DNA of 64,000 nt from Periweissella cryptocerci (GTDB lineage Bacteria > Bacillota > Bacilli > Lactobacillales > Lactobacillaceae): positions 930,001 to 994,000 of the forward strand of contig NZ_CP037940.1 of assembly GCF_004358325.1 (NCBI RefSeq), given 5' to 3'. The notes beneath the pieces were generated by a model. That model did no database searches. It saw nothing but the letters and a program-made list of their open reading frames with translations, and was not told where the DNA came from. This document shows positions 1 to 64,000 of this stretch, piece by piece (position 1 is the first letter of the stretch; each line of letters opens with the position of its first letter). Position numbers and translations under genes: made by a program.

Positions 1-442
1 AAAATGTTTCGAAAGCTGGAATTTTAACTGGCTCCCATTCTGATGATTCATCATGTAACCAAATCGCTAAACTAGGATTTTGCTTTCGACTAGAATAATC
101 TAACACTAAGAAATCTCCCGAAAACAATGCAGCGATAGGTAACAACTCAACACCAACCAAATCTTCATCAGAAATTAATCGTTCGTCAAGTTCAGTTAAT
201 ACCACATCAATGTCATATTCTCCAAGCTCATTATCTTCTGGTGTCTCAAGAATTGGGAGAAATTTTTCTATTAAATATTCTCGAGCATTTACGGTAAATT
301 CATTCGAAATTGGCGTTACACCATTATATGCGGTAATGAATTTCTTATAATCGTCTGGTAATACAACAGACCAACAGCCTTCTTCTTTTGTGATTAAATC
401 TTGTGAAGGAAGTGGAAACATAATTGACTTGTCATCGTACAT
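1..442 (-). CDS. SMI1/KNR4-family (SUKH) immunity protein, 3' end cut by window edge
   Basis: Partial gene; the C-terminus runs off the left edge. It is a near-perfect copy of the complete gene at 3267-3734, window position 1 aligning with 3293. The start is set by an ATG at 442 preceded by a strong AAAGGGGA ribosome binding site. The protein begins MYDDKSIMFPLPS and has the SUKH pattern WSV-LPDDYKKFI-YNG near the N-terminus and FSGDFLVLDY near the C-terminus. SUKH proteins are immunity proteins that neutralise diverse nuclease toxins. It lies 44 bp downstream of another SMI1 gene (487-966), so the two are probably co-transcribed. The cognate toxin is not identifiable. Confidence 0.8.
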   Translation of the reverse strand, partial: MYDDKSIMFPLPSQDLITKEEGCWSVVLPDDYKKFITAYNGVTPISNEFTVNAREYLIEKFLPILETPEDNELGEYDIDVVLTELDERLISDEDLVGVELLPIAALFSGDFLVLDYSSRKQNPSLAIWLHDESSEWEPVKIPAFETF

Positions 443-486
443 AATTTGTCTTTCCCCTTTATTTAAAATCTATTCACGTAATTTTT

Positions 487-966
487 TCATTCTGAAAGAT
501 TATCTAATAATTCAGCAAAAGATTTAAATGCCGGAATTGTTTTAGCTTCGAGTTCCATTGATTCTTCATGTAACCAAATTTCAACGTTAGGCATTTTTGA
601 ACCATTTTTAAAATTAAGCACTACAAAATCACCTGCAAAAAGAGTAGCTATTGGTAATAGTTCAACACCTAAAATAGATTCATCTGTATACAACCGATCA
701 TCAAGTTGCGTCAAAATCACATCGATGTCATACATGCCTAATTCATGCTCCCGAATAGGTTTTATTATACCTAAGAAACGTTCGATTAAGTATTTATGAT
801 TATTAACTGTAAATTCACCCGTAATTGGAACTCCCCCATTATATAAGCTAAGAAATTGTTTATATTCTACGGGTAATTCCAATCTCCAAATTCGCTCTTC
901 ACGACTAAATTGTTCATCATTAGGTACAGGCAATGCAATCGTACTTTCATCAATTTTCATAATCAT
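487..966 (-). CDS. SMI1/KNR4-family (SUKH) immunity protein
   Basis: About 159 residues. The motifs WRLELPVEYKQFLSLYNGG and FAGDFVVLNF are the conserved SUKH core, and the family normally binds and blocks toxin nuclease domains in the cytoplasm. The reading frame is open far upstream (to about 1245), but I place the start at the ATG at 966 because GAAGGA sits just before it and homology to the SMI1 genes at 1-442 and 3267-3734 begins there. The upstream in-frame part is a toxin remnant described separately. The immediate pairing suggests this protein once protected against that toxin. Confidence 0.75.
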   Translation of the reverse strand: MIMKIDESTIALPVPNDEQFSREERIWRLELPVEYKQFLSLYNGGVPITGEFTVNNHKYLIERFLGIIKPIREHELGMYDIDVILTQLDDRLYTDESILGVELLPIATLFAGDFVVLNFKNGSKMPNVEIWLHEESMELEAKTIPAFKSFAELLDNLSE

Positions 967-1245
967 TTTTCCTTCACACTTTTTATCTCGTACTGTTAGC
1001 CCAAAATCCAGTTGATCGCCCACCGCTGTTACATTATGAATTCCAAATGGAACTCGTTCCATTACTCCTGGTATGGCAGTATGGTGCCATGTTGTACCTA
1101 CTATTTTCCCACCAACGTGTTGATTAAGCCAGTCAAACTGAATTTTATCACTACTTAACCATAAACTCTTTGGTAATTCAACAGCATTTATCACTAAATC
1201 AGCCGAATAAAAATCAGCAAGCCTTGTAGTCCCATTTCCAATTTT
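967..1245 (-). pseudogene. C-terminal remnant of a WHH-type HNH nuclease toxin
   Basis: The frame upstream of and continuous with the SMI1 gene encodes about 92 residues, including GGKIVGTTWHH, ERVPFGIHN and GDQL. A TWHH followed about 12 residues later by VP--IH is the signature of the WHH branch of the HNH/ENDO VII nuclease superfamily, usually the last domain of polymorphic toxins. There is a TAA at 1246-1248 and no promoter, start or pre-toxin part, so only the toxin end remains. Unusually, there is no stop codon between remnant and immunity gene, so a read-through would give a fusion. The family call rests on motif reading only. Confidence 0.5.
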
Positions 1246-1331
1246 TTAGTTTTGTATGATTTGAGTGGTCAAAAAAAGGCCTTAAAAATTCCGTTACACC
1301 ATTGAAGATCTATTTACAAATCAAGTCAAAA

Positions 1332-1784
1332 TTACAAAGTTGATAGTTCAAAAAAGGCATCCAACAATTCATCTAATTTTGTAAATTCAGTAATTTCACT
1401 TCCTGATGGTGAATCCAAGAGACGATATACATTCATCAGTGAATCAAAGACAAATATACTTTCACCAGATTCTCCCAGAAATAAATACTTTCTATTGTCT
1501 TCAACTTCATACCATAATTCATTCCGTTCGATAATTCCATATACTATCCCCGCATTGATTTTTGGAATTATATCTTCGTCAGCTCCATATAAAGAATATC
1601 CATTAAATTCAATTCCGTTATGCAAACCAAGAAAATGTATATATTCACTAGGCAAAACTTTATTCAATGTAACCTTGATTGCAGCAGTTAATCGATAATA
1701 TTCATCATCAGACAGTCCTTCATTTAATTTTTTATCACGCCTTTGCGTCCGTTCTTCAATGAATTGTAAATCTTCTTTCCACAT
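1332..1784 (-). CDS. Immunity protein, SUKH/YrhA-like, partner of the HNH toxin at 1807-2940
   Basis: 150 residues. The segment LPSEYIHFLGLHNG resembles the SUKH (SMI1/KNR4) helix and GIEFNGYSLYG resembles the Bacillus YrhA branch. It starts at the ATG at 1784 with GAGGTG upstream, only 22 bp after the stop of the toxin cassette on the same strand. That toxin-then-immunity order is the rule in polymorphic toxin loci. The inferred role is to bind and inhibit the HNH nuclease encoded just upstream. I infer partnership from position, not from any known pair. Confidence 0.65.
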   Translation of the reverse strand: MWKEDLQFIEERTQRRDKKLNEGLSDDEYYRLTAAIKVTLNKVLPSEYIHFLGLHNGIEFNGYSLYGADEDIIPKINAGIVYGIIERNELWYEVEDNRKYLFLGESGESIFVFDSLMNVYRLLDSPSGSEITEFTKLDELLDAFFELSTL

Positions 1785-1806
1785 ATACTACACCTCATAT
1801 ATTTGA

Positions 1807-2940
1807 TTATTTTGGATTATAAATATTGTTTTTGATGAATGGCCAATTGATTATTCTCTTATCACCCGGCTTCATCCCTTTTGTACTTGATCTTTGATAA
1901 TTGGTAATCACCTTATGGTATGGTTCATTTTTAACTAACACCAAATTGCTAAAATCATTAGTCCCACTATCGTCTAATGGCAATTGATGATGGACTTGCC
2001 AACCATCAGGCACATAGCCATCTCTCATGTCTTCAATATCATTTTTTGTCAATCCATACTTCTGCAACCTTTTTTCATCAGTCGCCAAATTTCGCAAAAA
2101 TGATTTTTTTACGGAAGCATTAAATTTATTTCTAAGTTTTTTTGCTTCCACTGATGGCCGTTTTACGTACTCGACTGGTTTCGTATCAATATTTTTAAGT
2201 ACAATTTTCTCACCTCTGAGTAGCCCCGTGAAATTGTTTTCTTTTTTTACATCACCAGCAACCTTTGCAACTTTCTCACCCTTACCAGCTAACCCCAACA
2301 GTTCATCAGTCTTACCAAACTTCGAACCAACACCGACAACCGTTCCACCACTCACAAACAGCGAAGCAATCGTCAATCCTAGGTATGTTGCGGTGTACAC
2401 GCCACCGTTTTTCTTGTACATGTTGGTAACTGAAGCCGCTAACGCATTTTCTAATGCCTTACCACCATCTATTTTACCATTTGTCACTTTTGATAAATAC
2501 TTCGTAAATGACTCACCAGCTATACGCGTGTTTGCATCACCGCTATGCCGCATCAAACTAAGTGCCACGTTCGCCGCTGCATAGCCAGTATTTTTCAAAG
2601 TGGTCAACAAGCGATTTTGTGCGGCTTTATTACCAAATGAGGCACTAACTCCGTCCAGAAAAGTATCTTCCAGCCCCTTATTCAGGCTATATAAACCACT
2701 GCCCAAATCCGAGACAAACGCGGTTATACCCTTATCAACCGATACATTGAACCCAATATAGGCGTTGAGGGGTTTACTAATCCAGCTGGGGAGATGCTTA
2801 CTAATCGCCGATTTAACCGCGTTAGTCCCCTTATCAAATCCCTTAACCACCACTTTCGCTCCACGGCTAAACAAGTCACCAATTGCGTCCGAAAAATTAT
2901 CATAACGTTGTTTAATACCATTAACTATTTTTCCGGGCAT
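1807..2940 (-). CDS. Polymorphic toxin tip, shared pre-toxin module plus HNH nuclease; probable silent cassette
   Basis: 377 residues from the ATG at 2940. Residues 1-230 (starting MPGKIVNGIKQRYDNF) are almost identical to the second cassette at 4740-6128. They form a pre-toxin module with a hydrophobic stretch, YLGLTIASLFVSGGTVVGVG. The last 110 residues are unique and contain WQVHHQLPLDDSG, NLVLVKN and YHKVI, a typical HNH metal-dependent DNase layout. The frame stays open upstream to about 3130 (HYSPRNGKHLGG and so on, as in cassette 2), but there is no start, ribosome binding site or promoter there: the frame emerges directly from a terminator hairpin. Thus it is likely an orphan tip that needs recombination with a full-length secreted toxin gene to be expressed. 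The differences from cassette 2 in the shared part are few. Confidence 0.75.
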   Translation of the reverse strand: MPGKIVNGIKQRYDNFSDAIGDLFSRGAKVVVKGFDKGTNAVKSAISKHLPSWISKPLNAYIGFNVSVDKGITAFVSDLGSGLYSLNKGLEDTFLDGVSASFGNKAAQNRLLTTLKNTGYAAANVALSLMRHSGDANTRIAGESFTKYLSKVTNGKIDGGKALENALAASVTNMYKKNGGVYTATYLGLTIASLFVSGGTVVGVGSKFGKTDELLGLAGKGEKVAKVAGDVKKENNFTGLLRGEKIVLKNIDTKPVEYVKRPSVEAKKLRNKFNASVKKSFLRNLATDEKRLQKYGLTKNDIEDMRDGYVPDGWQVHHQLPLDDSGTNDFSNLVLVKNEPYHKVITNYQRSSTKGMKPGDKRIINWPFIKNNIYNPK

Positions 2941-3121
2941 ACTTAGGACATATTCAAGGGTACTTTGTTTGGGCTTTGTGAACTTCCCAGCCGGAATAAC
3001 GTGCTTGTATTTTTCAAGCGGATTCTTATCGCCACCGAGGTGTTTCCCGTTTCGTGGTGAATAATGGATTGTGATCGTCTGGGTTTCAGTTGAAAAACGT
3101 TGCCCTTTTTGAAAATGTAAA

Positions 3122-3170
3122 ACACCAACTAATTTGTAATAAATTTGTTAGTCGTGAATTTGTTGGTGTC
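3122..3170 (-). terminator. Cassette-boundary hairpin terminator
   Basis: On the minus strand ACACCAAC at one end pairs with GTTGGTGT at the other, followed by TTTTAC and AT-rich sequence. It lies downstream of the SMI1 gene at 3267-3734 and immediately upstream of the open frame of the toxin cassette. Related hairpins occupy the same place at 6121-6156 and 6887-6926. Confidence 0.6.
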
Positions 3171-3266
3171 TGTTTACTAAATATATTCGTTAATTCACTC
3201 AAAAAAGGCTAACTTGTCACCAATGACAAACTAACCTTTTTAAACTCATTTAATTAAAATCCGATT

Positions 3267-3734
3267 TCAATGCAACTTATTAAGTAACTCTGAAAATGTT
3301 TCGAAAGCTGGAATTTTAACTGGTTCCCATTCTGATGATTCATCATGTAACCAAATCGCTAAACTAGGATTTTGCTTTCGATTAGAATAATCTAACACTA
3401 AGAAATCTCCCGAAAACAATGCAGCGATAGGTAACAACTCAACACCAACCAAATCTTCATCAGAAATTAATCGTTCGTCAAGTTCAGTTAATACCACATC
3501 AATGTCATATTCTCCAAGCTCATTATCTTCTGGTGTCTCAAGAATTGGGAGAAATTTTTCTATTAAATATTCTCGAGCATTTACGGTAAATTCATTCGAA
3601 ATTGGCGTTACACCATTATATGCGGTAATGAATTTCTTATAATCGTCTGGTAATACAATAGACCAATAGCCTTCTTCTTTTGTGATTAAATCTTGTGAAG
3701 GAAGTGGAAACATAATTGACTTGTCATCATACAT
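3267..3734 (-). CDS. SMI1/KNR4-family (SUKH) immunity protein (complete copy)
   Basis: 155 residues, start MYDDK at 3734 with AAAGGAG 11 bp upstream; the longer upstream frame has no supporting site. It shares YWSIVLPDDYKKFI, YNGVTPISNEF and FSGDFLVLDY with the other SUKH proteins here and is about 97% identical at DNA level to 1-442. The intervening 3 kb therefore behaves like a duplicated unit. Just upstream, another frame (stop at 3751-3753) reads IPLPTPKGYKLHGSKCRSAG, which looks like the far C-terminus of a lost toxin and could mark the original partner. Confidence 0.75.
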   Translation of the reverse strand: MYDDKSIMFPLPSQDLITKEEGYWSIVLPDDYKKFITAYNGVTPISNEFTVNAREYLIEKFLPILETPEDNELGEYDIDVVLTELDERLISDEDLVGVELLPIAALFSGDFLVLDYSNRKQNPSLAIWLHDESSEWEPVKIPAFETFSELLNKLH

Positions 3735-4041
3735 AATTTGTTTTTCTCCTTTATCTAGGTGCATCTGCCCACATACCCGCTGACCGACATTTTGAACCAT
3801 GCAATTTATAGCCTTTTGGTGTTGGCAATGGAATACTGTATGATTATCCATTTACTATTTCTTTGATTGTTGTTTCTTATGAACTAGTTTCAAGTACTCA
3901 CAGAAAATATAAAAAAGACACTAGCCATTTACACTAGTGCCGTGAGTTTTTAGCTTACTTCATAAATATTTTTTTACGAAAGCGACCCGATATCATCAAC
4001 CATAATCATTCAATAAATAGTTTTTTTGACAAAAATAAACC

Positions 4042-4740
4042 TTATTCATCAAATCCAATATAATAATATTCATCAATGGCGTCCCAAAATTCTAAATCTA
4101 ACATAGGTTCAAAGTCCTTCAGCCAAATCATTGTTTTGACGTTCTCATCATTCGTGATATCCAATGTCACATAGCTTCCTGAACCAGTGCTCAAAAAATT
4201 ATAAGTGTTTTGAATATTGATTTTCGGTTCAATATTCAAGGGAAGTTCAACATCATCCATACTTTCAATGTTTAACATTTTATCCAACCCCATCGATTGG
4301 CTTGGATAATAATAAAAGCCGTCATGTAATTTTTCATAGAAATTTCGGAGGGCAATTGGAATATTACCCCAGAGCGCTTTTAGATTGTCATTCATGTCTC
4401 TATGAATTGTTAGAGGGTTTCCTCCCGCATAGTACATTGTTTTATTCGTTTGATAGCTTTCAATAGTGTAAAGTAAGTAAACGTCATCCTCTACTCGGAA
4501 TAATTCAATATTTTTCAAGAAAGATTCCAAATATTGAATTGTATTTCTAAGTTCGACTTTCACATATTTTTTCCACTCATTCAAAACGATATTTTTCTTT
4601 TTTTCAATATCCTTTTCATCCAAAATCGCAAGCCAATATTCTGGAACTCGAATTTCACCTAACTTTCTCGAATTTTTAACTGGAATTGCTTTACTATCAG
4701 ACAGTGTGTATTTACTCAAAAACTTATACTTATCCATCAT
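4042..4740 (-). CDS. Immunity protein for the HNH toxin at 4740-6128, possibly SUKH-like
   Basis: 232 residues. The start codon ATG at 4740 overlaps the toxin stop codon by one base (TAATG arrangement), giving tight translational coupling. ALWGNIPIALRNFYEKLHDGF in the middle resembles the SUKH entry helix, but the rest is not one I recognise. The acidic C-terminus (DAIDEYYYIGFDE) suits binding to a basic nuclease. The role as antidote is inferred from position. It has no signal peptide or membrane segment, so it should act in the cytoplasm. Confidence 0.6.
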   Translation of the reverse strand: MMDKYKFLSKYTLSDSKAIPVKNSRKLGEIRVPEYWLAILDEKDIEKKKNIVLNEWKKYVKVELRNTIQYLESFLKNIELFRVEDDVYLLYTIESYQTNKTMYYAGGNPLTIHRDMNDNLKALWGNIPIALRNFYEKLHDGFYYYPSQSMGLDKMLNIESMDDVELPLNIEPKINIQNTYNFLSTGSGSYVTLDITNDENVKTMIWLKDFEPMLDLEFWDAIDEYYYIGFDE

Positions 4741-6128
4741 TAACTTCCTTTCATGTAATTATAAATTAATTTTTGAAGTACTTTTTCCAATTTCTTTTCC
4801 TGTACCATCATTAACTTCCTATATTCAGGGTTAATTTTAATGCCTTTTTTCTTATACATTGTCCATTCTTCAATTGTCTTCGAGCCCTTCGACTTATTTG
4901 CAGTGCTGCTCAATGGCGTAAAATTAGCTTTATAATTGACTACCGCCTTTTGTTGTTCCAAAGTCAGCTTATCAAAACCATCTAAAGTCACAATTTTATC
5001 AAATGGAACAATATGGTCTGCCTGTAGTCTGGTTGTAATCATTTCACCCGGAATAGCGAAATCTTTCATCGGTATTTTAACATTTTCATTAACGTAATCC
5101 CTAATTGCAACATCCGGTGTTGATTTTCTCAGAACGTCATATCTGTCTTTTGATATTCGCCTTCCAACAAACCTTGGTTTAGTTTCTCCAACATTTTTCA
5201 AATCATCTAATTTTGCAATTTTTGCCAGGTTAGAATCCACCTTTGCTATCTTACCGCCAGTTGATGCAACTTTCTCACCCTTACCAGCTAACCCCAACAA
5301 TTCATCAGTCTTACCAAACTTCGAACCAACACCGACAACCGTTCCACCACTCACAAACAGCGAAGCAATCGTCAAGCCTAGGTATGTTGCGGTGTATACG
5401 CCACCGTTTTTCTTGTACATGTTGGTAACTGAAGTCGCTAACGCATTTTCTAATGCCTTACCACCATCTATTTTACCATTTGTCACTTTTGATAAATACT
5501 TCGTAAATGACTCACCAGCTATACGCGTGTTTGCATCACCGCTATGCCGCATCAAACTAAGTGCCACGTTCGCCGCTGCATAGCCAGTATTTTTCAAAGT
5601 GGTCAGCAAGCGATTTTGTGCGGCTTTATTACCAAGTGCAGCACCAACTCCGTCCAACAAAGTATCTTCCAGCCCCTTATTCAGGCGATACAAGCCACTG
5701 CCTAAATCCGAGACAAACGCGGTTATACCCTTATCAACCGATACATTGAACCCAATATAGGCATTGAGTGGTTTACTAATCCAGCTGGGAAGATGCTTAC
5801 TAATCGCCGATTTAACCGCGTTAGTCCCCTTATCAAATCCCTTAACCACCACTTTCGCTCCACGGCTAAACAAGTCACCAATTGCGTCCGAAAAATTATC
5901 ATAACGCTGTTTAATACCATTAACTATTTTGCCGGGCATACTTAGGACATATTCAAGGGTACTTTGTTTGGGCTTTGTGAACTTCCCGGCCGGAATAACA
6001 TGCTTGTATTTCTCAAGCGGATTCTTATCGCCACCGAGGTGTTTCCCATTCCGTGGTGAATAATGAATCGTAATCGTCCGGTGCCCCGGTTGAAAACACT
6101 TTGCCCTTAAAAAAAAGAAAAGCACCAA
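4740..6128 (-). CDS. Polymorphic toxin tip, shared pre-toxin module plus HNH nuclease; probable silent cassette
   Basis: Up to 462 residues if the TTG at 6128 were used, or 399 from the ATG at 5939 that matches cassette 1; neither start has a convincing ribosome binding site. The module from HYSPRNGKHLGG to GKGEKVA is nearly the same as in 1807-2940. After that the sequence diverges completely and carries LQADHIVPFD, NFTPLSSTANKSKG and a lysine-rich tail. This DH-x-V-P plus N-x-SKG pattern is an HNH nuclease subtype different from cassette 1. It is coupled to its immunity gene at 4042-4740. The frame begins inside a terminator (6121-6156), which supports a silent donor cassette. The secretion system and full-length gene are not in this window. 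Confidence 0.75.
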   Translation of the reverse strand: MVLFFFLRAKCFQPGHRTITIHYSPRNGKHLGGDKNPLEKYKHVIPAGKFTKPKQSTLEYVLSMPGKIVNGIKQRYDNFSDAIGDLFSRGAKVVVKGFDKGTNAVKSAISKHLPSWISKPLNAYIGFNVSVDKGITAFVSDLGSGLYRLNKGLEDTLLDGVGAALGNKAAQNRLLTTLKNTGYAAANVALSLMRHSGDANTRIAGESFTKYLSKVTNGKIDGGKALENALATSVTNMYKKNGGVYTATYLGLTIASLFVSGGTVVGVGSKFGKTDELLGLAGKGEKVASTGGKIAKVDSNLAKIAKLDDLKNVGETKPRFVGRRISKDRYDVLRKSTPDVAIRDYVNENVKIPMKDFAIPGEMITTRLQADHIVPFDKIVTLDGFDKLTLEQQKAVVNYKANFTPLSSTANKSKGSKTIEEWTMYKKKGIKINPEYRKLMMVQEKKLEKVLQKLIYNYMKGS

Positions 6129-6156
6129 CTAATTTAGTTAAAAATCAGTTGATGCC
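6121..6156 (-). terminator. Cassette-boundary hairpin terminator
   Basis: Minus-strand stem GCATCAAC with GTTGGTGC, followed by TTTTC and a run of eight T. It ends the YezG gene transcript and abuts the open frame of the second toxin cassette. Confidence 0.7.
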
Positions 6157-6171
6157 TATTCACCAAATATT

Positions 6172-6741
6172 TTAGAACAAACCGAAGAATTTCTTTTTCT
6201 TTGGACTATGTTGATTTTTGTCTTCCAAAGGTTCAGTAACATTTTTTTCTATATCAATGTCATTTTTATTCTTTTCGGCCAAATGCTCCTGTAATTCTTT
6301 ATAGCCAAAGCTCCCATCCTTAGGTACCAAGCCAATTGTGTCATAAGCCCAAAAAATTCGACGTTCAACTTGGCTTTCTGGTCCTTCCAACGCATGATAA
6401 CTAAAGTTAATTTTAAACTGTAGTTTAGGATTAATTTCCATCAATAGCTGATCCCAAATCTCACCATTCAAATTCAGATCAGTATCATAAATCTTAAGAA
6501 CTAAATCATATAATTCATCCAACAAACTGTCATATATATCTTCCGAAACTGAATACTTTTCAGGGATATCATGTGACAAAACAAATTCCTTAGTCTTTGC
6601 ATCCTGAAAATAAAATTCAGCAGAAATACTCGATTTTCCTACTTCAACTTCACTCAAGAAATAAATATAACTCCACTCGGTAGGAATCATATCAATAATT
6701 TGTTGCCCTAATTTATTAACATCTTCATTTTTAAGCACCAT
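6172..6741 (-). CDS. YezG-family (DUF600) immunity protein
   Basis: 189 residues, start ATG at 6741 preceded by GGAGAA. The N-terminal IIDMIPTEWSYIYFLSEVEVG, the central GEIWDQLLMEI and the ERRIFWAYDTIGLVP segment match the YezG layout. YezG is the antitoxin to the LXG nuclease YeeF of Bacillus. It ends in a lysine-rich tail KKKKFFGLF. No toxin lies directly upstream; a short frame at 6793-6880 with GVGSKVDKIDEI may be the last trace of a pre-toxin module like that in the two long cassettes. It was probably once the immunity gene of a cassette since lost. Confidence 0.75.
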   Translation of the reverse strand: MVLKNEDVNKLGQQIIDMIPTEWSYIYFLSEVEVGKSSISAEFYFQDAKTKEFVLSHDIPEKYSVSEDIYDSLLDELYDLVLKIYDTDLNLNGEIWDQLLMEINPKLQFKINFSYHALEGPESQVERRIFWAYDTIGLVPKDGSFGYKELQEHLAEKNKNDIDIEKNVTEPLEDKNQHSPKKKKFFGLF

Positions 6742-6886
6742 TTTTCTCCTTATCAGCTTTTCTGCCTATATCAGTGGCGGTTACATATTTCATCAATCTT
6801 GTCCACCTTCGAACCAACTCCTATGACAAAACAAATTAAGAAGAAAACAATCAAAACCATACCATTTGTCTTTTTATAAAAATAAA

Positions 6887-6926
6887 CAGGCACAAACTAA
6901 TTTATTTAAAAATTGGTTCATGCCTG
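6887..6926 (-). terminator. Cassette-boundary hairpin terminator
   Basis: Minus-strand stem CAGGCATGAAC with GTTTGTGCCTG followed by TTTATTTTT. It follows the broken YezG gene, just as the 6121-6156 hairpin follows the intact one; the sequences around both are clearly related, so gene plus terminator were duplicated together. Confidence 0.7.
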
Positions 6927-6975
6927 TTTATTATATATAACTTAGAACAAACCGTGGAATTTCTTTTTCTTGGGT

Positions 6976-7493
6976 TTATCGTTCATTTTTTGGTTTAGAA
7001 GGAATAGGTCCGCCAAAACAATTGATGAGCGTCTCCTCATCGTCTGAACAAGATTCAGGGACTATGTTCAAATCTTCATATGCCCATATAACTTCACGCT
7101 CATCTTGTGTAATGTCATTATCTAAAGCACCGTAAATAAAATCAACATTAAATTTCCCGTCTGGGGTTAATGACATTTTTATTTGATCCCACGGATTTTG
7201 CTTATTATCAATGAACACACGATATATCTTCACTAGTATAGTATCCATATTGTCTATAAGGTTATCATATTCCGCCTTCGAAACGTTATAAATATCAAGA
7301 ATATCGTTTGAACGAATAAAATTATTATTCTCATTTTTTCTTTAAAGTAAAAAATGGAAGCTGTACTCCTCTCCTTCGATTCTACCTCACCTAAATAATG
7401 GACTTCTGTCCAATCCTTAGGAATCGTCATAATCACTTCGTTGCCCAATTCATTGTATAAAGGTGCCAGTTCATTTTCTAACATAGTTATCAT
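6976..7493 (-). pseudogene. YezG-family immunity gene broken by a one-base frameshift
   Basis: Two frames join to one YezG-like protein: the first (7493 back to about 7340) has IPKDWTEVHYLGEVES, the second (to 6976) has NPWDQIKMSL, FNVDFIYGA and REVIWAYEDLNIVP, both in the order seen in the intact paralogue at 6172-6741. The break is in a run of six T at 7334-7339 (A on the coding strand); one extra A restores a continuous frame through KNENNNFIRSND. This may be true decay, a phase-variable tract or a base-calling error. If intact it would be about 171 residues. Confidence 0.75.
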
Positions 7494-7551
7494 CCTTATT
7501 GGATTTATTTAGAAAAAACTCAAAGAATTTACCTTTCCTGTGATTAATATA

Positions 7552-8015
7552 TCACCCTTTTCTCCAAAATCCCCATCTTCTTTTCTGTGTTTTTACTGGA
7601 TTAACACTATAATTTGTAAAATCCGGTACCTCAATTGGCTTTGACTCAACTTGTTTAATAATTTCAATCCAATCTATCCAAATTTTTTCTTTCGGTAAAC
7701 CATTTTTCAAAATCATTAAATTTGTTAGTATTTCTTTTGCATCAAGTTCTTCAGTACTATTCCACCACGATTTTAAAAACGAATACATCGTAAAATATGC
7801 TTTTTGAGCAAATATATTTCGTTCTATACCTGCACTACTCCAAATTTCCTCAAACTCACTCCAGATTGCAGGATCAGCTGGTAAATTTGTCTCAAAAATA
7901 TTAGTATCCATAGCGCCCAACAAAAACGCCAATTCCTCTCCACCATTTTTTTATAATAATCATTTAAAAATGCATTACTTATAACATATGCCAAATACAG
8001 TTCATCATTATTCAC
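7552..8015 (-). pseudogene. Probable immunity gene, unknown family, broken by a one-base frameshift
   Basis: The GTG at 8015, with AAGGAG 7 bp before it, starts MNNDELYLAYVISNAFLNDY. After a run of seven T at 7946-7952 the frame must shift by one to continue as NGGEELAFLLGAMDTN and then WSEFEEIWSSAG, YSFLKSWW and WIDWIEIIKQ. Adding one A makes a 154-residue protein. I do not recognise the family. It directly follows a toxin C-terminal scrap (8027-8134), so it is probably an immunity gene. Helical, tryptophan-rich, no signal peptide. Confidence 0.6.
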
Positions 8016-8026
8016 GTCTAATCTCC

Positions 8027-8134
8027 TTAATTTCTTTTTTTGAAACTTGAAAGTCCGGTTTTTTCATTCCAAGGTAATGGATGATCATTCCGACCGCCGT
8101 TTAATAGTTTCCCATTTCTAACTTGAATCCACAC
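8027..8134 (-). pseudogene. C-terminal scrap of an unidentified toxin
   Basis: An open stretch of 35 codons ending 11 bp before the GTG of the next immunity gene. It reads VWIQVRNGKLLNGG then RNDHPLPWNEKTGLSS. The RNDHPLPW stretch has the look of a nuclease or deaminase C-terminus, but I cannot assign it. A TAA lies at its upstream edge and an IS3 element 24 bp beyond, so the rest of the gene is gone. Confidence 0.35.
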
Positions 8135-8212
8135 TTACCTTGGAGTTAGTATGGTTTAGCGGACACTAAATCTCTATACTGAAAGTAATATTTCACAAGG
8201 AGATTTAGTATC

Positions 8213-8473
8213 ATGGCAAAACGTTTTAATGATGATTTTAAGCAAATGATTGTCGACCTAGCTCAGACCGACATGCCCTTAGCCGAAATCGCAGATAGTT
8301 ATTCAGTTGGGGTTTCAACCATTCAGAAATGGGTTAAGGCATCACAAGACAATAAACTACAAAGCACAACTTCGGCGGATGTGACTAAGCTCCGGCAAGA
8401 ACTCGCTGCCGCCAAACAGGAGAATGATATTCTAAAAAAATCATTGGCCATCTTCGCACGGAAAATAAAATAA
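8213..8473 (+). CDS. IS3-family transposase OrfA
   Basis: 86 residues. An N-terminal helix-turn-helix (EIADSYSVGVSTIQKWVKAS) binds the IS ends, and a leucine-zipper coiled coil follows (LRQELAAAKQENDILKKSL). The start ATG has AAGGAG upstream. The A-rich stretch near the end (AAAAAAATCATT at about 8434 and GAAAATAAAATAA at 8461) is where these elements shift to the orfB frame to make the fused transposase. Confidence 0.9.
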   Translation: MAKRFNDDFKQMIVDLAQTDMPLAEIADSYSVGVSTIQKWVKASQDNKLQSTTSADVTKLRQELAAAKQENDILKKSLAIFARKIK

Positions 8474-9368
8474 CTAACACTGACATTTATGACGCTATCG
8501 ATGAGCTTGATGTCAACGTTCAGTTGGCCACAAAGATCTTCGGTGTTCGACGTGGCACATATTATGATCATAAAAATCATCAACCAAGTATCCGAGAAAT
8601 TGAAGATGGCAAGTTACTCGCCATAATCAAAAAATATTATGACGACAGTAAAGGAATTTATGGTGCCCCCGCAATTCACGGACGGATGCGTAAGGATTGG
8701 CCTGGATCGTTGAGTTTGAAACGTGTGCAGAAAATCATGCGTGCCAACGGTCTGAAATCGAAAATTGTCGCTAAGTGGAAACCATATCCGGCAGAGAGCT
8801 CGTACGTGAAACAAGAGACTTTGATTAATCAGGATGGGATACCACTGATATTAACCAGATATGGTTCACCGACATCACCTACGTTAAAACGGTTAGAGAT
8901 GGGTGGACGTATTTGGCCAGTGTTATTGATATGCATTCCCGACGAATTATTGGCTATGCATATGGATTCCACAAAGACACCACATTGGCACTGATGGCTT
9001 TGAGTAATGCGTTACTTTCGCGCGATATTCGGCCAGATGAAACTATCCTACATTCAGATAATGGCCCTGAATTCACAAGTATCGACTATGAAGTTGTCGC
9101 TGAAGCATACAAACTCAGGCGGTCATACAGCGCACCTGGCGTCCCGTATGATCAAGCAGTCATTGAGTCATTCCACGCAACATTGAAGAAAGAAGAAGTT
9201 CACCCAAACGTGTATGAATCATTTGAGGAAGCACGTGTCCGCTTAATTTACTGGATTGAACACTGGTATAACCGCACTCGCTTCCATAGTAGTTTAGATT
9301 ATTTATCGCCGGTTGAATTTGAAAAAGAGCTGGCCGTAAAGAAAGTTCCAACGGTTCAGAAAACATAA
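8470..9368 (+). pseudogene. IS3-family transposase OrfB (DDE integrase), frameshifted
   Basis: The first part has the HTH_21 region (KGIYGAPAIHGRMRKD, SLKRVQKIMRANGL). The second has the rve catalytic core: first D in WFTDITYVKT, second D in LHSDNGPEFTS, and the E in VIESFHATLKKEE. The two lie in different frames. Adding one G to the GGG at 8836-8838 joins them as INQDGDTTDINQIWFTD. So the only lesion I see is one base in a short homopolymer. Without it the protein would be about 295 residues, the normal size. Confidence 0.85.
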
Positions 9369-9509
9369 GATATGACCGAATCAGAATTATTCGATTCGGA
9401 AGATTTGAGATAAGGATTTATTGATTCTTGGCTTAAATCTGCCGAATTGAAGAACTAATTTGGCAAATTTCACAAACTTTTTCAGAGATTTAGTGTCCGG
9501 TTTATTGAC

Positions 9510-9695
9510 TCAATTCCACCCAGGCAAAGTTTCCTTGTGATATATCACTCCATTTTTCTCAAAAAAAATATCAAATTCTTGAAAATTAGGAATTAATGTA
9601 CCGAAAAAATAATACCGTGTAGCTAAATCATCAAATTCATTAACACCGGCTTGAACTAGTTGTGTTTGTAATTTGGATAATTCATTTTCAAACAT
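9510..9695 (-). pseudogene. Truncated YezG-like immunity gene
   Basis: 61 residues starting MFENELSKLQTQLVQ with AGGAGAG upstream. It matches the first 55 residues of the complete gene at 13563-14084 (MFENELSELQTKLVQ, YYLLGT, EFEIF). It then runs into unrelated sequence and stops 11 bp before the right end of the IS element. The C-terminal two thirds are missing, so it is not expected to be functional. Confidence 0.7.
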
Positions 9696-9800
9696 TTTAT
9701 ACACTCTCCTAATCAATATATTGCCGACCCAAGCCAACAAATATTCCTTCCGAGTAGTTTTACGCTTGTAGTCAAACATCTGTGTTTAAGAGTATTCTGT
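9696..9800 (-). pseudogene. N-terminal remnant of a DUF805 membrane protein gene
   Basis: In frame upstream of the truncated immunity gene is FDYKRKTTRKEYLLAWVGNI, nearly the same as residues 13-32 of the DUF805 protein at 15175-15549. The body of the gene is missing and the frame fuses to the start region of the following gene. This is an internal deletion joining two tandem genes and shows the locus has lost material by recombination. Confidence 0.65.
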
Positions 9801-9854
9801 TGCTTTGATAAATAAACTTCTTATACTGCGTTGTCGTCTGCCAAAGATGAAAAT

Positions 9855-10133
9855 TCAATCATCAAGACCTAACTCTAATATTTCCGCTACTTTGATTAAA
9901 ATCTCTGCAGCCGACGAAAAGGTATTTTGTATTTCAAAATCTTCCAAAAATGGAGAATACCGTGATGTCAACGCAACAAGCTCATTAAATTCAGTCTCTT
10001 CCCGTTCAGATAACTCAGTATAATCTGTTTCACGATCAAAAATAATCGTAAATTCTTCAGTAAACGTATTAATCGTTATTTCACCGTCGTTGACAGCTTT
10101 AACCAAAGCCCATAATTTCTTTCTAGTTTGCAT
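9855..10133 (-). CDS. Small probable immunity protein (colicin-D-immunity-like?)
   Basis: 92 residues, acidic (many D and E), no membrane segment. The order FTEEFTIIFDRE, LSEREETEFNELVALTSRYSPF and AAEILIKVAEIL resembles the all-helical self-protective colicin-like immunity family, but I am not certain. It overlaps the end of the upstream membrane-protein gene (10123-10626) by 11 bp, so the two are translationally coupled. No toxin is adjacent. Confidence 0.5.
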   Translation of the reverse strand: MQTRKKLWALVKAVNDGEITINTFTEEFTIIFDRETDYTELSEREETEFNELVALTSRYSPFLEDFEIQNTFSSAAEILIKVAEILELGLDD

Positions 10134-10626
10134 GATTTTCTTTCTTATTTTTAAAAATTTTTTCTAACTCAGATATTTTTTGATGAAATTCCATATATTC
10201 AGTATATTCATTTGATAACTGATATTTCTCTTTTTTGGGGACCGATTTCATCAATATATATTTTTTACCATTATTCGAAAAGCGAATACTCCAATCCATT
10301 GTTCCCCAAGGTGTATCCGTGTGTCCCGTGTTCTGAAGAACAAAATTCATTGGATTAAGTATCACTTTTTTTCGACCTAAACTTATATATGCACATCCAT
10401 TTTCAATTTCTAAAACAACTCGCCTCGGAATGTAAACCATACCGTATAAAATTGGAGAAATCCCAAATGATGCAAGCATTGTCCATGCAAATATTTGACT
10501 ATCTGAAACATCAAATTTGATAGAAATTACCTCAAAAATAAAAAATGCGAGAAACAAAATTGATGCTTTAACAATATCAATTGAATTTGGCCACTTGCTA
10601 ATTTTAAATTCACCAGAAATTCTCAC
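10123..10626 (-). CDS. 'KWP' membrane protein, unknown family, paralogue of 12603-13112
   Basis: 167 residues. It starts with a short cytoplasmic stretch ending FKISKWPNSIDIV, then two hydrophobic helices (about residues 21-38 and 45-66). A soluble part follows with conserved IPRRVVLEIE, GHTDTPWGTMDWSIRFSNNGK and a coiled tail. The paralogue at 12603-13112 keeps all of these, and a truncated relative is at 14458-14601. I do not know the family. The setting among immunity genes suggests a membrane-bound protective role, but this is inference. Confidence 0.65.
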   Translation of the reverse strand: MRISGEFKISKWPNSIDIVKASILFLAFFIFEVISIKFDVSDSQIFAWTMLASFGISPILYGMVYIPRRVVLEIENGCAYISLGRKKVILNPMNFVLQNTGHTDTPWGTMDWSIRFSNNGKKYILMKSVPKKEKYQLSNEYTEYMEFHQKISELEKIFKNKKENHAN

Positions 10627-10690
10627 AGTTTTTTCACCCTTTTCAGTTTCTTCTTTTTCTTAGCTACTGCTGCATTCTACTGCTTTTAGT

Positions 10691-11314
10691 TTAGGCTAAT
10701 TTTTTCAGAAATTTTTCCACCAATACCTTTTCAATCGTGCTTACTAAAAATTCATTTGGTAAGTACTTTGTCAGTAACTTTGCTGCGTAGACTGACCTAG
10801 CCTCCAAATAAAGCGAGTACAACGCGTCTCCATATGTGCTTTCACCTTCTCTATTTATCCGCACTATACTTCCAGTACTAGTCTTAAAATAAACCTCATA
10901 TAAGCCGTTATTTGCTTGCAAAAAAAGTGTGCCCATATGTTCACCAGCTTTTGAAAAAACTTTCCCCCGCGGAAACAACGCATTGAATTTTTGCCGAACG
11001 AAAAAGGAATAATTCGTCTTTGCTAGTAAATTATCATATACATCAACAAACGGTAATGCGTTCTTCACCAAAATGATTAATAAAAAAATTTCTGCTTCAT
11101 TTCGTGAGTCAAAGTTAGTACTTTCAGATTTTACTCCCCTTGAGATTCGAGATACTGAATAGGCTCCCCCACCAGTAAGTGTATAATACGTTTCCTGATC
11201 TGTAACATTTTGTGAAGTTACTTGATAAACCTTAATACTACGTTTATCCTCATGCACTTGATGCTTGCTATTGAGACGATTACTAATTTTTGTTACCATT
11301 TCACTAAATTTCAA
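10691..11314 (-). CDS. Unknown 207-aa protein, paralogue of 15542-16210
   Basis: Starts MKFSEMVTKISNRL with GAGGTGAAG upstream. It shares with its paralogue the segments VTSQ--DQETYY, ALPFVDVY--LLAK, YSFFV--KF, GDALYS-YL and a C-terminal KYLP-x-F-(9)-VE-FLKK. No signal peptide; a hydrophobic stretch AEIFLLIILVKNALPF is short. No family recognised. Presence of two copies in the immunity repertoire, one overlapping a DUF805 gene, suggests that it belongs to the toxin-resistance set. Confidence 0.6.
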   Translation of the reverse strand: MKFSEMVTKISNRLNSKHQVHEDKRSIKVYQVTSQNVTDQETYYTLTGGGAYSVSRISRGVKSESTNFDSRNEAEIFLLIILVKNALPFVDVYDNLLAKTNYSFFVRQKFNALFPRGKVFSKAGEHMGTLFLQANNGLYEVYFKTSTGSIVRINREGESTYGDALYSLYLEARSVYAAKLLTKYLPNEFLVSTIEKVLVEKFLKKLA

Positions 11315-11371
11315 GCTACTTCACCTCTTGTATCAATTTCCCTATAGTGCCCATCATTCCAGTTGCTTGCA

Positions 11372-11842
11372 TCATTTATTCCTACCTTTTCCAAACAACG
11401 GTGTCATATTAATATTCAATTTAACATCTGCTACCCATTGTTCAAATACATCATCAGAGAGGAGGACTTCATCATCTGCATACATTAAATCATACTCATA
11501 GTTAATTTCTGCAGCCCCTAACTCTGAATCGTATGTTAACCTTATTTCTGTTGGAATAGGTTTTTCATTTTTCTTAAACATCTCCTCCAGTTCAAGTAAC
11601 TTATCCACCCCAAAATTAAAAAGAGACTCATAATCAGTAGATGCTCCGTTAAATGCCGATGTATCTCGAATGTCATTTCGAGTGTAGACTACATTATTAA
11701 CTTTAATAAAAAAATCAAAATCTAAGACGCCTTCTTCATCTGAAGCATAAATAAAGTAAACTCCATCTTGCCCATTCATATAGTCAAAAACATGCTGTAA
11801 AACGTCAGTCTGCCAACATGATAGAAATTTTTCAAATTCCAT
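11372..11842 (-). CDS. YezG-like immunity protein
   Basis: 156 residues beginning MEFEKFLSCWQTDVLQHVFDYM. It shows the YezG-like order: GVYFIYASDEEG, then FDFFIKVNNVVYTRNDI, then PTEIRLTYDSELGAAEINYEY and FEQWV. It is clearly paralogous to 11832-12278 (same opening, same RNDI block) and ends PLFGKGRNK like the 13563-14084 protein. The start overlaps the stop of the upstream paralogue, so they are a tandem duplicate read as an operon. Confidence 0.6.
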   Translation of the reverse strand: MEFEKFLSCWQTDVLQHVFDYMNGQDGVYFIYASDEEGVLDFDFFIKVNNVVYTRNDIRDTSAFNGASTDYESLFNFGVDKLLELEEMFKKNEKPIPTEIRLTYDSELGAAEINYEYDLMYADDEVLLSDDVFEQWVADVKLNINMTPLFGKGRNK

Positions 11843-12278
11843 TATTTAGCCTCTCTTTTTCAACCAACACCCAATTATCAAACACATCTGTCACAAGTAT
11901 ATTTTCATCATCTGAATACATTCGAGCATATCCATACTTAATTGCAATATCACCACCTATTGAATCATATTTCATTCGTACCTCAGTAGGTGCTTCATTT
12001 CCATTCTTTTCGAACATACTTTTTAAATCCAAAATCATATTCGTTCCTTTATCAAATAATTCTTCATAATCATTTGATGCGTCATTAAACATTACACTCC
12101 CGTCAATATCATTTCGAGTGTAAATTTTACCTTGCACTTCCATAAAGAAATCAAAACCCAGCACACCCGCTTCATTCGACCCGTAAATATAGTAATGCCC
12201 TTCCTTTCCGTTCATATAATCAAAAACAAGTTGCAATACTTCCGTCTGCCAATTTGATAAACCTTTTTCAAATTCCAT
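11832..12278 (-). CDS. YezG-like immunity protein (tandem paralogue)
   Basis: 148 residues, MEFEKGLSNWQTEVLQLVFDYM. The same blocks as in 11372-11842 are present: HYYIYGSNEAGVLGFDFF, YTRNDI, PTEVRMKYDS, GDIAIKYGYARMY. It overlaps the next gene by 11 bp. GGAG of CGGGGAG precedes the ATG. Tandem duplication followed by divergence is typical of immunity genes that track variable toxins. The family assignment is by overall pattern only. Confidence 0.6.
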   Translation of the reverse strand: MEFEKGLSNWQTEVLQLVFDYMNGKEGHYYIYGSNEAGVLGFDFFMEVQGKIYTRNDIDGSVMFNDASNDYEELFDKGTNMILDLKSMFEKNGNEAPTEVRMKYDSIGGDIAIKYGYARMYSDDENILVTDVFDNWVLVEKERLNNGI

Positions 12279-12291
12279 AACTCCCCGTCTC

Positions 12292-12483
12292 CTACTCTTT
12301 TCTGAATTTTAGACTTCCAATAGTTAATGCATTGCGTCCAACTAGAAGCAAACTAAAATTGTGTACGCCTATTACCCAAATTGGTAGCCACATAATAATC
12401 GAAATAAAAATGATTAATCTATTGGTCGTATTTGGCCAAATTAACGGATATGCCGTAAATTCATATTGATTTACTGTAGTCAT
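12292..12483 (-). CDS. Small membrane protein, unknown
   Basis: 63 residues, MTTVNQYEFTAYPLIW then two hydrophobic stretches (LIIFISIIMWLPIWVIGVHN and FSLLLVG). Starts at 12483 with GGGGCAG upstream and overlaps the previous small membrane gene by 23 bp. No family recognised. It may be a remnant of a longer membrane protein. Confidence 0.4.
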   Translation of the reverse strand: MTTVNQYEFTAYPLIWPNTTNRLIIFISIIMWLPIWVIGVHNFSLLLVGRNALTIGSLKFRKE

Positions 12484-12613
12484 CGTTTGTTCTGCCCCTT
12501 AGATTTTGTTGCATATTTCCAAGCATCATCAATGCACCAATTAATGCAAGTACTAGCAGAACAAGTTGCGTTAGTGTTAAACCGAATACAATATTTAAGA
12601 GTTTAACTCTCAT
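12461..12613 (-). CDS. 50-aa single-span membrane peptide
   Basis: Starts at the ATG at 12613, which overlaps the last 11 bases of the KWP-family gene at 12603-13112 (translational coupling). The sequence opens MRVKLLNIVFGL and has one hydrophobic helix (LTLTQLVLLVLALIGALMML) and a polar tail. Too short to assign. Coupling to the larger membrane protein suggests a shared complex. Confidence 0.4.
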   Translation of the reverse strand: MRVKLLNIVFGLTLTQLVLLVLALIGALMMLGNMQQNLRGRTNDDYSKSI

Positions 12614-13112
12614 TATCTTTTCTCCCATTTTTAAAAGATTTTTCTAAGCTGAACAATTTTTTATGAAACTCTTGAAATTCCTCATATTCTTTACTAAATG
12701 TATATCCATCAACCGGTTTAACAGATTTGACAAGTACATAATTTCGACCATTATTAGAAAATCGAATAGTAAAATCCATATTTCCCCATGGCGTATCAAT
12801 ATGACCTATTGGTTTTAATTCAAAATTCTCTGATTTTAAAATCACCCTATTTTTACCCATTCGGAGCCATACTTGGTCTTCACAAACCTCAAGGCTAACC
12901 TTCCTAGGAATGTAACTAAGTCCATACGTTGCAGGCAACGCAATAAAAGACACTAGTAATACACGTGCCAATACTGGGCCCATTGATTTATCAAGCACAA
13001 TAATTGATCCTTCAATAATTAGGATACTGAGAAACAAAATTGAACTTTTAAATATATCAATAGCTTTAGGCCATTTGTTGATTTTAAAAACTCCAGAACT
13101 TAATACCGTCAT
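12603..13112 (-). CDS. 'KWP' membrane protein, paralogue of 10123-10626
   Basis: 169 residues. FKINKWPKAIDIFKSSILFL leads into two membrane helices. The soluble part has IPRKVSLEVCEDQVWLRMGK and GHIDTPWGNMDFTIRFSNNG, almost the same as the paralogue. GGTAAGAAG precedes the ATG. It is coupled to a 50-aa membrane peptide downstream. The shared TPWG-M-D--IRFSNNG block is the best query for finding the family elsewhere. Confidence 0.65.
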   Translation of the reverse strand: MTVLSSGVFKINKWPKAIDIFKSSILFLSILIIEGSIIVLDKSMGPVLARVLLVSFIALPATYGLSYIPRKVSLEVCEDQVWLRMGKNRVILKSENFELKPIGHIDTPWGNMDFTIRFSNNGRNYVLVKSVKPVDGYTFSKEYEEFQEFHKKLFSLEKSFKNGRKDNES

Positions 13113-13200
13113 TGCTTCTTACCTTTTTTCTTTTTTTGTTGTCAAAGCATATATTGCCATATGTACAAACAAGAGATTGAATTCTCTTGTTTATTAATTA

Positions 13201-13566
13201 CTACTTCTGTTTACTTGGTAAGAATGAAACAATCAAAAAGAAAATCCCTGTGACTGGAATAATCATCAATAACCCCAGCCATGGTGACAATCCAACATCA
13301 CGCAAACGGCGTACATTCAAACTTACTGAAGGTACAATAACTGCCAGTAATAAAAATACGACGAACACGGTCACGATAATATCAATCATATCGTTAGTCC
13401 CTGAATCAATTAATGCCAAGATGGCGCCAATTAATAATGAACCTACGATAGTTACTAATACGAACAAAATCGCATTACCTAACATTGCCCACCAGTAATC
13501 TGCTCGAGTTGCCTCTGATTTGTAGTCAAACGTTTTAATCCAAAAATCTTTGGTTGCTGTAATCAT
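13201..13566 (-). CDS. DUF805 membrane protein
   Basis: 121 residues. The DUF805 hallmarks are all present: FDYKSEATRADYWWAMLGN near the start, four hydrophobic helices, and LNVRRLRDVGLSPWLGLLM before the last helix. DUF805 proteins are small inner-membrane proteins of unknown function. The ATG at 13566 overlaps the stop of the YezG-like gene (13563-14084) by 4 bp (ATGA), so the two are translationally coupled. This fits the domain fusion seen at 28814-30589. Confidence 0.85.
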   Translation of the reverse strand: MITATKDFWIKTFDYKSEATRADYWWAMLGNAILFVLVTIVGSLLIGAILALIDSGTNDMIDIIVTVFVVFLLLAVIVPSVSLNVRRLRDVGLSPWLGLLMIIPVTGIFFLIVSFLPSKQK

Positions 13567-14084
13567 TTGTTTTTCCCTCGTTTAAATAGTTTTGCTAATA
13601 AAGATTCATTTGCATTAACTTTTGTATTAATTATTTTAGATAACTTTGGAGTATCACCCAAAATACTGTACCCTTTATTCTCGCTAATTTCTTTCATCCA
13701 TTTTTTAGCTAACATAGTACTCAATATGCCATTTTCAACATGCTTTGTTTGATAACGAAAATCAGCAGTTAAAGAATTATTATTGTAATCATATTCCCAA
13801 TACATTTCTTCTGGAATTTCCTTACCATTTCTTTGAAACAACTGTTCAATTTCACTAATGATTTTTAGTGACCCGCGCATAAACAAAGTTTCCATATCTT
13901 CATCAATTGTTTTTAAAAATTCTTGCTCATCTAATACACCGTCTTTAGCAAGAAAAATTTCAAATTCTCGAAACCCGGCTCCAATTGTTCCCAACAAGTA
14001 GTAAACGTCGCCCTTATCATCAAACGTATCTACGGTATCTTGAACCAGTTTAGTTTGTAATTCAGATAATTCATTTTCAAACAT
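13563..14084 (-). CDS. YezG-like immunity protein
   Basis: 173 residues, MFENELSELQTKLVQ, then YYLLGTIGAGFREFEIF, then PEEMYWEYDYNNNSLTADFRY and a C-terminal tail LAKLFKRGKNK. The pattern matches the N-terminal domain of the 591-aa fusion at 28814-30589. It lies 20 bp downstream of a nuclease toxin tip (14104-14448) and is thus the likely antidote to it. It is coupled to a DUF805 gene downstream. Confidence 0.65.
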   Translation of the reverse strand: MFENELSELQTKLVQDTVDTFDDKGDVYYLLGTIGAGFREFEIFLAKDGVLDEQEFLKTIDEDMETLFMRGSLKIISEIEQLFQRNGKEIPEEMYWEYDYNNNSLTADFRYQTKHVENGILSTMLAKKWMKEISENKGYSILGDTPKLSKIINTKVNANESLLAKLFKRGKNK

Positions 14085-14103
14085 TTAGCAATACCTCATC
14101 ATA

Positions 14104-14448
14104 TTATTTAGAATTATTAAAGTCCTTAAATACTTTCTTATTATTTCCAATCTTGTAACTCACATGATAAGCAGTTGGTCTTTGGCTTCCATCTTTCGGA
14201 TATTCAATATCAATTTGAACTGTCACTTTTTTTGGAGGATTAGCATCTAGTTCTGCACGCCATTCACTTTCCATTTTATAGTACGCATCACGATTAAGAT
14301 CTTTATCTTGCGATAGTAAATTATCACGCAAATTCGACCCACCAAATTGGTCACCAATGATATGATCCGTTTCTAACTTATCAAACGTTTCTGAACTATT
14401 TCCCATCTTCGGTCCGTGTTTTTTTACATGTAATTCTTTTGCTTCCAC
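14104..14448 (-). CDS. Toxin tip: DNA/RNA non-specific endonuclease (NS_2-like), N-terminally truncated
   Basis: 114 residues. TDHIIGDQFGGSNLRDNLLS, KDLNRDAYYKMESEW and VTVQIDIEYPKDGSQRPTAY match the C-terminal nuclease domain of many LXG-type secreted toxins (Endonuclease_NS_2 group), where DH/GH-I-A-D-x-F-GG and the N-L--Q---LNR motif hold the metal and the substrate. There is no pre-toxin or secretion domain and the start region is unrelated DNA. It is therefore an orphan tip, followed at once by a YezG-like immunity gene. The substrate is inferred to be nucleic acid in a competitor's cytoplasm. Confidence 0.7.
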   Translation of the reverse strand: MEAKELHVKKHGPKMGNSSETFDKLETDHIIGDQFGGSNLRDNLLSQDKDLNRDAYYKMESEWRAELDANPPKKVTVQIDIEYPKDGSQRPTAYHVSYKIGNNKKVFKDFNNSK

Positions 14449-14457
14449 ATGTGAAAT

Positions 14458-14601
14458 TCAGCCAAGTGAATCAGTTTCATACACGTTAAGAAAAAATAAA
14501 GTGAACTTAGTACTAAAAAAAAAGATAAATCCGGAAACAGTTGTTGGTGTAAAGTAGCCCGGCCATTTAGTGATTATTAATTTTTCAGAATATTTTTGCA
14601 T
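14458..14601 (-). pseudogene. Truncated 'KWP'-family membrane protein
   Basis: An ATG at 14601 with AGGAG 8 bp upstream starts MQKYSEKLIITKWPGYFTP, recalling the opening of the KWP membrane proteins at 10123-10626 and 12603-13112. After FIF the frame meets nine A at 14515-14523 (T on the coding strand). The membrane helix continues better in another frame (LVLSSLYFFLTCMKLIHL). So it is frameshifted and lacks the soluble domain. Confidence 0.4.
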
Positions 14602-14612
14602 CGTTTTTACTC

Positions 14613-14948
14613 CTAAAAATCTGATGGCGTCGAATACTCGATTTCATTTTCCGCTAAGTTTTGTATTTTGTGATTGACATCATGATCCATCACTAAGTCT
14701 AAAAAATTATTAACGGTATCTTCTAGAGTTCTATCGATACTGTCCCCGTAGCCTAATCCTCCCTGTGGACTCCCATCAATTCTATTTAATATTCTGACAT
14801 CAGTACTTCCAGTATATTGCCCATCTTGATCTTCATAGATGCGAATCTTCATTTTCCCGTATGGCAATATCTCCTGCATCCAAATTACATATTCCCCAAC
14901 TAATTTTTCAATTCCATCAACTTTTTCAAGTTTAATATCTTGCCACAT
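14613..14948 (-). CDS. Unknown 111-aa protein, possible immunity protein
   Basis: MWQDIKLEKVDGIEKLVGEYVIWMQEILPYG, then an acidic soluble remainder with GSTDVRILNRIDGSPQGGLG and DRTLEDTVNNFLDLV. AGGAGAAAAT precedes the start. No family recognised. Small, acidic, cytoplasmic and located among immunity genes, so an immunity role is plausible but not shown. Confidence 0.5.
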   Translation of the reverse strand: MWQDIKLEKVDGIEKLVGEYVIWMQEILPYGKMKIRIYEDQDGQYTGSTDVRILNRIDGSPQGGLGYGDSIDRTLEDTVNNFLDLVMDHDVNHKIQNLAENEIEYSTPSDF

Positions 14949-15174
14949 TTATTTTCTCCTTTAATGATTTAGCGAACCAAATGAAATAATATTTTCCCAA
15001 CATAGTGATATATTTTCCATTTTCCTGTAACGAATATATTTTGAGTTTCACCCCGAACGGAGCTTTTCCTTCCAATACTTCCCCGTTTGGACTAACTTAT
15101 CGCCCACCGTGGCTGCATTAAAACCCACTAATTTCATTCTATGTACACCACGGTAATTACCGTGACACTATTAC
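14949..15174. other. Gap with a possible toxin scrap
   Basis: No complete gene. On the minus strand the stretch KLVGFNAATVGDKLVQTG then KYWKEKLRSG (about 15060-15135, ending in a stop) looks like a piece of a longer secreted toxin, but I cannot place it. Confidence 0.25.
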
Positions 15175-15549
15175 TTACTTCTTAGAACTTTTGCTTGGAA
15201 TAAACGCTATCGCCACGAAGAAAATCCACGAGATTGGGAAGAGAATCATCAATAAACCAAGCCAAGGTGACATACCAACATCCCGCAACCGCCGAACGTT
15301 CAAGCTAATTTGAATCAGGGCAAATGCAGTAACGATGACAATTGCCTCGACATATGCCCCAACCATTCGAGCATTCTCAGTAATGTGGAATGGATATTCA
15401 ATCCATGCCGTAACCATTGGTAATAAGAACATCCCCCCAATTAGATAAATCAAAATATTACCAACCCAAGCTAACAAATATTCCTTCCGAGTAGTTTTAC
15501 TCTTGTAGTCAAACACATGCGTCCAAGAGATTCCCGTTGCTTTAATCAT
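15175..15549 (-). CDS. DUF805 membrane protein
   Basis: 124 residues. HVFDYKSKTTRKEYLLAWVGN, four hydrophobic segments, and LNVRRLRDVGMSPWLGLLM are the DUF805 signature. The start at 15549 overlaps the end of the gene at 15542-16210 by 8 bp, so the two are translationally coupled. The FDYKSKTTRKEYLLAWVG block is nearly the same as the remnant at 9696-9800. Inner-membrane location; function unknown. Confidence 0.85.
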   Translation of the reverse strand: MIKATGISWTHVFDYKSKTTRKEYLLAWVGNILIYLIGGMFLLPMVTAWIEYPFHITENARMVGAYVEAIVIVTAFALIQISLNVRRLRDVGMSPWLGLLMILFPISWIFFVAIAFIPSKSSKK

Positions 15550-16210
15550 TAATAAATTCCTCTAATTCTTCTTTCGTCATTGGCATTGGTAGAGCTTTTT
15601 TTAGAAAATATTCCACCAAAATATTTTCAATAACATTAATTGAAAATACTTCCGGCAAATATTTTTCGACAAATTTTGCTGCATAAACTGAATCTGCTAC
15701 CAGATAGACAGAATACAACGCGTCACCGTAAGTGTAATCTCCGTCTCTATTTACTCGAATTTGCTTTCTGTTCACAGTTTCAAAATAGATTTGATATAGA
15801 CCGTCGATTTCTTTCAAAAATAAAGTATCGGGAATTTCACCATTTTTTGAAAAAACTTTCGCCCTGGAAAATGCTTTCTTGAATTTATTCTGAACAAAAA
15901 ATGAATAGTGTTTCTTTGCTAGTAAGCTATGATACACATCTACAAATGGTAATGCACTAGCCACCACATTAATTAGTAAAAATAATTCAGCTTCATTGAG
16001 TGAATCAAATTTATCGATTTCCATTTCAGAACCTCTAGATATTAAAGTAACTGAATAACCATCAGAATCATTAAGCTTATAGTACGTTTCCTGATCAATT
16101 TCGCCTTGTGACGTTACTACGTAAATCTCAATACCTGACTTCTCTTCAATTACAAAATGTTTGTCCCGCAAATGTTTATCCAGTCTTTTTACCATTTCAC
16201 TAAATTTCAA
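15542..16210 (-). CDS. Unknown 222-aa protein, paralogue of 10691-11314
   Basis: MKFSEMVKRLDKHLRDKHFV, then VTSQGEIDQETYYKL, ALPFVDVYHSLLAKKHYSFFV and GDALYSVYLVADSVYAAKF, all shared with the 207-aa paralogue; it has an extra acidic tail (TKEELEEFIND). GGGAGGTGAAG precedes the ATG. It overlaps a DUF805 gene. No known family; probably soluble. Confidence 0.6.
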   Translation of the reverse strand: MKFSEMVKRLDKHLRDKHFVIEEKSGIEIYVVTSQGEIDQETYYKLNDSDGYSVTLISRGSEMEIDKFDSLNEAELFLLINVVASALPFVDVYHSLLAKKHYSFFVQNKFKKAFSRAKVFSKNGEIPDTLFLKEIDGLYQIYFETVNRKQIRVNRDGDYTYGDALYSVYLVADSVYAAKFVEKYLPEVFSINVIENILVEYFLKKALPMPMTKEELEEFIND

Positions 16211-16352
16211 GTTACTTCACCTCCCTTAAAAATTTTGCCTCAATTAAATGCTCTAAATTCATAGTTTTACCATTGGTCTTTGTAATCATTTGGATTATAA
16301 ATTATCACTGACCAATTCCAAGAAAATCATTACCCATTTACCTACTACTTTT

Positions 16353-16619
16353 CTAATAACTATCAGTATCGTCTACTATTACATATTTTGTTTCATCAAC
16401 ACTGGCTTTTAACTTACTAGCAAATTTTTTCACACGACTAACAAATTCATCTTTTGCCTTATCGGAATCAAATCCAATGTAGCTAAATTCAACGTCATTA
16501 TCAATGAATAATTCTCGATATTTTCCATCTAAAATATCCAATTCTGCGTCCAGTTCTTCATAATTTTGGGCATCCATTGGTATACCATTCAACTCAAGCA
16601 TTCCATTTTCATCGTACAC
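16353..16619 (-). CDS. Unknown small acidic protein
   Basis: 88 residues from a GTG at 16619, MYDENGMLELNGIPMDAQNY. It has FIDNDVEFSYIGFDSDKAKDEF and a basic helix RVKKFASKLKASV. No good ribosome binding site, so it may be a C-terminal fragment. No family recognised. Confidence 0.35.
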   Translation of the reverse strand: MYDENGMLELNGIPMDAQNYEELDAELDILDGKYRELFIDNDVEFSYIGFDSDKAKDEFVSRVKKFASKLKASVDETKYVIVDDTDSY

Positions 16620-16786
16620 CTACACCAAGCTTGCACCGTAGTCAAACAAAAGTCTTATTTTCAACTTAACATATAGGATTACTTAATCGGATTAGCTCCA
16701 ACAATGAATCCATTTCCTCCTATGGTGATTGCGGTTCTTTTATTTTTCCCTTTACTAAACAACTTTGATAACAAATTTCATAAATT

Positions 16787-16993
16787 TTATTTGCCATTCT
16801 TCACCCCATGATACCCAGATTTTGCCGTCTTGGAAAGGGTTTTCAGGATTTTTGCTGCCTTAGTGGCATCCTCAACAAGTAAGCTAAAAGACAGAGAAAT
16901 TTCAGCATGAAAACCAAATTGATTGAAACTTATGATATAAGCCAAACTCAAATTAATATTTGCCTTTTTCAGCGCACCAAAAAGCCACGACAA
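16787..16993 (-). pseudogene. Possible pre-toxin fragment
   Basis: 68 codons with a non-ATG start and no ribosome binding site. It ends VEDATKAAKILKTLSKTAKS then GYHGVKNGK, similar in feel to linker regions before toxin domains. Low confidence; it marks the right edge of the toxin-immunity region. Confidence 0.25.
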
Positions 16994-17182
16994 ATATTCT
17001 GCCGTAGCTCAGATAACGTTATTTAGTTAATATTAATTATTACAGCGCAGCTTCGACAAAACCAGTATCGTTAATCTTATTTCGCAGATTCCTACATTTT
17101 CATATTGAGCAGTTTCGACGCCCTGAATAAAAATACACCATAACAAATCGTCAGGGCATCCAAGTTTACTAACCCGACACGG

Positions 17183-18739
17183 CTAATTTTTTCGACGGTT
17201 TAACCCCAGTACGCCCGCCAAAACAAGTAATCCAGCACCGGCGACTAGCAGAATTCTGCTTGCAGTGACTGAAACACCACTTTGGGGTAGCGTGTCTTGT
17301 GCTGAAGTGTTGGTTTGACTAGTCGTTGGTTGATAGCTTGTTACCATCGGCGTTGGCTTGGCTAAGATTGTCTTTGCCGGTGTCGAATTACCGCCCGATC
17401 CGGGTAAATGCGTAATTGCTTTCGGCGGTTGGGTCGCGCCGTTTTCTGGGTTGGTAGTGCTAGGTGATGTTGGTAGCACATTACTTGGCAACTTATCGTC
17501 ACTAGTTGGTTTGTCATCGTCCATTGGTTTTAAGCCGTCAGCTGGTTTATTGGTATCGGTTGGCTTCTGGTCGTTGTTTTCGTTGTTCCCATTGTTACCG
17601 TTGTTTTCATTGTTACCGTTGTTTTCATTGTTCCCGTTGTCTCCTGAATTATCGGTGGATTGGTTGTCATCGTTTTGTGATGAGTTATCTTCATTGCCTG
17701 TATTTCCACCTTGGTTGATTTCAGTCACGTTAAAGGTGGCCGGCGCAATCGTGTCAACGGGGGCCATGTTATAGTCTAAGAGCATAAACGTCCCCTCGCC
17801 CAAAACAGCATCGAGCGGAATGTCAATTTCGAGTACGCCCTCGCCATTTTCACTAACAGTGCAGCTTGCTGTGCTTATCGTCGTGGTACCGTCATTCGCC
17901 TGAAATGCTAACCATAATTCACTAAGCTGAGCATCTTCGACTGTGACCGTGACATGACTACCGCCCGGCCCTTCAACAATATCGGGAGTGATTTTGGGAA
18001 CGGGAACAATGTCTATGCTGTCAGCCTCAACCGTGTCCGTTATTTCATCGTTACTATCCAGTACTCCGGCCCATGCCTTGCCCGGAACCGTATCCGTTGG
18101 TACATAAGTTATGAGCACCCCGCTCCCATCTTCAAGAACTTCTATGTTACCTAATACTGTCATTTTCCCGTCGCTCGCCTTAAAACCTATTTTCAAAATG
18201 GCACCTGGCTCTGCATTCGACACGATTACCAATAGCAGCCTACCCGCCACGGTCTCGTCATAGTTCATCTCTATTGTACCAGTCCGTGGAGCCCGTGCTT
18301 GCTTCTTTTGTACCACTTTGTCAGCAGATTTCGCGGAAATTTTGCCTTCACCCTCTTTGTTATCTAAACGCAAAACTTCAGTTTCCGATTTAGCACTCGC
18401 TTTGGACGCAAGCGTATCATTTTTTACGTTTTCTTTTGGCGTACTCGTTTCATTTTTTACAACAGCGGTTGATGTTTGTGCTTCGGTCTTCTGCGTATCC
18501 ACAGACGTCTCAGTATCTGTCGGCGCGCTTTTCTCCACTGTCTTAACATCTTCAACACTCGTAGCTTCTTCCTTAGCCGGCGTTGTCTCACTAGAACTCA
18601 TGACTTGTTCGGTGCGCTCATCGTCGTCCATTTGCTGGGCCAAAATAATTGGCGCAGTTCCCATTCCACTAACCAACGCCGCGGTCGCCAATGAAGCGTA
18701 GCCCACTTGCTTTCCTTTATTATGCTTTGTATTTTTCAT
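17183..18739 (-). CDS. LPXTG-type cell-wall-anchored surface protein
   Basis: 518 residues. The N-terminus MKNTKHNKGKQVGYASLATA is a signal peptide with cleavage probably after ILAQQ. Residues 35-150 are a serine/threonine/glutamate-rich stalk, 150-340 two repeated beta-rich domains (both with PGA or GPGG and the pattern G-G--L-I-IP-D--PG). A tail follows with asparagine-glycine repeats and proline/threonine-rich sequence. The C-terminus is LPQSGVSVTAS, a hydrophobic helix and RRKN, a sortase A signal with Q-S in place of E-T. Function is likely adhesion, but no binding domain is recognised. It faces outward from the toxin region on the same strand. Confidence 0.9.
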   Translation of the reverse strand: MKNTKHNKGKQVGYASLATAALVSGMGTAPIILAQQMDDDERTEQVMSSSETTPAKEEATSVEDVKTVEKSAPTDTETSVDTQKTEAQTSTAVVKNETSTPKENVKNDTLASKASAKSETEVLRLDNKEGEGKISAKSADKVVQKKQARAPRTGTIEMNYDETVAGRLLLVIVSNAEPGAILKIGFKASDGKMTVLGNIEVLEDGSGVLITYVPTDTVPGKAWAGVLDSNDEITDTVEADSIDIVPVPKITPDIVEGPGGSHVTVTVEDAQLSELWLAFQANDGTTTISTASCTVSENGEGVLEIDIPLDAVLGEGTFMLLDYNMAPVDTIAPATFNVTEINQGGNTGNEDNSSQNDDNQSTDNSGDNGNNENNGNNENNGNNGNNENNDQKPTDTNKPADGLKPMDDDKPTSDDKLPSNVLPTSPSTTNPENGATQPPKAITHLPGSGGNSTPAKTILAKPTPMVTSYQPTTSQTNTSAQDTLPQSGVSVTASRILLVAGAGLLVLAGVLGLNRRKN

Positions 18740-19069
18740 TAGATTCGCTCCCGTCTAAATTTTTTAGTATTATCCATCCTCAATTTTAGCGAAAATATGT
18801 TTCGCCCCTGTGCCCATAAATCGAATAAATCTCATTTACACACAGGCTCCTTTTGTCAGTTATCTGGTATGTAATTGCACAAATTGGCAATGAAATTCGG
18901 CTATACAGCGTATGCTAAAGTTTATAAAACAAAAAAATTCCAATATGGCATGACATTCATAAATATTTTACCAAAGCGACGTTTGCAAGTACTACGTGCA
19001 AAAAAACACAATAAAAAGGCGTATAGTCGTAGTTGTTTAATACTCAACGCCAGTCAAATGGAGGTAGTC
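18740..19069. other. Intergenic region upstream of surface protein
   Basis: 330 bp with no convincing gene. It must hold the promoter of the LPXTG gene on the minus strand and of the small membrane gene on the plus strand. A plus-strand frame runs through it but lacks a good start before 19070. Confidence 0.3.
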
Positions 19070-19240
19070 ATGCGTAATCGTTATTTTAATGCGTTTAATA
19101 TTTTACTAGTGGTTACGATTATATTGGGAATAATCTATTCATTTACTAACTTCAGCATCTTTAAAATTTTGGCGATTGTTTTTCTGGTTGTTACTTTTTG
19201 CTATTTAATTTTTACAAGTTTAAAGAAAACGCATAACTAG
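19070..19240 (+). CDS. Small two-span membrane protein
   Basis: 56 residues. I choose the ATG at 19070 because GGAGG sits 5 bp upstream, although the frame is open further. Two hydrophobic helices (FNILLVVTIILGIIYSF and FKILAIVFLVVTFCYLIF) with a basic tail. No family recognised. A hairpin terminator follows at 19279-19312. Confidence 0.5.
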   Translation: MRNRYFNAFNILLVVTIILGIIYSFTNFSIFKILAIVFLVVTFCYLIFTSLKKTHN

Positions 19241-19278
19241 TAAACACCAATGTCATTAAGTTAAACGCAACTACTAAT

Positions 19279-19312
19279 AAACCATCGAATAAAAAATCGA
19301 TGGGTCTTTTTA
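19279..19312 (+). terminator. Rho-independent terminator
   Basis: Stem ACCATCGA with TCGATGGGT, then TCTTTTTAA, downstream of the small membrane gene. Confidence 0.6.
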
Positions 19313-19399
19313 ATGACTTCCAGTTCCATTATTTGACGGCAAAATCCTGCGTTTATGTTTTCAAATCTAACTGTGCCAGCACTGCCAAATTTTATAAAC

Positions 19400-19428
19400 A
19401 AAAAAGGCAGCCAGTATACCTGACTACC
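19400..19428 (-). terminator. Rho-independent terminator of the small-gene cluster
   Basis: On the minus strand GGTAGTCAG pairs with CTGGCTGCC (with G-U pairs) across a TATAC loop, followed by TTTTTTGTTT. It would end the transcript of the genes from about 20334 to 19591. Confidence 0.65.
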
Positions 19429-19590
19429 TTCCAATTAGGGGTTTTATTTGTTCAGCGTGGGATTGTCGTTTCCGTACTTTTCTATGCTACTACGGCCTTG
19501 TATTTTCGCTGGTTTGAGCATTATGCCCAACTAACACAGTGGCCAAGTTTATTCAATCCCAAGTCATAAGAAAAGCCCCCAATTAAGTTA

Positions 19591-19689
19591 CTACTTGATA
19601 AGCTCCAACAACAGCCCGATTTCTGGCTGCTCAAAATGTACTCCCAGTAGTAACCCAATCACGATGAGTAACTTGATGTGTTTTAACAT
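19591..19689 (-). CDS. 32-aa hydrophobic peptide
   Basis: Starts MLKHIKLLIVIGLLLG at 19689, with AAGGCGG 9-10 bp upstream, and ends GLLLELIK. One hydrophobic helix with a charged middle (HFEQPEIG). It is the last gene of the DUF1659-DUF2922 cluster. Small hydrophobic peptides often accompany these two families, but I cannot assign a function. Confidence 0.45.
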   Translation of the reverse strand: MLKHIKLLIVIGLLLGVHFEQPEIGLLLELIK

Positions 19690-19765
19690 GTGACCACCGC
19701 CTTTTTAACGTGCCCGTGAGCGCGCTTATTTTGATGTGTGGAATTAGCGGGTCACCCACAAGTAA

Positions 19766-20005
19766 TTAGCCCGCGATTAAATCCACGATTTCGTCGGTGT
19801 TAGCCGTCACAATGCGGGCTGACACCGGTGTGGCGTACTTGCGGTGCCCTTCCTTAGTGATAAAAATTTGGCTTTGCGCAATTACAACCATTGCTGCTTC
19901 CACCTTGGCTGGATCAACCGGTTCTTTGAACTTTGCCAACGTCAATGAAGTCGTCTTGCCGAGTGAGTTTTTGAAAGTTAATACGAGTTTTTTAGTTTCT
20001 ACCAT
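19766..20005 (-). CDS. DUF2922 family protein
   Basis: 79 residues, start MVETKKLVLTFKNS chosen at 20005 with AAGGAGG 8 bp upstream. The pattern LTFKNSLGKTTSLTL, KEPVDPAKVEAAM and ARIVTANTDEIVDLI is the DUF2922 family, small beta-rich proteins of unknown role usually encoded next to DUF1659. Here DUF1659 is 122 bp upstream on the same strand. Confidence 0.8.
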   Translation of the reverse strand: MVETKKLVLTFKNSLGKTTSLTLAKFKEPVDPAKVEAAMVVIAQSQIFITKEGHRKYATPVSARIVTANTDEIVDLIAG

Positions 20006-20127
20006 GTTCATTTCCTCCTTGGGTGCACCGTTTTTTACGTACCCAACCGTAACTTCACTTACAGTTGGTAGCTAAAATACGGTGAAATCATGTTGCCAAA
20101 TGTGGCGAGTTCAATCAATCTGTGGGT

Positions 20128-20334
20128 TTAGACTTCTAAATCGTGATTGTAAGTTTCAATCAAATTGAAGCTCATCAATTCACCTAAATCCCAAATTTCT
20201 TCCAACGCAATGATGACTGGTCGTGCTTGTTCAGCGGTCACATCATTGGCGATGTCAGTGAAGCGCTTCTTCACCACTTCGTTAAATGATTCTTCATCAC
20301 GTCCTAAAATTGCGAGTGTTTTTGCTGCTGCCAT
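20128..20334 (-). CDS. DUF1659 family protein
   Basis: 68 residues, start MAAAKTLAILGRD at 20334 with AGGAGG 8 bp upstream. KRFTDIANDVTAEQARPVIIALE is typical of the DUF1659 family. It lies upstream of DUF2922 and the two genes share nearly the same AGGAGGAAATG leader, which suggests matched expression. Function unknown. Confidence 0.75.
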   Translation of the reverse strand: MAAAKTLAILGRDEESFNEVVKKRFTDIANDVTAEQARPVIIALEEIWDLGELMSFNLIETYNHDLEV

Positions 20335-20643
20335 ATGCATTTCCTCCTAAATTGTTGTCCTGGATTTCGGTGCTATTCGAGCGCAGATGCGGTGCGAAGC
20401 CGCTTCATGCCCGACTGGCTCCCAAATTAAGTTATCAAAGCCAAGTTATTTTGTAGGCGGTTTAAGCGGCCGCTTGTTTTGCCTTACACCTATACAGTCA
20501 ATTCAGCGGCGCAAATTGTGACATCTTTTTTCAAATTTCTCGCAATAAATTTACAACGATGCCTAAAACTCACGCCATCAGTGTCTTTCCCCGCTTTTTC
20601 ATTCACACTGTAAAACACATGCCACTATCTGTGGTCTCGTAAA
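20335..20643. other. Intergenic region, promoter expected
   Basis: 309 bp without a gene. It must carry the promoter of the DUF1659 cluster. I see GC-rich stretches around 20380-20490 but no operator or hairpin I can defend. Confidence 0.3.
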
Positions 20644-21483
20644 TCATGTATGGAAAATGTCAACTAACGGAATATCGTGCACCCGTAATGCTGGTGCTTC
20701 AGTAGCTTTTCGGGCATTTCTCAAAGTGATGTCAATATACTTCACCGTCTTCCCGTGATTCAGTTCGCTAGCGGCTAAAGCAGCGGTCAGCTCTGCTTCC
20801 GAATAGCCATCTTTTTGGATCCACTTCTTGACGTAGGCGCGCTCTTTTTGATTCAGGTAGCAACCCAAGGCTTTGCCGACCCGGACGTACCAGTCCCCGA
20901 CCGCGCGCATGTATAATTTACTTTTATCATCTTCGTCATCCGCCGTTGTTAAATTCGGGCTTTGTTTGTTAGTAATTTGTTGATTAGTACTTTGTTCGTT
21001 AGTACTTAGTAGTTGCCGGGAATCCATCTGCTGGATATCCATGTGCTGGAAACCCGTTTGATGGGAATCCATCTGCTGGAAACCCATTTGCTGGGAACCC
21101 GACAACTGGACGGTATCACCGGGATTGACGCCCGTATCAGTGACCTTAAGTGGCTTGCGTTTCTCCTTTTTGGGGGTCATCGGGATTTCTGAAACAACAA
21201 CTTCATGGTGGATGCGGCCATTCACGGTATCGTTAACTCGGCGCAAGCAAATATAATGATTTTGCGTTAATTCTTTCCACGCTTTGTCGATTGCCTGCCG
21301 CCCTTCACCTTCAGTTTGCGTGTATAACCACCCTTTACGCACAATCCAATCTTCCGGCAGCGATAATAACATTGTTAAAATTCCGCGCGCCCGAAAGCTC
21401 AAGTGACTGTTTGTTAAGACGGCATTGTCGATAATCGTAAAATTTGAGTTCTTTTGTTTTTTCTTAATTCGCGTTTCGGTCAT
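20644..21483 (-). CDS. Replication-initiator-like HTH protein (DnaD-like layout)
   Basis: 279 residues. Residues 1-100 (NSNFTIIDNAVLTNSHLSFR, GILTMLLSLPEDW, AIDKAWKEL) are a winged-helix domain as in plasmid and phage initiator proteins. Residues 125-160 carry imperfect repeats of QQM-D/G-S/F (GSQQMGFQQMDSHQTGFQ and on). The C-terminal part (LGCYLNQKERAYVKKWI, YSEAELTAALAAS) resembles the DnaD C-terminal domain. GGGAAA precedes the ATG. It sits 110 bp downstream of a sigma-factor gene on the same strand, so it could serve a non-replicative regulatory role in that cluster. Confidence 0.6.
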   Translation of the reverse strand: MTETRIKKKQKNSNFTIIDNAVLTNSHLSFRARGILTMLLSLPEDWIVRKGWLYTQTEGEGRQAIDKAWKELTQNHYICLRRVNDTVNGRIHHEVVVSEIPMTPKKEKRKPLKVTDTGVNPGDTVQLSGSQQMGFQQMDSHQTGFQHMDIQQMDSRQLLSTNEQSTNQQITNKQSPNLTTADDEDDKSKLYMRAVGDWYVRVGKALGCYLNQKERAYVKKWIQKDGYSEAELTAALAASELNHGKTVKYIDITLRNARKATEAPALRVHDIPLVDIFHT

Positions 21484-21593
21484 CTGTATGTTTCCCTTTC
21501 CAGTCTGTGTTTTTTTCTGGACACCAAATAATCCTGTTGCCAGCTGGTCAGGATTATTTGGTGTCTTTGCGTTCGTAATTAAATCTGTGCGGA

Positions 21594-22118
21594 TTACGCC
21601 TCCAATGGGCGCTCAATAATGCGGTCTCGTAGTAATTGTTGGCGCACAATTTTAATTTCGCGTGAGACAGTTCGGCGTGAGACACCCAACTTATCGGCGA
21701 CGGCTGTTTGCGTGTCGCCATGGTCAACGAGCCAGTGTAAGATGACGCGCTGGCGGTCGGTCAATTTATCAAATGCCAACCGCGTAAACCACGCGAGTTC
21801 AAATTCCTCATTAGCCGTCATCGGCGTTTGCGCTAAGGCTTCATCGTCCTCACGCATATCGCGGTGCCGGTGATTTCGCCGTAATTGATTCAAGGTCCGC
21901 CGATACATGCGCGTATAGGCGATACCCCGTAAAGCTTCCGGTGCTAATTCTGCTGCCGCTGGTTCTTGTAGCCACTGATAAAAAATCAGCCACGCTTCTT
22001 GGGCATAATCCTCATAATCCGGATCAAAGGCCGCCACGCCCAGATGCCGCAGCATGCCATAAATAGTCGCCCAAGATTCCTTTGTATCAATAAATGTATA
22101 TGCGTCTGTTTCGTTCAT
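21594..22118 (-). CDS. Sigma-70 family factor, ComX/SigH-like
   Basis: 174 residues from the ATG at 22118, chosen because GGGG lies 8 bp upstream; an upstream in-frame start lacks a site. Region 2 is in DPDYEDYAQEAWLIFYQWLQ (core and -10 binding). Region 4 is LTDRQRVILHWLVDHGDTQT then AVADKLGVSRRTVSREI (-35 binding). Size and layout fit the alternative sigma factors ComX/SigH that switch on DNA-uptake genes in lactobacilli and streptococci. It is divergent from a ComK-like gene. No late competence gene is in the window. Confidence 0.7.
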   Translation of the reverse strand: MNETDAYTFIDTKESWATIYGMLRHLGVAAFDPDYEDYAQEAWLIFYQWLQEPAAAELAPEALRGIAYTRMYRRTLNQLRRNHRHRDMREDDEALAQTPMTANEEFELAWFTRLAFDKLTDRQRVILHWLVDHGDTQTAVADKLGVSRRTVSREIKIVRQQLLRDRIIERPLEA

Positions 22119-22191
22119 GTTCATTTCCCCACTTATCCCCCGGACTTCACCGAGCTTGATTATGTTTGTGCTAGCTAAACTTGCTATCACC

Positions 22192-22215
22192 GGCGTGTCA
22201 TTTAAGTTTCACGCC
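22192..22215. promoter_or_regulatory. Inverted repeat upstream of the sigma-factor gene
   Basis: GGCGTG, 12 bp, CACGCC. It lies 75 bp upstream of the chosen sigma-factor start. It could be an operator. A related GTGTCACGCC half occurs at about 22489-22498 near the divergent gene. Confidence 0.4.
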
Positions 22216-22503
22216 AGCGATTTTTGTTATGTCTTGCACAAGAAATATCATAGCAAATCAACCACAAACCCTCGAATGACACAACCAATTTGTCGCTGAT
22301 TTCTCGGCGACACTACTCACTACTTTTCCTTGCTATATCAGCATTCTTAAATTGGCGTAATCGTAATTTCACTAACAAAAAAACAAAAACCTAACAAAAA
22401 CCCGAGCGCAATCCCTTGTGCCCGTTGCGTTTTCGTCCTGTCAGGGCGCCGTCATGCTTTTTCAGGTGGTGTCAGTTCACAAATTCAGTGTCACGCCGTA
22501 TAC

Positions 22504-22520
22504 TTTTACAAGGTGTAAAA
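22504..22520. promoter_or_regulatory. Palindrome just upstream of the ComK-like gene
   Basis: TTTTACA, AGG, TGTAAAA, a perfect 7-bp inverted repeat, ending 10 bp before AGGAGG. Its place between promoter and ribosome binding site fits a repressor operator or an autoregulatory site. Confidence 0.45.
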
Positions 22521-22539
22521 AAATTTAGGAGGATTTTAA

Positions 22540-23502
22540 ATGTCAACAAATAAAATAATCAAGATTGATACAACGAAACCTAGTACCATACTCCAGCACA
22601 TACCTGCATTGGAATCCAGTCTGGCAGCTCCCCAAATCAATCGTCAAACGCTCGCCGTTTTACGTACCGGTAATGGACCACGGCCAAACGAAACTTTAGT
22701 CGTCACAAAACAAGCGCAGTTCCATCGTCTCACCACGAACACCGAATCTGTAATGGCAACTTACCCATGTAACAAAGCCGACAATACGTTTGCTAACAAA
22801 CTCACGTTAAGCAAGCTAAAGCTACCAAACGATAACCCCCTGCCTGTGACGAATTTTAAATACGCCCTAATTCCTTTAGGCTCTTACAAAGACCGCAGTG
22901 TTAACTGGGTGAATTTGCAAGACATCGTCCAAATTGACGCAATTACACGTGACACCGCGTGCATTGTCCTCGCCTGTACTGAGGCACCGCTGCCGACCGA
23001 ATTACATTTACTTGTACGTCAATCTCAGCGTTGGCTTTATGAACAAGTTCAAACTGCCTACATTTTGTACCGCAATGCCTTAGCGCAACACAATTATGAA
23101 GCCTGGGCTTTCGACGCATCGCCCGTGCCAGCGATGCCAATCTGCGCGTCCTTACAAAAAATTCTTAACCGCATTGACAAGAGCCTCATCAGTCCAGTTG
23201 ATCAGCCACTTGTCACGATTGCTGATATCAATGCCGCGCGAACCTTTGCCGCCTATTACTTCCATGGCAGTAGATGGTGGCACGAGGTCCTCGATTCAAC
23301 ATCGCATGACAAGACCGAGCCCTTCAAATTACCTTTTGACTTGCAACAGAATGCTCAAACTTGGGTCACACACCCCAACGACATGCATACTAGATTCGCC
23401 AAAAAAATTTGCACTCCCACGAAATCCCGACGCGACCTATTCCGTACCTTTTTTGCGGCCCTCAATATTTCTCCCGAATTTTATCATGATTCAGAGCAAT
23501 AA
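22540..23502 (+). CDS. ComK-like protein with long C-terminal extension
   Basis: 320 residues. The first 150 can be laid along Bacillus ComK: INRQTLAVL to VNGATIAVL, then the cysteine block TYPCNKADNTF, then LPNDNPLPVTNFKYALIPLG and VNWVNLQDIVQI opposite the ComK stretch ending in GWISHVHV. This is reading by eye and weak. Residues 150-320 (QSQRWLYEQVQTAYILYR, FAAYYFHGSRWWHEV) have no ComK counterpart. AGGAGG sits 8 bp before the start. It is divergent from a ComX/SigH-like sigma factor, which supports a competence role. It ends at a hairpin terminator. Confidence 0.45.
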   Translation: MSTNKIIKIDTTKPSTILQHIPALESSLAAPQINRQTLAVLRTGNGPRPNETLVVTKQAQFHRLTTNTESVMATYPCNKADNTFANKLTLSKLKLPNDNPLPVTNFKYALIPLGSYKDRSVNWVNLQDIVQIDAITRDTACIVLACTEAPLPTELHLLVRQSQRWLYEQVQTAYILYRNALAQHNYEAWAFDASPVPAMPICASLQKILNRIDKSLISPVDQPLVTIADINAARTFAAYYFHGSRWWHEVLDSTSHDKTEPFKLPFDLQQNAQTWVTHPNDMHTRFAKKICTPTKSRRDLFRTFFAALNISPEFYHDSEQ

Positions 23503-23524
23503 CTAATAAAACTCAGTTAGACCT

Positions 23525-23568
23525 AAAAAAGCTTAACCAGGCAGCAATGCGGGCGGTTAAGCTTTTTT
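23525..23568 (+). terminator. Rho-independent terminator (recurring GCTTAACC type)
   Basis: AAAAAAGCTTAACC pairs with GGTTAAGCTTTTTT. The same stem occurs at 28734-28778 and a relative at 49943-49986. Confidence 0.85.
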
Positions 23569-23647
23569 GATTTGTTTGTGCTGGTGACAGGGACTAGCGA
23601 ATGTAACTATTTGCGACAGCCTTTTGTCCTACTTCCATTCAATTTTT

Positions 23648-24415
23648 TTATTTCTGATTTACTGGCGTGAAAATCAATTTAGTTTTATCAGCGCTACCAG
23701 AGTCCCCTGTGTCTCCATCATATGCCGTTGTAACAATTTCACCGTCAGTTAATTCCACTGCAACATCGCTACTTCCGGGAGTAAGGTCAACAGTTTGCGT
23801 ATCAGCTGTATTGTCATCGTACGTTGATATATGCCAGCCTAAATTATCGTATTCAGGGTCGAGCTTGGTATTAGTTGAAAGCTTATACGTTCCGGCTGCG
23901 ATATCACGTCCAACAACATATTCACCTTGTCCAAGTCTATCGGATTCTTTGGCATCTTTAATTGCTGTGAATTGCACTTTTGAGATACTGCTAAAATCTA
24001 GATCATCCCCTTGAAACAGAATCACACGGAAAGTTGAATCATCGCCACCTTCATTACCTTGAACACCACCAATCCAATTAATGTCCAAAGCATCAACATC
24101 CGCACGGTCTCCCATAATATTTCCATCGCCACCTTTAATAACCAAATCATAAATTCCCGGTTTAATGGTATCGTCAGTACCAACCTTCATTTTGCCTGTT
24201 ACATATAGTTCTTTTGTCGATTCACCTCGCTCTGCCAACTCATTCAAACTTTTAAGAGTATCGGTTGAATCATCTGATTTAGAACTGCTAGAATCCTTAC
24301 TTGCTTCTAGTGCCGATGAACTCTTAGCGTTGTTTGCGTTATTTGAGCTACTACCACACGCAACTAACATAACACTAGCCAATAATACAAAACTACCAAT
24401 TAATACTTTTTTCAT
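23648..24415 (-). CDS. Lipoprotein, unknown function
   Basis: 255 residues. The start MKKVLIGSFVLLASVMLVAC gives a lipoprotein signal peptide with lipobox LVAC, then a serine/asparagine linker. The body repeats a motif: KPGIYDLVIKGGDGNI in the first half and AAGTYKLS in the second, both following a G-(E/D)Y/T-(V/I) element. This is like the beta-sandwich repeats of proteins where 'IPAGTYKV' blocks recur. It likely faces the outside, anchored to the membrane. Upstream is a membrane protein on the same strand. Confidence 0.75.
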   Translation of the reverse strand: MKKVLIGSFVLLASVMLVACGSSSNNANNAKSSSALEASKDSSSSKSDDSTDTLKSLNELAERGESTKELYVTGKMKVGTDDTIKPGIYDLVIKGGDGNIMGDRADVDALDINWIGGVQGNEGGDDSTFRVILFQGDDLDFSSISKVQFTAIKDAKESDRLGQGEYVVGRDIAAGTYKLSTNTKLDPEYDNLGWHISTYDDNTADTQTVDLTPGSSDVAVELTDGEIVTTAYDGDTGDSGSADKTKLIFTPVNQK

Positions 24416-24489
24416 AACGTTCAACCATCCTTTTCTATAAACATTCCGTATAATTTCGGAATAAATTTCACTTTCATTTATATAAGTTA

Positions 24490-25545
24490 TTATTTCCCAA
24501 ATTCTTTGATATACGCTTTTTTAATTGCGGCATCAAGTTTATCCGTAACCCCTTGAGTTTCCGTCTTAATTAGCGCTTTAACATTTTTGGGTATTTCTTC
24601 ATCTCTAATATCTTTATCCGTATAATTATTCAGTACCTCGGTAAAATCAGCAATGTCAGTACTATCAAATGTGTGTCCGATTGTTTTCATGTCCGAATTA
24701 GTCGCAAGATAATCTTCGTATACGCTTTCCGCATAATCGTCATCTGCAAAAACATCGTCGCGAATCACTTTTCCGAAATTCATCATTGCAGTATAAAACA
24801 CTTGATTCTTATTTTTATTCGACAATTTTGCGAAAACGTCACCAATATTAGCTGTATTTGCATATTTCGTGGCCTTTGCTAGTTTCGCTTTTGCGGCTTG
24901 TTGGACCTCGTAACGTTGGATTGCACGAACACCTGAAACTCCACCCCCGACGACAATAACCGCTCCAACAACGATCGCAGTGACTTTAAAAAAATTTTTT
25001 CGATCCATTGGTTTACTTACTTTATCGTCAGTTTCCGTTTGTGCGCCATTCTTGCCATTTAATATTTTCCCCGGCAAGACATTCACAATTGCAATTACAG
25101 CTAACACAATAATGAACACAACCACCCCATATTGAAACGACACTGAGCTGGCAAGTGTGCTACCGATGCCAAAAACGTCATCTTTAGCATCTGCCGTTTG
25201 TTTTAATGCCGTCTGAATTTTCACCAAATCATAAATTGTAAATCCGAGTATCGCTACTGATACGCCCGCCATTGAGTTTTTATACACAGCTGGTAGTAGC
25301 TCCTCTTTTTTTCCAATTAACAAAGCAATCAACGCCATTGCTAGAAAAACTAATAAGACAATCCACCAAAGTTGTGGATAAATCCCTTTGCCACCAAATT
25401 TACTGGCTACCGTTGAAAGCGAATTTGCCGTAAGGGTACCAAGAATTGGCATACTAATCCATGGCATAAAAATTGAAAGCATTCCTAAAATTGCGGCAAC
25501 AATTACCACTACCCGGGTATAATGCCATTTAACTATAATTTTCAT
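24490..25545 (-). CDS. Multi-span membrane protein, unknown
   Basis: 351 residues. Five or so hydrophobic segments: IVAAILGMLSIFMPWISM, LWWIVLLVFLAMALIALLIG, then two around residues 90-110 and 140-160 (YGVVVFIIVLAVIAIVNVLPG), and VTAIVVGAVIVVGGGVSGV at about 190. A C-terminal soluble domain of 140 residues follows. AAGGA precedes the ATG. It lies between an SPFH protein and a lipoprotein on the same strand; a joint envelope role is likely, but the family is not recognised. Confidence 0.6.
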   Translation of the reverse strand: MKIIVKWHYTRVVVIVAAILGMLSIFMPWISMPILGTLTANSLSTVASKFGGKGIYPQLWWIVLLVFLAMALIALLIGKKEELLPAVYKNSMAGVSVAILGFTIYDLVKIQTALKQTADAKDDVFGIGSTLASSVSFQYGVVVFIIVLAVIAIVNVLPGKILNGKNGAQTETDDKVSKPMDRKNFFKVTAIVVGAVIVVGGGVSGVRAIQRYEVQQAAKAKLAKATKYANTANIGDVFAKLSNKNKNQVFYTAMMNFGKVIRDDVFADDDYAESVYEDYLATNSDMKTIGHTFDSTDIADFTEVLNNYTDKDIRDEEIPKNVKALIKTETQGVTDKLDAAIKKAYIKEFGK

Positions 25546-25723
25546 GATTTTTTCCTTCTTTCTGAGAAAATAAAAACGCCCACTGAAAAATGTTGCTTTT
25601 TACAGTAACATCTTCCCGTTGACGTCAAATTCATATTATTTGATTCAAAAATTATTAGTAAGTTATTTCACACGCCCCTATTGCGTGTAATCGTCAGCAT
25701 TGTCTATTTATCAGCAACACGCT

Positions 25724-26836
25724 TTAGAGCCCCATAATTTCTTTCTTCTTAGCGTCAAATTCATCTTGTGATAAAATATTGGCATCTAATAGTTCTTTTA
25801 ATTTTTTCAATGCATCAATTTGCTGGTCAAAAGTCATCCCACTTTTTTGTTCGGCATTGTTACCAAGATTTTGTGCCATATTCATGCCAAACATCATACC
25901 AGCACCATCACCCAATCCATTATCTTGAATGCCTTGAGCAATTTTTTGTTGGGCCGCAATATTGGCCGTTTTTTGTGAAACATCTTCGTAAGCCTTTGTG
26001 CTCATCTTGTTAGCTGAGTATTGCTTAACCAATTCACGTGAATCATGTGACAGTTCAAGTGATTCAATCCCAACTTTTATTAATTTAAAACCAAAACGTT
26101 CGTCCCAACTTCCCGCATTATGCGAATCATCAACAACGGCCTTGGCAATATCATTTGCCTGCGCAGACAACTCAGAAATTCGATAACTTTTCGATAATTT
26201 AGTCAGTGCAATCGTAAATGATTGCAAAAACTCGGCTAAAATTTGTGATCGTGCTTCGGAATTATCAAAAGAATAACTACTAACATTGGCAGGTAGGTAA
26301 TTTCTGATGAATTTCTCCGCATTTGTGATTTTTATTGAAAATGATCCATACGACTGAATGCCTAAGTCTGCCCCATAAAATAGATCATTATAAATCAATG
26401 GTCCATGTGTACCAAATTTGATACCACGAATTTCGCGTAAATTCACAAACGCTATCTGCTTCTGTGAATCCGTTTGACCGCCAAATTTAATACGATCCTT
26501 AACTTGATTAAAAATTGCACTACTAACCGTGTCTCCATCGAAAACACTCTCTTGGCCGTTACTGTATTCAAATTCACCCGGTTCGGTAATAACGTCTTCA
26601 ATTCCTGCCCCACTAAAAGTAAATGCAGCCGTATTTTCTGGTACAAAAATTTTAGACCCATTTGTAATTACGCCTTCTGAACCTGAATAATTTGTACCAC
26701 GTCCATTATTCGTTTGTTTAAAAACGCCCGGCGCGACCACTGTGTGTTCATCAAAAGGGCCAGCTGTGATTATATCTTTCCATTGATCGGCAAGTGTGCC
26801 ACTAATTGCACCCGTAATCGAATTTAACATTCCCAT
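25724..26836 (-). CDS. SPFH-domain protein, YdjI-like
   Basis: 370 residues. The N-terminal APGVFKQTNNGRGTNYSGSE, VPENTAAFTFSGAGIEDVI and GEFEYSNGQES blocks are typical of the YdjI (virion-core-like SPFH) family. The SPFH/band-7 core follows (YGSFSIKITNAEKFI, WDERFGFKLIKVGIESLEL). The C-terminus LKKLKELLDANILSQDEFDA is a SHOCT domain. AAGGAG precedes the ATG. In Bacillus, ydjI belongs to an envelope-stress operon with PspA-like and zinc-ribbon proteins, and a zinc-ribbon gene lies upstream here too. Cytoplasmic, membrane-associated. Confidence 0.85.
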   Translation of the reverse strand: MGMLNSITGAISGTLADQWKDIITAGPFDEHTVVAPGVFKQTNNGRGTNYSGSEGVITNGSKIFVPENTAAFTFSGAGIEDVITEPGEFEYSNGQESVFDGDTVSSAIFNQVKDRIKFGGQTDSQKQIAFVNLREIRGIKFGTHGPLIYNDLFYGADLGIQSYGSFSIKITNAEKFIRNYLPANVSSYSFDNSEARSQILAEFLQSFTIALTKLSKSYRISELSAQANDIAKAVVDDSHNAGSWDERFGFKLIKVGIESLELSHDSRELVKQYSANKMSTKAYEDVSQKTANIAAQQKIAQGIQDNGLGDGAGMMFGMNMAQNLGNNAEQKSGMTFDQQIDALKKLKELLDANILSQDEFDAKKKEIMGL

Positions 26837-26851
26837 GATGTATCAATCTCC

Positions 26852-27429
26852 TTATAGTTGTTGTTCGGTATCACAATATTCACAACGCACGATTTGACCT
26901 TTTCTGCCCGAAATCGGGGCACCACATCCAACACATTTTTGCGAAACCTTATTATTTGAATCCTTTGTCGCCAGTGCATTGGTATTCACACCGAAAGCAT
27001 CTTTCACGCTATCAATAGTCCCTTTCAAGGTTCCCGCAAGAAATGCTCCCCCGGGATAACATGCGTTTCTGGGGCAATAATATCTTCATCCGAATCTGTG
27101 ATTACATGATTAATTTCATTTGCCCAATTAGTAGCTTCTTTTCGATCAATAAATGAAAAAGTTTCGACGTGATTTTTGAAATAAATATCAAGATGGGAAT
27201 CGTCGATACCCGATAATTTAATTTGTACTTTATCATCAAACACCTTAATATCGCGCAAATTAAATGTGTCGATACCCTTTACACTACCAAACATCCCAAC
27301 ATTAACCCAAACTAGATTTCGATTAGTCAGCACAAGTTCACCTGATAAATGCTTGTTGCCAACGATGTGAGATCCACTCGTATATTCTTTCACCATTATT
27401 TCATTTGTATTCAATTGGTACTTAGACAT
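26852..27429 (-). pseudogene. GRAM/PH-like domain plus zinc-ribbon protein, frameshifted
   Basis: The first 134 codons (27429-27025) give HLSGELVLTNRNLVWVNVG, a GRAM/PH-like lipid-binding fold start, and DIYFKNHVETFSFIDRKEA. They then leave frame. In the next frame, from about 27050 to 26852, the protein continues GGAFLAGTLKGTIDSVKDAF then CVGCGAPISGRKGQIVRCEYCD, a four-cysteine zinc ribbon. One more base in the run of five C at 27048-27052 joins them into about 192 residues. It is just upstream of the SPFH gene and fits a client-recruiting partner. Lesion may be real or a base-calling error. Confidence 0.7.
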
Positions 27430-27513
27430 TTTTTTGCCTCATTTCATAATATATTTCTCAAACAACTATATACGAGAAACCAAAACTAAAATTAACTCAT
27501 ACCCTGTTCAGCG

Positions 27514-27795
27514 TTAATTTATCACATCACCTTTAAAATATTTTTTTGCGATTTTATATGCTGATGCTCTTAATATCCCAGTATTTAACGATCCATCGGT
27601 GCCAGTAAATGTTGCCTGTTCAATTCCGGGATCATCTGAAGTGACATTTTCAATCGTCTTGTTTGTTTCATCAATCAAGTAATACATAGAATAATCAGTA
27701 AAATCAATTTCAAATACTTTGTGTGTTTTATTATACGTAGCCTCTTGCACGGTCGCTTTTTTCGTCCGTTTCTTTGGCGCAGGTGTGTCTACCAA
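27514..27795 (-). CDS. Unknown 93-aa protein, N-terminus uncertain
   Basis: A lysine-rich start (PAPKKRTKKATVQEATYN) then VFEIDFTDYSMYYLIDETN, and ILRASAYKIAKKYFKGDVIN. The TTG start has no clear site and the frame is open further upstream to about 27860. Possibly truncated. No family recognised. Confidence 0.35.
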   Translation of the reverse strand: MVDTPAPKKRTKKATVQEATYNKTHKVFEIDFTDYSMYYLIDETNKTIENVTSDDPGIEQATFTGTDGSLNTGILRASAYKIAKKYFKGDVIN

Positions 27796-27943
27796 AGCAG
27801 TTTTCTTAGAACCCTTAGTGGAATTCCCAGCGGAATCATCACTAATCGTTTTACTTTCACTCTATGTGATAAATTAAGTGCATAAAACCTAGTTATGTTA
27901 ATCCCACCAATTTGGCTTAATTACGTTTCTCAAAAGTGAACAA

Positions 27944-28156
27944 TCAAACTACAAAAACATCGATGACTTGCTTCTTTAACCCATTAGCAATTTTTTTCGC
28001 AGTAGTTGGCCGCATCCGTTTTTTGTCATTCAAGTACTGATTTAACATACTTGAATCAACATTGATTAACTTTGCAAATGATTCTTGCGTAAAACCAAGT
28101 AACGCAATTTCTTCCTTAATCGCTTGCCCATCCCTAAAAATCAATGTAACTGCCAT
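27944..28156 (-). CDS. Small Xre-type DNA-binding regulator
   Basis: 70 residues from the ATG at 28156 (AGAGGTGAT upstream). A single helix-turn-helix: IALLGFTQESFAKLINVDSS then LNQYLNDKKRMRPTTAKKIA. It resembles HigA-like antitoxins and phage Cro proteins. It is divergent from the next Xre gene, so the two likely regulate the 150-bp region between them. Confidence 0.7.
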   Translation of the reverse strand: MAVTLIFRDGQAIKEEIALLGFTQESFAKLINVDSSMLNQYLNDKKRMRPTTAKKIANGLKKQVIDVFVV

Positions 28157-28308
28157 CATATCACCTCTTTTTGTTTCTTTTTGTTTCCCTACTTCGATAT
28201 ATTAGCATTTTAGTTTCCCACCTGCAAACATTATAACTTATCTTTAGTTTCGTTTTGTTTTTCTTATTGTTTTACCTTGTTATACTATTCTTAATACGAG
28301 GTATATGC

Positions 28309-28719
28309 ATGCAAACAAAAGAACAATTTGGAGCGTCAATTAAAGCAATTCGCGAACAAAAAAATTACACTGTCCGCCAAGTGGCACTATGGAGCGAAAT
28401 GTCACCTTCTTATCTCAGCCAAGTAGAAAATGCCAAGCGCGATATTCCTTCACCTAAGACCCTTCGTAAAATCGCAAAAGGATTACGCGTTTCAGAATAT
28501 AAGATTTTTAATCTTGCTGGCATTACTACTGAAAAAGCATTACCAATTGACAGCGAAATTGATTTAGCAAAATTACTAGCACACAACACGAATGGCATGA
28601 TTTTTAATGGTGCTACACTTTCAGCCAGCGATGTTCAAAAAGCGCTCGATGTTTTAACCGGCCTTTTCTGGGACAAAGTTAACTATCATGAAAATACAAA
28701 GCAAAAGAATGATGACTAG
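28309..28719 (+). CDS. Xre-family transcriptional regulator
   Basis: 136 residues from the ATG at 28309 (CGAGG upstream), although the frame is open before it. N-terminal HTH: SIKAIREQKNYTVRQVALWS then MSPSYLSQVENAKRDIPSPK. The C-terminal part (LPIDSEIDLAKLLAHN, DVQKALDVLTGLFWDKV) resembles the sensing or dimerisation tail of ImmR-like repressors. TATACT at 28281-28286 is a plausible -10 box. Ends at a strong terminator. Confidence 0.8.
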   Translation: MQTKEQFGASIKAIREQKNYTVRQVALWSEMSPSYLSQVENAKRDIPSPKTLRKIAKGLRVSEYKIFNLAGITTEKALPIDSEIDLAKLLAHNTNGMIFNGATLSASDVQKALDVLTGLFWDKVNYHENTKQKNDD

Positions 28720-28733
28720 GCGTAATGCAAACT

Positions 28734-28778
28734 AAAAAAGCTTAACCAGACGCAATGCGCTCACGGTTAAGCTTTTTT
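28734..28778 (+). terminator. Rho-independent terminator (recurring GCTTAACC type)
   Basis: AAAAAAGCTTAACC with GGTTAAGCTTTTTT; near-identical stem to 23525-23568. Works for the Xre gene and possibly both strands. Confidence 0.85.
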
Positions 28779-28813
28779 AGGCGGCAACTAAACACATCAT
28801 CCCCAAATCACTT

Positions 28814-30589
28814 TTAATGAAATTCTTTAGAATTCATTAGTGCAGCGATAAAACACACCATCACGCCAACTGGCCCAAGAAATAGTGTCAAAATTAAAAA
28901 TGGCGTCCAACCGACATCACGAAACCGGCGGATATTAAGCGGGAGTGATAAATATACTAATACGATTGAAAATCCAAGTACCAGGTTCATCACAATACTT
29001 ACTACTGAATTATTTTCACCAAATGTTGCTTGTAGTACACCTAGAATTACTTCTACACCAATGAATAATATTACGTTGCCGATAATTGCCAGCCAATATT
29101 CAGCGCGGGTTGTCTTGCCAGTAAAGTTAAAGGCATTCTTCCACATCCCAATAGTCGCTTCTATCAAACGTGGGCTGTGTCGGGGTATAGCCTCGGGCGT
29201 CTGTGTTTCCGCAAATGAATTTTCACTTTTGTAAACTATTGGTTCAACAGTCACATTTGCCTGCGTTGAAGCTTCGGATGTATATTGTTTATCCGCGGGC
29301 TTAACTTTATCCTTCATCGAACTAAAAATTTCCAAGAAATCCTTCAATTCATCGTGAAATTCAAACCGCACTGTCAAATCTGCTTTGTCTACATCAGATA
29401 AATAACGTTGCTCATATTCATCTGAAGGATAATTCCCTAATGTACCAAAATAAACACTCGCAAATATCTTTAAAATAAATTCTTCCAACGTTTCACCAAG
29501 CGCCGAAATGTCTTCTGGCCAACCAACCATCACCTTACCATCCGGCGTTGCCAAATCGACAAACAAAGTTGAACCATCACCAACCGTCGCAAATGGTAGC
29601 CACTTGGTATTACTTCGCAATTCAGTCCCAACTTGGTTAATTTCATAAGTATTTGCATCGCGGTAAAAACTTTTTTCAAAAAACATATTATCTAGTGATA
29701 CCATTTCATAGCTAGCAAAAATCCCCATCGCCGCCGTACCTTCACCATTGTGTTGCCGATACATAACCTTCAATGGCTCGGGGATTTTGAAGCCGAGTTT
29801 TATCTCAGCTTCTTTGATTTGTGCATCTGTCGCACCAGCGGGGAGTTCTTGCATTTTTTCAGGATACTTTAGCTTCAGTAAATCAAAAAGTAATTCCCAA
29901 CGTTTACTATTATTTGTTCCAAATGTATTATCAATTTTCTGCTGGAACGTGGTGAGCTCATGCAATTCTGTTGTGCTAAGTTCTCGCGAAACCTCATCAA
30001 TCAATGTGTACTTTGTCGCGTCAGCTTCCTTGTCCGCCAGATTATCAAGCTTAGTTGCTACATCCGGATTGATGATTTGTAACGTTTGTGTGGGCTTATC
30101 CGTTTCTTGAAGTTTAAGTCTCAGTTCGTTTGGGTAAATTGAATCATTTGTTACTGCTGTTTCACCACTCACACTTTTCTTTAACACGGTTTCCCATGCC
30201 AAAACTGCTTCTTCATACTCATAATTTTCATCAGCCACATCATACTTAAATTCATTATTTGAGTTTTGATTATTTATGTCATAGCTCATCCATACCTGCT
30301 GGGGGCGTTCTTGCTTGAACAGTTTAAACGTTTCAAATAAAACCCACATATACTCAGACGCTTCAACTTCAAATACCGATAAATCATCCTCATTCGGGTG
30401 TTTATCAGCACCGCTTTCAGCTAAAGTACTACGATCAAAGCCAAAAATTTTCCCGTTGTGTTCAAAGCGCATTTCCACTGTATCGGCTTCTGCCTGTCCT
30501 AGTAAATAGAACTTGTCCACACCTGCCGGAGTAATGTCATAGGTAACTTGAATTATGCTTTGTTGAATGATCGACAACGTATCCATCAT
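28814..30589 (-). CDS. Three-domain fusion: YezG-like, SMI1/KNR4 and DUF805 membrane domain
   Basis: 591 residues. Residues 1-140 (ITPAGVDKFYLLGQAEADTV, PQQVWMSYDINNQNSN, AVLAWETV) match the YezG-like proteins at 13563-14084. Residues 205-375 are a Knr4/Smi1 cell-wall-type SUKH domain (LGFKIPEPLKVMYRQHNGEG, WLPFATVGDGSTLFVDLA, LGETLEEFILKIF). Residues 480-591 are DUF805 (NAFNFTGKTTRAEYWLAIIGN, LPLNIRRFRDVGWTPFLILT) with four helices. So two immunity-type domains are joined to a membrane anchor. All three families occur as separate genes at 1-16210, the last two often coupled. It suggests that DUF805 tethers immunity domains to the membrane. Confidence 0.8.
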   Translation of the reverse strand: MMDTLSIIQQSIIQVTYDITPAGVDKFYLLGQAEADTVEMRFEHNGKIFGFDRSTLAESGADKHPNEDDLSVFEVEASEYMWVLFETFKLFKQERPQQVWMSYDINNQNSNNEFKYDVADENYEYEEAVLAWETVLKKSVSGETAVTNDSIYPNELRLKLQETDKPTQTLQIINPDVATKLDNLADKEADATKYTLIDEVSRELSTTELHELTTFQQKIDNTFGTNNSKRWELLFDLLKLKYPEKMQELPAGATDAQIKEAEIKLGFKIPEPLKVMYRQHNGEGTAAMGIFASYEMVSLDNMFFEKSFYRDANTYEINQVGTELRSNTKWLPFATVGDGSTLFVDLATPDGKVMVGWPEDISALGETLEEFILKIFASVYFGTLGNYPSDEYEQRYLSDVDKADLTVRFEFHDELKDFLEIFSSMKDKVKPADKQYTSEASTQANVTVEPIVYKSENSFAETQTPEAIPRHSPRLIEATIGMWKNAFNFTGKTTRAEYWLAIIGNVILFIGVEVILGVLQATFGENNSVVSIVMNLVLGFSIVLVYLSLPLNIRRFRDVGWTPFLILTLFLGPVGVMVCFIAALMNSKEFH

Positions 30590-30604
30590 TTCTTTTTGCC
30601 AATC

Positions 30605-30973
30605 TTAGCTATTGATTTCATCAACTCTAAGGTCCAGTACCAGGCCGCAGGTTTCATCGACCATCGGAAATTCATAAATTCGCTTACCAACCAATGTTAT
30701 AAACCGTTGCAGTTCTTGCAAACTACCACTAAATTCAACTTCGTGATAGCCGTCGTCATCCTTGATAAATTCCGTAACTGGTACGCCATACTCATCTTGC
30801 ATTCTTTCAAATGGGTACTGATCACTGTCACCAAGCTCCAATTCATAGGCAATCGCAACTCGATAATTATTGTCACTTTCATCTTCAAAGCGCTTATATA
30901 TATCATCACCAACCGCTTGATATTTTGACGAGTCGGCATACTTATTTAACTTTAAAGTTTTTAATATCTTCAT
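30605..30973 (-). CDS. Unknown 122-aa protein
   Basis: Start MKILKTLKLNKYADSS at 30973 with AAAGGGAAG upstream. Acidic body with YRVAIAYELELGDSDQYPFE, GYHEVEFSGSLQELQRFI and DETCGLVLDLRVDE. It lies 15 bp upstream of the fusion gene, so is likely co-transcribed with it. No family recognised; perhaps another immunity-type protein. Confidence 0.55.
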   Translation of the reverse strand: MKILKTLKLNKYADSSKYQAVGDDIYKRFEDESDNNYRVAIAYELELGDSDQYPFERMQDEYGVPVTEFIKDDDGYHEVEFSGSLQELQRFITLVGKRIYEFPMVDETCGLVLDLRVDEINS

Positions 30974-31109
30974 GACTCTTCCCTTTTTCAGCATTCTTTT
31001 ATGAATCAATTATTGCACATTTAATACTTCATATTCATAGAAATCTTCGCGATGCTACTTACCGGTCTTGTAGCTTTCTACGCTTTCCGTAAACATGCCA
31101 TGCCACGCT

Positions 31110-31147
31110 AAAAAGACAGTTAACCCATACAAGGTTAGCTGCCTTTA
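31110..31147 (-). terminator. Rho-independent terminator
   Basis: On the minus strand GGCAGCTAACC pairs with GGTTAACTGTC, followed by TTTTTAGC. It ends the short gene at 31198-31374. Confidence 0.65.
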
Positions 31148-31197
31148 TTAAATCCTGAAATCAAAAATCAATCCTACCACAAATAACCTAGTTTAAA

Positions 31198-31374
31198 CTA
31201 TTCTTCCTCCGGCTTTGGTAGAATCCGCAATGGTTCTGGAATGTTGAGACTCCCCCCAGTCTTGTGTCCATTAGCGTTCGCCGTTTCCAACTGATTAATC
31301 CAACGCACGGCTTCGGCCTTAGATTCCCCTTCAAAATACATTTCTTCAGTTTTAATACCAATTACTTGAAACAT
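31198..31374 (-). CDS. Unknown 58-aa protein
   Basis: Start MFQVIGIKTEEMYFEG at 31374, with AGAGGGAG 7 bp upstream; the longer frame upstream has no site. Contains GESKAEAVRWINQLETANAN and a proline/glutamate tail. Small standalone gene with its own terminator; family not recognised. Confidence 0.5.
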   Translation of the reverse strand: MFQVIGIKTEEMYFEGESKAEAVRWINQLETANANGHKTGGSLNIPEPLRILPKPEEE

Positions 31375-31440
31375 GTTTTGCTCCCTCTTTGATGATGACT
31401 TTTCTGTGTCGTGATAATCATCAGAATTTTTATTTATCAC

Positions 31441-31751
31441 CTGACTGGTCGTTTTCTTATCAAACCGACTATATCTAGCTTCTATTATAGCGCTTCTTGC
31501 CCATCAACAAAAATGCCCCCCGAAAAAGATAGCCATTGCTGACTAACTTATCTTTTTGCTATTAGCAATACTTAATGTTAGGCTTACGTTGTTTTACAAA
31601 CATTCACCTTCTGAGGACTAATCGTGATTCAGAAAATGGTGTTAACCTTTGTCATTGCATACTCAAAAAATATTCAGTGACCCACCTCGTTATTGGCGAT
31701 TCCGAAAATCGGACACGCGACTAACATTCACAGTAAGTTGGGGATAACTTT
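31441..31751. other. Intergenic region
   Basis: 311 bp without a gene. AAAAAGATA and TATCTTTTT at about 31519-31555 form a weak hairpin. The promoter of the gene at 31752 should lie in the right-hand part. Confidence 0.3.
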
Positions 31752-32291
31752 ATGAAAAAAACATATGGCGGAATCGCTGTAGCAATATTATTAATACTAA
31801 TTGGTATTTGGTTTTTTCAGAGCAACAAGGCAAGCAAACCGCGTGTCAACGATGTTTCCTATGGGGTTAAGTTAAACGTTAATTCATTTAGTAATGTATC
31901 GAAAACAAGCAACCATGACATTCAAAACACGACCACCCCTGGCAAAGACAAATTAGTCAGCGTCAATATTACATTGACTAACACGACTAAAAAGAAGATT
32001 GATTTTGATCCAAGTCAATTTGTTTTGAAATTGGCTGACGGCATAAAGTATCAACCATATACCGGTCCCATACCTTCCAAAGCGCCCTTCTTGGCATGGG
32101 CGAAAATCAACCCCAATCCTAAAGTGGTGTTTGACAACGTTATTCCCGTCGTCAAACCGAAAACATCGCGAACCGTAAATGTTGGCTTCGCCGTTCCACT
32201 CGATAGCACTATCACGAAGGAAGCGACGCTAATGTTCGTTGGCCTTAACCAAGGTACACCATATCGTAATTTTTCGTTAGATGTTCACTAA
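31752..32291 (+). CDS. Membrane-anchored DUF4352-like protein
   Basis: 179 residues. One N-terminal hydrophobic helix (GIAVAILLILIGIWFFQ), then an extracellular beta-rich domain with GKDKLVSVNITLTNTTKKKI, DFDPSQFVLKLADG and SRTVNVGFAVPL. This is the DUF4352/immunoglobulin-like layout of small surface proteins. GGGGATA precedes the start. It could be a lipid-less anchor protein of unknown ligand. A terminator follows. Confidence 0.65.
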   Translation: MKKTYGGIAVAILLILIGIWFFQSNKASKPRVNDVSYGVKLNVNSFSNVSKTSNHDIQNTTTPGKDKLVSVNITLTNTTKKKIDFDPSQFVLKLADGIKYQPYTGPIPSKAPFLAWAKINPNPKVVFDNVIPVVKPKTSRTVNVGFAVPLDSTITKEATLMFVGLNQGTPYRNFSLDVH

Positions 32292-32317
32292 CACATCGGT
32301 ATAATTGCAGCTCCTAT

Positions 32318-32349
32318 AAACGTAGCCCGTCGCTGGTTGCGTTTTTTTA
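32318..32349 (+). terminator. Rho-independent terminator
   Basis: AACGTAGCC pairs with GGTTGCGTT, followed by a T run. Confidence 0.6.
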
Positions 32350-32442
32350 TTGTCGTTGCATTTTATGCAAGAATTCTAATAATTTACAAAACCAATAGCT
32401 AATACTTATTCACCATCCCAACCATAAAATTTCTACTATCCT

Positions 32443-32535
32443 TCAAATATTCTTCACTTATACAATTTGTCAATGTTCACAAATTGTATACCCCCTATAC
32501 AATATTAAATCAAATAAAGCTCAAATATTCTTCAT
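32443..32535 (+). promoter_or_regulatory. Operator-like region of the LRR surface protein
   Basis: A perfect 10-bp inverted repeat, TACAATTTGT, 8 bp, ACAAATTGTA, at 32461-32488. Around it are two direct copies of TCAAATATTCTTCA at 32443-32456 and 32522-32535. It lies 70-160 bp before the start of the surface gene in AT-rich DNA. The layout suggests a regulator dimer site with flanking repeats. Confidence 0.55.
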
Positions 32536-32601
32536 TTTCCATCACTACAATTGTTTTTGTAAACACATTGCAAACAGTAAAAAAAAAGTGAGGTAAAGAT
32601 C

Positions 32602-34749
32602 ATGTCACAGAATATGCATCATAATATTTACAGCCACTTCCAACACACCATGCCTGCTAGTTTATATCGCAGTCATACTCATCATTGGGTTTATACCGGT
32701 CTTGCTACCATTACGTTACTTGGTGGTTTAGGTGCAACACCGGTCACATTGGTTCATGCTGCCGGTGTTGGGCAATCCGCAAAAATCGGCACCAACGCAA
32801 AATCCACCAAGAATGCCACTACTACAAAAGCAACGGCACAAAAGACCAAATCACCACGCGCAATCCCGGTGTCTAACCATACTTTTGTCGTGAACGATTT
32901 TACTTACACAACGAATAGCGATGGCACGCGGACAATCACTGGGTTCAATACTGGTAACTTTGACTACAATAGTTGGGACGGAATTCTCGCATTCCCAGCA
33001 GAATTGAGTACGGGCGCAAATAAAGTTACGGTGCTTGGCGAGTCTGCCTTTGCCAGTACCAAAGTGACTGCGGTTGATTTTACTAATCTCCCATCATTAA
33101 CTACACTCGTTTACGGGGCGTTTATGTACACGAGTTTAACCAGCCTTGATCTCAGCCCATTAGTTAATTTAGAATCAATCGGGCCACAAGTATTTGCCGC
33201 CGTGCCAAGCCTAACATCAGTTAACTTCACTAATTTGAATCATTTACAATCATTAGGAGGCGGAATTTTTAGTGGTTCCGCAATCACTGAGATTGATTTA
33301 ACTGCGCTACCAGCCTTAGAAATAATTGGTGGGCCAAGTTACTCTGGTGAACACACCGTTGATACCGGTGCGTTTAATAACTGTCCACAATTAAAAACTG
33401 TCAAAATCGCTAACATGGAAAGCCTACAAACAATTGGCCGGAGTGCTTTCAGAGATTGTGCTAGCTTAACCAGTGTTGAGTTAGCGCAACTGCCGGCATT
33501 AACTACGATTGATTGGCGCGCATTTAACAGCACGAATATAACTGATGTAATATTGAGCGATTTGCCAAGTTTAACATCTGTTGATTCCGGCTTTTATGGT
33601 ACTCAGTCTTTACACCAAATTACAATTAATAACATTAATCCAACGGTCGATATCGACAATGCCTTTTCAGGTACGCACAATCGCGGAATCGTGGTTCCAA
33701 CTACGCTAAATGACGTTGAAACGGCAAAAAAATTCGCCACCAAAATTAATGAGGCCGATAATAACAAATTTACCGGGCCGGATATTTGGTATGCTAACGC
33801 CACGGTCCAGTACACGTTCATCGACCAAGACAACAACCCGATTACCGTTGATGGCAACAACAAGCCGGTCACACCAATCGCACTTTCGGGGCCAATTGAT
33901 ACGCCATATACGGTGCCCGACGTTCCAGAAATTGCGGGTTATGGCGAACCAACCCTTTACTCCGGTGTAGCCACTGGAACGTTTACGTTTGCTCCACAAG
34001 AGGTTGTGTACAAATACCGCGCAACCGCCAAGCCATTCACGGTGTATTTGGTTGATGATGCTGGTGCCGAATTAAAAACGCAACAATATTCCGGTTTTGC
34101 CGATGAAAGTTTTGATTTGACCCCACCGGCTGTGGACGGCTACACGTTCAAAGAACTCGCCACCCGCCCCATCGTTGGTAACGACAACGCCCGGGCACTT
34201 ATCACCGAATTAACTTGGATTCGCAACGACGCCCTCAAAGGCACATCCGTAAAATTCGGTGCCAATAATGGGACGAGTTACAAATTTGTCTACAGCAAAA
34301 ATACCACCACACCCGATCCAAATTCAGATACGAACAACGGTACAAATACTGATGGCACTGGCACGAATACCAGTGGCGGCTCGAATACTGGTGGCGGGGC
34401 TGGTACGAATACCAGTGGCGGTTCGAATACTGGTGGCGGGGCTGGGGCTGGCACAACAGCGGATAAGGAACCTACCGATACTGCTAAAACGCCAACAATC
34501 GCGAATACGAATCCCACACCATTACCAACAAGTTTACCCGGTAGTGGTGGCGGTTCCCCAACTACCAGAACGCCAACGACACTCACAAATACACCGGCAT
34601 ACGGCTACACACCGGTCACCACTAGTAACTCAAGTCAGAAATTACCACAATCTGGTAACGCGACTAATCACTTGTTACCAGTAATCGGCACCGCCCTACT
34701 TGCTGGTATCCTTGGCAGCCTGTATGTATTTGGCAAAAAACGTCGCTAA
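32602..34749 (+). CDS. LPXTG-type surface protein with leucine-rich repeats and MucBP domains
   Basis: 715 residues. A long signal region ends near GATPVTLVHAAG. Residues 150-350 are BspA-like leucine-rich repeats (for example LPSLTTLVYGAFMYTSLTSL, MESLQTIGRSAFRDCASL). At 385-460 a MucBP-like domain (VQYTFIDQDNNPITVDG, GPIDTPYTVPDVPEIAGY) and at 465-540 a second related one (FTVYLVDDAGAELKTQQYSG) follow. Two near-identical GTNTSGGSNTGGGAG repeats lead to the anchor LPQSGNATNHLL, hydrophobic helix and KKRR. Likely an adhesin for mucus or host protein. GTGAGGT precedes the ATG. Confidence 0.9.
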   Translation: MSQNMHHNIYSHFQHTMPASLYRSHTHHWVYTGLATITLLGGLGATPVTLVHAAGVGQSAKIGTNAKSTKNATTTKATAQKTKSPRAIPVSNHTFVVNDFTYTTNSDGTRTITGFNTGNFDYNSWDGILAFPAELSTGANKVTVLGESAFASTKVTAVDFTNLPSLTTLVYGAFMYTSLTSLDLSPLVNLESIGPQVFAAVPSLTSVNFTNLNHLQSLGGGIFSGSAITEIDLTALPALEIIGGPSYSGEHTVDTGAFNNCPQLKTVKIANMESLQTIGRSAFRDCASLTSVELAQLPALTTIDWRAFNSTNITDVILSDLPSLTSVDSGFYGTQSLHQITINNINPTVDIDNAFSGTHNRGIVVPTTLNDVETAKKFATKINEADNNKFTGPDIWYANATVQYTFIDQDNNPITVDGNNKPVTPIALSGPIDTPYTVPDVPEIAGYGEPTLYSGVATGTFTFAPQEVVYKYRATAKPFTVYLVDDAGAELKTQQYSGFADESFDLTPPAVDGYTFKELATRPIVGNDNARALITELTWIRNDALKGTSVKFGANNGTSYKFVYSKNTTTPDPNSDTNNGTNTDGTGTNTSGGSNTGGGAGTNTSGGSNTGGGAGAGTTADKEPTDTAKTPTIANTNPTPLPTSLPGSGGGSPTTRTPTTLTNTPAYGYTPVTTSNSSQKLPQSGNATNHLLPVIGTALLAGILGSLYVFGKKRR

Positions 34750-34801
34750 AGTTTTTTAAGCCTACGCACACATGAATATTCTGGGGTACGATTCCCCCAA
34801 A

Positions 34802-34845
34802 TGACCCGATTTCACCTCCCAGCTGAGGTAGCAATCGGGTTATTT
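34802..34845 (+). terminator. Rho-independent terminator
   Basis: TGACCCGATT and AATCGGGTTA form the stem, followed by TTTTG. Ends the surface-protein transcript. Confidence 0.75.
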
Positions 34846-34932
34846 TGTGTCTGCAGCAAACGACATTACGCCTTTAGCTTGGATTTTCTTAAAAAACTTT
34901 TTAAACGCTCGACTCAATCTGATATTATTGAT

Positions 34933-34992
34933 ATAAAGAGTAAGAGATAGTAAGATTATGTCATAAAGAGTAAGAGACAGTAAGATTATGTC
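34933..34992 (+). repeat. Two tandem 30-bp direct repeats upstream of the ATPase
   Basis: 34933-34962 and 34963-34992 match except for one T/C difference (AGAGATAG against AGAGACAG). Core AGAGTAAGAGA-AGTAAGATT. The same pair, with the same T/C order and 30-bp spacing, recurs downstream of the gene at 36149-36199. Confidence 0.9.
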
Positions 34993-35029
34993 TTACCTAT
35001 CAACAACTATTTAGAAAAGGAGGCAAACT

Positions 35030-36097
35030 ATGTCCCAAAATCCATTCAATCCATCATTTGACTACAATAAATCAAGTTTCATTAGTGATAATCACGTGCT
35101 GAATAATATCATTGATGCAATTGACAATGAAAATAGTAAATGGCGGACTACCTTCATTCTTGGCATGCGTGGTGCCGGTAAAACAAGTTTATTGACTTAC
35201 ATTTCACGCCAATTGAACACTCGTAAAAATGTTATTCATCTTTCACTAACTTCAGCAGATGAGCTATTAGGTAATATCGTTGCCGGTTTACAACAAAAAC
35301 TGCCCCAACTACCTGAATTTAAAACCGCAAGTATATCTTTACCCGGAATTAAGGTCGACATTACTAAACCAACTACGCGGTCAACGTTCCAATTTGATGT
35401 CGAAAATTTACTAAACATTGCCAAATTTATGGGAATTACCGTTGTTCTACTACTTGATGAAGTCCAAAATAAAACGGCACAACTTAGAACTTTATTTGCC
35501 GCTTACAAAACTTATCGCGGTGCTGACTTGCCAATTATGCTTATTTCAGCTGGGTTACCGTCAGCCGTTGACGCAATAATTAATGATACGGCACTCACTT
35601 TTTTGCTCCGAGCTAATCAAGTTAAGCTTGCACCACTTGAACAACCAGCCATCACCCAATCATATATCCAATTATTCAAAGGTCGTGGCTTATCTGCCCA
35701 ACAAGCAGTTCGCATGTCACAATCTTCGATGGGATATCCATACATGTACCAATTACTGGGTGATTATATTTGGGAAAATGGTAGCAATCCCGTCCAAGAA
35801 AATGAATTAACAGACGCAATTTATATCGCTAAACAAGCACTTTTTCAAAACGTCTATGCCAAAGTCATTTCCGATTTGGCCCCCAAAGATCGTGAATTAG
35901 TCTTAGCGATTCAATCGCAAGGTGGAAAAAATGTTACCACGGAAATGCTCCGCGAAGCCACCGGTTGGGATACCAATAACTTAACCACCCACAAAGCAAT
36001 GCTCAATCACTGGGGTGTGACGGCTAAAAGTGGCTATGGCTTAATTAGTTTCATCCTCCCTTATTTTTCAGAATTTCTAACTGAGTATTTTGATTAA
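35030..36097 (+). CDS. AAA ATPase with winged helix, ORC/Cdc6-like
   Basis: 355 residues. Walker A is GMRGAGKTSLL (about residues 45-55), Walker B VVLLLDEVQ (about 140-148), sensor 1 PIMLISAGLPS. The C-terminal 80 residues, ELVLAIQSQGGKNVTTEMLR to NHWGVTAKSGYGLISFILPY, form a winged helix. This is the layout of archaeal Orc1/Cdc6 and of AAA_16-type regulators. AAGGAGG precedes the ATG. The gene is a single unit flanked on both sides by paired repeats, with a terminator shortly after. The repeats are likely its DNA targets. The process served is unknown. Confidence 0.7.
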   Translation: MSQNPFNPSFDYNKSSFISDNHVLNNIIDAIDNENSKWRTTFILGMRGAGKTSLLTYISRQLNTRKNVIHLSLTSADELLGNIVAGLQQKLPQLPEFKTASISLPGIKVDITKPTTRSTFQFDVENLLNIAKFMGITVVLLLDEVQNKTAQLRTLFAAYKTYRGADLPIMLISAGLPSAVDAIINDTALTFLLRANQVKLAPLEQPAITQSYIQLFKGRGLSAQQAVRMSQSSMGYPYMYQLLGDYIWENGSNPVQENELTDAIYIAKQALFQNVYAKVISDLAPKDRELVLAIQSQGGKNVTTEMLREATGWDTNNLTTHKAMLNHWGVTAKSGYGLISFILPYFSEFLTEYFD

Positions 36098-36148
36098 AGC
36101 CCGATATATACTTTTTGACGATTGCTCATCGTGGATATGGAAAGTCAC

Positions 36149-36199
36149 AGAGTAAGAGATAGTAAGATTGTTGATCAAAGAGTAAGAGACAGTAAGATT
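36149..36199 (+). repeat. Two direct repeats downstream of the ATPase
   Basis: Copies at 36149-36169 and 36179-36199, 30 bp apart, same core and same T/C difference as the upstream pair. Outside the 21-bp core the flanks differ from the upstream pair. Confidence 0.9.
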
Positions 36200-36207
36200 A
36201 AGCACGC

Positions 36208-36250
36208 AAAAAACGTCTGACCACCACAACATGGTAGTCAGACGTTTTTT
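36208..36250. terminator. Bidirectional terminator between ATPase and tyrS
   Basis: AAAAAACGTCTGACCACC pairs with GGTAGTCAGACGTTTTTT. Serves both convergent genes. Confidence 0.9.
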
Positions 36251-36273
36251 CATTTTACTAATTTAATCCGGGA

Positions 36274-37527
36274 TTAACCGTTCACACGTCCCAAGAAGTA
36301 CTTCTTCTTACCACGACGCACGATGACGAACTTGCCATCGTACATTGCTGTTGGGTCAACGATGGCTTCCAAATCCTTGATTTGTTCACCGTTAATCCGG
36401 ATGGCGCCATTTTCAACGTCTTCACGGGCTTGGCGTTTTGACTTATCCACACCGGCGTCCACAATGAAGTCGACGATGTTTTTAGGTTCAGCCGTCAAGG
36501 CAAAATCAGGCATGTTGGCAAAGCCTTGTTCGATTTCGCTAGCCGTCAATTCTTGGACATCCCCTGAGAACAACGCTGCTGAAATTCGTTCCGCTTCTTC
36601 AACCGCAGCTGGGCTGTGGACAAATGCCGTCACTTCTTGAGCCAAGCGACGTTGAGCTTCACGCTTGCCGGGATCAGTTGCCACCGCCGTTTCCAAAGCC
36701 GCAATTTCTTCGTGGCTCAAGAAAGTGAAGTACTTCAAGTATTTCACAACATCCGCATCCGCTTGGTTGTACCAGAATTGGTAGAATTCGTAAGGTGACG
36801 TCTTGGCAGCATCCAACCAAACTGCACCGCCGGCTGATTTACCAAATTTCGTTCCGTCAGCCTTCAACATCAAAGGAATCGTCAAGCCGTAAGCTTTGGC
36901 TTCTGAACCTTCAAGCCGGTGGATTAAGTCAGTCCCAGCGGTGATGTTACCCCATTGATCGGCACCACCAACTTGGATTTGGACGTCTTCTTCGCGGAAC
37001 AAGTGCAAGAAGTCCACAGATTGGAGAATTTGGTAGGTAAATTCAGTGTATGAAATCCCAACTTCCAAACGTGAAGCCACAACATCCTTCGCCAACATTG
37101 TGTTAACTGAGAACAACTTACCGTAGTCACGCAAGAAATCAAGCATGCCAATTTTTCCCAACCAGTCGCGGTTATTGACCACGCGGAAGTTTTCCGTTCC
37201 AAACAAGTGCACCATTTGGCCCGTCAAAGCTGATTCATTGTGCATAACTTGGTCCATCGTTTGGAGAACCCGTTCAGAGTTACGCCCTGATGGATCCCCG
37301 ATTGAACCAGTTCCCCCACCAATAACAATCACAGGCTTGTGCCCAGCTAATTGGAAACGTTTCAAAATCATGAAGGGAATCAAGTGCCCGATGTGCATTG
37401 AATCCGCCGTTGGGTCAATCCCAGCGTACAAGCCAACTTGCTTTGCGCCCAATAATTCTTCCATTCCTGCTTCATCGGTTAATTGGTTAATGGCACCGCG
37501 CCATTTTAAATCACTTAAAATTTCCAT
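36274..37527 (-). CDS. tyrS: Tyrosyl-tRNA synthetase
   Basis: 417 residues, usual length. It charges tRNA-Tyr with tyrosine in the cytoplasm. YAGIDPTADSMHIGHLIPFM carries the HIGH signature, IGGGTGSIGDPSGR the class Ic pattern, TDLIHR and LMLKADGTKFGKSAGGAVWL the KFGKS motif, and the C-terminus (KRQAREDVENGAIRINGEQI) the S4 RNA-binding domain. AGAGG precedes the ATG. Expression is controlled by a T-box leader (37763-37985). Confidence 0.97.
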   Translation of the reverse strand: MEILSDLKWRGAINQLTDEAGMEELLGAKQVGLYAGIDPTADSMHIGHLIPFMILKRFQLAGHKPVIVIGGGTGSIGDPSGRNSERVLQTMDQVMHNESALTGQMVHLFGTENFRVVNNRDWLGKIGMLDFLRDYGKLFSVNTMLAKDVVASRLEVGISYTEFTYQILQSVDFLHLFREEDVQIQVGGADQWGNITAGTDLIHRLEGSEAKAYGLTIPLMLKADGTKFGKSAGGAVWLDAAKTSPYEFYQFWYNQADADVVKYLKYFTFLSHEEIAALETAVATDPGKREAQRRLAQEVTAFVHSPAAVEEAERISAALFSGDVQELTASEIEQGFANMPDFALTAEPKNIVDFIVDAGVDKSKRQAREDVENGAIRINGEQIKDLEAIVDPTAMYDGKFVIVRRGKKKYFLGRVNG

Positions 37528-37762
37528 GCTGTCTAGCCTCTTTTCTTTTTATGTATCTTGCAAATGTGTTCTTACTGCATGTGGATAAATGTGGGTGAAC
37601 GTGGGTGAATACGTTAGCATCAGGTACAACGGTTTGTTTTGTCCTACTCTTCAGGACAAGAAAACACGCTTCCAAACTAGCGGCGTGGCTAGAGTTTCCT
37701 GCTGACATGATACGCCAAACAATCTCTGGTTACATGACACTAGCCTTCCGCCCAGCAAACAA

Positions 37763-37985
37763 AAAGTCCTTAGAACGCCTGCCAAAAACAGTCATTCTAA
37801 GGACGAAAAATTCGTGGTACCACCTTAATTCACTACATCATTGTAGCCTCAAGTCGTCGGTAACGAGACGAACCGCTCATGCTCCATAATTGTAATTCAT
37901 TCCTCGGGCTTGGTTAGTTTCCAGCGACCACTAACTTTCTGAACAAGCTGCCAAGTAACTACTCTGATTACTTCATTGCATGTAA
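37763..37985 (-). promoter_or_regulatory. T-box riboswitch of tyrS
   Basis: The minus strand has the T-box GGTGGTACCACG (37813-37828) just before a hairpin GTCCTTAGAATG with CGTTCTAAGGAC and a T run (37761-37804). This is the antiterminator/terminator switch. A likely specifier is the TAC (Tyr) in GAATTACAATTATGG upstream. Uncharged tRNA-Tyr would bind and allow read-through into tyrS. About 235 bp without recognisable features lie between the terminator and the tyrS start. Confidence 0.9.
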
Positions 37986-38237
37986 AATTTTAGCACGTCC
38001 CCACCAAAAAAGCCACATCGCTGTGACTTTTCTGTAAAACTATTTACCACGGTTAGTTCCGCGACATAGCGTATTAACGTCCCGTAATTTTAACCCAGCC
38101 TCCACGTATTAGCGGAATTTATTTACAAGTTGCAGAATCTTATCACTAAAAACGAATACAATCATTTTGCTTTCCTTATACATTAAGAGTATAGTTACAT
38201 TTGTTCTTGGGGAAGAGAACGGAAATGAGGGGATTTA

Positions 38238-38414
38238 ATGATTTTCAAACGATTCGGCGCCAATTTGATTGGATTTGCCATTTTAGCTGCGCTTTTAAAA
38301 CTCCAAGCGACCTATAATAAGAAGCATGAGACTAAGCACTGGCTTGATCCATGGTTTTTTTTACTCGCAGTGGTAGCGGATGCTGTAATCCTGCTGTATT
38401 GGAATATTGATTAA
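38238..38414 (+). CDS. Small two-span membrane protein
   Basis: 58 residues: MIFKRFGANLIGFAILAALL, a polar middle (YNKKHETKHWLDPW) and FFLLAVVADAVILLYW. GAGGGG lies 5-6 bp upstream. Not recognised; hydrophobic ends and a basic middle suggest a hairpin in the membrane. Confidence 0.5.
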   Translation: MIFKRFGANLIGFAILAALLKLQATYNKKHETKHWLDPWFFLLAVVADAVILLYWNID

Positions 38415-38593
38415 TTTCGGCGCAAGTAAAACTGTGCTGTGTTTAACTGCTTCTACAATAACACCTGTGGGCTGGTTTAAATATACAAATTGAGTGAAGT
38501 TAAAAGTGGTCGTATACCTATCTTTGCCGTAGAAACAGGTTTATATAAGGGGCGAAAACGTAACTATTTCAACTTAAATGATTTAGCGCAATT

Positions 38594-38627
38594 AAAAAAG
38601 CAACGGCCATAGGCTCGTTGCTTTTTT
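38594..38627. terminator. Bidirectional terminator
   Basis: AAAAAAGCAACG pairs with CGTTGCTTTTTT. Abuts the stop codon of the CAP-domain gene. Confidence 0.85.
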
Positions 38628-38628
38628 A

Positions 38629-40266
38629 TTAGAAATCAAACACATCATCAAGGTTTAGTGTTGTACCAGCAGTAAATGTACCAAAGTCTGCGAAAGAAAC
38701 TATACGACCTGTGGTCATAATATTAACTCCAAATCCAACACTTTCATAGTCCCCCATCTGAGTTATTTCATGTGGTGCACTATCAGTCCATTGTTGCACT
38801 AAAGAAACAGCAATTTGTGTATCGGTCTTAGTTCGATTAAAACCGTCCACCCACAATGAGTTTTCTTGTTTGGCCGCCAAAGCAAGCCCTGATGAAATCA
38901 ATGCTTTATTCATGTCCGTTTCATAATCATCGTGTCCCGCAGAAGTCAATTTTTGTGCACGCATTTCTGCGAATTTTTGTAAAAATTGATTGTTAATCAA
39001 CGCTGTTTTACCATTTGCTGAACGATGTGTGTTAAGTGCTATCACTTCAGCTAATTCAATACCATTTTCACGATCTTTTAAAGTCCTCGAGAAATCTTTG
39101 TCTAGCTTACTGTATTTCCCATTAGTAAAATTAGACAAGTCAATCGCATCATCGCCATCAGTAGTTGCTTTGTTGAAATATAGAGTAGTTATTTTGCCGT
39201 TTGCACCAACATATTCACCAGTTGGGCTCACAATCGAGTTGTCTAAATTACGTACTTGATAGCTTTGATATGCACTGTCTACCGATGTCTTAAAGTGAGG
39301 CTCCACAAAGATATGTGCTGATGAATAATCGTCTACATACTTTACAACTTGTGAGCCATCCGCCAAGTTATAACGCAACTCGCGTACAGAACCATCGCCT
39401 TCGATGAATGCTTGCGCTGGTTTGTAGCTCCTGTCGTTCTTGTCAGTGTATGTGTATTGGGTATATTCCTTTGGTACATTTAGCCAACCAGTTGTACTGT
39501 CTGAATCAGTTGAGTGACTACTATTTGATTGGGCATTTCCGCTGTCATTGGTTGATTGCGTACTGTTATTTGTGCTATTCGAATTGGTACTTGAAGTGGT
39601 AGTTGTTTTATTACCAGAACTTTGCTCCTTCTTAGGTGAAGAAGGAGCAAATTTTAATGCACTGGCAGGCAAATACCCGGACATTTTGCCACTAACTTGA
39701 TAGTAAATAACGGACTTTGTACCTTGAACCACCGTGAGTTTATTATACACGCTAAACTTGTAGCTACCCTTCAAATCGGTAATTTCGGTATGCTTCATGT
39801 TAGCTTTAACACCAGTCTTCGTACCTGAGAAACCGTACAATGTGTACCATTCATTGGTGTTGGCTAATGATGCACTCGCAGCCATATTCTTACTTGATTT
39901 AATGTACCATGCTTTTGGAGCACCTTTTGCTAATTGTGATTTCAATACATACTTTTTCAAGTTACTTACATAGTAATAAGTTACCTTCTTAGCACCATGT
40001 TTTAATTTAATTTGCTTCGTTACATACAACTTGTTGTGAAACTTATTAGCAACAGATTTTTTTGATTTCAACACTCGCGCGTGTTTTCCGCCTTTAATTG
40101 CTACTGCTGAACCATTGGCTTTTTTCAAGTGATATACCGTTTTGTGCATTTTCTTCGCACTAACTTGCGCATATCGGGTTGCTGCTTCAGTTGGCTTTTC
40201 GTTGGATACCATTACTGTTGATAAAGCAACTACTGACAACAATGCCATTGACACCATTTTCTTCAT
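38629..40266 (-). CDS. Secreted CAP-domain protein with repeated surface-layer-like modules
   Basis: 545 residues, start MKKMVSMALLSVVALSTVMV at 40266 with AGGGGA upstream. After the signal peptide come two or three SLAP-like modules (KMHKTVYHLKKANGSAVAIK, KKVTYYYVSNLKKYVLKSQL, and SVIYYQVSGKMSGYLPAS). A serine/asparagine linker and a C-terminal CAP (SCP/YkwD) domain of about 140 residues (LAEVIALNTHRSANGKTALI, EMRAQKLTSAGHDD, ESVGFGVNIM) follow. The role of bacterial CAP domains is unclear. The cell-wall-type modules suggest non-covalent attachment outside the cell. A second, more divergent CAP protein is at 41744-43555. Confidence 0.85.
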   Translation of the reverse strand: MKKMVSMALLSVVALSTVMVSNEKPTEAATRYAQVSAKKMHKTVYHLKKANGSAVAIKGGKHARVLKSKKSVANKFHNKLYVTKQIKLKHGAKKVTYYYVSNLKKYVLKSQLAKGAPKAWYIKSSKNMAASASLANTNEWYTLYGFSGTKTGVKANMKHTEITDLKGSYKFSVYNKLTVVQGTKSVIYYQVSGKMSGYLPASALKFAPSSPKKEQSSGNKTTTTSSTNSNSTNNSTQSTNDSGNAQSNSSHSTDSDSTTGWLNVPKEYTQYTYTDKNDRSYKPAQAFIEGDGSVRELRYNLADGSQVVKYVDDYSSAHIFVEPHFKTSVDSAYQSYQVRNLDNSIVSPTGEYVGANGKITTLYFNKATTDGDDAIDLSNFTNGKYSKLDKDFSRTLKDRENGIELAEVIALNTHRSANGKTALINNQFLQKFAEMRAQKLTSAGHDDYETDMNKALISSGLALAAKQENSLWVDGFNRTKTDTQIAVSLVQQWTDSAPHEITQMGDYESVGFGVNIMTTGRIVSFADFGTFTAGTTLNLDDVFDF

Positions 40267-40367
40267 AATATACTTGTCCCCTAATATTTTATTGGTAGAA
40301 TTGTGGTCTGTTCTTAATCGATAACAATATGTTATCACTATTATTTGGTTGTGCCTATCGACTGACG

Positions 40368-40399
40368 AAAAAAGGGCAACCGTCCTTTGGTTACCCTTT
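40368..40399 (-). terminator. Rho-independent terminator
   Basis: On the minus strand AAGGGTAACC pairs with GGTTGCCCTT followed by TTTTCG. Ends the NlpC/P60 gene. Confidence 0.75.
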
Positions 40400-40406
40400 C
40401 CTTTAA

Positions 40407-41324
40407 TTACTTAACCCGCAAGGCAGTTTTCCAAGCGCCAGGGTGATAAGCACTATAACGTACACCGCCTTCGAGATCTTGCAAAATCTGACCATGCCCT
40501 ACATACATAGCAACGTGACCCCAGTGCCATACAATATCGCCCGGCTTAACCGAGTACAAACTAATGTGACGCATACGTGAATGTTGACTAGAGGTTGTAG
40601 ATCCAATGTCTTGCTTACCTGCCAAAAGGTAGGCAAGTTCAGTAAAGCCTGCGCAATCAGTACCCGCAGAAAGTGTGTGTCCATTGTAAACATAACGACC
40701 ATACTTCAATGATTTAGCTGCCTTAACAACACGAGTACGCCAGTTAGCGTGTGACTGAGTAGTGGAATTATTCACTTGTAGTGTGTCGTCGCCCAAAATA
40801 GTGCCGTTGTACTTAACTGCCTTAGCCTTAGTAGCGGAAGTTGACTTAGTAGCAAGACTTACGATGTTATCTGACCACTTAAAGTACAATGTATCATTCT
40901 TACCCCAGCCAACCTTTACACCGTTGATGGTCTTTGAATGCCCCTTAGAAATGATGTGATATGCAGGGTTGTTATAACCAGTTGCGTATGACGGGCTAAC
41001 AATGTATACTTCGCCATTACGCATCATACGAATATCATATTCAGCGGAAGCGTTTCCTCGGTTATGTGTATAACGCGTTTGCTTAGTATTTTCAAAAACC
41101 AAATTGGCGTGGCGAATCTTCTTACCATTTTTTGTTTCTTGGTAACCAACGGTAACGTACTTTGATACAACCTTTTGTTGGTAAATTGGTGCATCATGAT
41201 ACTCCTGACCAGTGAGATATGATTCAGTCCCGTTAATCATGGCGTGCCCTTGTGGTTGAGCAACTACAAACACACCAGCAATCGCGATTGCTGCAATTGC
41301 AGACTTAAAAACCTTGTTATTCAT
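40407..41324 (-). CDS. Secreted NlpC/P60-type peptidase
   Basis: 305 residues. Signal peptide MNNKVFKSAIAAIAIAGVFV. The C-terminal domain has the catalytic cysteine in AGTDCAGFTELAYLLAG, VKPGDIVWHWGHVAMYVGHG with the catalytic histidine, and HPGAWKTALRV near the end. Such enzymes cut peptidoglycan stem peptides. The N-terminal 170 residues (KYVTVGYQETKNGKKIRHAN, AEYDIRMMRNGEVYIVSPSY) look like a novel wall-binding part. AGGGAAAAT precedes the ATG. Neighbouring secreted CAP genes suggest a wall-remodelling set. Confidence 0.8.
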   Translation of the reverse strand: MNNKVFKSAIAAIAIAGVFVVAQPQGHAMINGTESYLTGQEYHDAPIYQQKVVSKYVTVGYQETKNGKKIRHANLVFENTKQTRYTHNRGNASAEYDIRMMRNGEVYIVSPSYATGYNNPAYHIISKGHSKTINGVKVGWGKNDTLYFKWSDNIVSLATKSTSATKAKAVKYNGTILGDDTLQVNNSTTQSHANWRTRVVKAAKSLKYGRYVYNGHTLSAGTDCAGFTELAYLLAGKQDIGSTTSSQHSRMRHISLYSVKPGDIVWHWGHVAMYVGHGQILQDLEGGVRYSAYHPGAWKTALRVK

Positions 41325-41431
41325 ATTGATTTTCCCTATTCCCCATATTTTTTGCTCTCTTTCCCTACAAAAAAGAACTTAGTATACTAAAACACTTTCC
41401 AAAGCGTTTAAACTAACAACGAATTATGTTG

Positions 41432-41630
41432 TAACATCATTTTCAAAGTCCGCCAGTACCTCCGCGCCCGTTTTACCAATCTTCTTACCACCCACTTCTA
41501 ATGTATTGACCTTTTAAGTTGCAAAATCTCGATTAGTTGCGTGTACTAACATCGCTTGAGAAATACCTGAGGCTTTGTCTATTTCATATCGAGTTGTATT
41601 ATTCTCTGCTAGATATTCGTCTAAATTCAT
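41432..41630 (-). pseudogene. HTH (Xre-like) gene remnant
   Basis: MNLDEYLAENNTTRYEIDKA then SGISQAMLVHATNRDFAT, then TAA at 41514-41516. After the stop the same frame continues KVNTLEVGGKKIGKTGAEVL, which fits the usual end of these short regulators. So it is a regulator with an in-frame stop. Confidence 0.5.
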
Positions 41631-41743
41631 AGGCGTTACCTTTCTTATTTAATCGACATTCTCATCATACTGCCATTTTCGGTAGCGAGCAATATCAAAT
41701 TGGTAAAAACAATATTGGAACCACCAAACTAATACTAACTACA

Positions 41744-43555
41744 TTATTTCATGATAATTGCCACTGCAATCGGTGCGACACCGTCCTTGTATCCTAATCC
41801 ATTGCCGTAGTATAATCCAACCGTAATTTTCGTGATAGAGTTACCCATAAGGGCATACCAGTGGGCACCGGTATCATGTTTAACACCACTTGCATCGATA
41901 TATCCTTTATCATCATTATATCGGAAGCCTTGGAATAACTCTGAAGCATCAGGATTATCCATAGCTAAATCTTCTGTATAAGATATCGCGCTACCATCTA
42001 AACGTATGTGTTGTAAGCCATTTTGGAACCCTTCATCTGCCCGTGTGTCCGAATAAGTCTGAATATTCGAGCTTTCATCCAATGTAACTGGTTGAAGGCC
42101 TAATGAAGCGCGATCCGCGTTGACCAATTGCAGAAATTGTTCTGTGAATAATGTCCGATTCGCTGCTACGAGTGTACTTATTTCATTAATTGATAGTTGA
42201 CTCGTATCATATGTGTAGTAATACGTCTGTACGTTACTTGCGGGATCGTCCTTGGCTATAATCGTTTGATTTTTAGCAGTCGTTGAATATGGATGGATTG
42301 CGAGCGGTGTTACAGTTACGTTACTACCTACCGTTGTTGCTATTGTTGTATCAGGTGCGATTGTCGTGCCACTTTGGTCAACGTAATGTACGGTAACTGT
42401 TGTTTTTGCCGCTGATGTCGAACTACTTGAACTTGGTGCTGCGTCTTTAGTATAAGTTGGATATACATATTGACCCTTTTCTGCAGTGACTGTGTATGGA
42501 GTATTATTTGATGATGGTGTATATCCATCAACTGCCGGCCAATCCGCAAATGTACTCCCTACCGGCACGGTATACGCGTAGGCGTCGTCTGTAATAGATA
42601 CTCCGCCACGATCCTCCGGAACAACGTAAATTTTTACCATTGCATTGTTTGTTGACGAGGGACTTGAACTATCGCTTGATGCGTTAGAATTATCTTTACT
42701 TGGCTGTGTGTCATTATTAATCGATGTTGAACTTGATACACCAGAATTTGATGATGTTGAACTCGTATCAACTACTGACGTTTCTGTATCATTTTTGCCG
42801 TAACTAACACTACTTGAGCTACTTGCTACTGGCGACGTGTGTGACGAACTTATAGCTACTGAACTCCTTGATGCGACACTAGAACTCGATGAGCTTGGTT
42901 TTGTAGTTGGTTTGCTTGGGGCAACGTATAATCCAGCTACCAGTTTTGTACTAGGTACATACCAACCATCTTTAGTCCGATAGTAGGTTGTCGCTTTTGT
43001 CCCGCTAATCAACACCACTTTCTTAAATCCACTTGCATTCGTGTTTATCGCAAACGTTTTTGAACCATTTTTCTTGGCATTCGCGGTAGCGCCGGTAGTA
43101 GAACCCAGCAGTTTAAACCCTGTGGTCGTTCCTTTGAAATGATACGTTCCACCAACTGCGTTTGCGATTTTAATCCATGTAGCAGTTGGTTGACCTGAAA
43201 TAACTTGTGTCGCTAGTACGTACTTCTTTAAACCACTAGAGTAATAATAGACAATGCTTTTGCCTTTTTGTTTTAATGTGACTTTTTTTGAAATTGAAAA
43301 ACTATTGTGGAAATAATTGCTAGTAGATCCCGTAGCTACCAACTTTCCCTTTTTCTTTGATCCTGTAATTTTGAATAAACTAATTTTTCCGCTCTTTGCG
43401 TGATATGCACCACTAGCTTTCGCTGTTGTCGTAATTTGTACTTCGGTCGTGCTGGCATCAACAGTTTTAGCCAAACTAACACTAATTGTCGATGCTAACA
43501 ATACAATTGCTAATATAGGGTACATTCCTTTTCCTACTGCTTTTTTACAGTCCAT
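41744..43555 (-). CDS. Secreted CAP-like protein with surface modules and MucBP-like domains
   Basis: 603 residues from the ATG at 43555 (AGGAA upstream). Signal peptide MYPILAIVLLASTISVSLAK within the first 32 residues. Three SLAP-like modules (AYHAKSGKISLFKITGSKKK, SIVYYYSSGLKKYVLATQVI, KATTYYRTKDGWYVPSTKLV) share their pattern with the 38629-40266 protein. A serine-rich linker, two MucBP-type domains (KIYVVPEDRGGVSITDDAYA, VTVHYVDQSGTTIAPDTTI) and a C-terminal domain with FLQLVNADRASLGLQPVTLD and SDTRADEGFQNGLQHI follow. The latter is a divergent CAP domain. Likely wall-associated. Confidence 0.75.
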   Translation of the reverse strand: MDCKKAVGKGMYPILAIVLLASTISVSLAKTVDASTTEVQITTTAKASGAYHAKSGKISLFKITGSKKKGKLVATGSTSNYFHNSFSISKKVTLKQKGKSIVYYYSSGLKKYVLATQVISGQPTATWIKIANAVGGTYHFKGTTTGFKLLGSTTGATANAKKNGSKTFAINTNASGFKKVVLISGTKATTYYRTKDGWYVPSTKLVAGLYVAPSKPTTKPSSSSSSVASRSSVAISSSHTSPVASSSSSVSYGKNDTETSVVDTSSTSSNSGVSSSTSINNDTQPSKDNSNASSDSSSPSSTNNAMVKIYVVPEDRGGVSITDDAYAYTVPVGSTFADWPAVDGYTPSSNNTPYTVTAEKGQYVYPTYTKDAAPSSSSSTSAAKTTVTVHYVDQSGTTIAPDTTIATTVGSNVTVTPLAIHPYSTTAKNQTIIAKDDPASNVQTYYYTYDTSQLSINEISTLVAANRTLFTEQFLQLVNADRASLGLQPVTLDESSNIQTYSDTRADEGFQNGLQHIRLDGSAISYTEDLAMDNPDASELFQGFRYNDDKGYIDASGVKHDTGAHWYALMGNSITKITVGLYYGNGLGYKDGVAPIAVAIIMK

Positions 43556-43814
43556 TATGTGTATTCCTTTTGATTTTTTTATGATAGCAGTTAACCTGCC
43601 ATAGAATCTATCGACCAACGAAAGAAAAATCACGCTACTATTGTCCCTAGTATTCACTTTGCGTGATTTATCCTTCTATTCAGTTCTGCTTAATACTTTA
43701 TTTTACTCGTTTAAGTAGCTTAATGGAATACGGTGCCAGTTATTCTATCGTGGGATTCGCATTTCTGTAATTTTATTTAACAATACTCACATACCATGGA
43801 ATATACCTTTGGCA

Positions 43815-43870
43815 CTAGTTTGAGTATTATTCCTAACTAACGAAGTGGTAGTAAATTACTTGGCGGGCGC
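43815..43870 (+). repeat. Partial copy of the 44312-44573 repeat
   Basis: CTAGTTTGAG-TATTA-CTAACTAACG-AGTGG, then AAATTACTTGGCGGGC, closely matches the complement of the right end of the MITE-like element (44519-44573). It overlaps the end of the small secreted peptide gene. Confidence 0.6.
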
Positions 43871-43999
43871 GGTCGCCGTTTCGCTCGCAGCTAATGCTTT
43901 CGGACCATTCATTACTGGTGCTGCCATGCTGACACCCAAAGTTGCCAACATGATGTAACCTTTAACGCGATTCAATTGTTTAGTAGTCATTTTCTTCAT
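43856..43999 (-). CDS. 47-aa secreted peptide
   Basis: Starts MKKMTTKQLNRVKGYIMLAT with AAGGAAG upstream and continues LGVSMAAPVMNGPKALAASE with a short tail. This is a complete signal peptide followed by only about ten residues. It could be a processed peptide or an eroded secreted protein. The stop codon falls in a dispersed repeat, so the gene may have been cut short by it. Confidence 0.45.
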   Translation of the reverse strand: MKKMTTKQLNRVKGYIMLATLGVSMAAPVMNGPKALAASETATAPAK

Positions 44000-44311
44000 A
44001 GGCTGTTTTCTTCCTTTATGCTGAATAATTTTTTAGTGTTTTTCAATAATTGCATTTCAGTAATTTATGACTCAATGTTATGTTTCCAATAATCTGCATT
44101 TCTAAATGAGATGTCTCTCATTCGATGTAGTTAAATTTACGCCCATTTTCCCAATCTGTCGTTAAAGTAAACTCATGAAAACGCTTGCGTCACAGACGTT
44201 TCAAGGTTATGAAGAAAGTGTGCCCCCAGGCGAATTTAGATTAAAATTGTTACATAAAAGCGCTTATGATGATTAGTTTTTGTGGTTATTATGTATTTAG
44301 GTGGGCCGTAG
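44000..44311. other. Intergenic region
   Basis: 312 bp without a gene, between the secreted peptide and the repeat element. Promoter of the peptide on the minus strand is expected near 44020-44100; nothing else is recognised. Confidence 0.3.
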
Positions 44312-44573
44312 CTAGTAGACTGAATAAAATTGGCCACTACGTGCCAGCAAATTACTTGGCGCACCACGCTGGAAGCGCATTGCCAAGCCAAAGTGCGGTC
44401 TTGGCAAACTCGGGTAAGCTGGGCTTCTAAGGAATAAATTCCTAAGAAGCCTCAGCTCACCCTCAGCGACGATATGTGTTACACACATATATCGCCCCAG
44501 TCGCGGTGTAAAGTCTCCGACCGCCAAGCAATTTGCCGGCCACTCCGTTAGTTAGTAATAACTCTCAAACTAG
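44312..44573. repeat. MITE-like inverted-repeat element with internal hairpins
   Basis: Ends are about 50-bp imperfect inverted repeats: left GCCAGCAAATTACTTGGCG and right the complement of GCCGGCAAATTGCTTGGCGG, both starting or ending in CTAGT/ACTAG. Between them are hairpins CTTCTAAGGAAT with ATTCCTAAGAAG, and CGATATGTGT with ACACATATATCG. No coding sequence. A partial copy is 440 bp to the left. It looks like a small non-autonomous element or a highly structured RNA. Confidence 0.6.
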
Positions 44574-44640
44574 CAAAAAATTGTCGTTGTGCGTCGAATT
44601 GCGTTAAAAACCAACTAAGGCGCTGAAATAAATGGAACAA

Positions 44641-44686
44641 AAAAACACGCTCCTGCTGATATGATCATTCAGCAAAAACGTGTTTC
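44641..44686 (-). terminator. Rho-independent terminator of the PLP enzyme gene
   Basis: AAACACG and CGTGTTT plus inner TGCTGA and TCAGCA stems, with a T run at the minus-strand end. Confidence 0.75.
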
Positions 44687-44705
44687 ATAATATTTATTCT
44701 ACTTA

Positions 44706-45854
<1,149 letters not shown>

Positions 45855-46001
45855 CTATTCCTTTATATCGATACGCTGCGCTTGCCAAATCACGCAATTA
45901 CTGCATACTATTGTAACTTACTCACTTACTAATTATCAATATAAGAAATCGGTTTTACTGGAGTTTTTATTCCACGCAAACATTATCAGCCTGCCCAAAC
46001 A

Positions 46002-47435
46002 TTAATTACGCTCGTGCTTTAAGACATATTGCGTGTTGCGGGAACCACCAATTTTGTAGATTGCACCTTGTTCTAATAAATCTTCAATCACGCCCCGGCG
46101 CTTAGCATAACTAGGTTCAATCACTTCAAAGGCCTTCATTGATTGCGGCCCATCATTTAACATGACCACATATGGCATTTGCTTTTCATTTAATACTTCC
46201 CCTAATTCGTCAACGTAACCAATTTTCCAGAATTTAACAGTTGTGCCATCAATATCACTAACGAGTTCGGGTTGCTTTAAGTCAAATTCCTTCGCAATTT
46301 GGAAAACATTACGGCCACCATTGCCATATGATTCAACAATATTGGCCCGGCGAAAAATATTCATCATCACCTGATTGCGTGGATCCGATTTGCCACCAGT
46401 TTTATAGCGCCATTCAGAAACCCGCAGCTGACCGGGGTTACTAAACTCAAAATAATCATCGTACGACTTAATCATAACTCTGCCTTGACCACCGGTATAG
46501 CTAGCATGCATTAATGTGTTTGCTAGCAATTCACGCACGACCGACAGTTTCACTTCCGCATCATCACGCCGCATGCCCGTCACTGGGTTAATCGCGAGTG
46601 GATTATCAGTCCGGGCCTTAATATCGTTATAAACATCCACATAAAATGAAAATACATTTTGAACCGTATCAACGCCACTACCGGTAACAATCCGTTTACG
46701 ATACCCCCGTGAAGCGGCTGTTGGTGTTACGGAATAATCTAAAAAGAAATTTGGGAATTTGGACGTGATGCTACGCCATTTGCCAACCATTAATAAACCA
46801 CCCGCAGTTAGGTACCGATTATTATCCGTGGCACTCCGCAATGTATCGGTAATGCCAATTTCATATGCAAAATCAGCATCACTCAAATTCTGCATACGAT
46901 TAGTGGGTTCCAAACTCAATATTTTTCCTTTTAAAATCGCGAAAGACTCCATATCGACATCCGCTTCAAAAGTAAAAAATTCTAAAATATGATTATCTTG
47001 ATTTTCGGTGGAATCAGCAATCATGCGATTAATTTCGGCTTGCGTTAACCGTTGGTCGGCATCGCCAATTCGATAGTAAGCTTCCAATAGGTTACCTTTA
47101 ATAAATACCGGCTTATCCAGACTTCCCACCCGTGGTACGGTTATTTTAATTACATTATGTCCTTCAACGTTAATAATTTGGGCATCAACCGTTGTCATTG
47201 CCGTGTATGAGACTACTTTTTGGCTGTGCGCATTGGTTACGAAATCTGCTAAAATTTGATCCGCGTTTTTTACCCCAACTGTTTCAAAATGTCCTTTTTT
47301 ATTTTCAGCCACACCAAGGTAGATTGTCCCCCCATCAGTATTCAAAAAAGCACTATATGTTTCCCAAACTGAAGCTGGCAACCCACCCGTTGCCGTTTTA
47401 TATTCTGTATGTACATCTTCGCGCGCCCATTCCAT
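46002..47435 (-). CDS. AlbA_2 (Schlafen-like) putative transcriptional regulator
   Basis: 477 residues from the ATG at 47435 (GGGGGT upstream). N-terminal AlbA_2 domain: VHTEYKTATGGLPASVWETY, SAFLNTDGGTIYLGVAE. A middle region with AEINRMIADSTENQ follows. The C-terminal HATPase_c_4 part (VVRELLANTLMHASYTGGQG, FSNPGQLRVSEWRYKTGG, NIVESYGNGGRNVFQIAKEF) follows. A winged helix ends the protein. Such proteins act as ATP-linked regulators. It is divergent from an FMN oxidoreductase, with operator-like repeats between them. Confidence 0.8.
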   Translation of the reverse strand: MEWAREDVHTEYKTATGGLPASVWETYSAFLNTDGGTIYLGVAENKKGHFETVGVKNADQILADFVTNAHSQKVVSYTAMTTVDAQIINVEGHNVIKITVPRVGSLDKPVFIKGNLLEAYYRIGDADQRLTQAEINRMIADSTENQDNHILEFFTFEADVDMESFAILKGKILSLEPTNRMQNLSDADFAYEIGITDTLRSATDNNRYLTAGGLLMVGKWRSITSKFPNFFLDYSVTPTAASRGYRKRIVTGSGVDTVQNVFSFYVDVYNDIKARTDNPLAINPVTGMRRDDAEVKLSVVRELLANTLMHASYTGGQGRVMIKSYDDYFEFSNPGQLRVSEWRYKTGGKSDPRNQVMMNIFRRANIVESYGNGGRNVFQIAKEFDLKQPELVSDIDGTTVKFWKIGYVDELGEVLNEKQMPYVVMLNDGPQSMKAFEVIEPSYAKRRGVIEDLLEQGAIYKIGGSRNTQYVLKHERN

Positions 47436-47468
47436 CACTATCACCCCCCATTATTTGCCCAAGCTACT

Positions 47469-47520
47469 TTTCTCGTTAATTATACAACATAAATAACGAG
47501 AAATGCAACTTTCTCGTTTT
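47469..47520. promoter_or_regulatory. Operator-like inverted repeat in the divergent promoter
   Basis: TTTCTCGTTA and its complement TAACGAGAAA are spaced by 15 bp (47469-47503), and a third half TTTCTCGTTT is at 47510-47519. A candidate -10 box TTATAC lies between the arms. Likely binding site of the divergent AlbA_2 regulator. Confidence 0.6.
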
Positions 47521-47640
47521 ATCAAACAAGAACTTCGCATTTGTGCCATTACGGCCAAATTTATCGCCGAATGCATGACACTCAATATCGATTGTGCTAT
47601 CCTTAATTCATCTAAAACACTCGCTACGAGGAGAGAAAAA

Positions 47641-48810
47641 ATGGCTGAATACCAATTTTTAGCACCATTTACTTTGCGCAATGGTGTCACAATTAAAAAC
47701 CGGATCGCAATGGCACCAACGACTTTGCGTTCTTCACTTTACGATGGTTCTGTCTCAGATAATGAGCTCGCATTTTACGATTTGCGGGCCGGCGCAACTG
47801 GCTTGATCGTAACTGAAGTGGCCAACGTGAACGCCCTTGGTAAAGGCTTTGAAGGCGAAATTTCAGTTGCCGATGACGATATGATTCCCGGTTTAGCTAA
47901 ACTAGCCGGCACCATCAAAGCTAAGGGCTCAAAAGCAATTTTACAAATTTTCAGTGCTGGCCGCCAATCTTCTGTGGCCGTTTTACGCGGTCAACAACCG
48001 GTGAGTGCTTCAGCAGTTGCCTTTCCCCGCGACCCAAATGCAGATGAACCGCGCGCTTTAACCGAAGCTGAAATTTTGCAAACAATCAAAGACTTCGGTG
48101 ACGCTACCCGCCGGGCTATCAAGGCCGGCTTTGATGGGGTGGAACTCCACGGTGCCAACCTATACTTGCTCCAACAATTCTTCTCACCTGACGCGAACCG
48201 TCGTGAGGACCAATGGGGTGGCAGCCTTGAAAACCGAATGCGCTTTGGTTTAGCGGTCGTTGATGAGGTAGCTACGGTTATCAAAAACGAAGCCGACCGC
48301 CCATTTATTCTCGGTTATCGTCAATCACCTGAAGAACCAATGAATCCAGGGATTGAAATCGCTGACTCACTTGCGATGGCAAAAGTCCTGGCGGATAAGC
48401 CCATCGACTACTTACACCTTTCATTGAAGGACGCCTTCCAATCACCTTTCAAAGACAAAACGGACCAAGAAGCCATCCTCGACAAATATTTGGCCATCTT
48501 GCCAGCAGACTTGCCGTTGATGATTGCCGGTTTACTCCGGACCCCGGAACAAGTCGAAGCGTTAATTCAACGCGGTGTCGCCTTTGCAGCGCTAGGTCGT
48601 GAATTAATAGTCGAACCTAATTGGGGTGAAAAAGTTATCGCTGGCGACGAAAAAGCTATTCGCTATGCCTTGTCACCAAGTGATACTGAATTATTGAACA
48701 TCCCTCACAGTGTGGTCACATGGTTATACAGTCGTTTCAAGAATGGTTTGTCAGTCACAACCGACGAACAATACGATATTAATGATCCTGCTAAGTACTA
48801 CAAGGGTTAA
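47641..48810 (+). CDS. NADH:flavin oxidoreductase (old yellow enzyme family)
   Basis: 389 residues from the ATG at 47641 (GAGGAGAG upstream); the longer frame has no site. FMN-dependent TIM barrel: FLAPFTLRNGVTIKNRIAMA, FDGVELHGANLYLLQQFFSP, NRREDQWGGSLENRMRF, and the C-terminal GVAFAALGRELIVEPNWGEK. The HGAN block replaces the usual HGAH substrate-binding pair, as in some subgroup members. It reduces activated double bonds or similar compounds. The divergent AlbA_2 regulator may sense the substrate. Confidence 0.9.
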   Translation: MAEYQFLAPFTLRNGVTIKNRIAMAPTTLRSSLYDGSVSDNELAFYDLRAGATGLIVTEVANVNALGKGFEGEISVADDDMIPGLAKLAGTIKAKGSKAILQIFSAGRQSSVAVLRGQQPVSASAVAFPRDPNADEPRALTEAEILQTIKDFGDATRRAIKAGFDGVELHGANLYLLQQFFSPDANRREDQWGGSLENRMRFGLAVVDEVATVIKNEADRPFILGYRQSPEEPMNPGIEIADSLAMAKVLADKPIDYLHLSLKDAFQSPFKDKTDQEAILDKYLAILPADLPLMIAGLLRTPEQVEALIQRGVAFAALGRELIVEPNWGEKVIAGDEKAIRYALSPSDTELLNIPHSVVTWLYSRFKNGLSVTTDEQYDINDPAKYYKG

Positions 48811-48823
48811 AATTTTCCATAGC

Positions 48824-48858
48824 AAAAAGGTCGAATCTACCTGCGATTCGACCTTTTT
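48824..48858 (+). terminator. Rho-independent terminator
   Basis: AAAAAGGTCGAATC pairs with GATTCGACCTTTTT. Ends the oxidoreductase transcript and possibly the convergent yaaL. Confidence 0.9.
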
Positions 48859-48934
48859 TATTTATAAATTTATATTTTTCCAACTCACGTCAGATGGAAT
48901 ATCTCCGTTTATATCGTTCTACCAATTAACCGAC

Positions 48935-49192
48935 TTAATCCGTCGTAATCACACTCTGTTGAATGTGCCCACGGATATTCCGGCGCCGTGCTTCGCGGTA
49001 AAAGTAGAAAAATTTTTGCCGAGCTAATGCGGTCCGCGCTTGAATCATGCGCCCGTCATAGTTGCTTTCAGTCATCGCCCGTTCAGAAGCGCGAGCATCG
49101 TCCCAATCAGACTTCGCTAAATCAACTTGATCCATTAGCATGTCATCATATTCTTTACGCAAGCCACTGAATTTTTTCTTTTTATTAAACAT
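48935..49192 (-). CDS. yaaL: YaaL family protein (DUF2508)
   Basis: 85 residues. KKKFSGLRKEYDDMLMDQVD then ARTALARQKFFYFYREARRR are typical of the DUF2508/YaaL family, encoded directly after recR across Firmicutes. The ATG at 49192 overlaps the stop of recR by one base (TAATG). Function unknown; helical and charged, cytoplasmic. Confidence 0.85.
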   Translation of the reverse strand: MFNKKKKFSGLRKEYDDMLMDQVDLAKSDWDDARASERAMTESNYDGRMIQARTALARQKFFYFYREARRRNIRGHIQQSVITTD

Positions 49193-49791
49193 TACAACTC
49201 AGTCCGCCCTTCAACAGCTTTAATCAAAGTCATTTCGTCAGCATAATCAATATCACTACCGACCGCCAAACCATGAGCGAGGCGCGTAACTTTGATACCG
49301 GCGGGCTTCAAGAGCCGTGACAAGTACATCGCCGTGGCTTCACCTTCTGAATTGGCATTCGTGGCAACAATCACTTCAGTAATCGCTTCGTTCGTTTGCA
49401 AACGTGTCACTAAGCTAGCGATATTGATATCATCGGGGCCTTTTCCTTCAAGCGGCGACAGCACCCCATGCAATACGTGGTATAAACCATGATATTCACG
49501 GGTATTTTCCATTGCCATCACGTCTTTAGCTTGTTCCACGACCAAAACCTCAGTTTGATCACGCGTTGGATCCGCACAAATTACACACGGATCGCTTTCC
49601 GTGATATTCCCACAGATACTACAAAAATGCAGGTCACGCTTGGCAGCAATCAACGCTTGGGCAAATCCCGTCACGTCTTCTTCATCCATGCCCAACGTAA
49701 AAAACGCCAGTCGCGTTGCGGACTTTTGCCCAATCCCGGGGAGTTTAGTGTAGCTGTCGATTAATTGGGCGATTGGTTCTGGGTATTGCAT
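49192..49791 (-). CDS. recR: Recombination protein RecR
   Basis: 199 residues, full length. It works with RecF and RecO to load RecA at gaps. An N-terminal helix-hairpin-helix ([20 protein letters not shown]), a Cys4 zinc finger ([16 protein letters not shown]), a Toprim domain ([38 protein letters not shown]) and a C-terminal [19 protein letters not shown]. The usual upstream ybaB and dnaX are missing from the expected place; a defence gene sits there instead, bracketed by a second copy of the recR 5' end. Confidence 0.97.
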
Positions 49792-49869
49792 AACGGTTGC
49801 TTCCTTTCTTTTTCGATGTCGCTTAAACGGTCAATTATTATCTTAATATCATACCATATTTAGCGAAAT
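49777..49869. repeat. Left copy of the recR 5'-end duplication
   Basis: Covers the first few recR codons and its upstream flank (TTCTGGGTATTGCATAACGG and on). It matches 52091-52187 at roughly 85% by eye, with the same order of AAACGGTCAATTA and CTTAATATC blocks. Confidence 0.75.
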
Positions 49870-49942
49870 GAAAAAGGTGCGGGAATCAAATCTAATTGTA
49901 GCCAATCCATCTCAACATTCATTTCTTATATTCACATCTACA

Positions 49943-49986
49943 TAAAAATAGCTTAACCGCGCGTGTTTCAGCACTTAGTTAAGCCA
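49943..49986 (-). terminator. Rho-independent terminator
   Basis: On the minus strand GCTTAACT pairs with GGTTAAGC, followed by TATTTTTATG. Third member of the GCTTAACC terminator group. Confidence 0.6.
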
Positions 49987-50067
49987 TTTCAGGACTGAAT
50001 TATACCCCATATTCTTTAATACCCTGCATAGAAAAAGGATTGAGGGATAATTGGACATGACCAAGGC

Positions 50068-51855
50068 TTACTTCTTAATACTTGCTGAGTATTCATTCAT
50101 TACATATATACCTAATTTAGAATTCCGCTGTTCTTCATCTTCATTCAAAATATATTCTGACATTGCACTGCGCGCATCAATATCGTATAACAAATTAGCC
50201 ATTAATTCATAATAGCGATCAATTACAACTCTTGTGCATTGAGCAATCATGTCTTTTAATGAAACATATTCTTCAACAGTACCCCACAAGAAGATTGCCA
50301 ACACTGCTTTTTCGACCGATGTTCGTCTAATATCTGATATTGATTTAACGGCAATATTTCGAATTTTTTCTATATTTCGCCCATCGTCAACATAGTCACC
50401 CCAATAATCAGAAGCATAGAGAATTTCCTTTGCTGTTGGGTAATTCATAAACCTAATCTTTCTTGTATCAGTATGCTTTACTAACTGTTCCAACGAAACG
50501 TTAACTCGATCTTTGGGATGTTCTTCAAGCAACCATCGATAATCTTCAATTCCAATTCCTTCAATAACCTCACCATCAAGGAATGCAGCTTTTGCTTTAT
50601 GATGTCCATCAATAACATGCGTCATAAACCCATAAGGAAACATTTCAAGAATTCTCCCTTTATACTCGCGGCGTCGATACTTCTCAACGGTTTCAGTATT
50701 AATAGAGGAACTATTTTGCGTTGGAATCAAGTATTGGGGCCAAACATCCATAAAGTTACCATCTTCATTTGGTTGCACGCTAGCAGTTATATCTGCGTAA
50801 TCAGACTCATTCTGAAATAATTCATTTTCCCCGTTTGTAGGAATCAACCATCTATTCGAAATTTGATACACACTTGGTTCCATCATTAATAACAATGGCT
50901 CCAAAGTTTTTATTATTTCTCCAAATGTTGAATCCTTATTTTCCGTAACCTTACGATAGGGTATTAATATGTCTTCTAGTGCTTTGCGATCAAGATTGGT
51001 TACACGTCGCAATGTCCAATCCATTGTATCCGTGTCGTAATCAGTATGTGCCTCCACAAAAGGAACATCATCTAATGATATTGTCCGGTCAACTTCTAAA
51101 GCATCATAACCATGTGACCTACTTCTTGATGTGATTCGAGGCTTGCTACCTTTCACTACAGCATAGACACTTTCACATAATTTGTTTTCTGGATATTCTG
51201 ATTCACCTGAACGAATAAAGTATTCAATCCTTGGTTCAACCAACTCCATAATTGATACCAAGAAAAATGAATCCCAAATTGATCGACCATGAAACTTATG
51301 CCGCAATATTGACTCCACATCATCAGCCTCGAATCTAATCCCATAATATGGACTTCTTTCAATAATCCAATTGTTTCTTGGCCTAGTAATATAATACATA
51401 TATCCATTAAATTCCACCTGAATGTTCTCACCCAATTTCATCCAGTCAACTAACTGATTGAGACTACTTAACGGATAAAGAAATACTACATCAGACATGC
51501 TTACAATTGATTTACTTTCAGTCCGAGAATCCAGCACCTTTATAGTTTTCTCAGAATCATCAACATCAAAAACATCCCCAATCACGCTGTGACCGTCCCG
51601 GAAAACAGCTCGAATTCTATGATTACGGTATTTTTCCAAATCACACCATTCGTGCGTCTCATCTAGCGATAATTCTGTTAAGGCGCTGATTGATGAAATA
51701 TTCTCATCATTAACTGTCCGATCTCCGTCAAGTGTTATCATATAATTCGGTTGCCAATCATACTTAACAACAAGCCCAGCAAATCGTGTACCATCATTCT
51801 TTTTTACATAAACTCGCTGACCGACAAGTCTATATAGCAAATCAACATTGTACAT
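50068..51855 (-). CDS. Novel ParB/sulfiredoxin-motif protein with N-terminal small-barrel domains
   Basis: 595 residues. Two small-barrel (Lsm/SH3-like) segments open it: LVGQRVYVKKNDGTRFAGLV (about 10-45) and YRNHRIRAVFRDGHSVIGDV (about 75-115). At about 430 the sequence THVIDGHHKAKAAFLDGEVI carries the DGHHK motif of the ParB/sulfiredoxin fold, where it binds nucleotide. The remainder is not one I recognise. GGAGGTG precedes the ATG. It sits alone between the recR duplications and upstream of Abi and restriction genes. A nucleotide-dependent defence or DNA-modification role is likely, but unproven. Confidence 0.6.
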   Translation of the reverse strand: MYNVDLLYRLVGQRVYVKKNDGTRFAGLVVKYDWQPNYMITLDGDRTVNDENISSISALTELSLDETHEWCDLEKYRNHRIRAVFRDGHSVIGDVFDVDDSEKTIKVLDSRTESKSIVSMSDVVFLYPLSSLNQLVDWMKLGENIQVEFNGYMYYITRPRNNWIIERSPYYGIRFEADDVESILRHKFHGRSIWDSFFLVSIMELVEPRIEYFIRSGESEYPENKLCESVYAVVKGSKPRITSRSRSHGYDALEVDRTISLDDVPFVEAHTDYDTDTMDWTLRRVTNLDRKALEDILIPYRKVTENKDSTFGEIIKTLEPLLLMMEPSVYQISNRWLIPTNGENELFQNESDYADITASVQPNEDGNFMDVWPQYLIPTQNSSSINTETVEKYRRREYKGRILEMFPYGFMTHVIDGHHKAKAAFLDGEVIEGIGIEDYRWLLEEHPKDRVNVSLEQLVKHTDTRKIRFMNYPTAKEILYASDYWGDYVDDGRNIEKIRNIAVKSISDIRRTSVEKAVLAIFLWGTVEEYVSLKDMIAQCTRVVIDRYYELMANLLYDIDARSAMSEYILNEDEEQRNSKLGIYVMNEYSASIKK

Positions 51856-52090
51856 AAGGCACCTCCATGAAAGTTATTTACTTCTATTATACCAATTAAT
51901 TCTTCTTTCACTGCTTCACAAAAAAGGTATGACCCAAACATGAACCATACCATAAAATATCGAATTGAATAACCGGGATAACAAAGGGTTCTCATAACGT
52001 CAATATCCATCGTAACTTTAATTGATGAAACCCGCATTAAATCAATCTTTTGCTCAAATCTACAATCAAATATCACCGAATTATTGTAGA

Positions 52091-52187
52091 TTCTGGATAT
52101 TGTATAATGGCTTCTTCCTTTCTTTTACGATGTAGCTTAAACGGTCAATTACTGGCTTAATATCGTACCATTTATCAGCAAAATACG
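52091..52187. repeat. Right copy of the recR 5'-end duplication
   Basis: TTCTGGATATTGTATAATGG and on, diverged direct repeat of 49777-49869, with the recR ATG changed to ATA. The pair brackets the ParB-motif gene, as if the gene had been inserted with duplication of the recR start. Confidence 0.75.
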
Positions 52188-52219
52188 GACTAATCTCGCC
52201 ATTTCTTGTTAAGTATAAG

Positions 52220-52474
52220 TTGCTGTTACTGTTAGCTCAGAGGGAAGTGGAAATCTATACCAAACAAAACTGGCAAACTAGCAAACATTTTATAATCACG
52301 CGATGCGTATTACTAGGGGTGATTAATCTGCTGGTGCTTTTAATTGATAGATTTTGGTGTCGAAAACCGAACTTTGATTGGCCCACAGAAGACTGTTTAT
52401 CGCTTAATCTTAGGACACAAGGAATTGCATATGTCAAAAGGTCAAAAAATGCGGACGATGTTTTGGCCTTTTAA
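52220..52474 (+). CDS. Doubtful small membrane protein
   Basis: 84 codons on the plus strand with one hydrophobic helix (CVLLGVINLLVLLIDRFWC) and no clear ribosome binding site. It fills the 350-bp gap between the recR duplicate and the Abi gene. It may be a chance frame or a remnant. Confidence 0.2.
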   Translation: MLLLLAQREVEIYTKQNWQTSKHFIITRCVLLGVINLLVLLIDRFWCRKPNFDWPTEDCLSLNLRTQGIAYVKRSKNADDVLAF

Positions 52475-52546
52475 AATTAATTCGTAAACATCTATTCTGC
52501 AACTGGAAAATATGTCGATTTTAACACTGTTTAAGTCGTTCTACCG

Positions 52547-53350
52547 CTACTTCATATTATCTTTTATTTTTCGTTCATTCATAGTATCTACCAAAAAATT
52601 AATTAGTGTTGTCGTTGCTCCCACTGCCAATTCGGCGTAGCGCGCCGGCAATTGTACATACTCATCACCATGTCCATGACCTGTTCCAAATTTATTTCTA
52701 AGCAAATTCATATTTTCTGCAACTTGGCTTAGCGAACCCAATATTTTTACGGATATTTTGCCTAGTTCATCATTTCTATCTTGACTAGCAGTATTGAGCT
52801 CGAGCACATCCACAACTTTTTTGTAGAGCTTTGTCATATCATCACGCTTAGAATCGTATGTCACATTCATTTCAGTCAGGACAAGCTTATACGTACTTTC
52901 TAGAAGATCTTTTGCATTTCCAATCGCAGCATTCGGATCATTACTTGAAACTTCAATCATCCGATCTATCCGTTTATTAATTTCAGCATGTGACAAGTTG
53001 TCCCTTATCTCCTCAACAAATAAAGGTACACGTTTCTCGTTTTCCGCCAAAATGGCTTTAATTTTCGGATACAATCCAGTCCAATCACTATTGTATGTAT
53101 CCTTACCTTTAAATCCAATTTCATAGTATTTAACCAAATCATTGGAAAGTTTTATTATTAACTTATCGTCACTTTCTCTAATAAACTTCGCAATTGACTT
53201 TGCCTTAGAAAGTCCGTACATTGTTTTAACGGCAATTCCAATACTATCAGTTGTAAAATCATCAAGTGTTTTATCTGAAAAATCAAACAAGTAACCATCA
53301 CCATTGTTAAAAAATTGAATCAAATATGCTTTATCCTCTGTGCTTAACAT
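52547..53350 (-). CDS. Abortive-infection Abi-C domain protein
   Basis: 267 residues from the ATG at 53350 (GGAGG upstream). The C-terminal half has IGNAKDLLESTYKLVLTEMN, LGKISVKILGSLSQVAENMN and LLRNKFGTGHGHGDEYVQLP, the Abi-C signature including RN--GTGHG. Abi-C proteins protect against phage by an unknown mechanism. The N-terminal half is not recognised. It lies 120 bp downstream of hsdR, on the same strand, so is likely part of the defence operon. Confidence 0.8.
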   Translation of the reverse strand: MLSTEDKAYLIQFFNNGDGYLFDFSDKTLDDFTTDSIGIAVKTMYGLSKAKSIAKFIRESDDKLIIKLSNDLVKYYEIGFKGKDTYNSDWTGLYPKIKAILAENEKRVPLFVEEIRDNLSHAEINKRIDRMIEVSSNDPNAAIGNAKDLLESTYKLVLTEMNVTYDSKRDDMTKLYKKVVDVLELNTASQDRNDELGKISVKILGSLSQVAENMNLLRNKFGTGHGHGDEYVQLPARYAELAVGATTTLINFLVDTMNERKIKDNMK

Positions 53351-53470
53351 ATTTTTTATTCCTCCGTTTTTATCATGACGCACTTGCATTCTAGCTTTTG
53401 TATCCACTAACTTTCTCTATTATCAATAAAATTATGTACCGGGAGCTAGCCAAACACTAGCTCTCTGTAG

Positions 53471-56400
53471 TTAACTTTCGTTCAACGCCATCTTTTCTGC
53501 CTGTTCAACAACTGTATCAACAGCTTCAACAGCAAAATCAGGTGGATATCCAAATTCACGCAATAACTTCTTAACTTCACGACGCATCAACGCTTTAACA
53601 TTTGAACGCCGAGTCCAGTCAGTACCAGCATTCTTCCGAACACTCTTCACTAACTCGCTTGCAAGTTGATGGAGTTTTTCTTCCCCCATCTCTTCAACAG
53701 CACGATCATGGTCAGCCAATGCATCATAGAAAGCAACTTCTTCGGGCGATAGTCCGAGTTCTTGTCCTTCTTGCTTTGCTTCATTAATTTCCTTTGCCAT
53801 TTCAATCAAGTTACGAATGGCAATTTCAGTTGTTAATCCGCGAGCATTATACAATTCGATTGCAGCTTCCAATGCTTCTTGAAATTTACGTGCCTTAATC
53901 AAATTACTACGTGACAACGATTTAACTTGCCCCTTCAACAACCGTTCAAGCAAACTAAGGGCAGTATTTTTTTCAGGCAATTGCTCAACTTCAGCCAGGA
54001 AAGCATCCGATAGTAAATTAAGCTCAGGACGATCGAGCCCAAGCTCCTCATACAGATCGACAACATCTCCAGGAATAATTGATTTATCAAGTAATTGTCG
54101 CATGCGGTAATCAATTTCCCTTTCGCTCATTGCGCCAGTAGTTGCCTTCAACTTGATAATTGCGTTCTTCAAGGCAACGAAGAAAGACATCTCATCTGCG
54201 ATGTCTTGTGCATCAGGCTGTGTAGCTACTAGTGCAAACGCACGCTGCAGTTGGGTGACTGTATCAAGATACCCTTTTTGTTCCTCATCATTCAATGCAG
54301 TTAACTCATTAAGCACTGTACGTAAAGTGTGCATCCGCATACTACGATCTGAAGAATTGAAATCAGCATAATCAATACCATACAAATAATCGCGAGTGAT
54401 TATTTGATATTTTTCAAGCATTACGGCGAGTGCTTTTTCAATACTGATACCGGTCTGCTTTTGGTCAGATGGAGAGTATTGTTTCAGTGCTTGCTTCAAA
54501 TCATCGGCAATTCCCAAATAATCAACAACTAATCCATTTTCTTTATCACGAAACACACGGTTAACGCGGGCAATTGCTTGCATTAAGTTATGACCGTGCA
54601 TCGGCTTATCAATATACATAGTATTAGTAGCGGGTGCATCAAATCCCGTAAGCCACATATCGACAACGATAACAATTTGTAGTTCATCATCATTATCTTT
54701 CATCCGGCGTTGTAGCTTAGCGCGATCTTTTTTTGATGTATGGTGCGCAACTAGCTCAGCGTCATCCGAAGCCGCCGCTGTCATAATAATTTTTATTTTA
54801 CCAGAATCAATATCATCTGAATGCCACCCCGGACGTAATGCAATAATTTCGTCATAAATTTTAACTGCGTTACGCCGTGACATCGCAACAATCATCGCCT
54901 TACCGAATTCTTGCTGTTGTCGTAACTCAAAGTGGTCAACAAAATGTCTTACCAATTTTTTTACACGCGGCGTAGCACCAGCTATTGATTCTAACCGAGT
55001 CAATTCTTGTTTACGCTTTGCATTCGGATCAACATCGCCATCAGTATCGTATGCAAGTCCCGCTTCGTGAAGTAAGTCATCATATTGTTTTTGCGCATGT
55101 TCCTCCATCGTTAATGGTATGACGTGGCTTTCGTAATAAATCTTAACAGTTGCATGGTCAGCAACTGCTTGTGTCATATCATAGACGTCAATGTAGTCAC
55201 CAAATACAGCTTGTGTCGATTTATCAGATTGATCAATCGGTGTACCCGTAAAACCAATGAATGAGGCATTAGGTAAGGCATCTCGGAGATATTTTGCGTA
55301 TCCATACCGAGTACCATTTTCACCGGTATACTTAGATGTTAAACCGTATTGACTACGGTGAGCTTCATCAGCCATGACAATTACATTTGAACGATTAGTC
55401 AAAACTGGCATTTCTTGTTCGCCATTCAATGTATCTGGGGCAAACTTTTGAATAGTCGTGAATACAATTCCGCCAGCATTGACTGATAATAAGCGTCGCA
55501 TATCCTCACGCCCAGTTAGACCTAACTCTTCCTTAGCTTGACTTGGGACTTGCCCCAAAAAATCACTCGCAGCCCCGAAAGTTCCTGCTAATTGGTCATC
55601 CAAATCATTACGGTCATTAATCACAACAATTGTAGGGTTATTCAATTCGCGAGCAACAATCCCTGAGTAGAAAACCATTGATAACGATTTTCCAGAACCT
55701 TGTGTATGCCAAACGACACCAATTCGATTATCATCTGGATTTTCAATAGTCCGCCGTGTCGCCGCAATGGCTTTATTGACCATATAGTATTGATGATAGG
55801 CTGCTAAAATTTTAAAAGTCTTATCGCCATCTTGTTCAAAAATAATGAAATTTTTAATGATATCAAGTAACGTCTTTGGTTCCATCATTCCCCGAATTAG
55901 ACTATCAAGTTGTAAGCCTGCCATGGTAACACCGCTCACTTCATCCGGTAAACGCCACTGCATAAACCGGTCTTCACCAGCAGTCAATGAACCAGCGCGT
56001 GCGCTAATACCATCTGAAATGACCAGAATTTCGTTGTACTGCATATAATTGTCAATTTCTGCCTTATAGGTTTGAAATTGATTCCACGCATCTGAAATAC
56101 CGACGTTTTCGTTGTCTAAATCTTTAAATTCAAAAGTGACTAATGGCAATCCATTAACAAATAATGAAACATCAGGACGACGCTCATGCTCGCCTTGCTT
56201 CATCGTAAACTGACTAGTCGCAACAAAATCATTTTGACCTACATCCTCAAAATCAATTACCCTCAAAGTCAATGTCCGAGTTTCTCCAACGATTGAGCGT
56301 TTAATCTTTGCACCACCAATAATCAACCTGTGTAAAAAGTGATTATTAGTCATCATGTCCGGACTATCTGCCAGCTGTTCAAATTGTTTAACCGCTTCGT

Positions 56401-56620
56401 CATAAACATCTGTATCATACCCGGGATTAAATTTTTGCAGTGCGCTATATAAACGTCTACGTAAAATTGGCGTTCGGTCATCACCATTTCGTTCATCATT
56501 GATTGTCGGATTTGGATTTTTATAATCATGACTACGATATGTCGCGTAACCAAGTGTTTCCAACAAGTCGAGTGCTTGTTGTTCAACATCGTCTTCGGAT
56601 GTGTATGATTTTATGCTCAT
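53471..56620 (-). CDS. hsdR: Type I restriction enzyme, R subunit
   Basis: 1049 residues from the ATG at 56620 (GGAGG upstream). N-terminal PD-(D/E)XK nuclease: RPDVSLFVNGLPLVTFEFKD. Superfamily 2 helicase motor: WHTQGSGKSLSMVFYSG (Walker A), VIVMADEAHRSQYG (DEAH), SFIGFTGTPID (motif III), and VDMWLTGFDAPATNTMYIDK then MQAIARVNRVFRDKENG (motifs V-VI). C-terminal helical part binds HsdM. It cuts DNA far from unmethylated sites after translocation. It lies downstream of its hsdS/hsdM, with the inverting hsdS locus in between. Confidence 0.95.
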   Translation of the reverse strand: MSIKSYTSEDDVEQQALDLLETLGYATYRSHDYKNPNPTINDERNGDDRTPILRRRLYSALQKFNPGYDTDVYDEAVKQFEQLADSPDMMTNNHFLHRLIIGGAKIKRSIVGETRTLTLRVIDFEDVGQNDFVATSQFTMKQGEHERRPDVSLFVNGLPLVTFEFKDLDNENVGISDAWNQFQTYKAEIDNYMQYNEILVISDGISARAGSLTAGEDRFMQWRLPDEVSGVTMAGLQLDSLIRGMMEPKTLLDIIKNFIIFEQDGDKTFKILAAYHQYYMVNKAIAATRRTIENPDDNRIGVVWHTQGSGKSLSMVFYSGIVARELNNPTIVVINDRNDLDDQLAGTFGAASDFLGQVPSQAKEELGLTGREDMRRLLSVNAGGIVFTTIQKFAPDTLNGEQEMPVLTNRSNVIVMADEAHRSQYGLTSKYTGENGTRYGYAKYLRDALPNASFIGFTGTPIDQSDKSTQAVFGDYIDVYDMTQAVADHATVKIYYESHVIPLTMEEHAQKQYDDLLHEAGLAYDTDGDVDPNAKRKQELTRLESIAGATPRVKKLVRHFVDHFELRQQQEFGKAMIVAMSRRNAVKIYDEIIALRPGWHSDDIDSGKIKIIMTAAASDDAELVAHHTSKKDRAKLQRRMKDNDDELQIVIVVDMWLTGFDAPATNTMYIDKPMHGHNLMQAIARVNRVFRDKENGLVVDYLGIADDLKQALKQYSPSDQKQTGISIEKALAVMLEKYQIITRDYLYGIDYADFNSSDRSMRMHTLRTVLNELTALNDEEQKGYLDTVTQLQRAFALVATQPDAQDIADEMSFFVALKNAIIKLKATTGAMSEREIDYRMRQLLDKSIIPGDVVDLYEELGLDRPELNLLSDAFLAEVEQLPEKNTALSLLERLLKGQVKSLSRSNLIKARKFQEALEAAIELYNARGLTTEIAIRNLIEMAKEINEAKQEGQELGLSPEEVAFYDALADHDRAVEEMGEEKLHQLASELVKSVRKNAGTDWTRRSNVKALMRREVKKLLREFGYPPDFAVEAVDTVVEQAEKMALNES

Positions 56621-56656
56621 TTTCTTACCTCCTCTGTTTAGTTGTTGCTTGCTGAG

Positions 56657-56670
56657 TAAATGATAATTTA
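56657..56670 (+). repeat. Inversion site S1
   Basis: Core TAAATGATAATTTA, plus orientation. It encodes (in the frame of 56701-57273) the NDNLAELS linker. First of four sites; pairs with S2 and S4. Confidence 0.8.
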
Positions 56671-56700
56671 GCTGAGCTGTCACGAGCTCAATATGACCAC

Positions 56701-57273
56701 ATGTTTGCTACATCTGAGCTACATACTGGCGTACTTTCAGATATTTCAGATATTGTGATGGGCCAGTCGCCAAAAAGCGATACCTACAACAATGATGCCA
56801 TTGGTCTACCACTCCTGAATGGTGCCGCTGACTTTAAAAATGGAAAAATAGAAGCCCATAAGTACACATCTGATCCAAAGAAAGTAGTCCGACCTGGTGA
56901 TTATATCTTTGGCGTTCGCGCAACTATCGGTCAAACCACAAAAGTTTTCCAAGAATATGCAACTGGCCGTGGAACAGGTAGCGCTAGACCTAAAGAAGTA
57001 TATCTTGATGAGTATCTTTTCTTTGCCTTGCAAGATACATTTACATGGTTTTCACAAACTGGTTCAGGGAGTGTGTATATAAACATTTCAAAGAGTGATT
57101 TCCATAGCTTTGAACTTCAAATTCCAGACACTAATGCTTTACTCAAGTTTCATGAATCAATGAAACCGTTACTCGATAAAACATATCAAAACAATGCTGA
57201 AATCGCTGACTTAGAGGCATTAAGAAACGCGTTATTGCCTAAATTGTTGTCCGGTGAAATCCAGTTGAATTAA
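56701..57273 (+). CDS. hsdS: hsdS C-terminal half, silent orientation
   Basis: 190 residues with one target recognition domain (ISDIVMGQSPKSDTYNND, GDYIFGVRATIG) and the closing helix LEALRNALLPKLLSGEIQLN. In frame upstream of the ATG at 56701 the sequence reads NDNLAELSRAQYDHMFAT back to the S1 site, then a stop; so the true coding half begins at the site, without a start. It is on the opposite strand to the rest of the operon. Inversion at S1-S2 or S1-S4 would join it in frame to an N-terminal half. Confidence 0.85.
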   Translation: MFATSELHTGVLSDISDIVMGQSPKSDTYNNDAIGLPLLNGAADFKNGKIEAHKYTSDPKKVVRPGDYIFGVRATIGQTTKVFQEYATGRGTGSARPKEVYLDEYLFFALQDTFTWFSQTGSGSVYINISKSDFHSFELQIPDTNALLKFHESMKPLLDKTYQNNAEIADLEALRNALLPKLLSGEIQLN

Positions 57274-57797
57274 GCAGCTAAATTATCATTTATCCCTTTA
57301 TTCAATTTTATTTTTGAATCCATGCCATCAAGTAACGTAATAATTTTTCTTTGTGTATCCAAGCTAGGCAAGTTAAACTCATATCCCAACAACAGATCTG
57401 TTTGAACACGTTGCCGTCCTGATGTACCCGTCATAGACTTAATAGCTAAATCTCTAAATTCTGGCGTTGTCGCCAAGTAATAGATGTATTCATTCAAAAT
57501 AATGTCTTTTTTGGGTCGAAAAACTAAAAATTCGGTCGATCCAACAGCAACCTCACCTTGATGTAAGGTATCCACATACGCCGTTTTTCCATTTTCCAAT
57601 GACGGCGTTATTCTTGCCATTAAGGTGTCACCATTACGAAATTTTACACCACCGGTAAATTTTGTAATTTCGTACGCTTTTATATACTTAGTAAATGTTT
57701 CAACACCATCCATTGGTAACTTTTTTGAAAGTGCACCTTTCTTTATTGTTTCCTTTGGATTTACATCTATCACATCATTAAATTGAACAGTTGTCAT
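57270..57797 (-). CDS. hsdS: hsdS N-terminal half
   Basis: 175 residues starting MTTVQFNDVIDVNPKETIKK at 57797, only 8 bp after the recombinase stop. One target recognition domain (GGVKFRNGDTLMARITPSLE, KMTGTSGRQRV-like block) followed by QRKIITLLDGMDSKIKLNKG and INDNLAA, where the frame ends at S2. It lacks the second domain, which lies inverted just downstream at 56701-57273. Inverting 56657-57292 would create a complete second HsdS. Confidence 0.85.
   Translation of the reverse strand: MTTVQFNDVIDVNPKETIKKGALSKKLPMDGVETFTKYIKAYEITKFTGGVKFRNGDTLMARITPSLENGKTAYVDTLHQGEVAVGSTEFLVFRPKKDIILNEYIYYLATTPEFRDLAIKSMTGTSGRQRVQTDLLLGYEFNLPSLDTQRKIITLLDGMDSKIKLNKGINDNLAA
57279..57292 (-). repeat. Inversion site S2
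   Basis: Core TAAATTATCATTTA on plus (opposite to S1), preceded by GCAGC as in S3. Directly follows the stop of the silent half and lies at the end of the N-terminal half. Confidence 0.8.
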
Positions 57798-57805
57798 TTA
57801 AAATC

Positions 57806-58789
57806 CTATCCTATATATTTTCTATGCGCATTCTTCACATTGGTCTGATTGACCAGCGCGTACTGCATTGTTGTATCTATACGAACATGCCCTAACAATC
57901 GTTGGACTTGTTCCACGGGCATTCCCTTATCAATCGCACGCGTTGCTAACGTGCGCCTGAATTTGTGCGGATGTAACTTATTTATTTTAGCGTTAATTCC
58001 AAGTTCCTTAACAATTGATTCAATTGCATTGATGGTTAACCTACTGTTTGGTTGATATTTTGAAACAAATACAGCATCACCATTGTCTTTTCGCGTGCCC
58101 AAGTATTGCATTAAATGCAACTTAGTCCGTGCATCAAAGTATATTTCACGCTGACTATTTCCTTTACCAAGCACAATACTTGACCGTTCTTCAAAATTAA
58201 CGTCACTAATATTCATTCGAGCTAATTCACCAACACGAATACCAGTGGATGCAAGCATTTCGATAATTGTTAAATCACGAAGATTATCAGCCGTATCACG
58301 GAGCACTTCCATTTCTTCATCCGACAATGCTTCTTTAACAACCTTCATCGTTTTTACTTTGTGAATGCGTCGGACAGGACTCTTACTGATATAATCTTCA
58401 TCTTCCAACCACGAAAAGAAGCTAGACAAAATACGCCGAATATTATCAATCGTAACTTTACTAGATCCATTGGTTTCTTGATAATCAGCCAAGTATCTTC
58501 TTAAGTCATCAGTACTAATCAACTTAATCCACTTTTCCACAGAACTATACATCTTTGTAATAGTTGAATGGTAATATGCTAATGATTTTTCAGAACACCC
58601 TTCAACTCGCTTAGCCGCAATAAACAACCGCACAAAATCGGTATTAGTCATTTCCGGGTGTGGCAGTTTCATGGTCACATCTACTCCATCCAAATGTTTA
58701 CTAAGCGACTTACCTAACCTTTCAATTAACGTATCTGTCATTAGTTCAGCCATATCATCAATAACATTTTGAATCAGTTCTTCTTTCAT
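57806..58789 (-). CDS. Tyrosine recombinase of the hsdS inversion locus
   Basis: 327 residues from the ATG at 58789 (GGAG upstream). N-terminal SAM-like DNA-binding part (FVRLFIAAKRVEGCSEKSLA), catalytic R in ASTGIRVGELARM, HKFRRTLATRA with H-x-x-R, GHVRIDTTMQYALV with the nucleophile tyrosine. Same type as the recombinases that shuffle hsdS in lactobacilli, streptococci and Mycoplasma. Encoded between the two hsdS genes, on the operon strand. It should act on the four S sites. Confidence 0.9.
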   Translation of the reverse strand: MKEELIQNVIDDMAELMTDTLIERLGKSLSKHLDGVDVTMKLPHPEMTNTDFVRLFIAAKRVEGCSEKSLAYYHSTITKMYSSVEKWIKLISTDDLRRYLADYQETNGSSKVTIDNIRRILSSFFSWLEDEDYISKSPVRRIHKVKTMKVVKEALSDEEMEVLRDTADNLRDLTIIEMLASTGIRVGELARMNISDVNFEERSSIVLGKGNSQREIYFDARTKLHLMQYLGTRKDNGDAVFVSKYQPNSRLTINAIESIVKELGINAKINKLHPHKFRRTLATRAIDKGMPVEQVQRLLGHVRIDTTMQYALVNQTNVKNAHRKYIG

Positions 58790-58844
58790 TGTCACACTCC
58801 GTGGTCTTAATGAAAAAAGTATACCGACAATGTGTGTCCAATGC

Positions 58845-58858
58845 TAAATGATAATTTA
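58845..58858 (+). repeat. Inversion site S3
   Basis: Core TAAATGATAATTTA then GCTGC, plus orientation, located 5 bp beyond the stop of the main hsdS. S3 and S4 bracket the C-terminal half of the main hsdS; S1 and S2 bracket the silent one. Confidence 0.8.
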
Positions 58859-58863
58859 GCTGC

Positions 58864-60006
58864 TTAGTCTAGATCAATTTTGCCAGCTAAAAGTTTAGGT
58901 AAAAGAGAATCACGAAGTACGCTTAAATTTTGATTCATTTGATTATTTGCATTTATTTGCATAAACATGGGTTCTAATAATTTTCCAAATTCAACGTTGG
59001 CGCGAAAATTGGGTAATTCAAGTTCAATCCCACCAATATCCTGTGGTCTCACTGCGGGATAAGTTGATGTGCTTCCTTCTGCTATTGCCTGCAAACCTTT
59101 AACAATTTGATTATCTGTTAATAATACAAATAAATGGAATGGACTAATTTTGTCCGTATTAGCAGTTATGGTTGTGAAACCTGTTGAAACTAATAGATTG
59201 TCATCTGGATTTAGCATTATGCCATAGTGCTTTTGATTTGGACGCACTGTTGAATACACAATGTCTAAATTCTTTATATGACGCCGTGCTCGACTTGGTA
59301 TTTTTTCTAACATTGGATTAAGAACCTGAATCTCATCGATACTATTTTCAGTTATATTTGACGTGTCCAAGTATTGAATGGTAGCTAAAAGTTCAGCTTT
59401 CTTAGCACTAACACTATTCAATGCGGCAAGTTCATCAATTGTGTACGCTTGTAATTCGCTTAAGTGTTCTAATTTAAATTGACCAACTAACGTGGATGAC
59501 AATTCAAGTAAATTATCATTTATCCGCCGATTCAGTTGGATTTTATGATTAAATAAAAAGAGAGTTTTGGCAATTGATCGCTGAATTTCAAATGATGGAA
59601 TTTCAAATTCAAATTCCATTATAGCTTTCTTATCCCCACGCGGCATTTTAGTTCCTTTTACCGAACCCATCACACGATTAAAAAACTCATCTTGAAAAAG
59701 TAACCAGAAAAGATACTCTGGCAAAACTATTTGCTCATTTGCACGAAAGTTGAGAACATCAGCGGAATTACCACCATTTTCAGTTGCAAACCAAATTTTT
59801 TTGAAATATGGTCGAATATTTGAAATAAGAATGTCTTTAGGTTTAAACTTTGTTACCTTCCCAGTGTCTGGAAGCCTAGTTGCTATTCCCTTCCCTCCGC
59901 GATTTGGTAGAAGATTTTCAGTACTAACATAATTTTCAATCGTAATTTCTGAAACTCCAACTTTGTCACTTACATAATACGCAATCTCAGAAAGCTTAAA
60001 TTTCAT
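58864..60006 (-). CDS. hsdS: Type I restriction specificity subunit, complete
   Basis: 380 residues from the ATG at 60006 (AAGGGA upstream). Two target recognition domains: first half has DTGKVTKFKPKDILISNIRP and GDKKAIMEFEFEIPSF, second has IPSRARRHIKNLDIVYSTVR and VSTGFTTI. The central linker RRINDNLLELSSTLV contains S4, and the end is LRDSLLPKLLAGKIDLD. It sets the DNA sequence recognised by the whole complex. The start lies inside the end of hsdM. Current orientation is the expressed one. Confidence 0.92.
   Translation of the reverse strand: MKFKLSEIAYYVSDKVGVSEITIENYVSTENLLPNRGGKGIATRLPDTGKVTKFKPKDILISNIRPYFKKIWFATENGGNSADVLNFRANEQIVLPEYLFWLLFQDEFFNRVMGSVKGTKMPRGDKKAIMEFEFEIPSFEIQRSIAKTLFLFNHKIQLNRRINDNLLELSSTLVGQFKLEHLSELQAYTIDELAALNSVSAKKAELLATIQYLDTSNITENSIDEIQVLNPMLEKIPSRARRHIKNLDIVYSTVRPNQKHYGIMLNPDDNLLVSTGFTTITANTDKISPFHLFVLLTDNQIVKGLQAIAEGSTSTYPAVRPQDIGGIELELPNFRANVEFGKLLEPMFMQINANNQMNQNLSVLRDSLLPKLLAGKIDLD
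59509..59522 (-). repeat. Inversion site S4
   Basis: Core TAAATTATCATTTA on plus, in the linker of the main hsdS, opposite in orientation to S1 and S3. Encodes INDNL. Confidence 0.8.
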
Positions 60007-61528
60007 AACCAATTCCCTTCAACGCCTTCCGAATTTGTTCTTCAAGCTCAGCGGATTGTTTGAATTGTTCTGAAAGCTCACTAGCAAGGCGAGTCATTTT
60101 TTCTTCAAACGGTTCGCCATCGTCCTCTACTTCAGCTAATCCAACATAGCGACCAGGCGTTAATACATAATCATTCTTAGCAATTTCGTCCAATGTAGCC
60201 GCCTTAGCGAATCCTGCAACATCTTCATAGTCTTGTCCATTCGTACCCTTGTATGCATGATACGCATCTGCAATTTTGGCAATGTCCTCACGAGAAAATG
60301 CTTTGTGAGTGCGGTCAGCCATGAAACCTACATTACGTGCATCAATAAATAAAGTTTCACCCTTACGATTACGTTCATCAGATGATGTTTTGTCCATATC
60401 GATAAACCAGAGTGACACTGGAATTTGAGTTGAGTAAAACATTTGTCCTGGCAACGCCACAATTGCATCAATTTTATCTGCATTAAGAAGCGCTTTACGA
60501 ATTGCATATTCTTCCTTAGTTGACGTTGAAAGTGCACCATTGGCTAAAACAAATGCCGCCTTACCATCTGGTGTCAGCTTGCTTACAATGTGTTCAATCC
60601 AAGCGTAATTAGCATTATTTTCAGGCGGTACCCCGTAAGTCCAACGAGCATCTTCCTTCAGTCGATCACCACCCCACTTTTTCAAATTAAACGGTGGGTT
60701 TGCTAAAACATAATCAAAGCGTACCCCCTTGTGCAGATCATTCAAGAAAGTGTCACCTTGTTGCGGGCCAAAGTCATTATCAATGCCACGAATAGCTAGA
60801 TTCATCTTTGCTAATTTCCAAGTAGTTGGGTTTGCTTCTTGACCATATACAGACAAGTCGGCAATATTCCCTTGATGCTCCTTAACAAATTCTTCAGATT
60901 GTACGAACATACCACCTGAACCAGCCGCAGGGTCATAAATTTTACCTTTATATGGTTCAATCATTTCAACCAATGTACGAACGATTGAACGTGGTGTGTA
61001 GAATTCTCCACCGTTTTTTCCTTCTGCACTAGCAAATTGACTCAAGAAAAATTCATACACACGACCAAGTACGTCATTCTTGCGTGATTCTTCAGTACCA
61101 ACTTGGATGTTAGAAATCAGATCAATAACAGCACCAAGACGAACTTTGTCTAAATCATCAGAAGCATAGTTTTTTGGTAGAACACCCTTGATTTGATTAT
61201 TTTCTCGTTCAATCGCAATCATCGCCTTGTCAATAACATCACCAATTTCAGGTGTTTTAGATGCCGCATCAATTACAGACCAACGTGCTTCTTTAGGTAG
61301 CCAGAAGATGTTCTTTTCAAGATATGCGTCTTGATCTTCAGAATCTTCTGGATAATCACTGTTCAACAATTCTTGGTAACGTTCTTCAAATGAATCTGAA
61401 ACGTACTTCAAGAAGATTAATCCAAGCACCACATTACGATACTCAGAAGCGTCCATGCTTCCACGTAATTCATCTGCGGCAGCCCAGAGTTGATCTTCAA
61501 TCTTTAATTCTCCACTTTGTTTAGCCAT
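59996..61528 (-). CDS. hsdM: Type I restriction methyltransferase, M subunit
   Basis: 510 residues. N-6 adenine methyltransferase: HsdM_N at the start (LRGSMDASEYRNVVLGLIFL), FYTPRSIVRTLVEMI, motif I DPAAGSGGMFVQS, motif IV FDYVLANPPFNLKKWG with intact NPPF. GGGCTGATP-type pattern not expected in this family. AGGTGAT precedes the ATG. First gene of the operon; methylates host DNA at the site set by HsdS. Confidence 0.95.
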   Translation of the reverse strand: MAKQSGELKIEDQLWAAADELRGSMDASEYRNVVLGLIFLKYVSDSFEERYQELLNSDYPEDSEDQDAYLEKNIFWLPKEARWSVIDAASKTPEIGDVIDKAMIAIERENNQIKGVLPKNYASDDLDKVRLGAVIDLISNIQVGTEESRKNDVLGRVYEFFLSQFASAEGKNGGEFYTPRSIVRTLVEMIEPYKGKIYDPAAGSGGMFVQSEEFVKEHQGNIADLSVYGQEANPTTWKLAKMNLAIRGIDNDFGPQQGDTFLNDLHKGVRFDYVLANPPFNLKKWGGDRLKEDARWTYGVPPENNANYAWIEHIVSKLTPDGKAAFVLANGALSTSTKEEYAIRKALLNADKIDAIVALPGQMFYSTQIPVSLWFIDMDKTSSDERNRKGETLFIDARNVGFMADRTHKAFSREDIAKIADAYHAYKGTNGQDYEDVAGFAKAATLDEIAKNDYVLTPGRYVGLAEVEDDGEPFEEKMTRLASELSEQFKQSAELEEQIRKALKGIGYEI

Positions 61529-61626
61529 GTATTATCACCTTTTTATTTATATACTCATTTATTTACATTTCATTGAAATAAAGTTCAAAAGTAATGGTGT
61601 ATCTACGTCTAGTAGAATACATCCTG

Positions 61627-63018
61627 TTAGAGTTTATTTAACAAACCCAAAATTTTTATATCTAAATTTTCAATTCTAGTCTTTGTCCTCTTCAAATCCC
61701 TTTCGACTTGTTCAATATTAACCTCAACGTCTTCATACGTATCAATATAACGATTAATGTTCAAATTATAATCATTTTTAATTATATCATCATAAGATAC
61801 TGCTTTTGCATATTTAGCAATATTTTCACGCTTATTATACGCATCAATAATACGGTCAATTCCGTCATCTGTAATCACATTATTCTTCTTAGTCTTTTCA
61901 AAATCATTGAACGCGTCAACAAACAAAATATCATCGTGATTTTTTTCTTTCTTGAATACAAGAACAACTGTTGCAAGCATTGTCCCATAGAAAATGTTGT
62001 TCGGTAACCCAATTACGGCATCGAGTGATTTTTGCTTATCAATAATGTATTTACGAATTACGCCTTCGGCTGCGCCGCGAAAAAGTACACCATGTGGTAA
62101 TACAACTGCCATGGTACCTTTTTCATCTAGGTGATATAACATATCTTCAATAAATGCGTAATCCGCTTTTGAGCGCGGTGCCAATTTACCATATTCATTG
62201 AAGCGTACGTCATCAACTGGTTCCCAGTTAACGGAGAATGGTGGAATACTAACAACAGCATCAAACTTTTTATCCTTGAACTGATCATCATCAAGCGTAT
62301 TTGCATTACGCAAGTTTAATTTATTAAACTTAACACCGTGAATTATCATATTCATACGTGCCAGGTTAAATGTAGATTTATTCAATTCCGTTCCAAAATA
62401 ATTTTTAACTTTTACCTTACTACCAACTTGTAACAGCGATGATGCTGAACCCATCGCAGGGTCATAAACACCATTAATTTCATTACTACTATTTCCGACT
62501 AACTGTGCTAAAAGTTTTGATACTTGAACCGGACTGTAAATATCTGCTGTATTTTTCCCAGATGCAGCACTGAAACTAGCAATCAAATATTCAAATATTT
62601 CACCACTAACCCTTGAATCACTAAAATCAATATCCTTTAACCCCAGAATAATCTTGCTAATAACTAAGGATCTGTTTGCTTCAGTTCGTCCCAAATTAGT
62701 AGAGCTAAAATCTACATCATCGAAGATATCATATAAAGCTTCAGCACTTTCTGTTCCTTCAATCGAATTATTAAATTCTACAAACGCAGTTTTCAATAAC
62801 TCGTTATTCCAAATTCCATGCTCTACATTATCAACCATACTTGAAAACAAGTATTTTTTTTTAATTGTGTAGCCCTTATTTCTTTTTTTCTTAACTTGTT
62901 CTGACAGATATGCATAAAACATGAGGCAGAATAAATAATTCCGAAATTCGATTATATTCATGTGACCACGTGCATCGTCAGTAAGTTTCCAAAGCTTAGT
63001 TTGTATTGTAGCTTGCAT
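61627..63018 (-). CDS. Second HsdM-like methyltransferase with altered motif IV
   Basis: 463 residues. HsdM_N-like start (WKLTDDARGHMNIIEFRNYL), motif I region GVYDPAMGSASSLLQVG, and motif IV region FDAVVSIPPFSVNWEPV where the normal N of NPPF/Y is I. Motif I ends GSAS rather than GSGS. These are the S-adenosylmethionine and adenine-binding motifs, so activity may be low or lost. The ATG at 63018 overlaps the stop of the HsdS-like gene by one base. No second hsdR is seen. Confidence 0.8.
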   Translation of the reverse strand: MQATIQTKLWKLTDDARGHMNIIEFRNYLFCLMFYAYLSEQVKKKRNKGYTIKKKYLFSSMVDNVEHGIWNNELLKTAFVEFNNSIEGTESAEALYDIFDDVDFSSTNLGRTEANRSLVISKIILGLKDIDFSDSRVSGEIFEYLIASFSAASGKNTADIYSPVQVSKLLAQLVGNSSNEINGVYDPAMGSASSLLQVGSKVKVKNYFGTELNKSTFNLARMNMIIHGVKFNKLNLRNANTLDDDQFKDKKFDAVVSIPPFSVNWEPVDDVRFNEYGKLAPRSKADYAFIEDMLYHLDEKGTMAVVLPHGVLFRGAAEGVIRKYIIDKQKSLDAVIGLPNNIFYGTMLATVVLVFKKEKNHDDILFVDAFNDFEKTKKNNVITDDGIDRIIDAYNKRENIAKYAKAVSYDDIIKNDYNLNINRYIDTYEDVEVNIEQVERDLKRTKTRIENLDIKILGLLNKL

Positions 63019-63596
63019 TATTCGTTCTCTTTTAACTTTCTTTCAATACGCTCAATAATTAGTGCTTGTTCAATTTTGCGCTCTTTTTCAACCTCTAATT
63101 GCTTTGTTTTCATCGTTACATATAGTTCACCAATCACCTTTTGAACTTCCCTGTCAGGAATTTCCAACTTCAACTCCCGTAACTGACTAACCGTTAGTTT
63201 AGCAATTAAGCTCCCTTGACTTTCAATTAAAAATTGGTGATGCATTGATTTTGAATCGTTAAAAAAGAAGCGTGCATATTCAATATCAATTGGCTGCTTA
63301 GGTATTAGTTTGACATAATTACTAGTTAATAACATTCCATCATGTTCTGGACTAACAACTCCCGCTTTACTTTGAATTATGCTATAAATCAAATCACCTT
63401 GTTGCACAGTTTCAACGTAATCCGATGTACGGAATGTTTTAATTTCCCCATTTCCAGTATTTTTGAATGTATCTTTCAAAAAATTTTCGTTTGCATAAAT
63501 TTTATATGCCGGAACATCTGTTGCCATCACTTCACGGATTCGTGGTAATTGCGTTCCGATGTTTATTTCAAATAAATCGTTTACTCTTACTTCCAT
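63018..63596 (-). CDS. Short HsdS-like specificity protein
   Basis: 192 residues with a single target recognition domain (VRVNDLFEINIGTQLPRIRE, VQQGDLIYSIIQSKAGVVSP, LTVSQLRELKLEIPDREVQK) and a coiled-coil tail (KTKQLEVEKERKIEQ). Full HsdS has two such domains; half-size proteins can dimerise. AAGGAG precedes the ATG. Paired with the altered HsdM downstream. Confidence 0.75.
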   Translation of the reverse strand: MEVRVNDLFEINIGTQLPRIREVMATDVPAYKIYANENFLKDTFKNTGNGEIKTFRTSDYVETVQQGDLIYSIIQSKAGVVSPEHDGMLLTSNYVKLIPKQPIDIEYARFFFNDSKSMHHQFLIESQGSLIAKLTVSQLRELKLEIPDREVQKVIGELYVTMKTKQLEVEKERKIEQALIIERIERKLKENE

Positions 63597-63889
63597 GCCG
63601 TCTCCTTGAAATTTTTAAAAATTGCTCATCTCAATGTAATCAATATAACATCTCTCACTTTTTTCGTCCAGCAATTTTAATTAATTTCAGATAAAAATTT
63701 AATATCACCTAATATACCCCAAACTACTTAATGAATTCAAAACGCCTCATCTCGCCTTTATTTCCGTGTTTACGGGTTATTCGCAATCCAGAACCATACA
63801 AAAAAAGCATGCCAACAACTCACATCAGCATACTTCCATATCACACAAAATCCACAAAAGTCCCAACCACTTTAAACTCCCCCCAAAAA

Positions 63890-64000
63890 TTACGCCTGCA
63901 TCCAACTATACCCATGTGTCGTCAGATTACGTGGTTCATGCGCGGTCACTGTGGGATGTGCCACAAAATAATCAGCAATCAAATCGGTAATATCAACTTG
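63890..64000 (-). CDS. C-terminal end of a gene running off the window
   Basis: 36 codons open to the window edge, ending YFVAHPTVTAHEPRNLTTHG then YSWMQA and TAA at 63890-63892. No family recognised from so little. The 290 bp between it and the HsdS-like gene hold no gene that I can see. Confidence 0.4.
   Translation of the reverse strand, partial: QVDITDLIADYFVAHPTVTAHEPRNLTTHGYSWMQA

Follow-up and report, generated by a model that had tools for sequence, protein, structure and literature searches.

The start of the window (the whole 64,000-nucleotide stretch of Periweissella cryptocerci DNA that was analyzed) lies in what is probably a poly-immunity array with displaced orphan tip/immunity cassettes that has outlived its toxin. 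The array spans window positions from about -6150 to 16216, far beyond the 1..8135 assigned to it by an earlier note on the same DNA, and includes a second shared flank. Because neither a full-length toxin nor a secretion machine was found in the genome, it looks less like a toxin-switching system in working order than like a shield built up over earlier exchanges of toxins.

Two toxin tips with a shared module

The two tip units have these features:

1807..3147, minus strand: orphan toxin tip 1, a 446-codon open frame with the shared module and an HNH-type end
2266..3081, minus strand: shared pre-toxin module, tip 1 copy (816 nt)
1332..1784, minus strand: tip 1 immunity gene, SUKH-like (Pfam SUKH E 2.9e-5; SD energy -9.5)
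4740..6128, minus strand: orphan toxin tip 2, a 462-codon open frame with the shared module and a nuclease-like end, lacking a convincing start
5265..6080, minus strand: shared pre-toxin module, tip 2 copy (816 nt)
4042..4740, minus strand: probable tip 2 immunity gene (no confident Pfam family; SD energy -9.9)
3267..3734, minus strand: SUKH immunity gene (Pfam SUKH_6), the second flank common to both units
1..442 (to -25, beyond the window), minus strand: the other copy of this SUKH gene (Pfam, DNA match)

DNA alignment of the module copies (2266-3081 vs 5265-6080, minus strand) gave 29 differences in 816 nt, in agreement with the earlier description of about 700-850 bp of near-identical 5' coding sequence, and the encoded proteins are 97% identical over 272 aa. 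The match continues upstream in weaker form to 3144/6145 (94.8% over 882 columns), and the sequence preceding the module, 47 nt at 74% identity, is far more diverged than the module itself. Beyond the module the frames carry different ends. Tip 1 ends like the C-terminal part of a B. subtilis LXG toxin (53% identity), and the end of tip 2 resembles that of a Rhizobium DUF4150 protein (36% identity). Tip 1 scores as HNH only below the Pfam cut-off and no Pfam family was recognized in tip 2, so the HNH label attached to both ends by the earlier note derives from homologues; its statement that the ends differ stands. The same ends occur on full-length polymorphic toxins elsewhere, and by this homologue comparison they are real polymorphic-toxin tips. 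Neither tip has an N-terminal LXG domain in Pfam, NCBIfam and PADLOC returned no match for either, and the best E in a PDB sequence search was only 0.05. The module aligned to three LXG toxins with an hhalign probability of 0.15%, a weak test with a query of two near-identical sequences. Because the module has no LXG match, it is the tips only that point to an LXG origin of the missing head.

Different immunity genes are coupled to the two tips, as originally described, and each lies directly downstream of its tip. The SUKH match of 1784-1332 reaches 25 bits, just under the cut-off of 27, and its product is 34% identical to the YrhA-family neighbor of the B. subtilis LXG toxin; tip 1 and its partner thus both match that toxin and its adjoining gene. 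The tip 2 pair is matched weakly: over 52 C-terminal residues, the probable immunity protein shares 38% identity with the product of the gene that follows the Rhizobium homologue. The probable tip 2 immunity gene has a paralogue at L005:17459-18145 (118/228 aa identical). The second shared flank, the SUKH gene, matches over 571 nt at 98.2% (-105..465 vs 3187..3757).

The module differences comprise 22 synonymous and 7 nonsynonymous changes, giving a dN/dS of 0.091 (P 3.8e-9 against neutrality; 0/2000 simulations as low). The predominance of synonymous changes indicates that the modules were probably still translated as they diverged, with silencing coming afterwards. The constraint could instead reflect recent gene conversion or sequence-cryptic translation. 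The differences are clustered, with 11 within 100 nt (reached in 46/3000 shuffles), a hint of recombination. The dS of 0.125 for the module vs 0.031 for the shared SUKH gene, the flank spacing of 2999 vs 3292 and the unrelated centers of the units rule out a single tandem duplication of one unit; the two flanks differ in age.

Read from stop to stop, the tip frames open at 3147 and 6128, inside hairpins. The hairpins are:

3122..3170, minus strand: degenerate hairpin before tip 1 with a 22-nt loop and a poor T run, absent from the terminator scan
6121..6156, minus strand: terminator hairpin after the YezG-like gene, inside which the tip 2 frame opens; passed the terminator-scan rule
6887..6926, minus strand: third hairpin of the tail-terminator block, absent from the terminator scan
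3917..3941, minus strand: terminator-like hairpin after the probable tip 2 immunity gene (terminator scan)

Folding gave -19.1 kcal/mol for 6113-6160 (z -6.9) and -11.6 kcal/mol for 3117-3175 (z -3.5); the loop and T run make 3122-3170 a degenerate terminator at best. The first start codon common to both tips is an ATG at module codon 48 with an anti-SD energy of -0.9, and tip 2 has an additional in-frame TTG inside the stem (6128) with an energy of -2.6. The reference set of 1000 random 20-mers had a median of -3.7, and a quarter of them reached -5.6. Judged on these signals, tips 1 and 2 appear to lack translation initiation signals, as do CDI/Rhs orphan modules, and the hairpin directly upstream together with the lack of a good start or ribosome site predicts that both are silent. 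The earlier account of frames emerging from terminator stems with no start or ribosome site holds for the hairpins and the unconvincing starts, but of the three hairpins it named only the one at ~6121-6156 passed the terminator rule. A promoter scan of L006 found 52 sites vs 58.7 in shuffles and is therefore uninformative.

The search for a recipient toxin

The genome is a single contig of 3.02 Mb that is 99.99% complete, and the family comparison set consisted of 396 other genomes, one per species. The earlier note had called for a genome search for a full-length toxin bearing the module. Searches by tip and module found no full-length toxin with the HYSPRNGKHLGG module in the genome, only scraps of it (927137-927304; window 6821), and no main full-length gene was found in the same locus. 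The module was present in 0/59 other genomes and in 0/396 other genomes of the family, the tip 2 end in 0/396, and the YezG-like gene in 1/396, L. absianus. A peptide-pattern scan of genome contigs with the module gave 0 relatives, another such scan gave one, L. absianus again, and a scan of viral contigs with tip 2 gave 0. Plasmids had no near-DNA match and phages no match to tip 2.

None of the 9 candidates in the genome, all of which were scored, matched the LXG model. Across the family, where scoring was limited to 7 candidates per genome, LXG exceeded the cut-off in at least 21 of 397 genomes and in 0/5 genomes of the genus, this one included. No YukC/EssB or WXG100 match to a T7SSb machine was found in the genome with Pfam models; the absence of the machine is based on three Pfam searches, and the ATPase EssC was not among the models. 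The L. absianus LXG toxin matched only the EndoNS_2 piece of the genome, and comparison of 11 array proteins or pieces with 30 LXG loci gave one match, EndoNS_2 in L057.

These searches bear on the proposal that the array is a live donor, with homologous recombination moving its tips to a single expressed full-length toxin, whether of this strain or of a sister strain. Both tips have homologous flanks on both sides (the module and the SUKH block), long open toxin frames and no start, and PMC3967940 describes the process by experiment for Salmonella rhs. The orphan tips, cognate immunity genes, unconvincing starts and flanking homology that the earlier note had read as a donor array are present, but no recipient was found in the genome or in the 396 other family genomes, and the far more diverged 47 nt before the module (74%) leave the module alone as usable upstream homology. 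The absence of a homologous full-length toxin from any related genome was the outcome that the earlier note held would contradict its proposal, and as far as the tools reach the switching model fails. A live donor array is unlikely.

The wider array and its immunity genes

The poly-immunity array holds additional tips or scraps: barnase-like (with a Barstar-like gene), EndoNS_2, WHH, and an HNH end that adjoins an immunity paralogue. Further features are:

487..1245, minus strand: WHH nuclease-end scrap running together with a SUKH immunity gene (WHH E 4.9e-6, residues 33-56; SUKH_6 E 1.1e-13)
6172..6741, minus strand: YezG-like immunity gene ending KKKKFFGLF (Pfam YezG-like 4.6e-30; SD energy -8.9)
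6779..6863, minus strand: module-end scrap (GVGSK) between the hairpin and the YezG-like gene
6942..7508, minus strand: YezG-like gene split over several frames, with the tail KKKKFHGLF in another frame
14104..14457, minus strand: start-less Endonuclea_NS_2 tip, broken (Pfam E 1.5e-19)
14084-13563, minus strand: possible immunity gene after the Endonuclea_NS_2 tip (no Pfam match)
9510..16216, minus strand: remaining array in the window, with immunity-like genes including one YezG-like, one DUF805 membrane gene (Pfam) and other, unassigned ones

The respective Pfam cut-offs are exceeded by ten of the array's immunity genes, one of them split. Different immunity families are stacked in one orientation, as in a polyimmunity locus, and are interrupted by toxin cassettes (tips 1 and 2, barnase-like, EndoNS_2). 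EsaG is of the YezG kind. The split YezG-like gene has a relative at L038:14141-14509 with 93% identical DNA. In L. absianus a complete 782-aa LXG toxin, followed by a YezG-like gene, has an end that the Endonuclea_NS_2 tip matches at 40% identity, and the match extends upstream through an in-frame TGA. The third terminator and GVGSK scrap of the earlier note survive in part. The scrap, at 6821, is real (82% DNA match over 33 nt) and is probably a deleted tip; the hairpin folds well (6880-6930, -22.0 kcal/mol, z -7.5) and its block shares 79% identity with the one at 6100-6215, but the terminator scan did not list it.

An anti-SD energy of -7.0 or lower was taken as a good ribosome-site score. 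By this measure 17/23 immunity-like starts score well and tips 1 and 2 poorly; the six poor ones are WHH-SUKH GTG (-5.4), 10133 (-5.6), barstar (-4.0), L005:14383 (-3.8), GAD2 (-2.9) and split YezG (-0.4). The barnase-like tip has a TTG start with a good score of -9.2 and so may be translated.

These scores weigh against the array being plain debris, the remains of a lost toxin locus with no present function, immunity genes included. The split YezG copy, the module and HNH scraps, the WHH-SUKH run-together and the broken EndoNS_2 tip all have the look of decay, as do the insertion sequence inside the array, the chimeric ORF at 9510-9785 and the SUKH copies, whose 4 nonsynonymous and 3 synonymous changes show no constraint. 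Many immunity genes are nonetheless intact with well-scoring starts, and the tip 2 immunity paralogues have a dN/dS of 0.24, a value averaged over an old divergence with dS 1.68 near saturation. Debris alone is an improbable account. Translation of the tips from an internal or non-canonical start, with an intracellular role such as that of toxin-antitoxin pairs, would fit the module dN/dS of 0.09, the in-frame TTG and common ATG and the well-scoring TTG of the barnase-like tip, but is highly improbable given starts in tips 1 and 2 weaker than the random median and a hairpin directly upstream of each.

A KKKKFFGLF-like C-terminal tail is common to unrelated immunity proteins (YezG-like, GAD/Tdi1, Barstar-like, an unassigned protein and a weakly TPR-like one) and is joined to the terminator within the array. 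Two proteins at 1.055 Mb have the tail but not the terminator, and in one case other codons encode it, so the idea that the tail simply travels along with the terminator DNA is not favored. It is absent from the 30 LXG loci examined, and a literature text search (tail spellings; immunity-protein tails, by title or abstract start) did not find it. Tail and terminator may form a portable cassette 3' end, the tail tethering unrelated immunity proteins to the inner membrane face where they meet incoming nuclease toxins and the DNA block serving as downstream exchange homology, a possible but doubtful reading. If functional, a common tail on unrelated immunity proteins would be a simple, testable rule for their site of action.

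Origin of the array and known systems

The array would have come to outlast its toxin in the following way. Full-length toxins with an LXG-type or similar head would repeatedly have gained tip and immunity cassettes by recombination in the upstream shared module and downstream shared sequence, each displaced tip losing its head and keeping its immunity gene. Module divergence under translation suggests that each module once belonged to an expressed toxin of its own and was severed from it afterwards, and the negative searches suggest that the genome no longer has the head gene or its type VII machine. Tips 1 and 2 are predicted to be silent, and most immunity genes appear to keep their own ribosome sites. 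The immunity genes may be retained because they protect against relatives still bearing such toxins, and the tips would be leftovers that could still pass on as cassettes by homologous recombination.

Two papers (PMC3150448, 2011; PMC3967940, 2014) describe arrays of orphan cdiA-CT/cdiI and rhs-CT/rhsI modules, in which toxin ends that lack a start are linked to immunity genes. Some of these modules have homology upstream of the toxin end, insertion elements lie among them, and an orphan immunity gene was expressed in one strain. Those orphans lie behind a full-length main toxin gene in Gram-negative bacteria, whereas neither a main gene nor a delivery system was found for the P. cryptocerci array, which also has hairpins between cassettes. 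Standalone cassettes and polyimmunity loci, as presented in PMC3482391 (2012), resemble it in cassettes paired with immunity genes and in stacked families including SUKH. Polyimmunity loci are there never interrupted by toxin cassettes, and the present array is a mixture. Strings of immunity genes also occur as T7SS esaG arrays, explained in Garrett and others 2022 (PMC9484751) by recombination between paralogues, and as V. cholerae T6SS arrays, explained in Kirchberger and others 2017 (PMC5361080) by effector displacement; the P. cryptocerci array differs from both in its many unrelated families, several with a common C-terminal tail, and in that no secretion system was found. LXG toxins of T7SSb resemble it in the ends of tip 1 and the EndoNS_2 tip and in the tip 1 immunity partner, and differ in that the array has no LXG head, no machine was found and the module has no detectable relatives. 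In this Lactobacillaceae case, where neither a recipient nor an export machine was detected, immunity genes persist, two tips are still open frames and their shared module bears the mark of protein-level selection, which lets one ask whether such an array is kept as a shield rather than a toxin archive. Set beside these systems, the array consists of displaced orphan tip/immunity cassettes of a known kind, and the common immunity-protein tail is an unusual extra.

Toxin tips, hairpins and starts

The genome is a single contig of 3.02 Mb, and the window spans its bases 930001-994000. Toxin ends and their partners lie on the minus strand of the immunity-gene array, which runs past the left window edge:

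6128-4740, minus: tip 2, open frame (open-frame reading)
3147-1807, minus: tip 1, open frame (open-frame reading)
14457-14104, minus: third start-less tip, Endonuclea_NS_2 domain (Pfam)
left of window, minus: barnase-like tip (ribonuclease, E 1.7e-7)
left of window, minus: Barstar-like gene paired with it (E 3.3e-6)
left of window, minus: two GAD/Tdi1-like genes, one SUKH gene and others (Pfam)
left of window, minus: HNH-end scrap matching tip 2 (66% over 32 residues)

Tips 1 and 2 share a module of 272 codons with 29 differences in 816 nt of DNA alignment and 97% residue identity, and their frames are unlike each other 3′ of it, confirming the near-identical 5′ parts and different ends described in the earlier note. 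The match weakens 5′ of the module yet is traceable into the hairpins (882 columns, 94.8%). Folding against shuffles shows the three hairpins (3122-3170, 6121-6156, 6887-6926) to be stable (z -3.5, -6.9, -7.5). The proposal that both frames emerge from terminators without a start held for the start, whereas the terminator rule selects just one of the three hairpins, at about 6121-6156. The ATG common to both tips has a ribosome-site score of -0.9 and the tip 2 TTG scores -2.6 (random median -3.7), and neither tip has a convincing start. The barnase-like tip has only a diverged piece of the module end and differs from tips 1 and 2 in having a well-scoring TTG (-9.2).

Scores for the immunity-like starts were read against random 20-mers, one quarter of which reach -5.6 and one twentieth -8.8. 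Seventeen of 23 starts score -7.0 or lower, with the SUKH copy among the 23 placed one base away from its true start, 3734. The six weaker starts are the WHH-SUKH GTG (-5.4), 10133 (-5.6), barstar (-4.0), 14383 in stretch L005 (-3.8), GAD2 (-2.9) and the split YezG (-0.4).

Homologs of the tips and the missing recipient

Over 143 columns, the tip 1 end shares 53% identity with the C-terminus of a B. subtilis LXG toxin, and the genes 3′ of each also match (34% identity, E 5e-28), indicating that the pair travels together. Tip 1 matches 459 plasmid records, none of which has a single stretch covering 80% of the query; among the 15 matches listed, the start lies at query residue 262-285, near the module end at 272. 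The tip 2 end matches the end of a Rhizobium DUF4150 protein near a VgrG gene (36%, 181 columns), and agreement between the adjoining genes is limited to 52 residues. The HNH-end scrap is followed by a paralogue of the tip 2 immunity gene (118/228 residues identical). The Endonuclea_NS_2 tip shares 40% identity with the C-terminal end of a complete LXG toxin of 782 aa from L. absianus, whose gene precedes a YezG-like gene; the tip is broken, because the upstream match passes through an in-frame TGA.

The earlier note predicted a full-length recipient toxin carrying the module. Elsewhere in the genome the module occurs only as scraps, at 927137-927304 and at window position 6821, and it was found in none of 59 other relatives and none of 396 other family genomes. 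LXG, YukC and WXG100 models had no match in the organism's own genome. Across the family, the LXG model hits 29 of 397 genomes at E 0.001 and exceeds its cut-off in 21, and in none of the five genomes of the genus, this one included. With no recipient found, the array feeds no detected toxin in this genome. The cassettes were described correctly, and the switching interpretation is unsupported here. We conclude that these are probably displaced orphan tips, lying in a poly-immunity array that has persisted after loss of its toxin.

Origin of the cassettes

The module copies differ by 22 synonymous and 7 nonsynonymous changes (dN/dS 0.091; neutral probability 3.8e-9; 0/2000 simulations). This is unlike side-by-side drift of silent copies, and suggests that the divergence arose while the module was translated or that a translated copy corrected both. 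The SUKH gene forms the other shared flank and is younger than the module (dS 0.031), with 4 nonsynonymous and 3 synonymous changes and no visible constraint. A single duplication as the origin of both units is disfavored, since the flank ages differ and the centers are unrelated; separate exchange events are favored instead. Module differences are uneven (equal clustering in 46/3000 shuffles, longest identical run reached in 75/3000), a modest hint of recombination.

Immunity genes and their common tail

Ten immunity genes, one of them split, score above the Pfam cut-off in the array. A GAD copy (79% DNA identity) and a YezG-like gene lie in a second, smaller locus at 1.055-1.058 Mb, together with a gene of weak TPR likeness (E 0.04, under the cut-off) and a SUKH gene recognized by eye. 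Unrelated immunity proteins of both loci end in the same C-terminal tail:

6172-6204: KKKKFFGLF, YezG-like gene (6172)
6942-6976: KKKKFHGLF in another frame, split YezG-like gene (6942)
array: KKKKFFGLF, GAD2; KKKKFLGLF, Barstar-like; KKKKLFGLF, immunity protein without family assignment
1.055 Mb: KKKKFFGLF, GAD copy; KKSKFFGLF, TPR-like protein
coordinates of those tails listed above that lie outside the window, in stretches L005 and L038: L005:13904, 16322, 18365; L038:12837, 13563

Within the array a common hairpin comes after the tail (block pairs 77-92% identical), and a sixth block copy lies at 924600-924681 with a short frame; tails of the second locus have no hairpin. Other immunity genes of the array, such as the SUKH genes, lack the tail, and a local scan of 30 LXG loci found none. 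The tail may act as a membrane tether.

Several other features were seen in and around the array. An insertion sequence at 8160-9499, IS3-type by eye only, has perfect 16-nt inverted repeats (8160-8175, 9484-9499) and transposase-like ORFs at 8213-8473, 8524-8994 and 8913-9368, of which the second and third occupy different frames. A chimeric ORF at 9510-9785, probably a deletion scar, joins a membrane-gene start (9711-9815, 84% identical to 15448-15552) to a stretch resembling the gene at 14084-13563 by eye. The gene at 7552-8063, broken across two frames, has a second copy about 24 kb away (L005:3101-3538, 72% over 395 nt), and no Pfam family matched this gene. The 591-aa protein at 28814-30589 (minus) resembles a fusion of immunity proteins: it has SUKH and DUF805 domains, and its N terminus is, by eye only, similar to the array's YezG-like genes. 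Also by eye, the array is flanked on both sides by LPXTG-like surface proteins (17183-18739, 32602-34749; L005:6381-10571), some of which carry repeats of leucine-rich type.

The arrangement is of a kind already described for the immunity arrays of CDI, Rhs, T6SS and T7SS. Among the papers listed by literature searches that took in lactobacilli, no title or abstract opening reports such an array.
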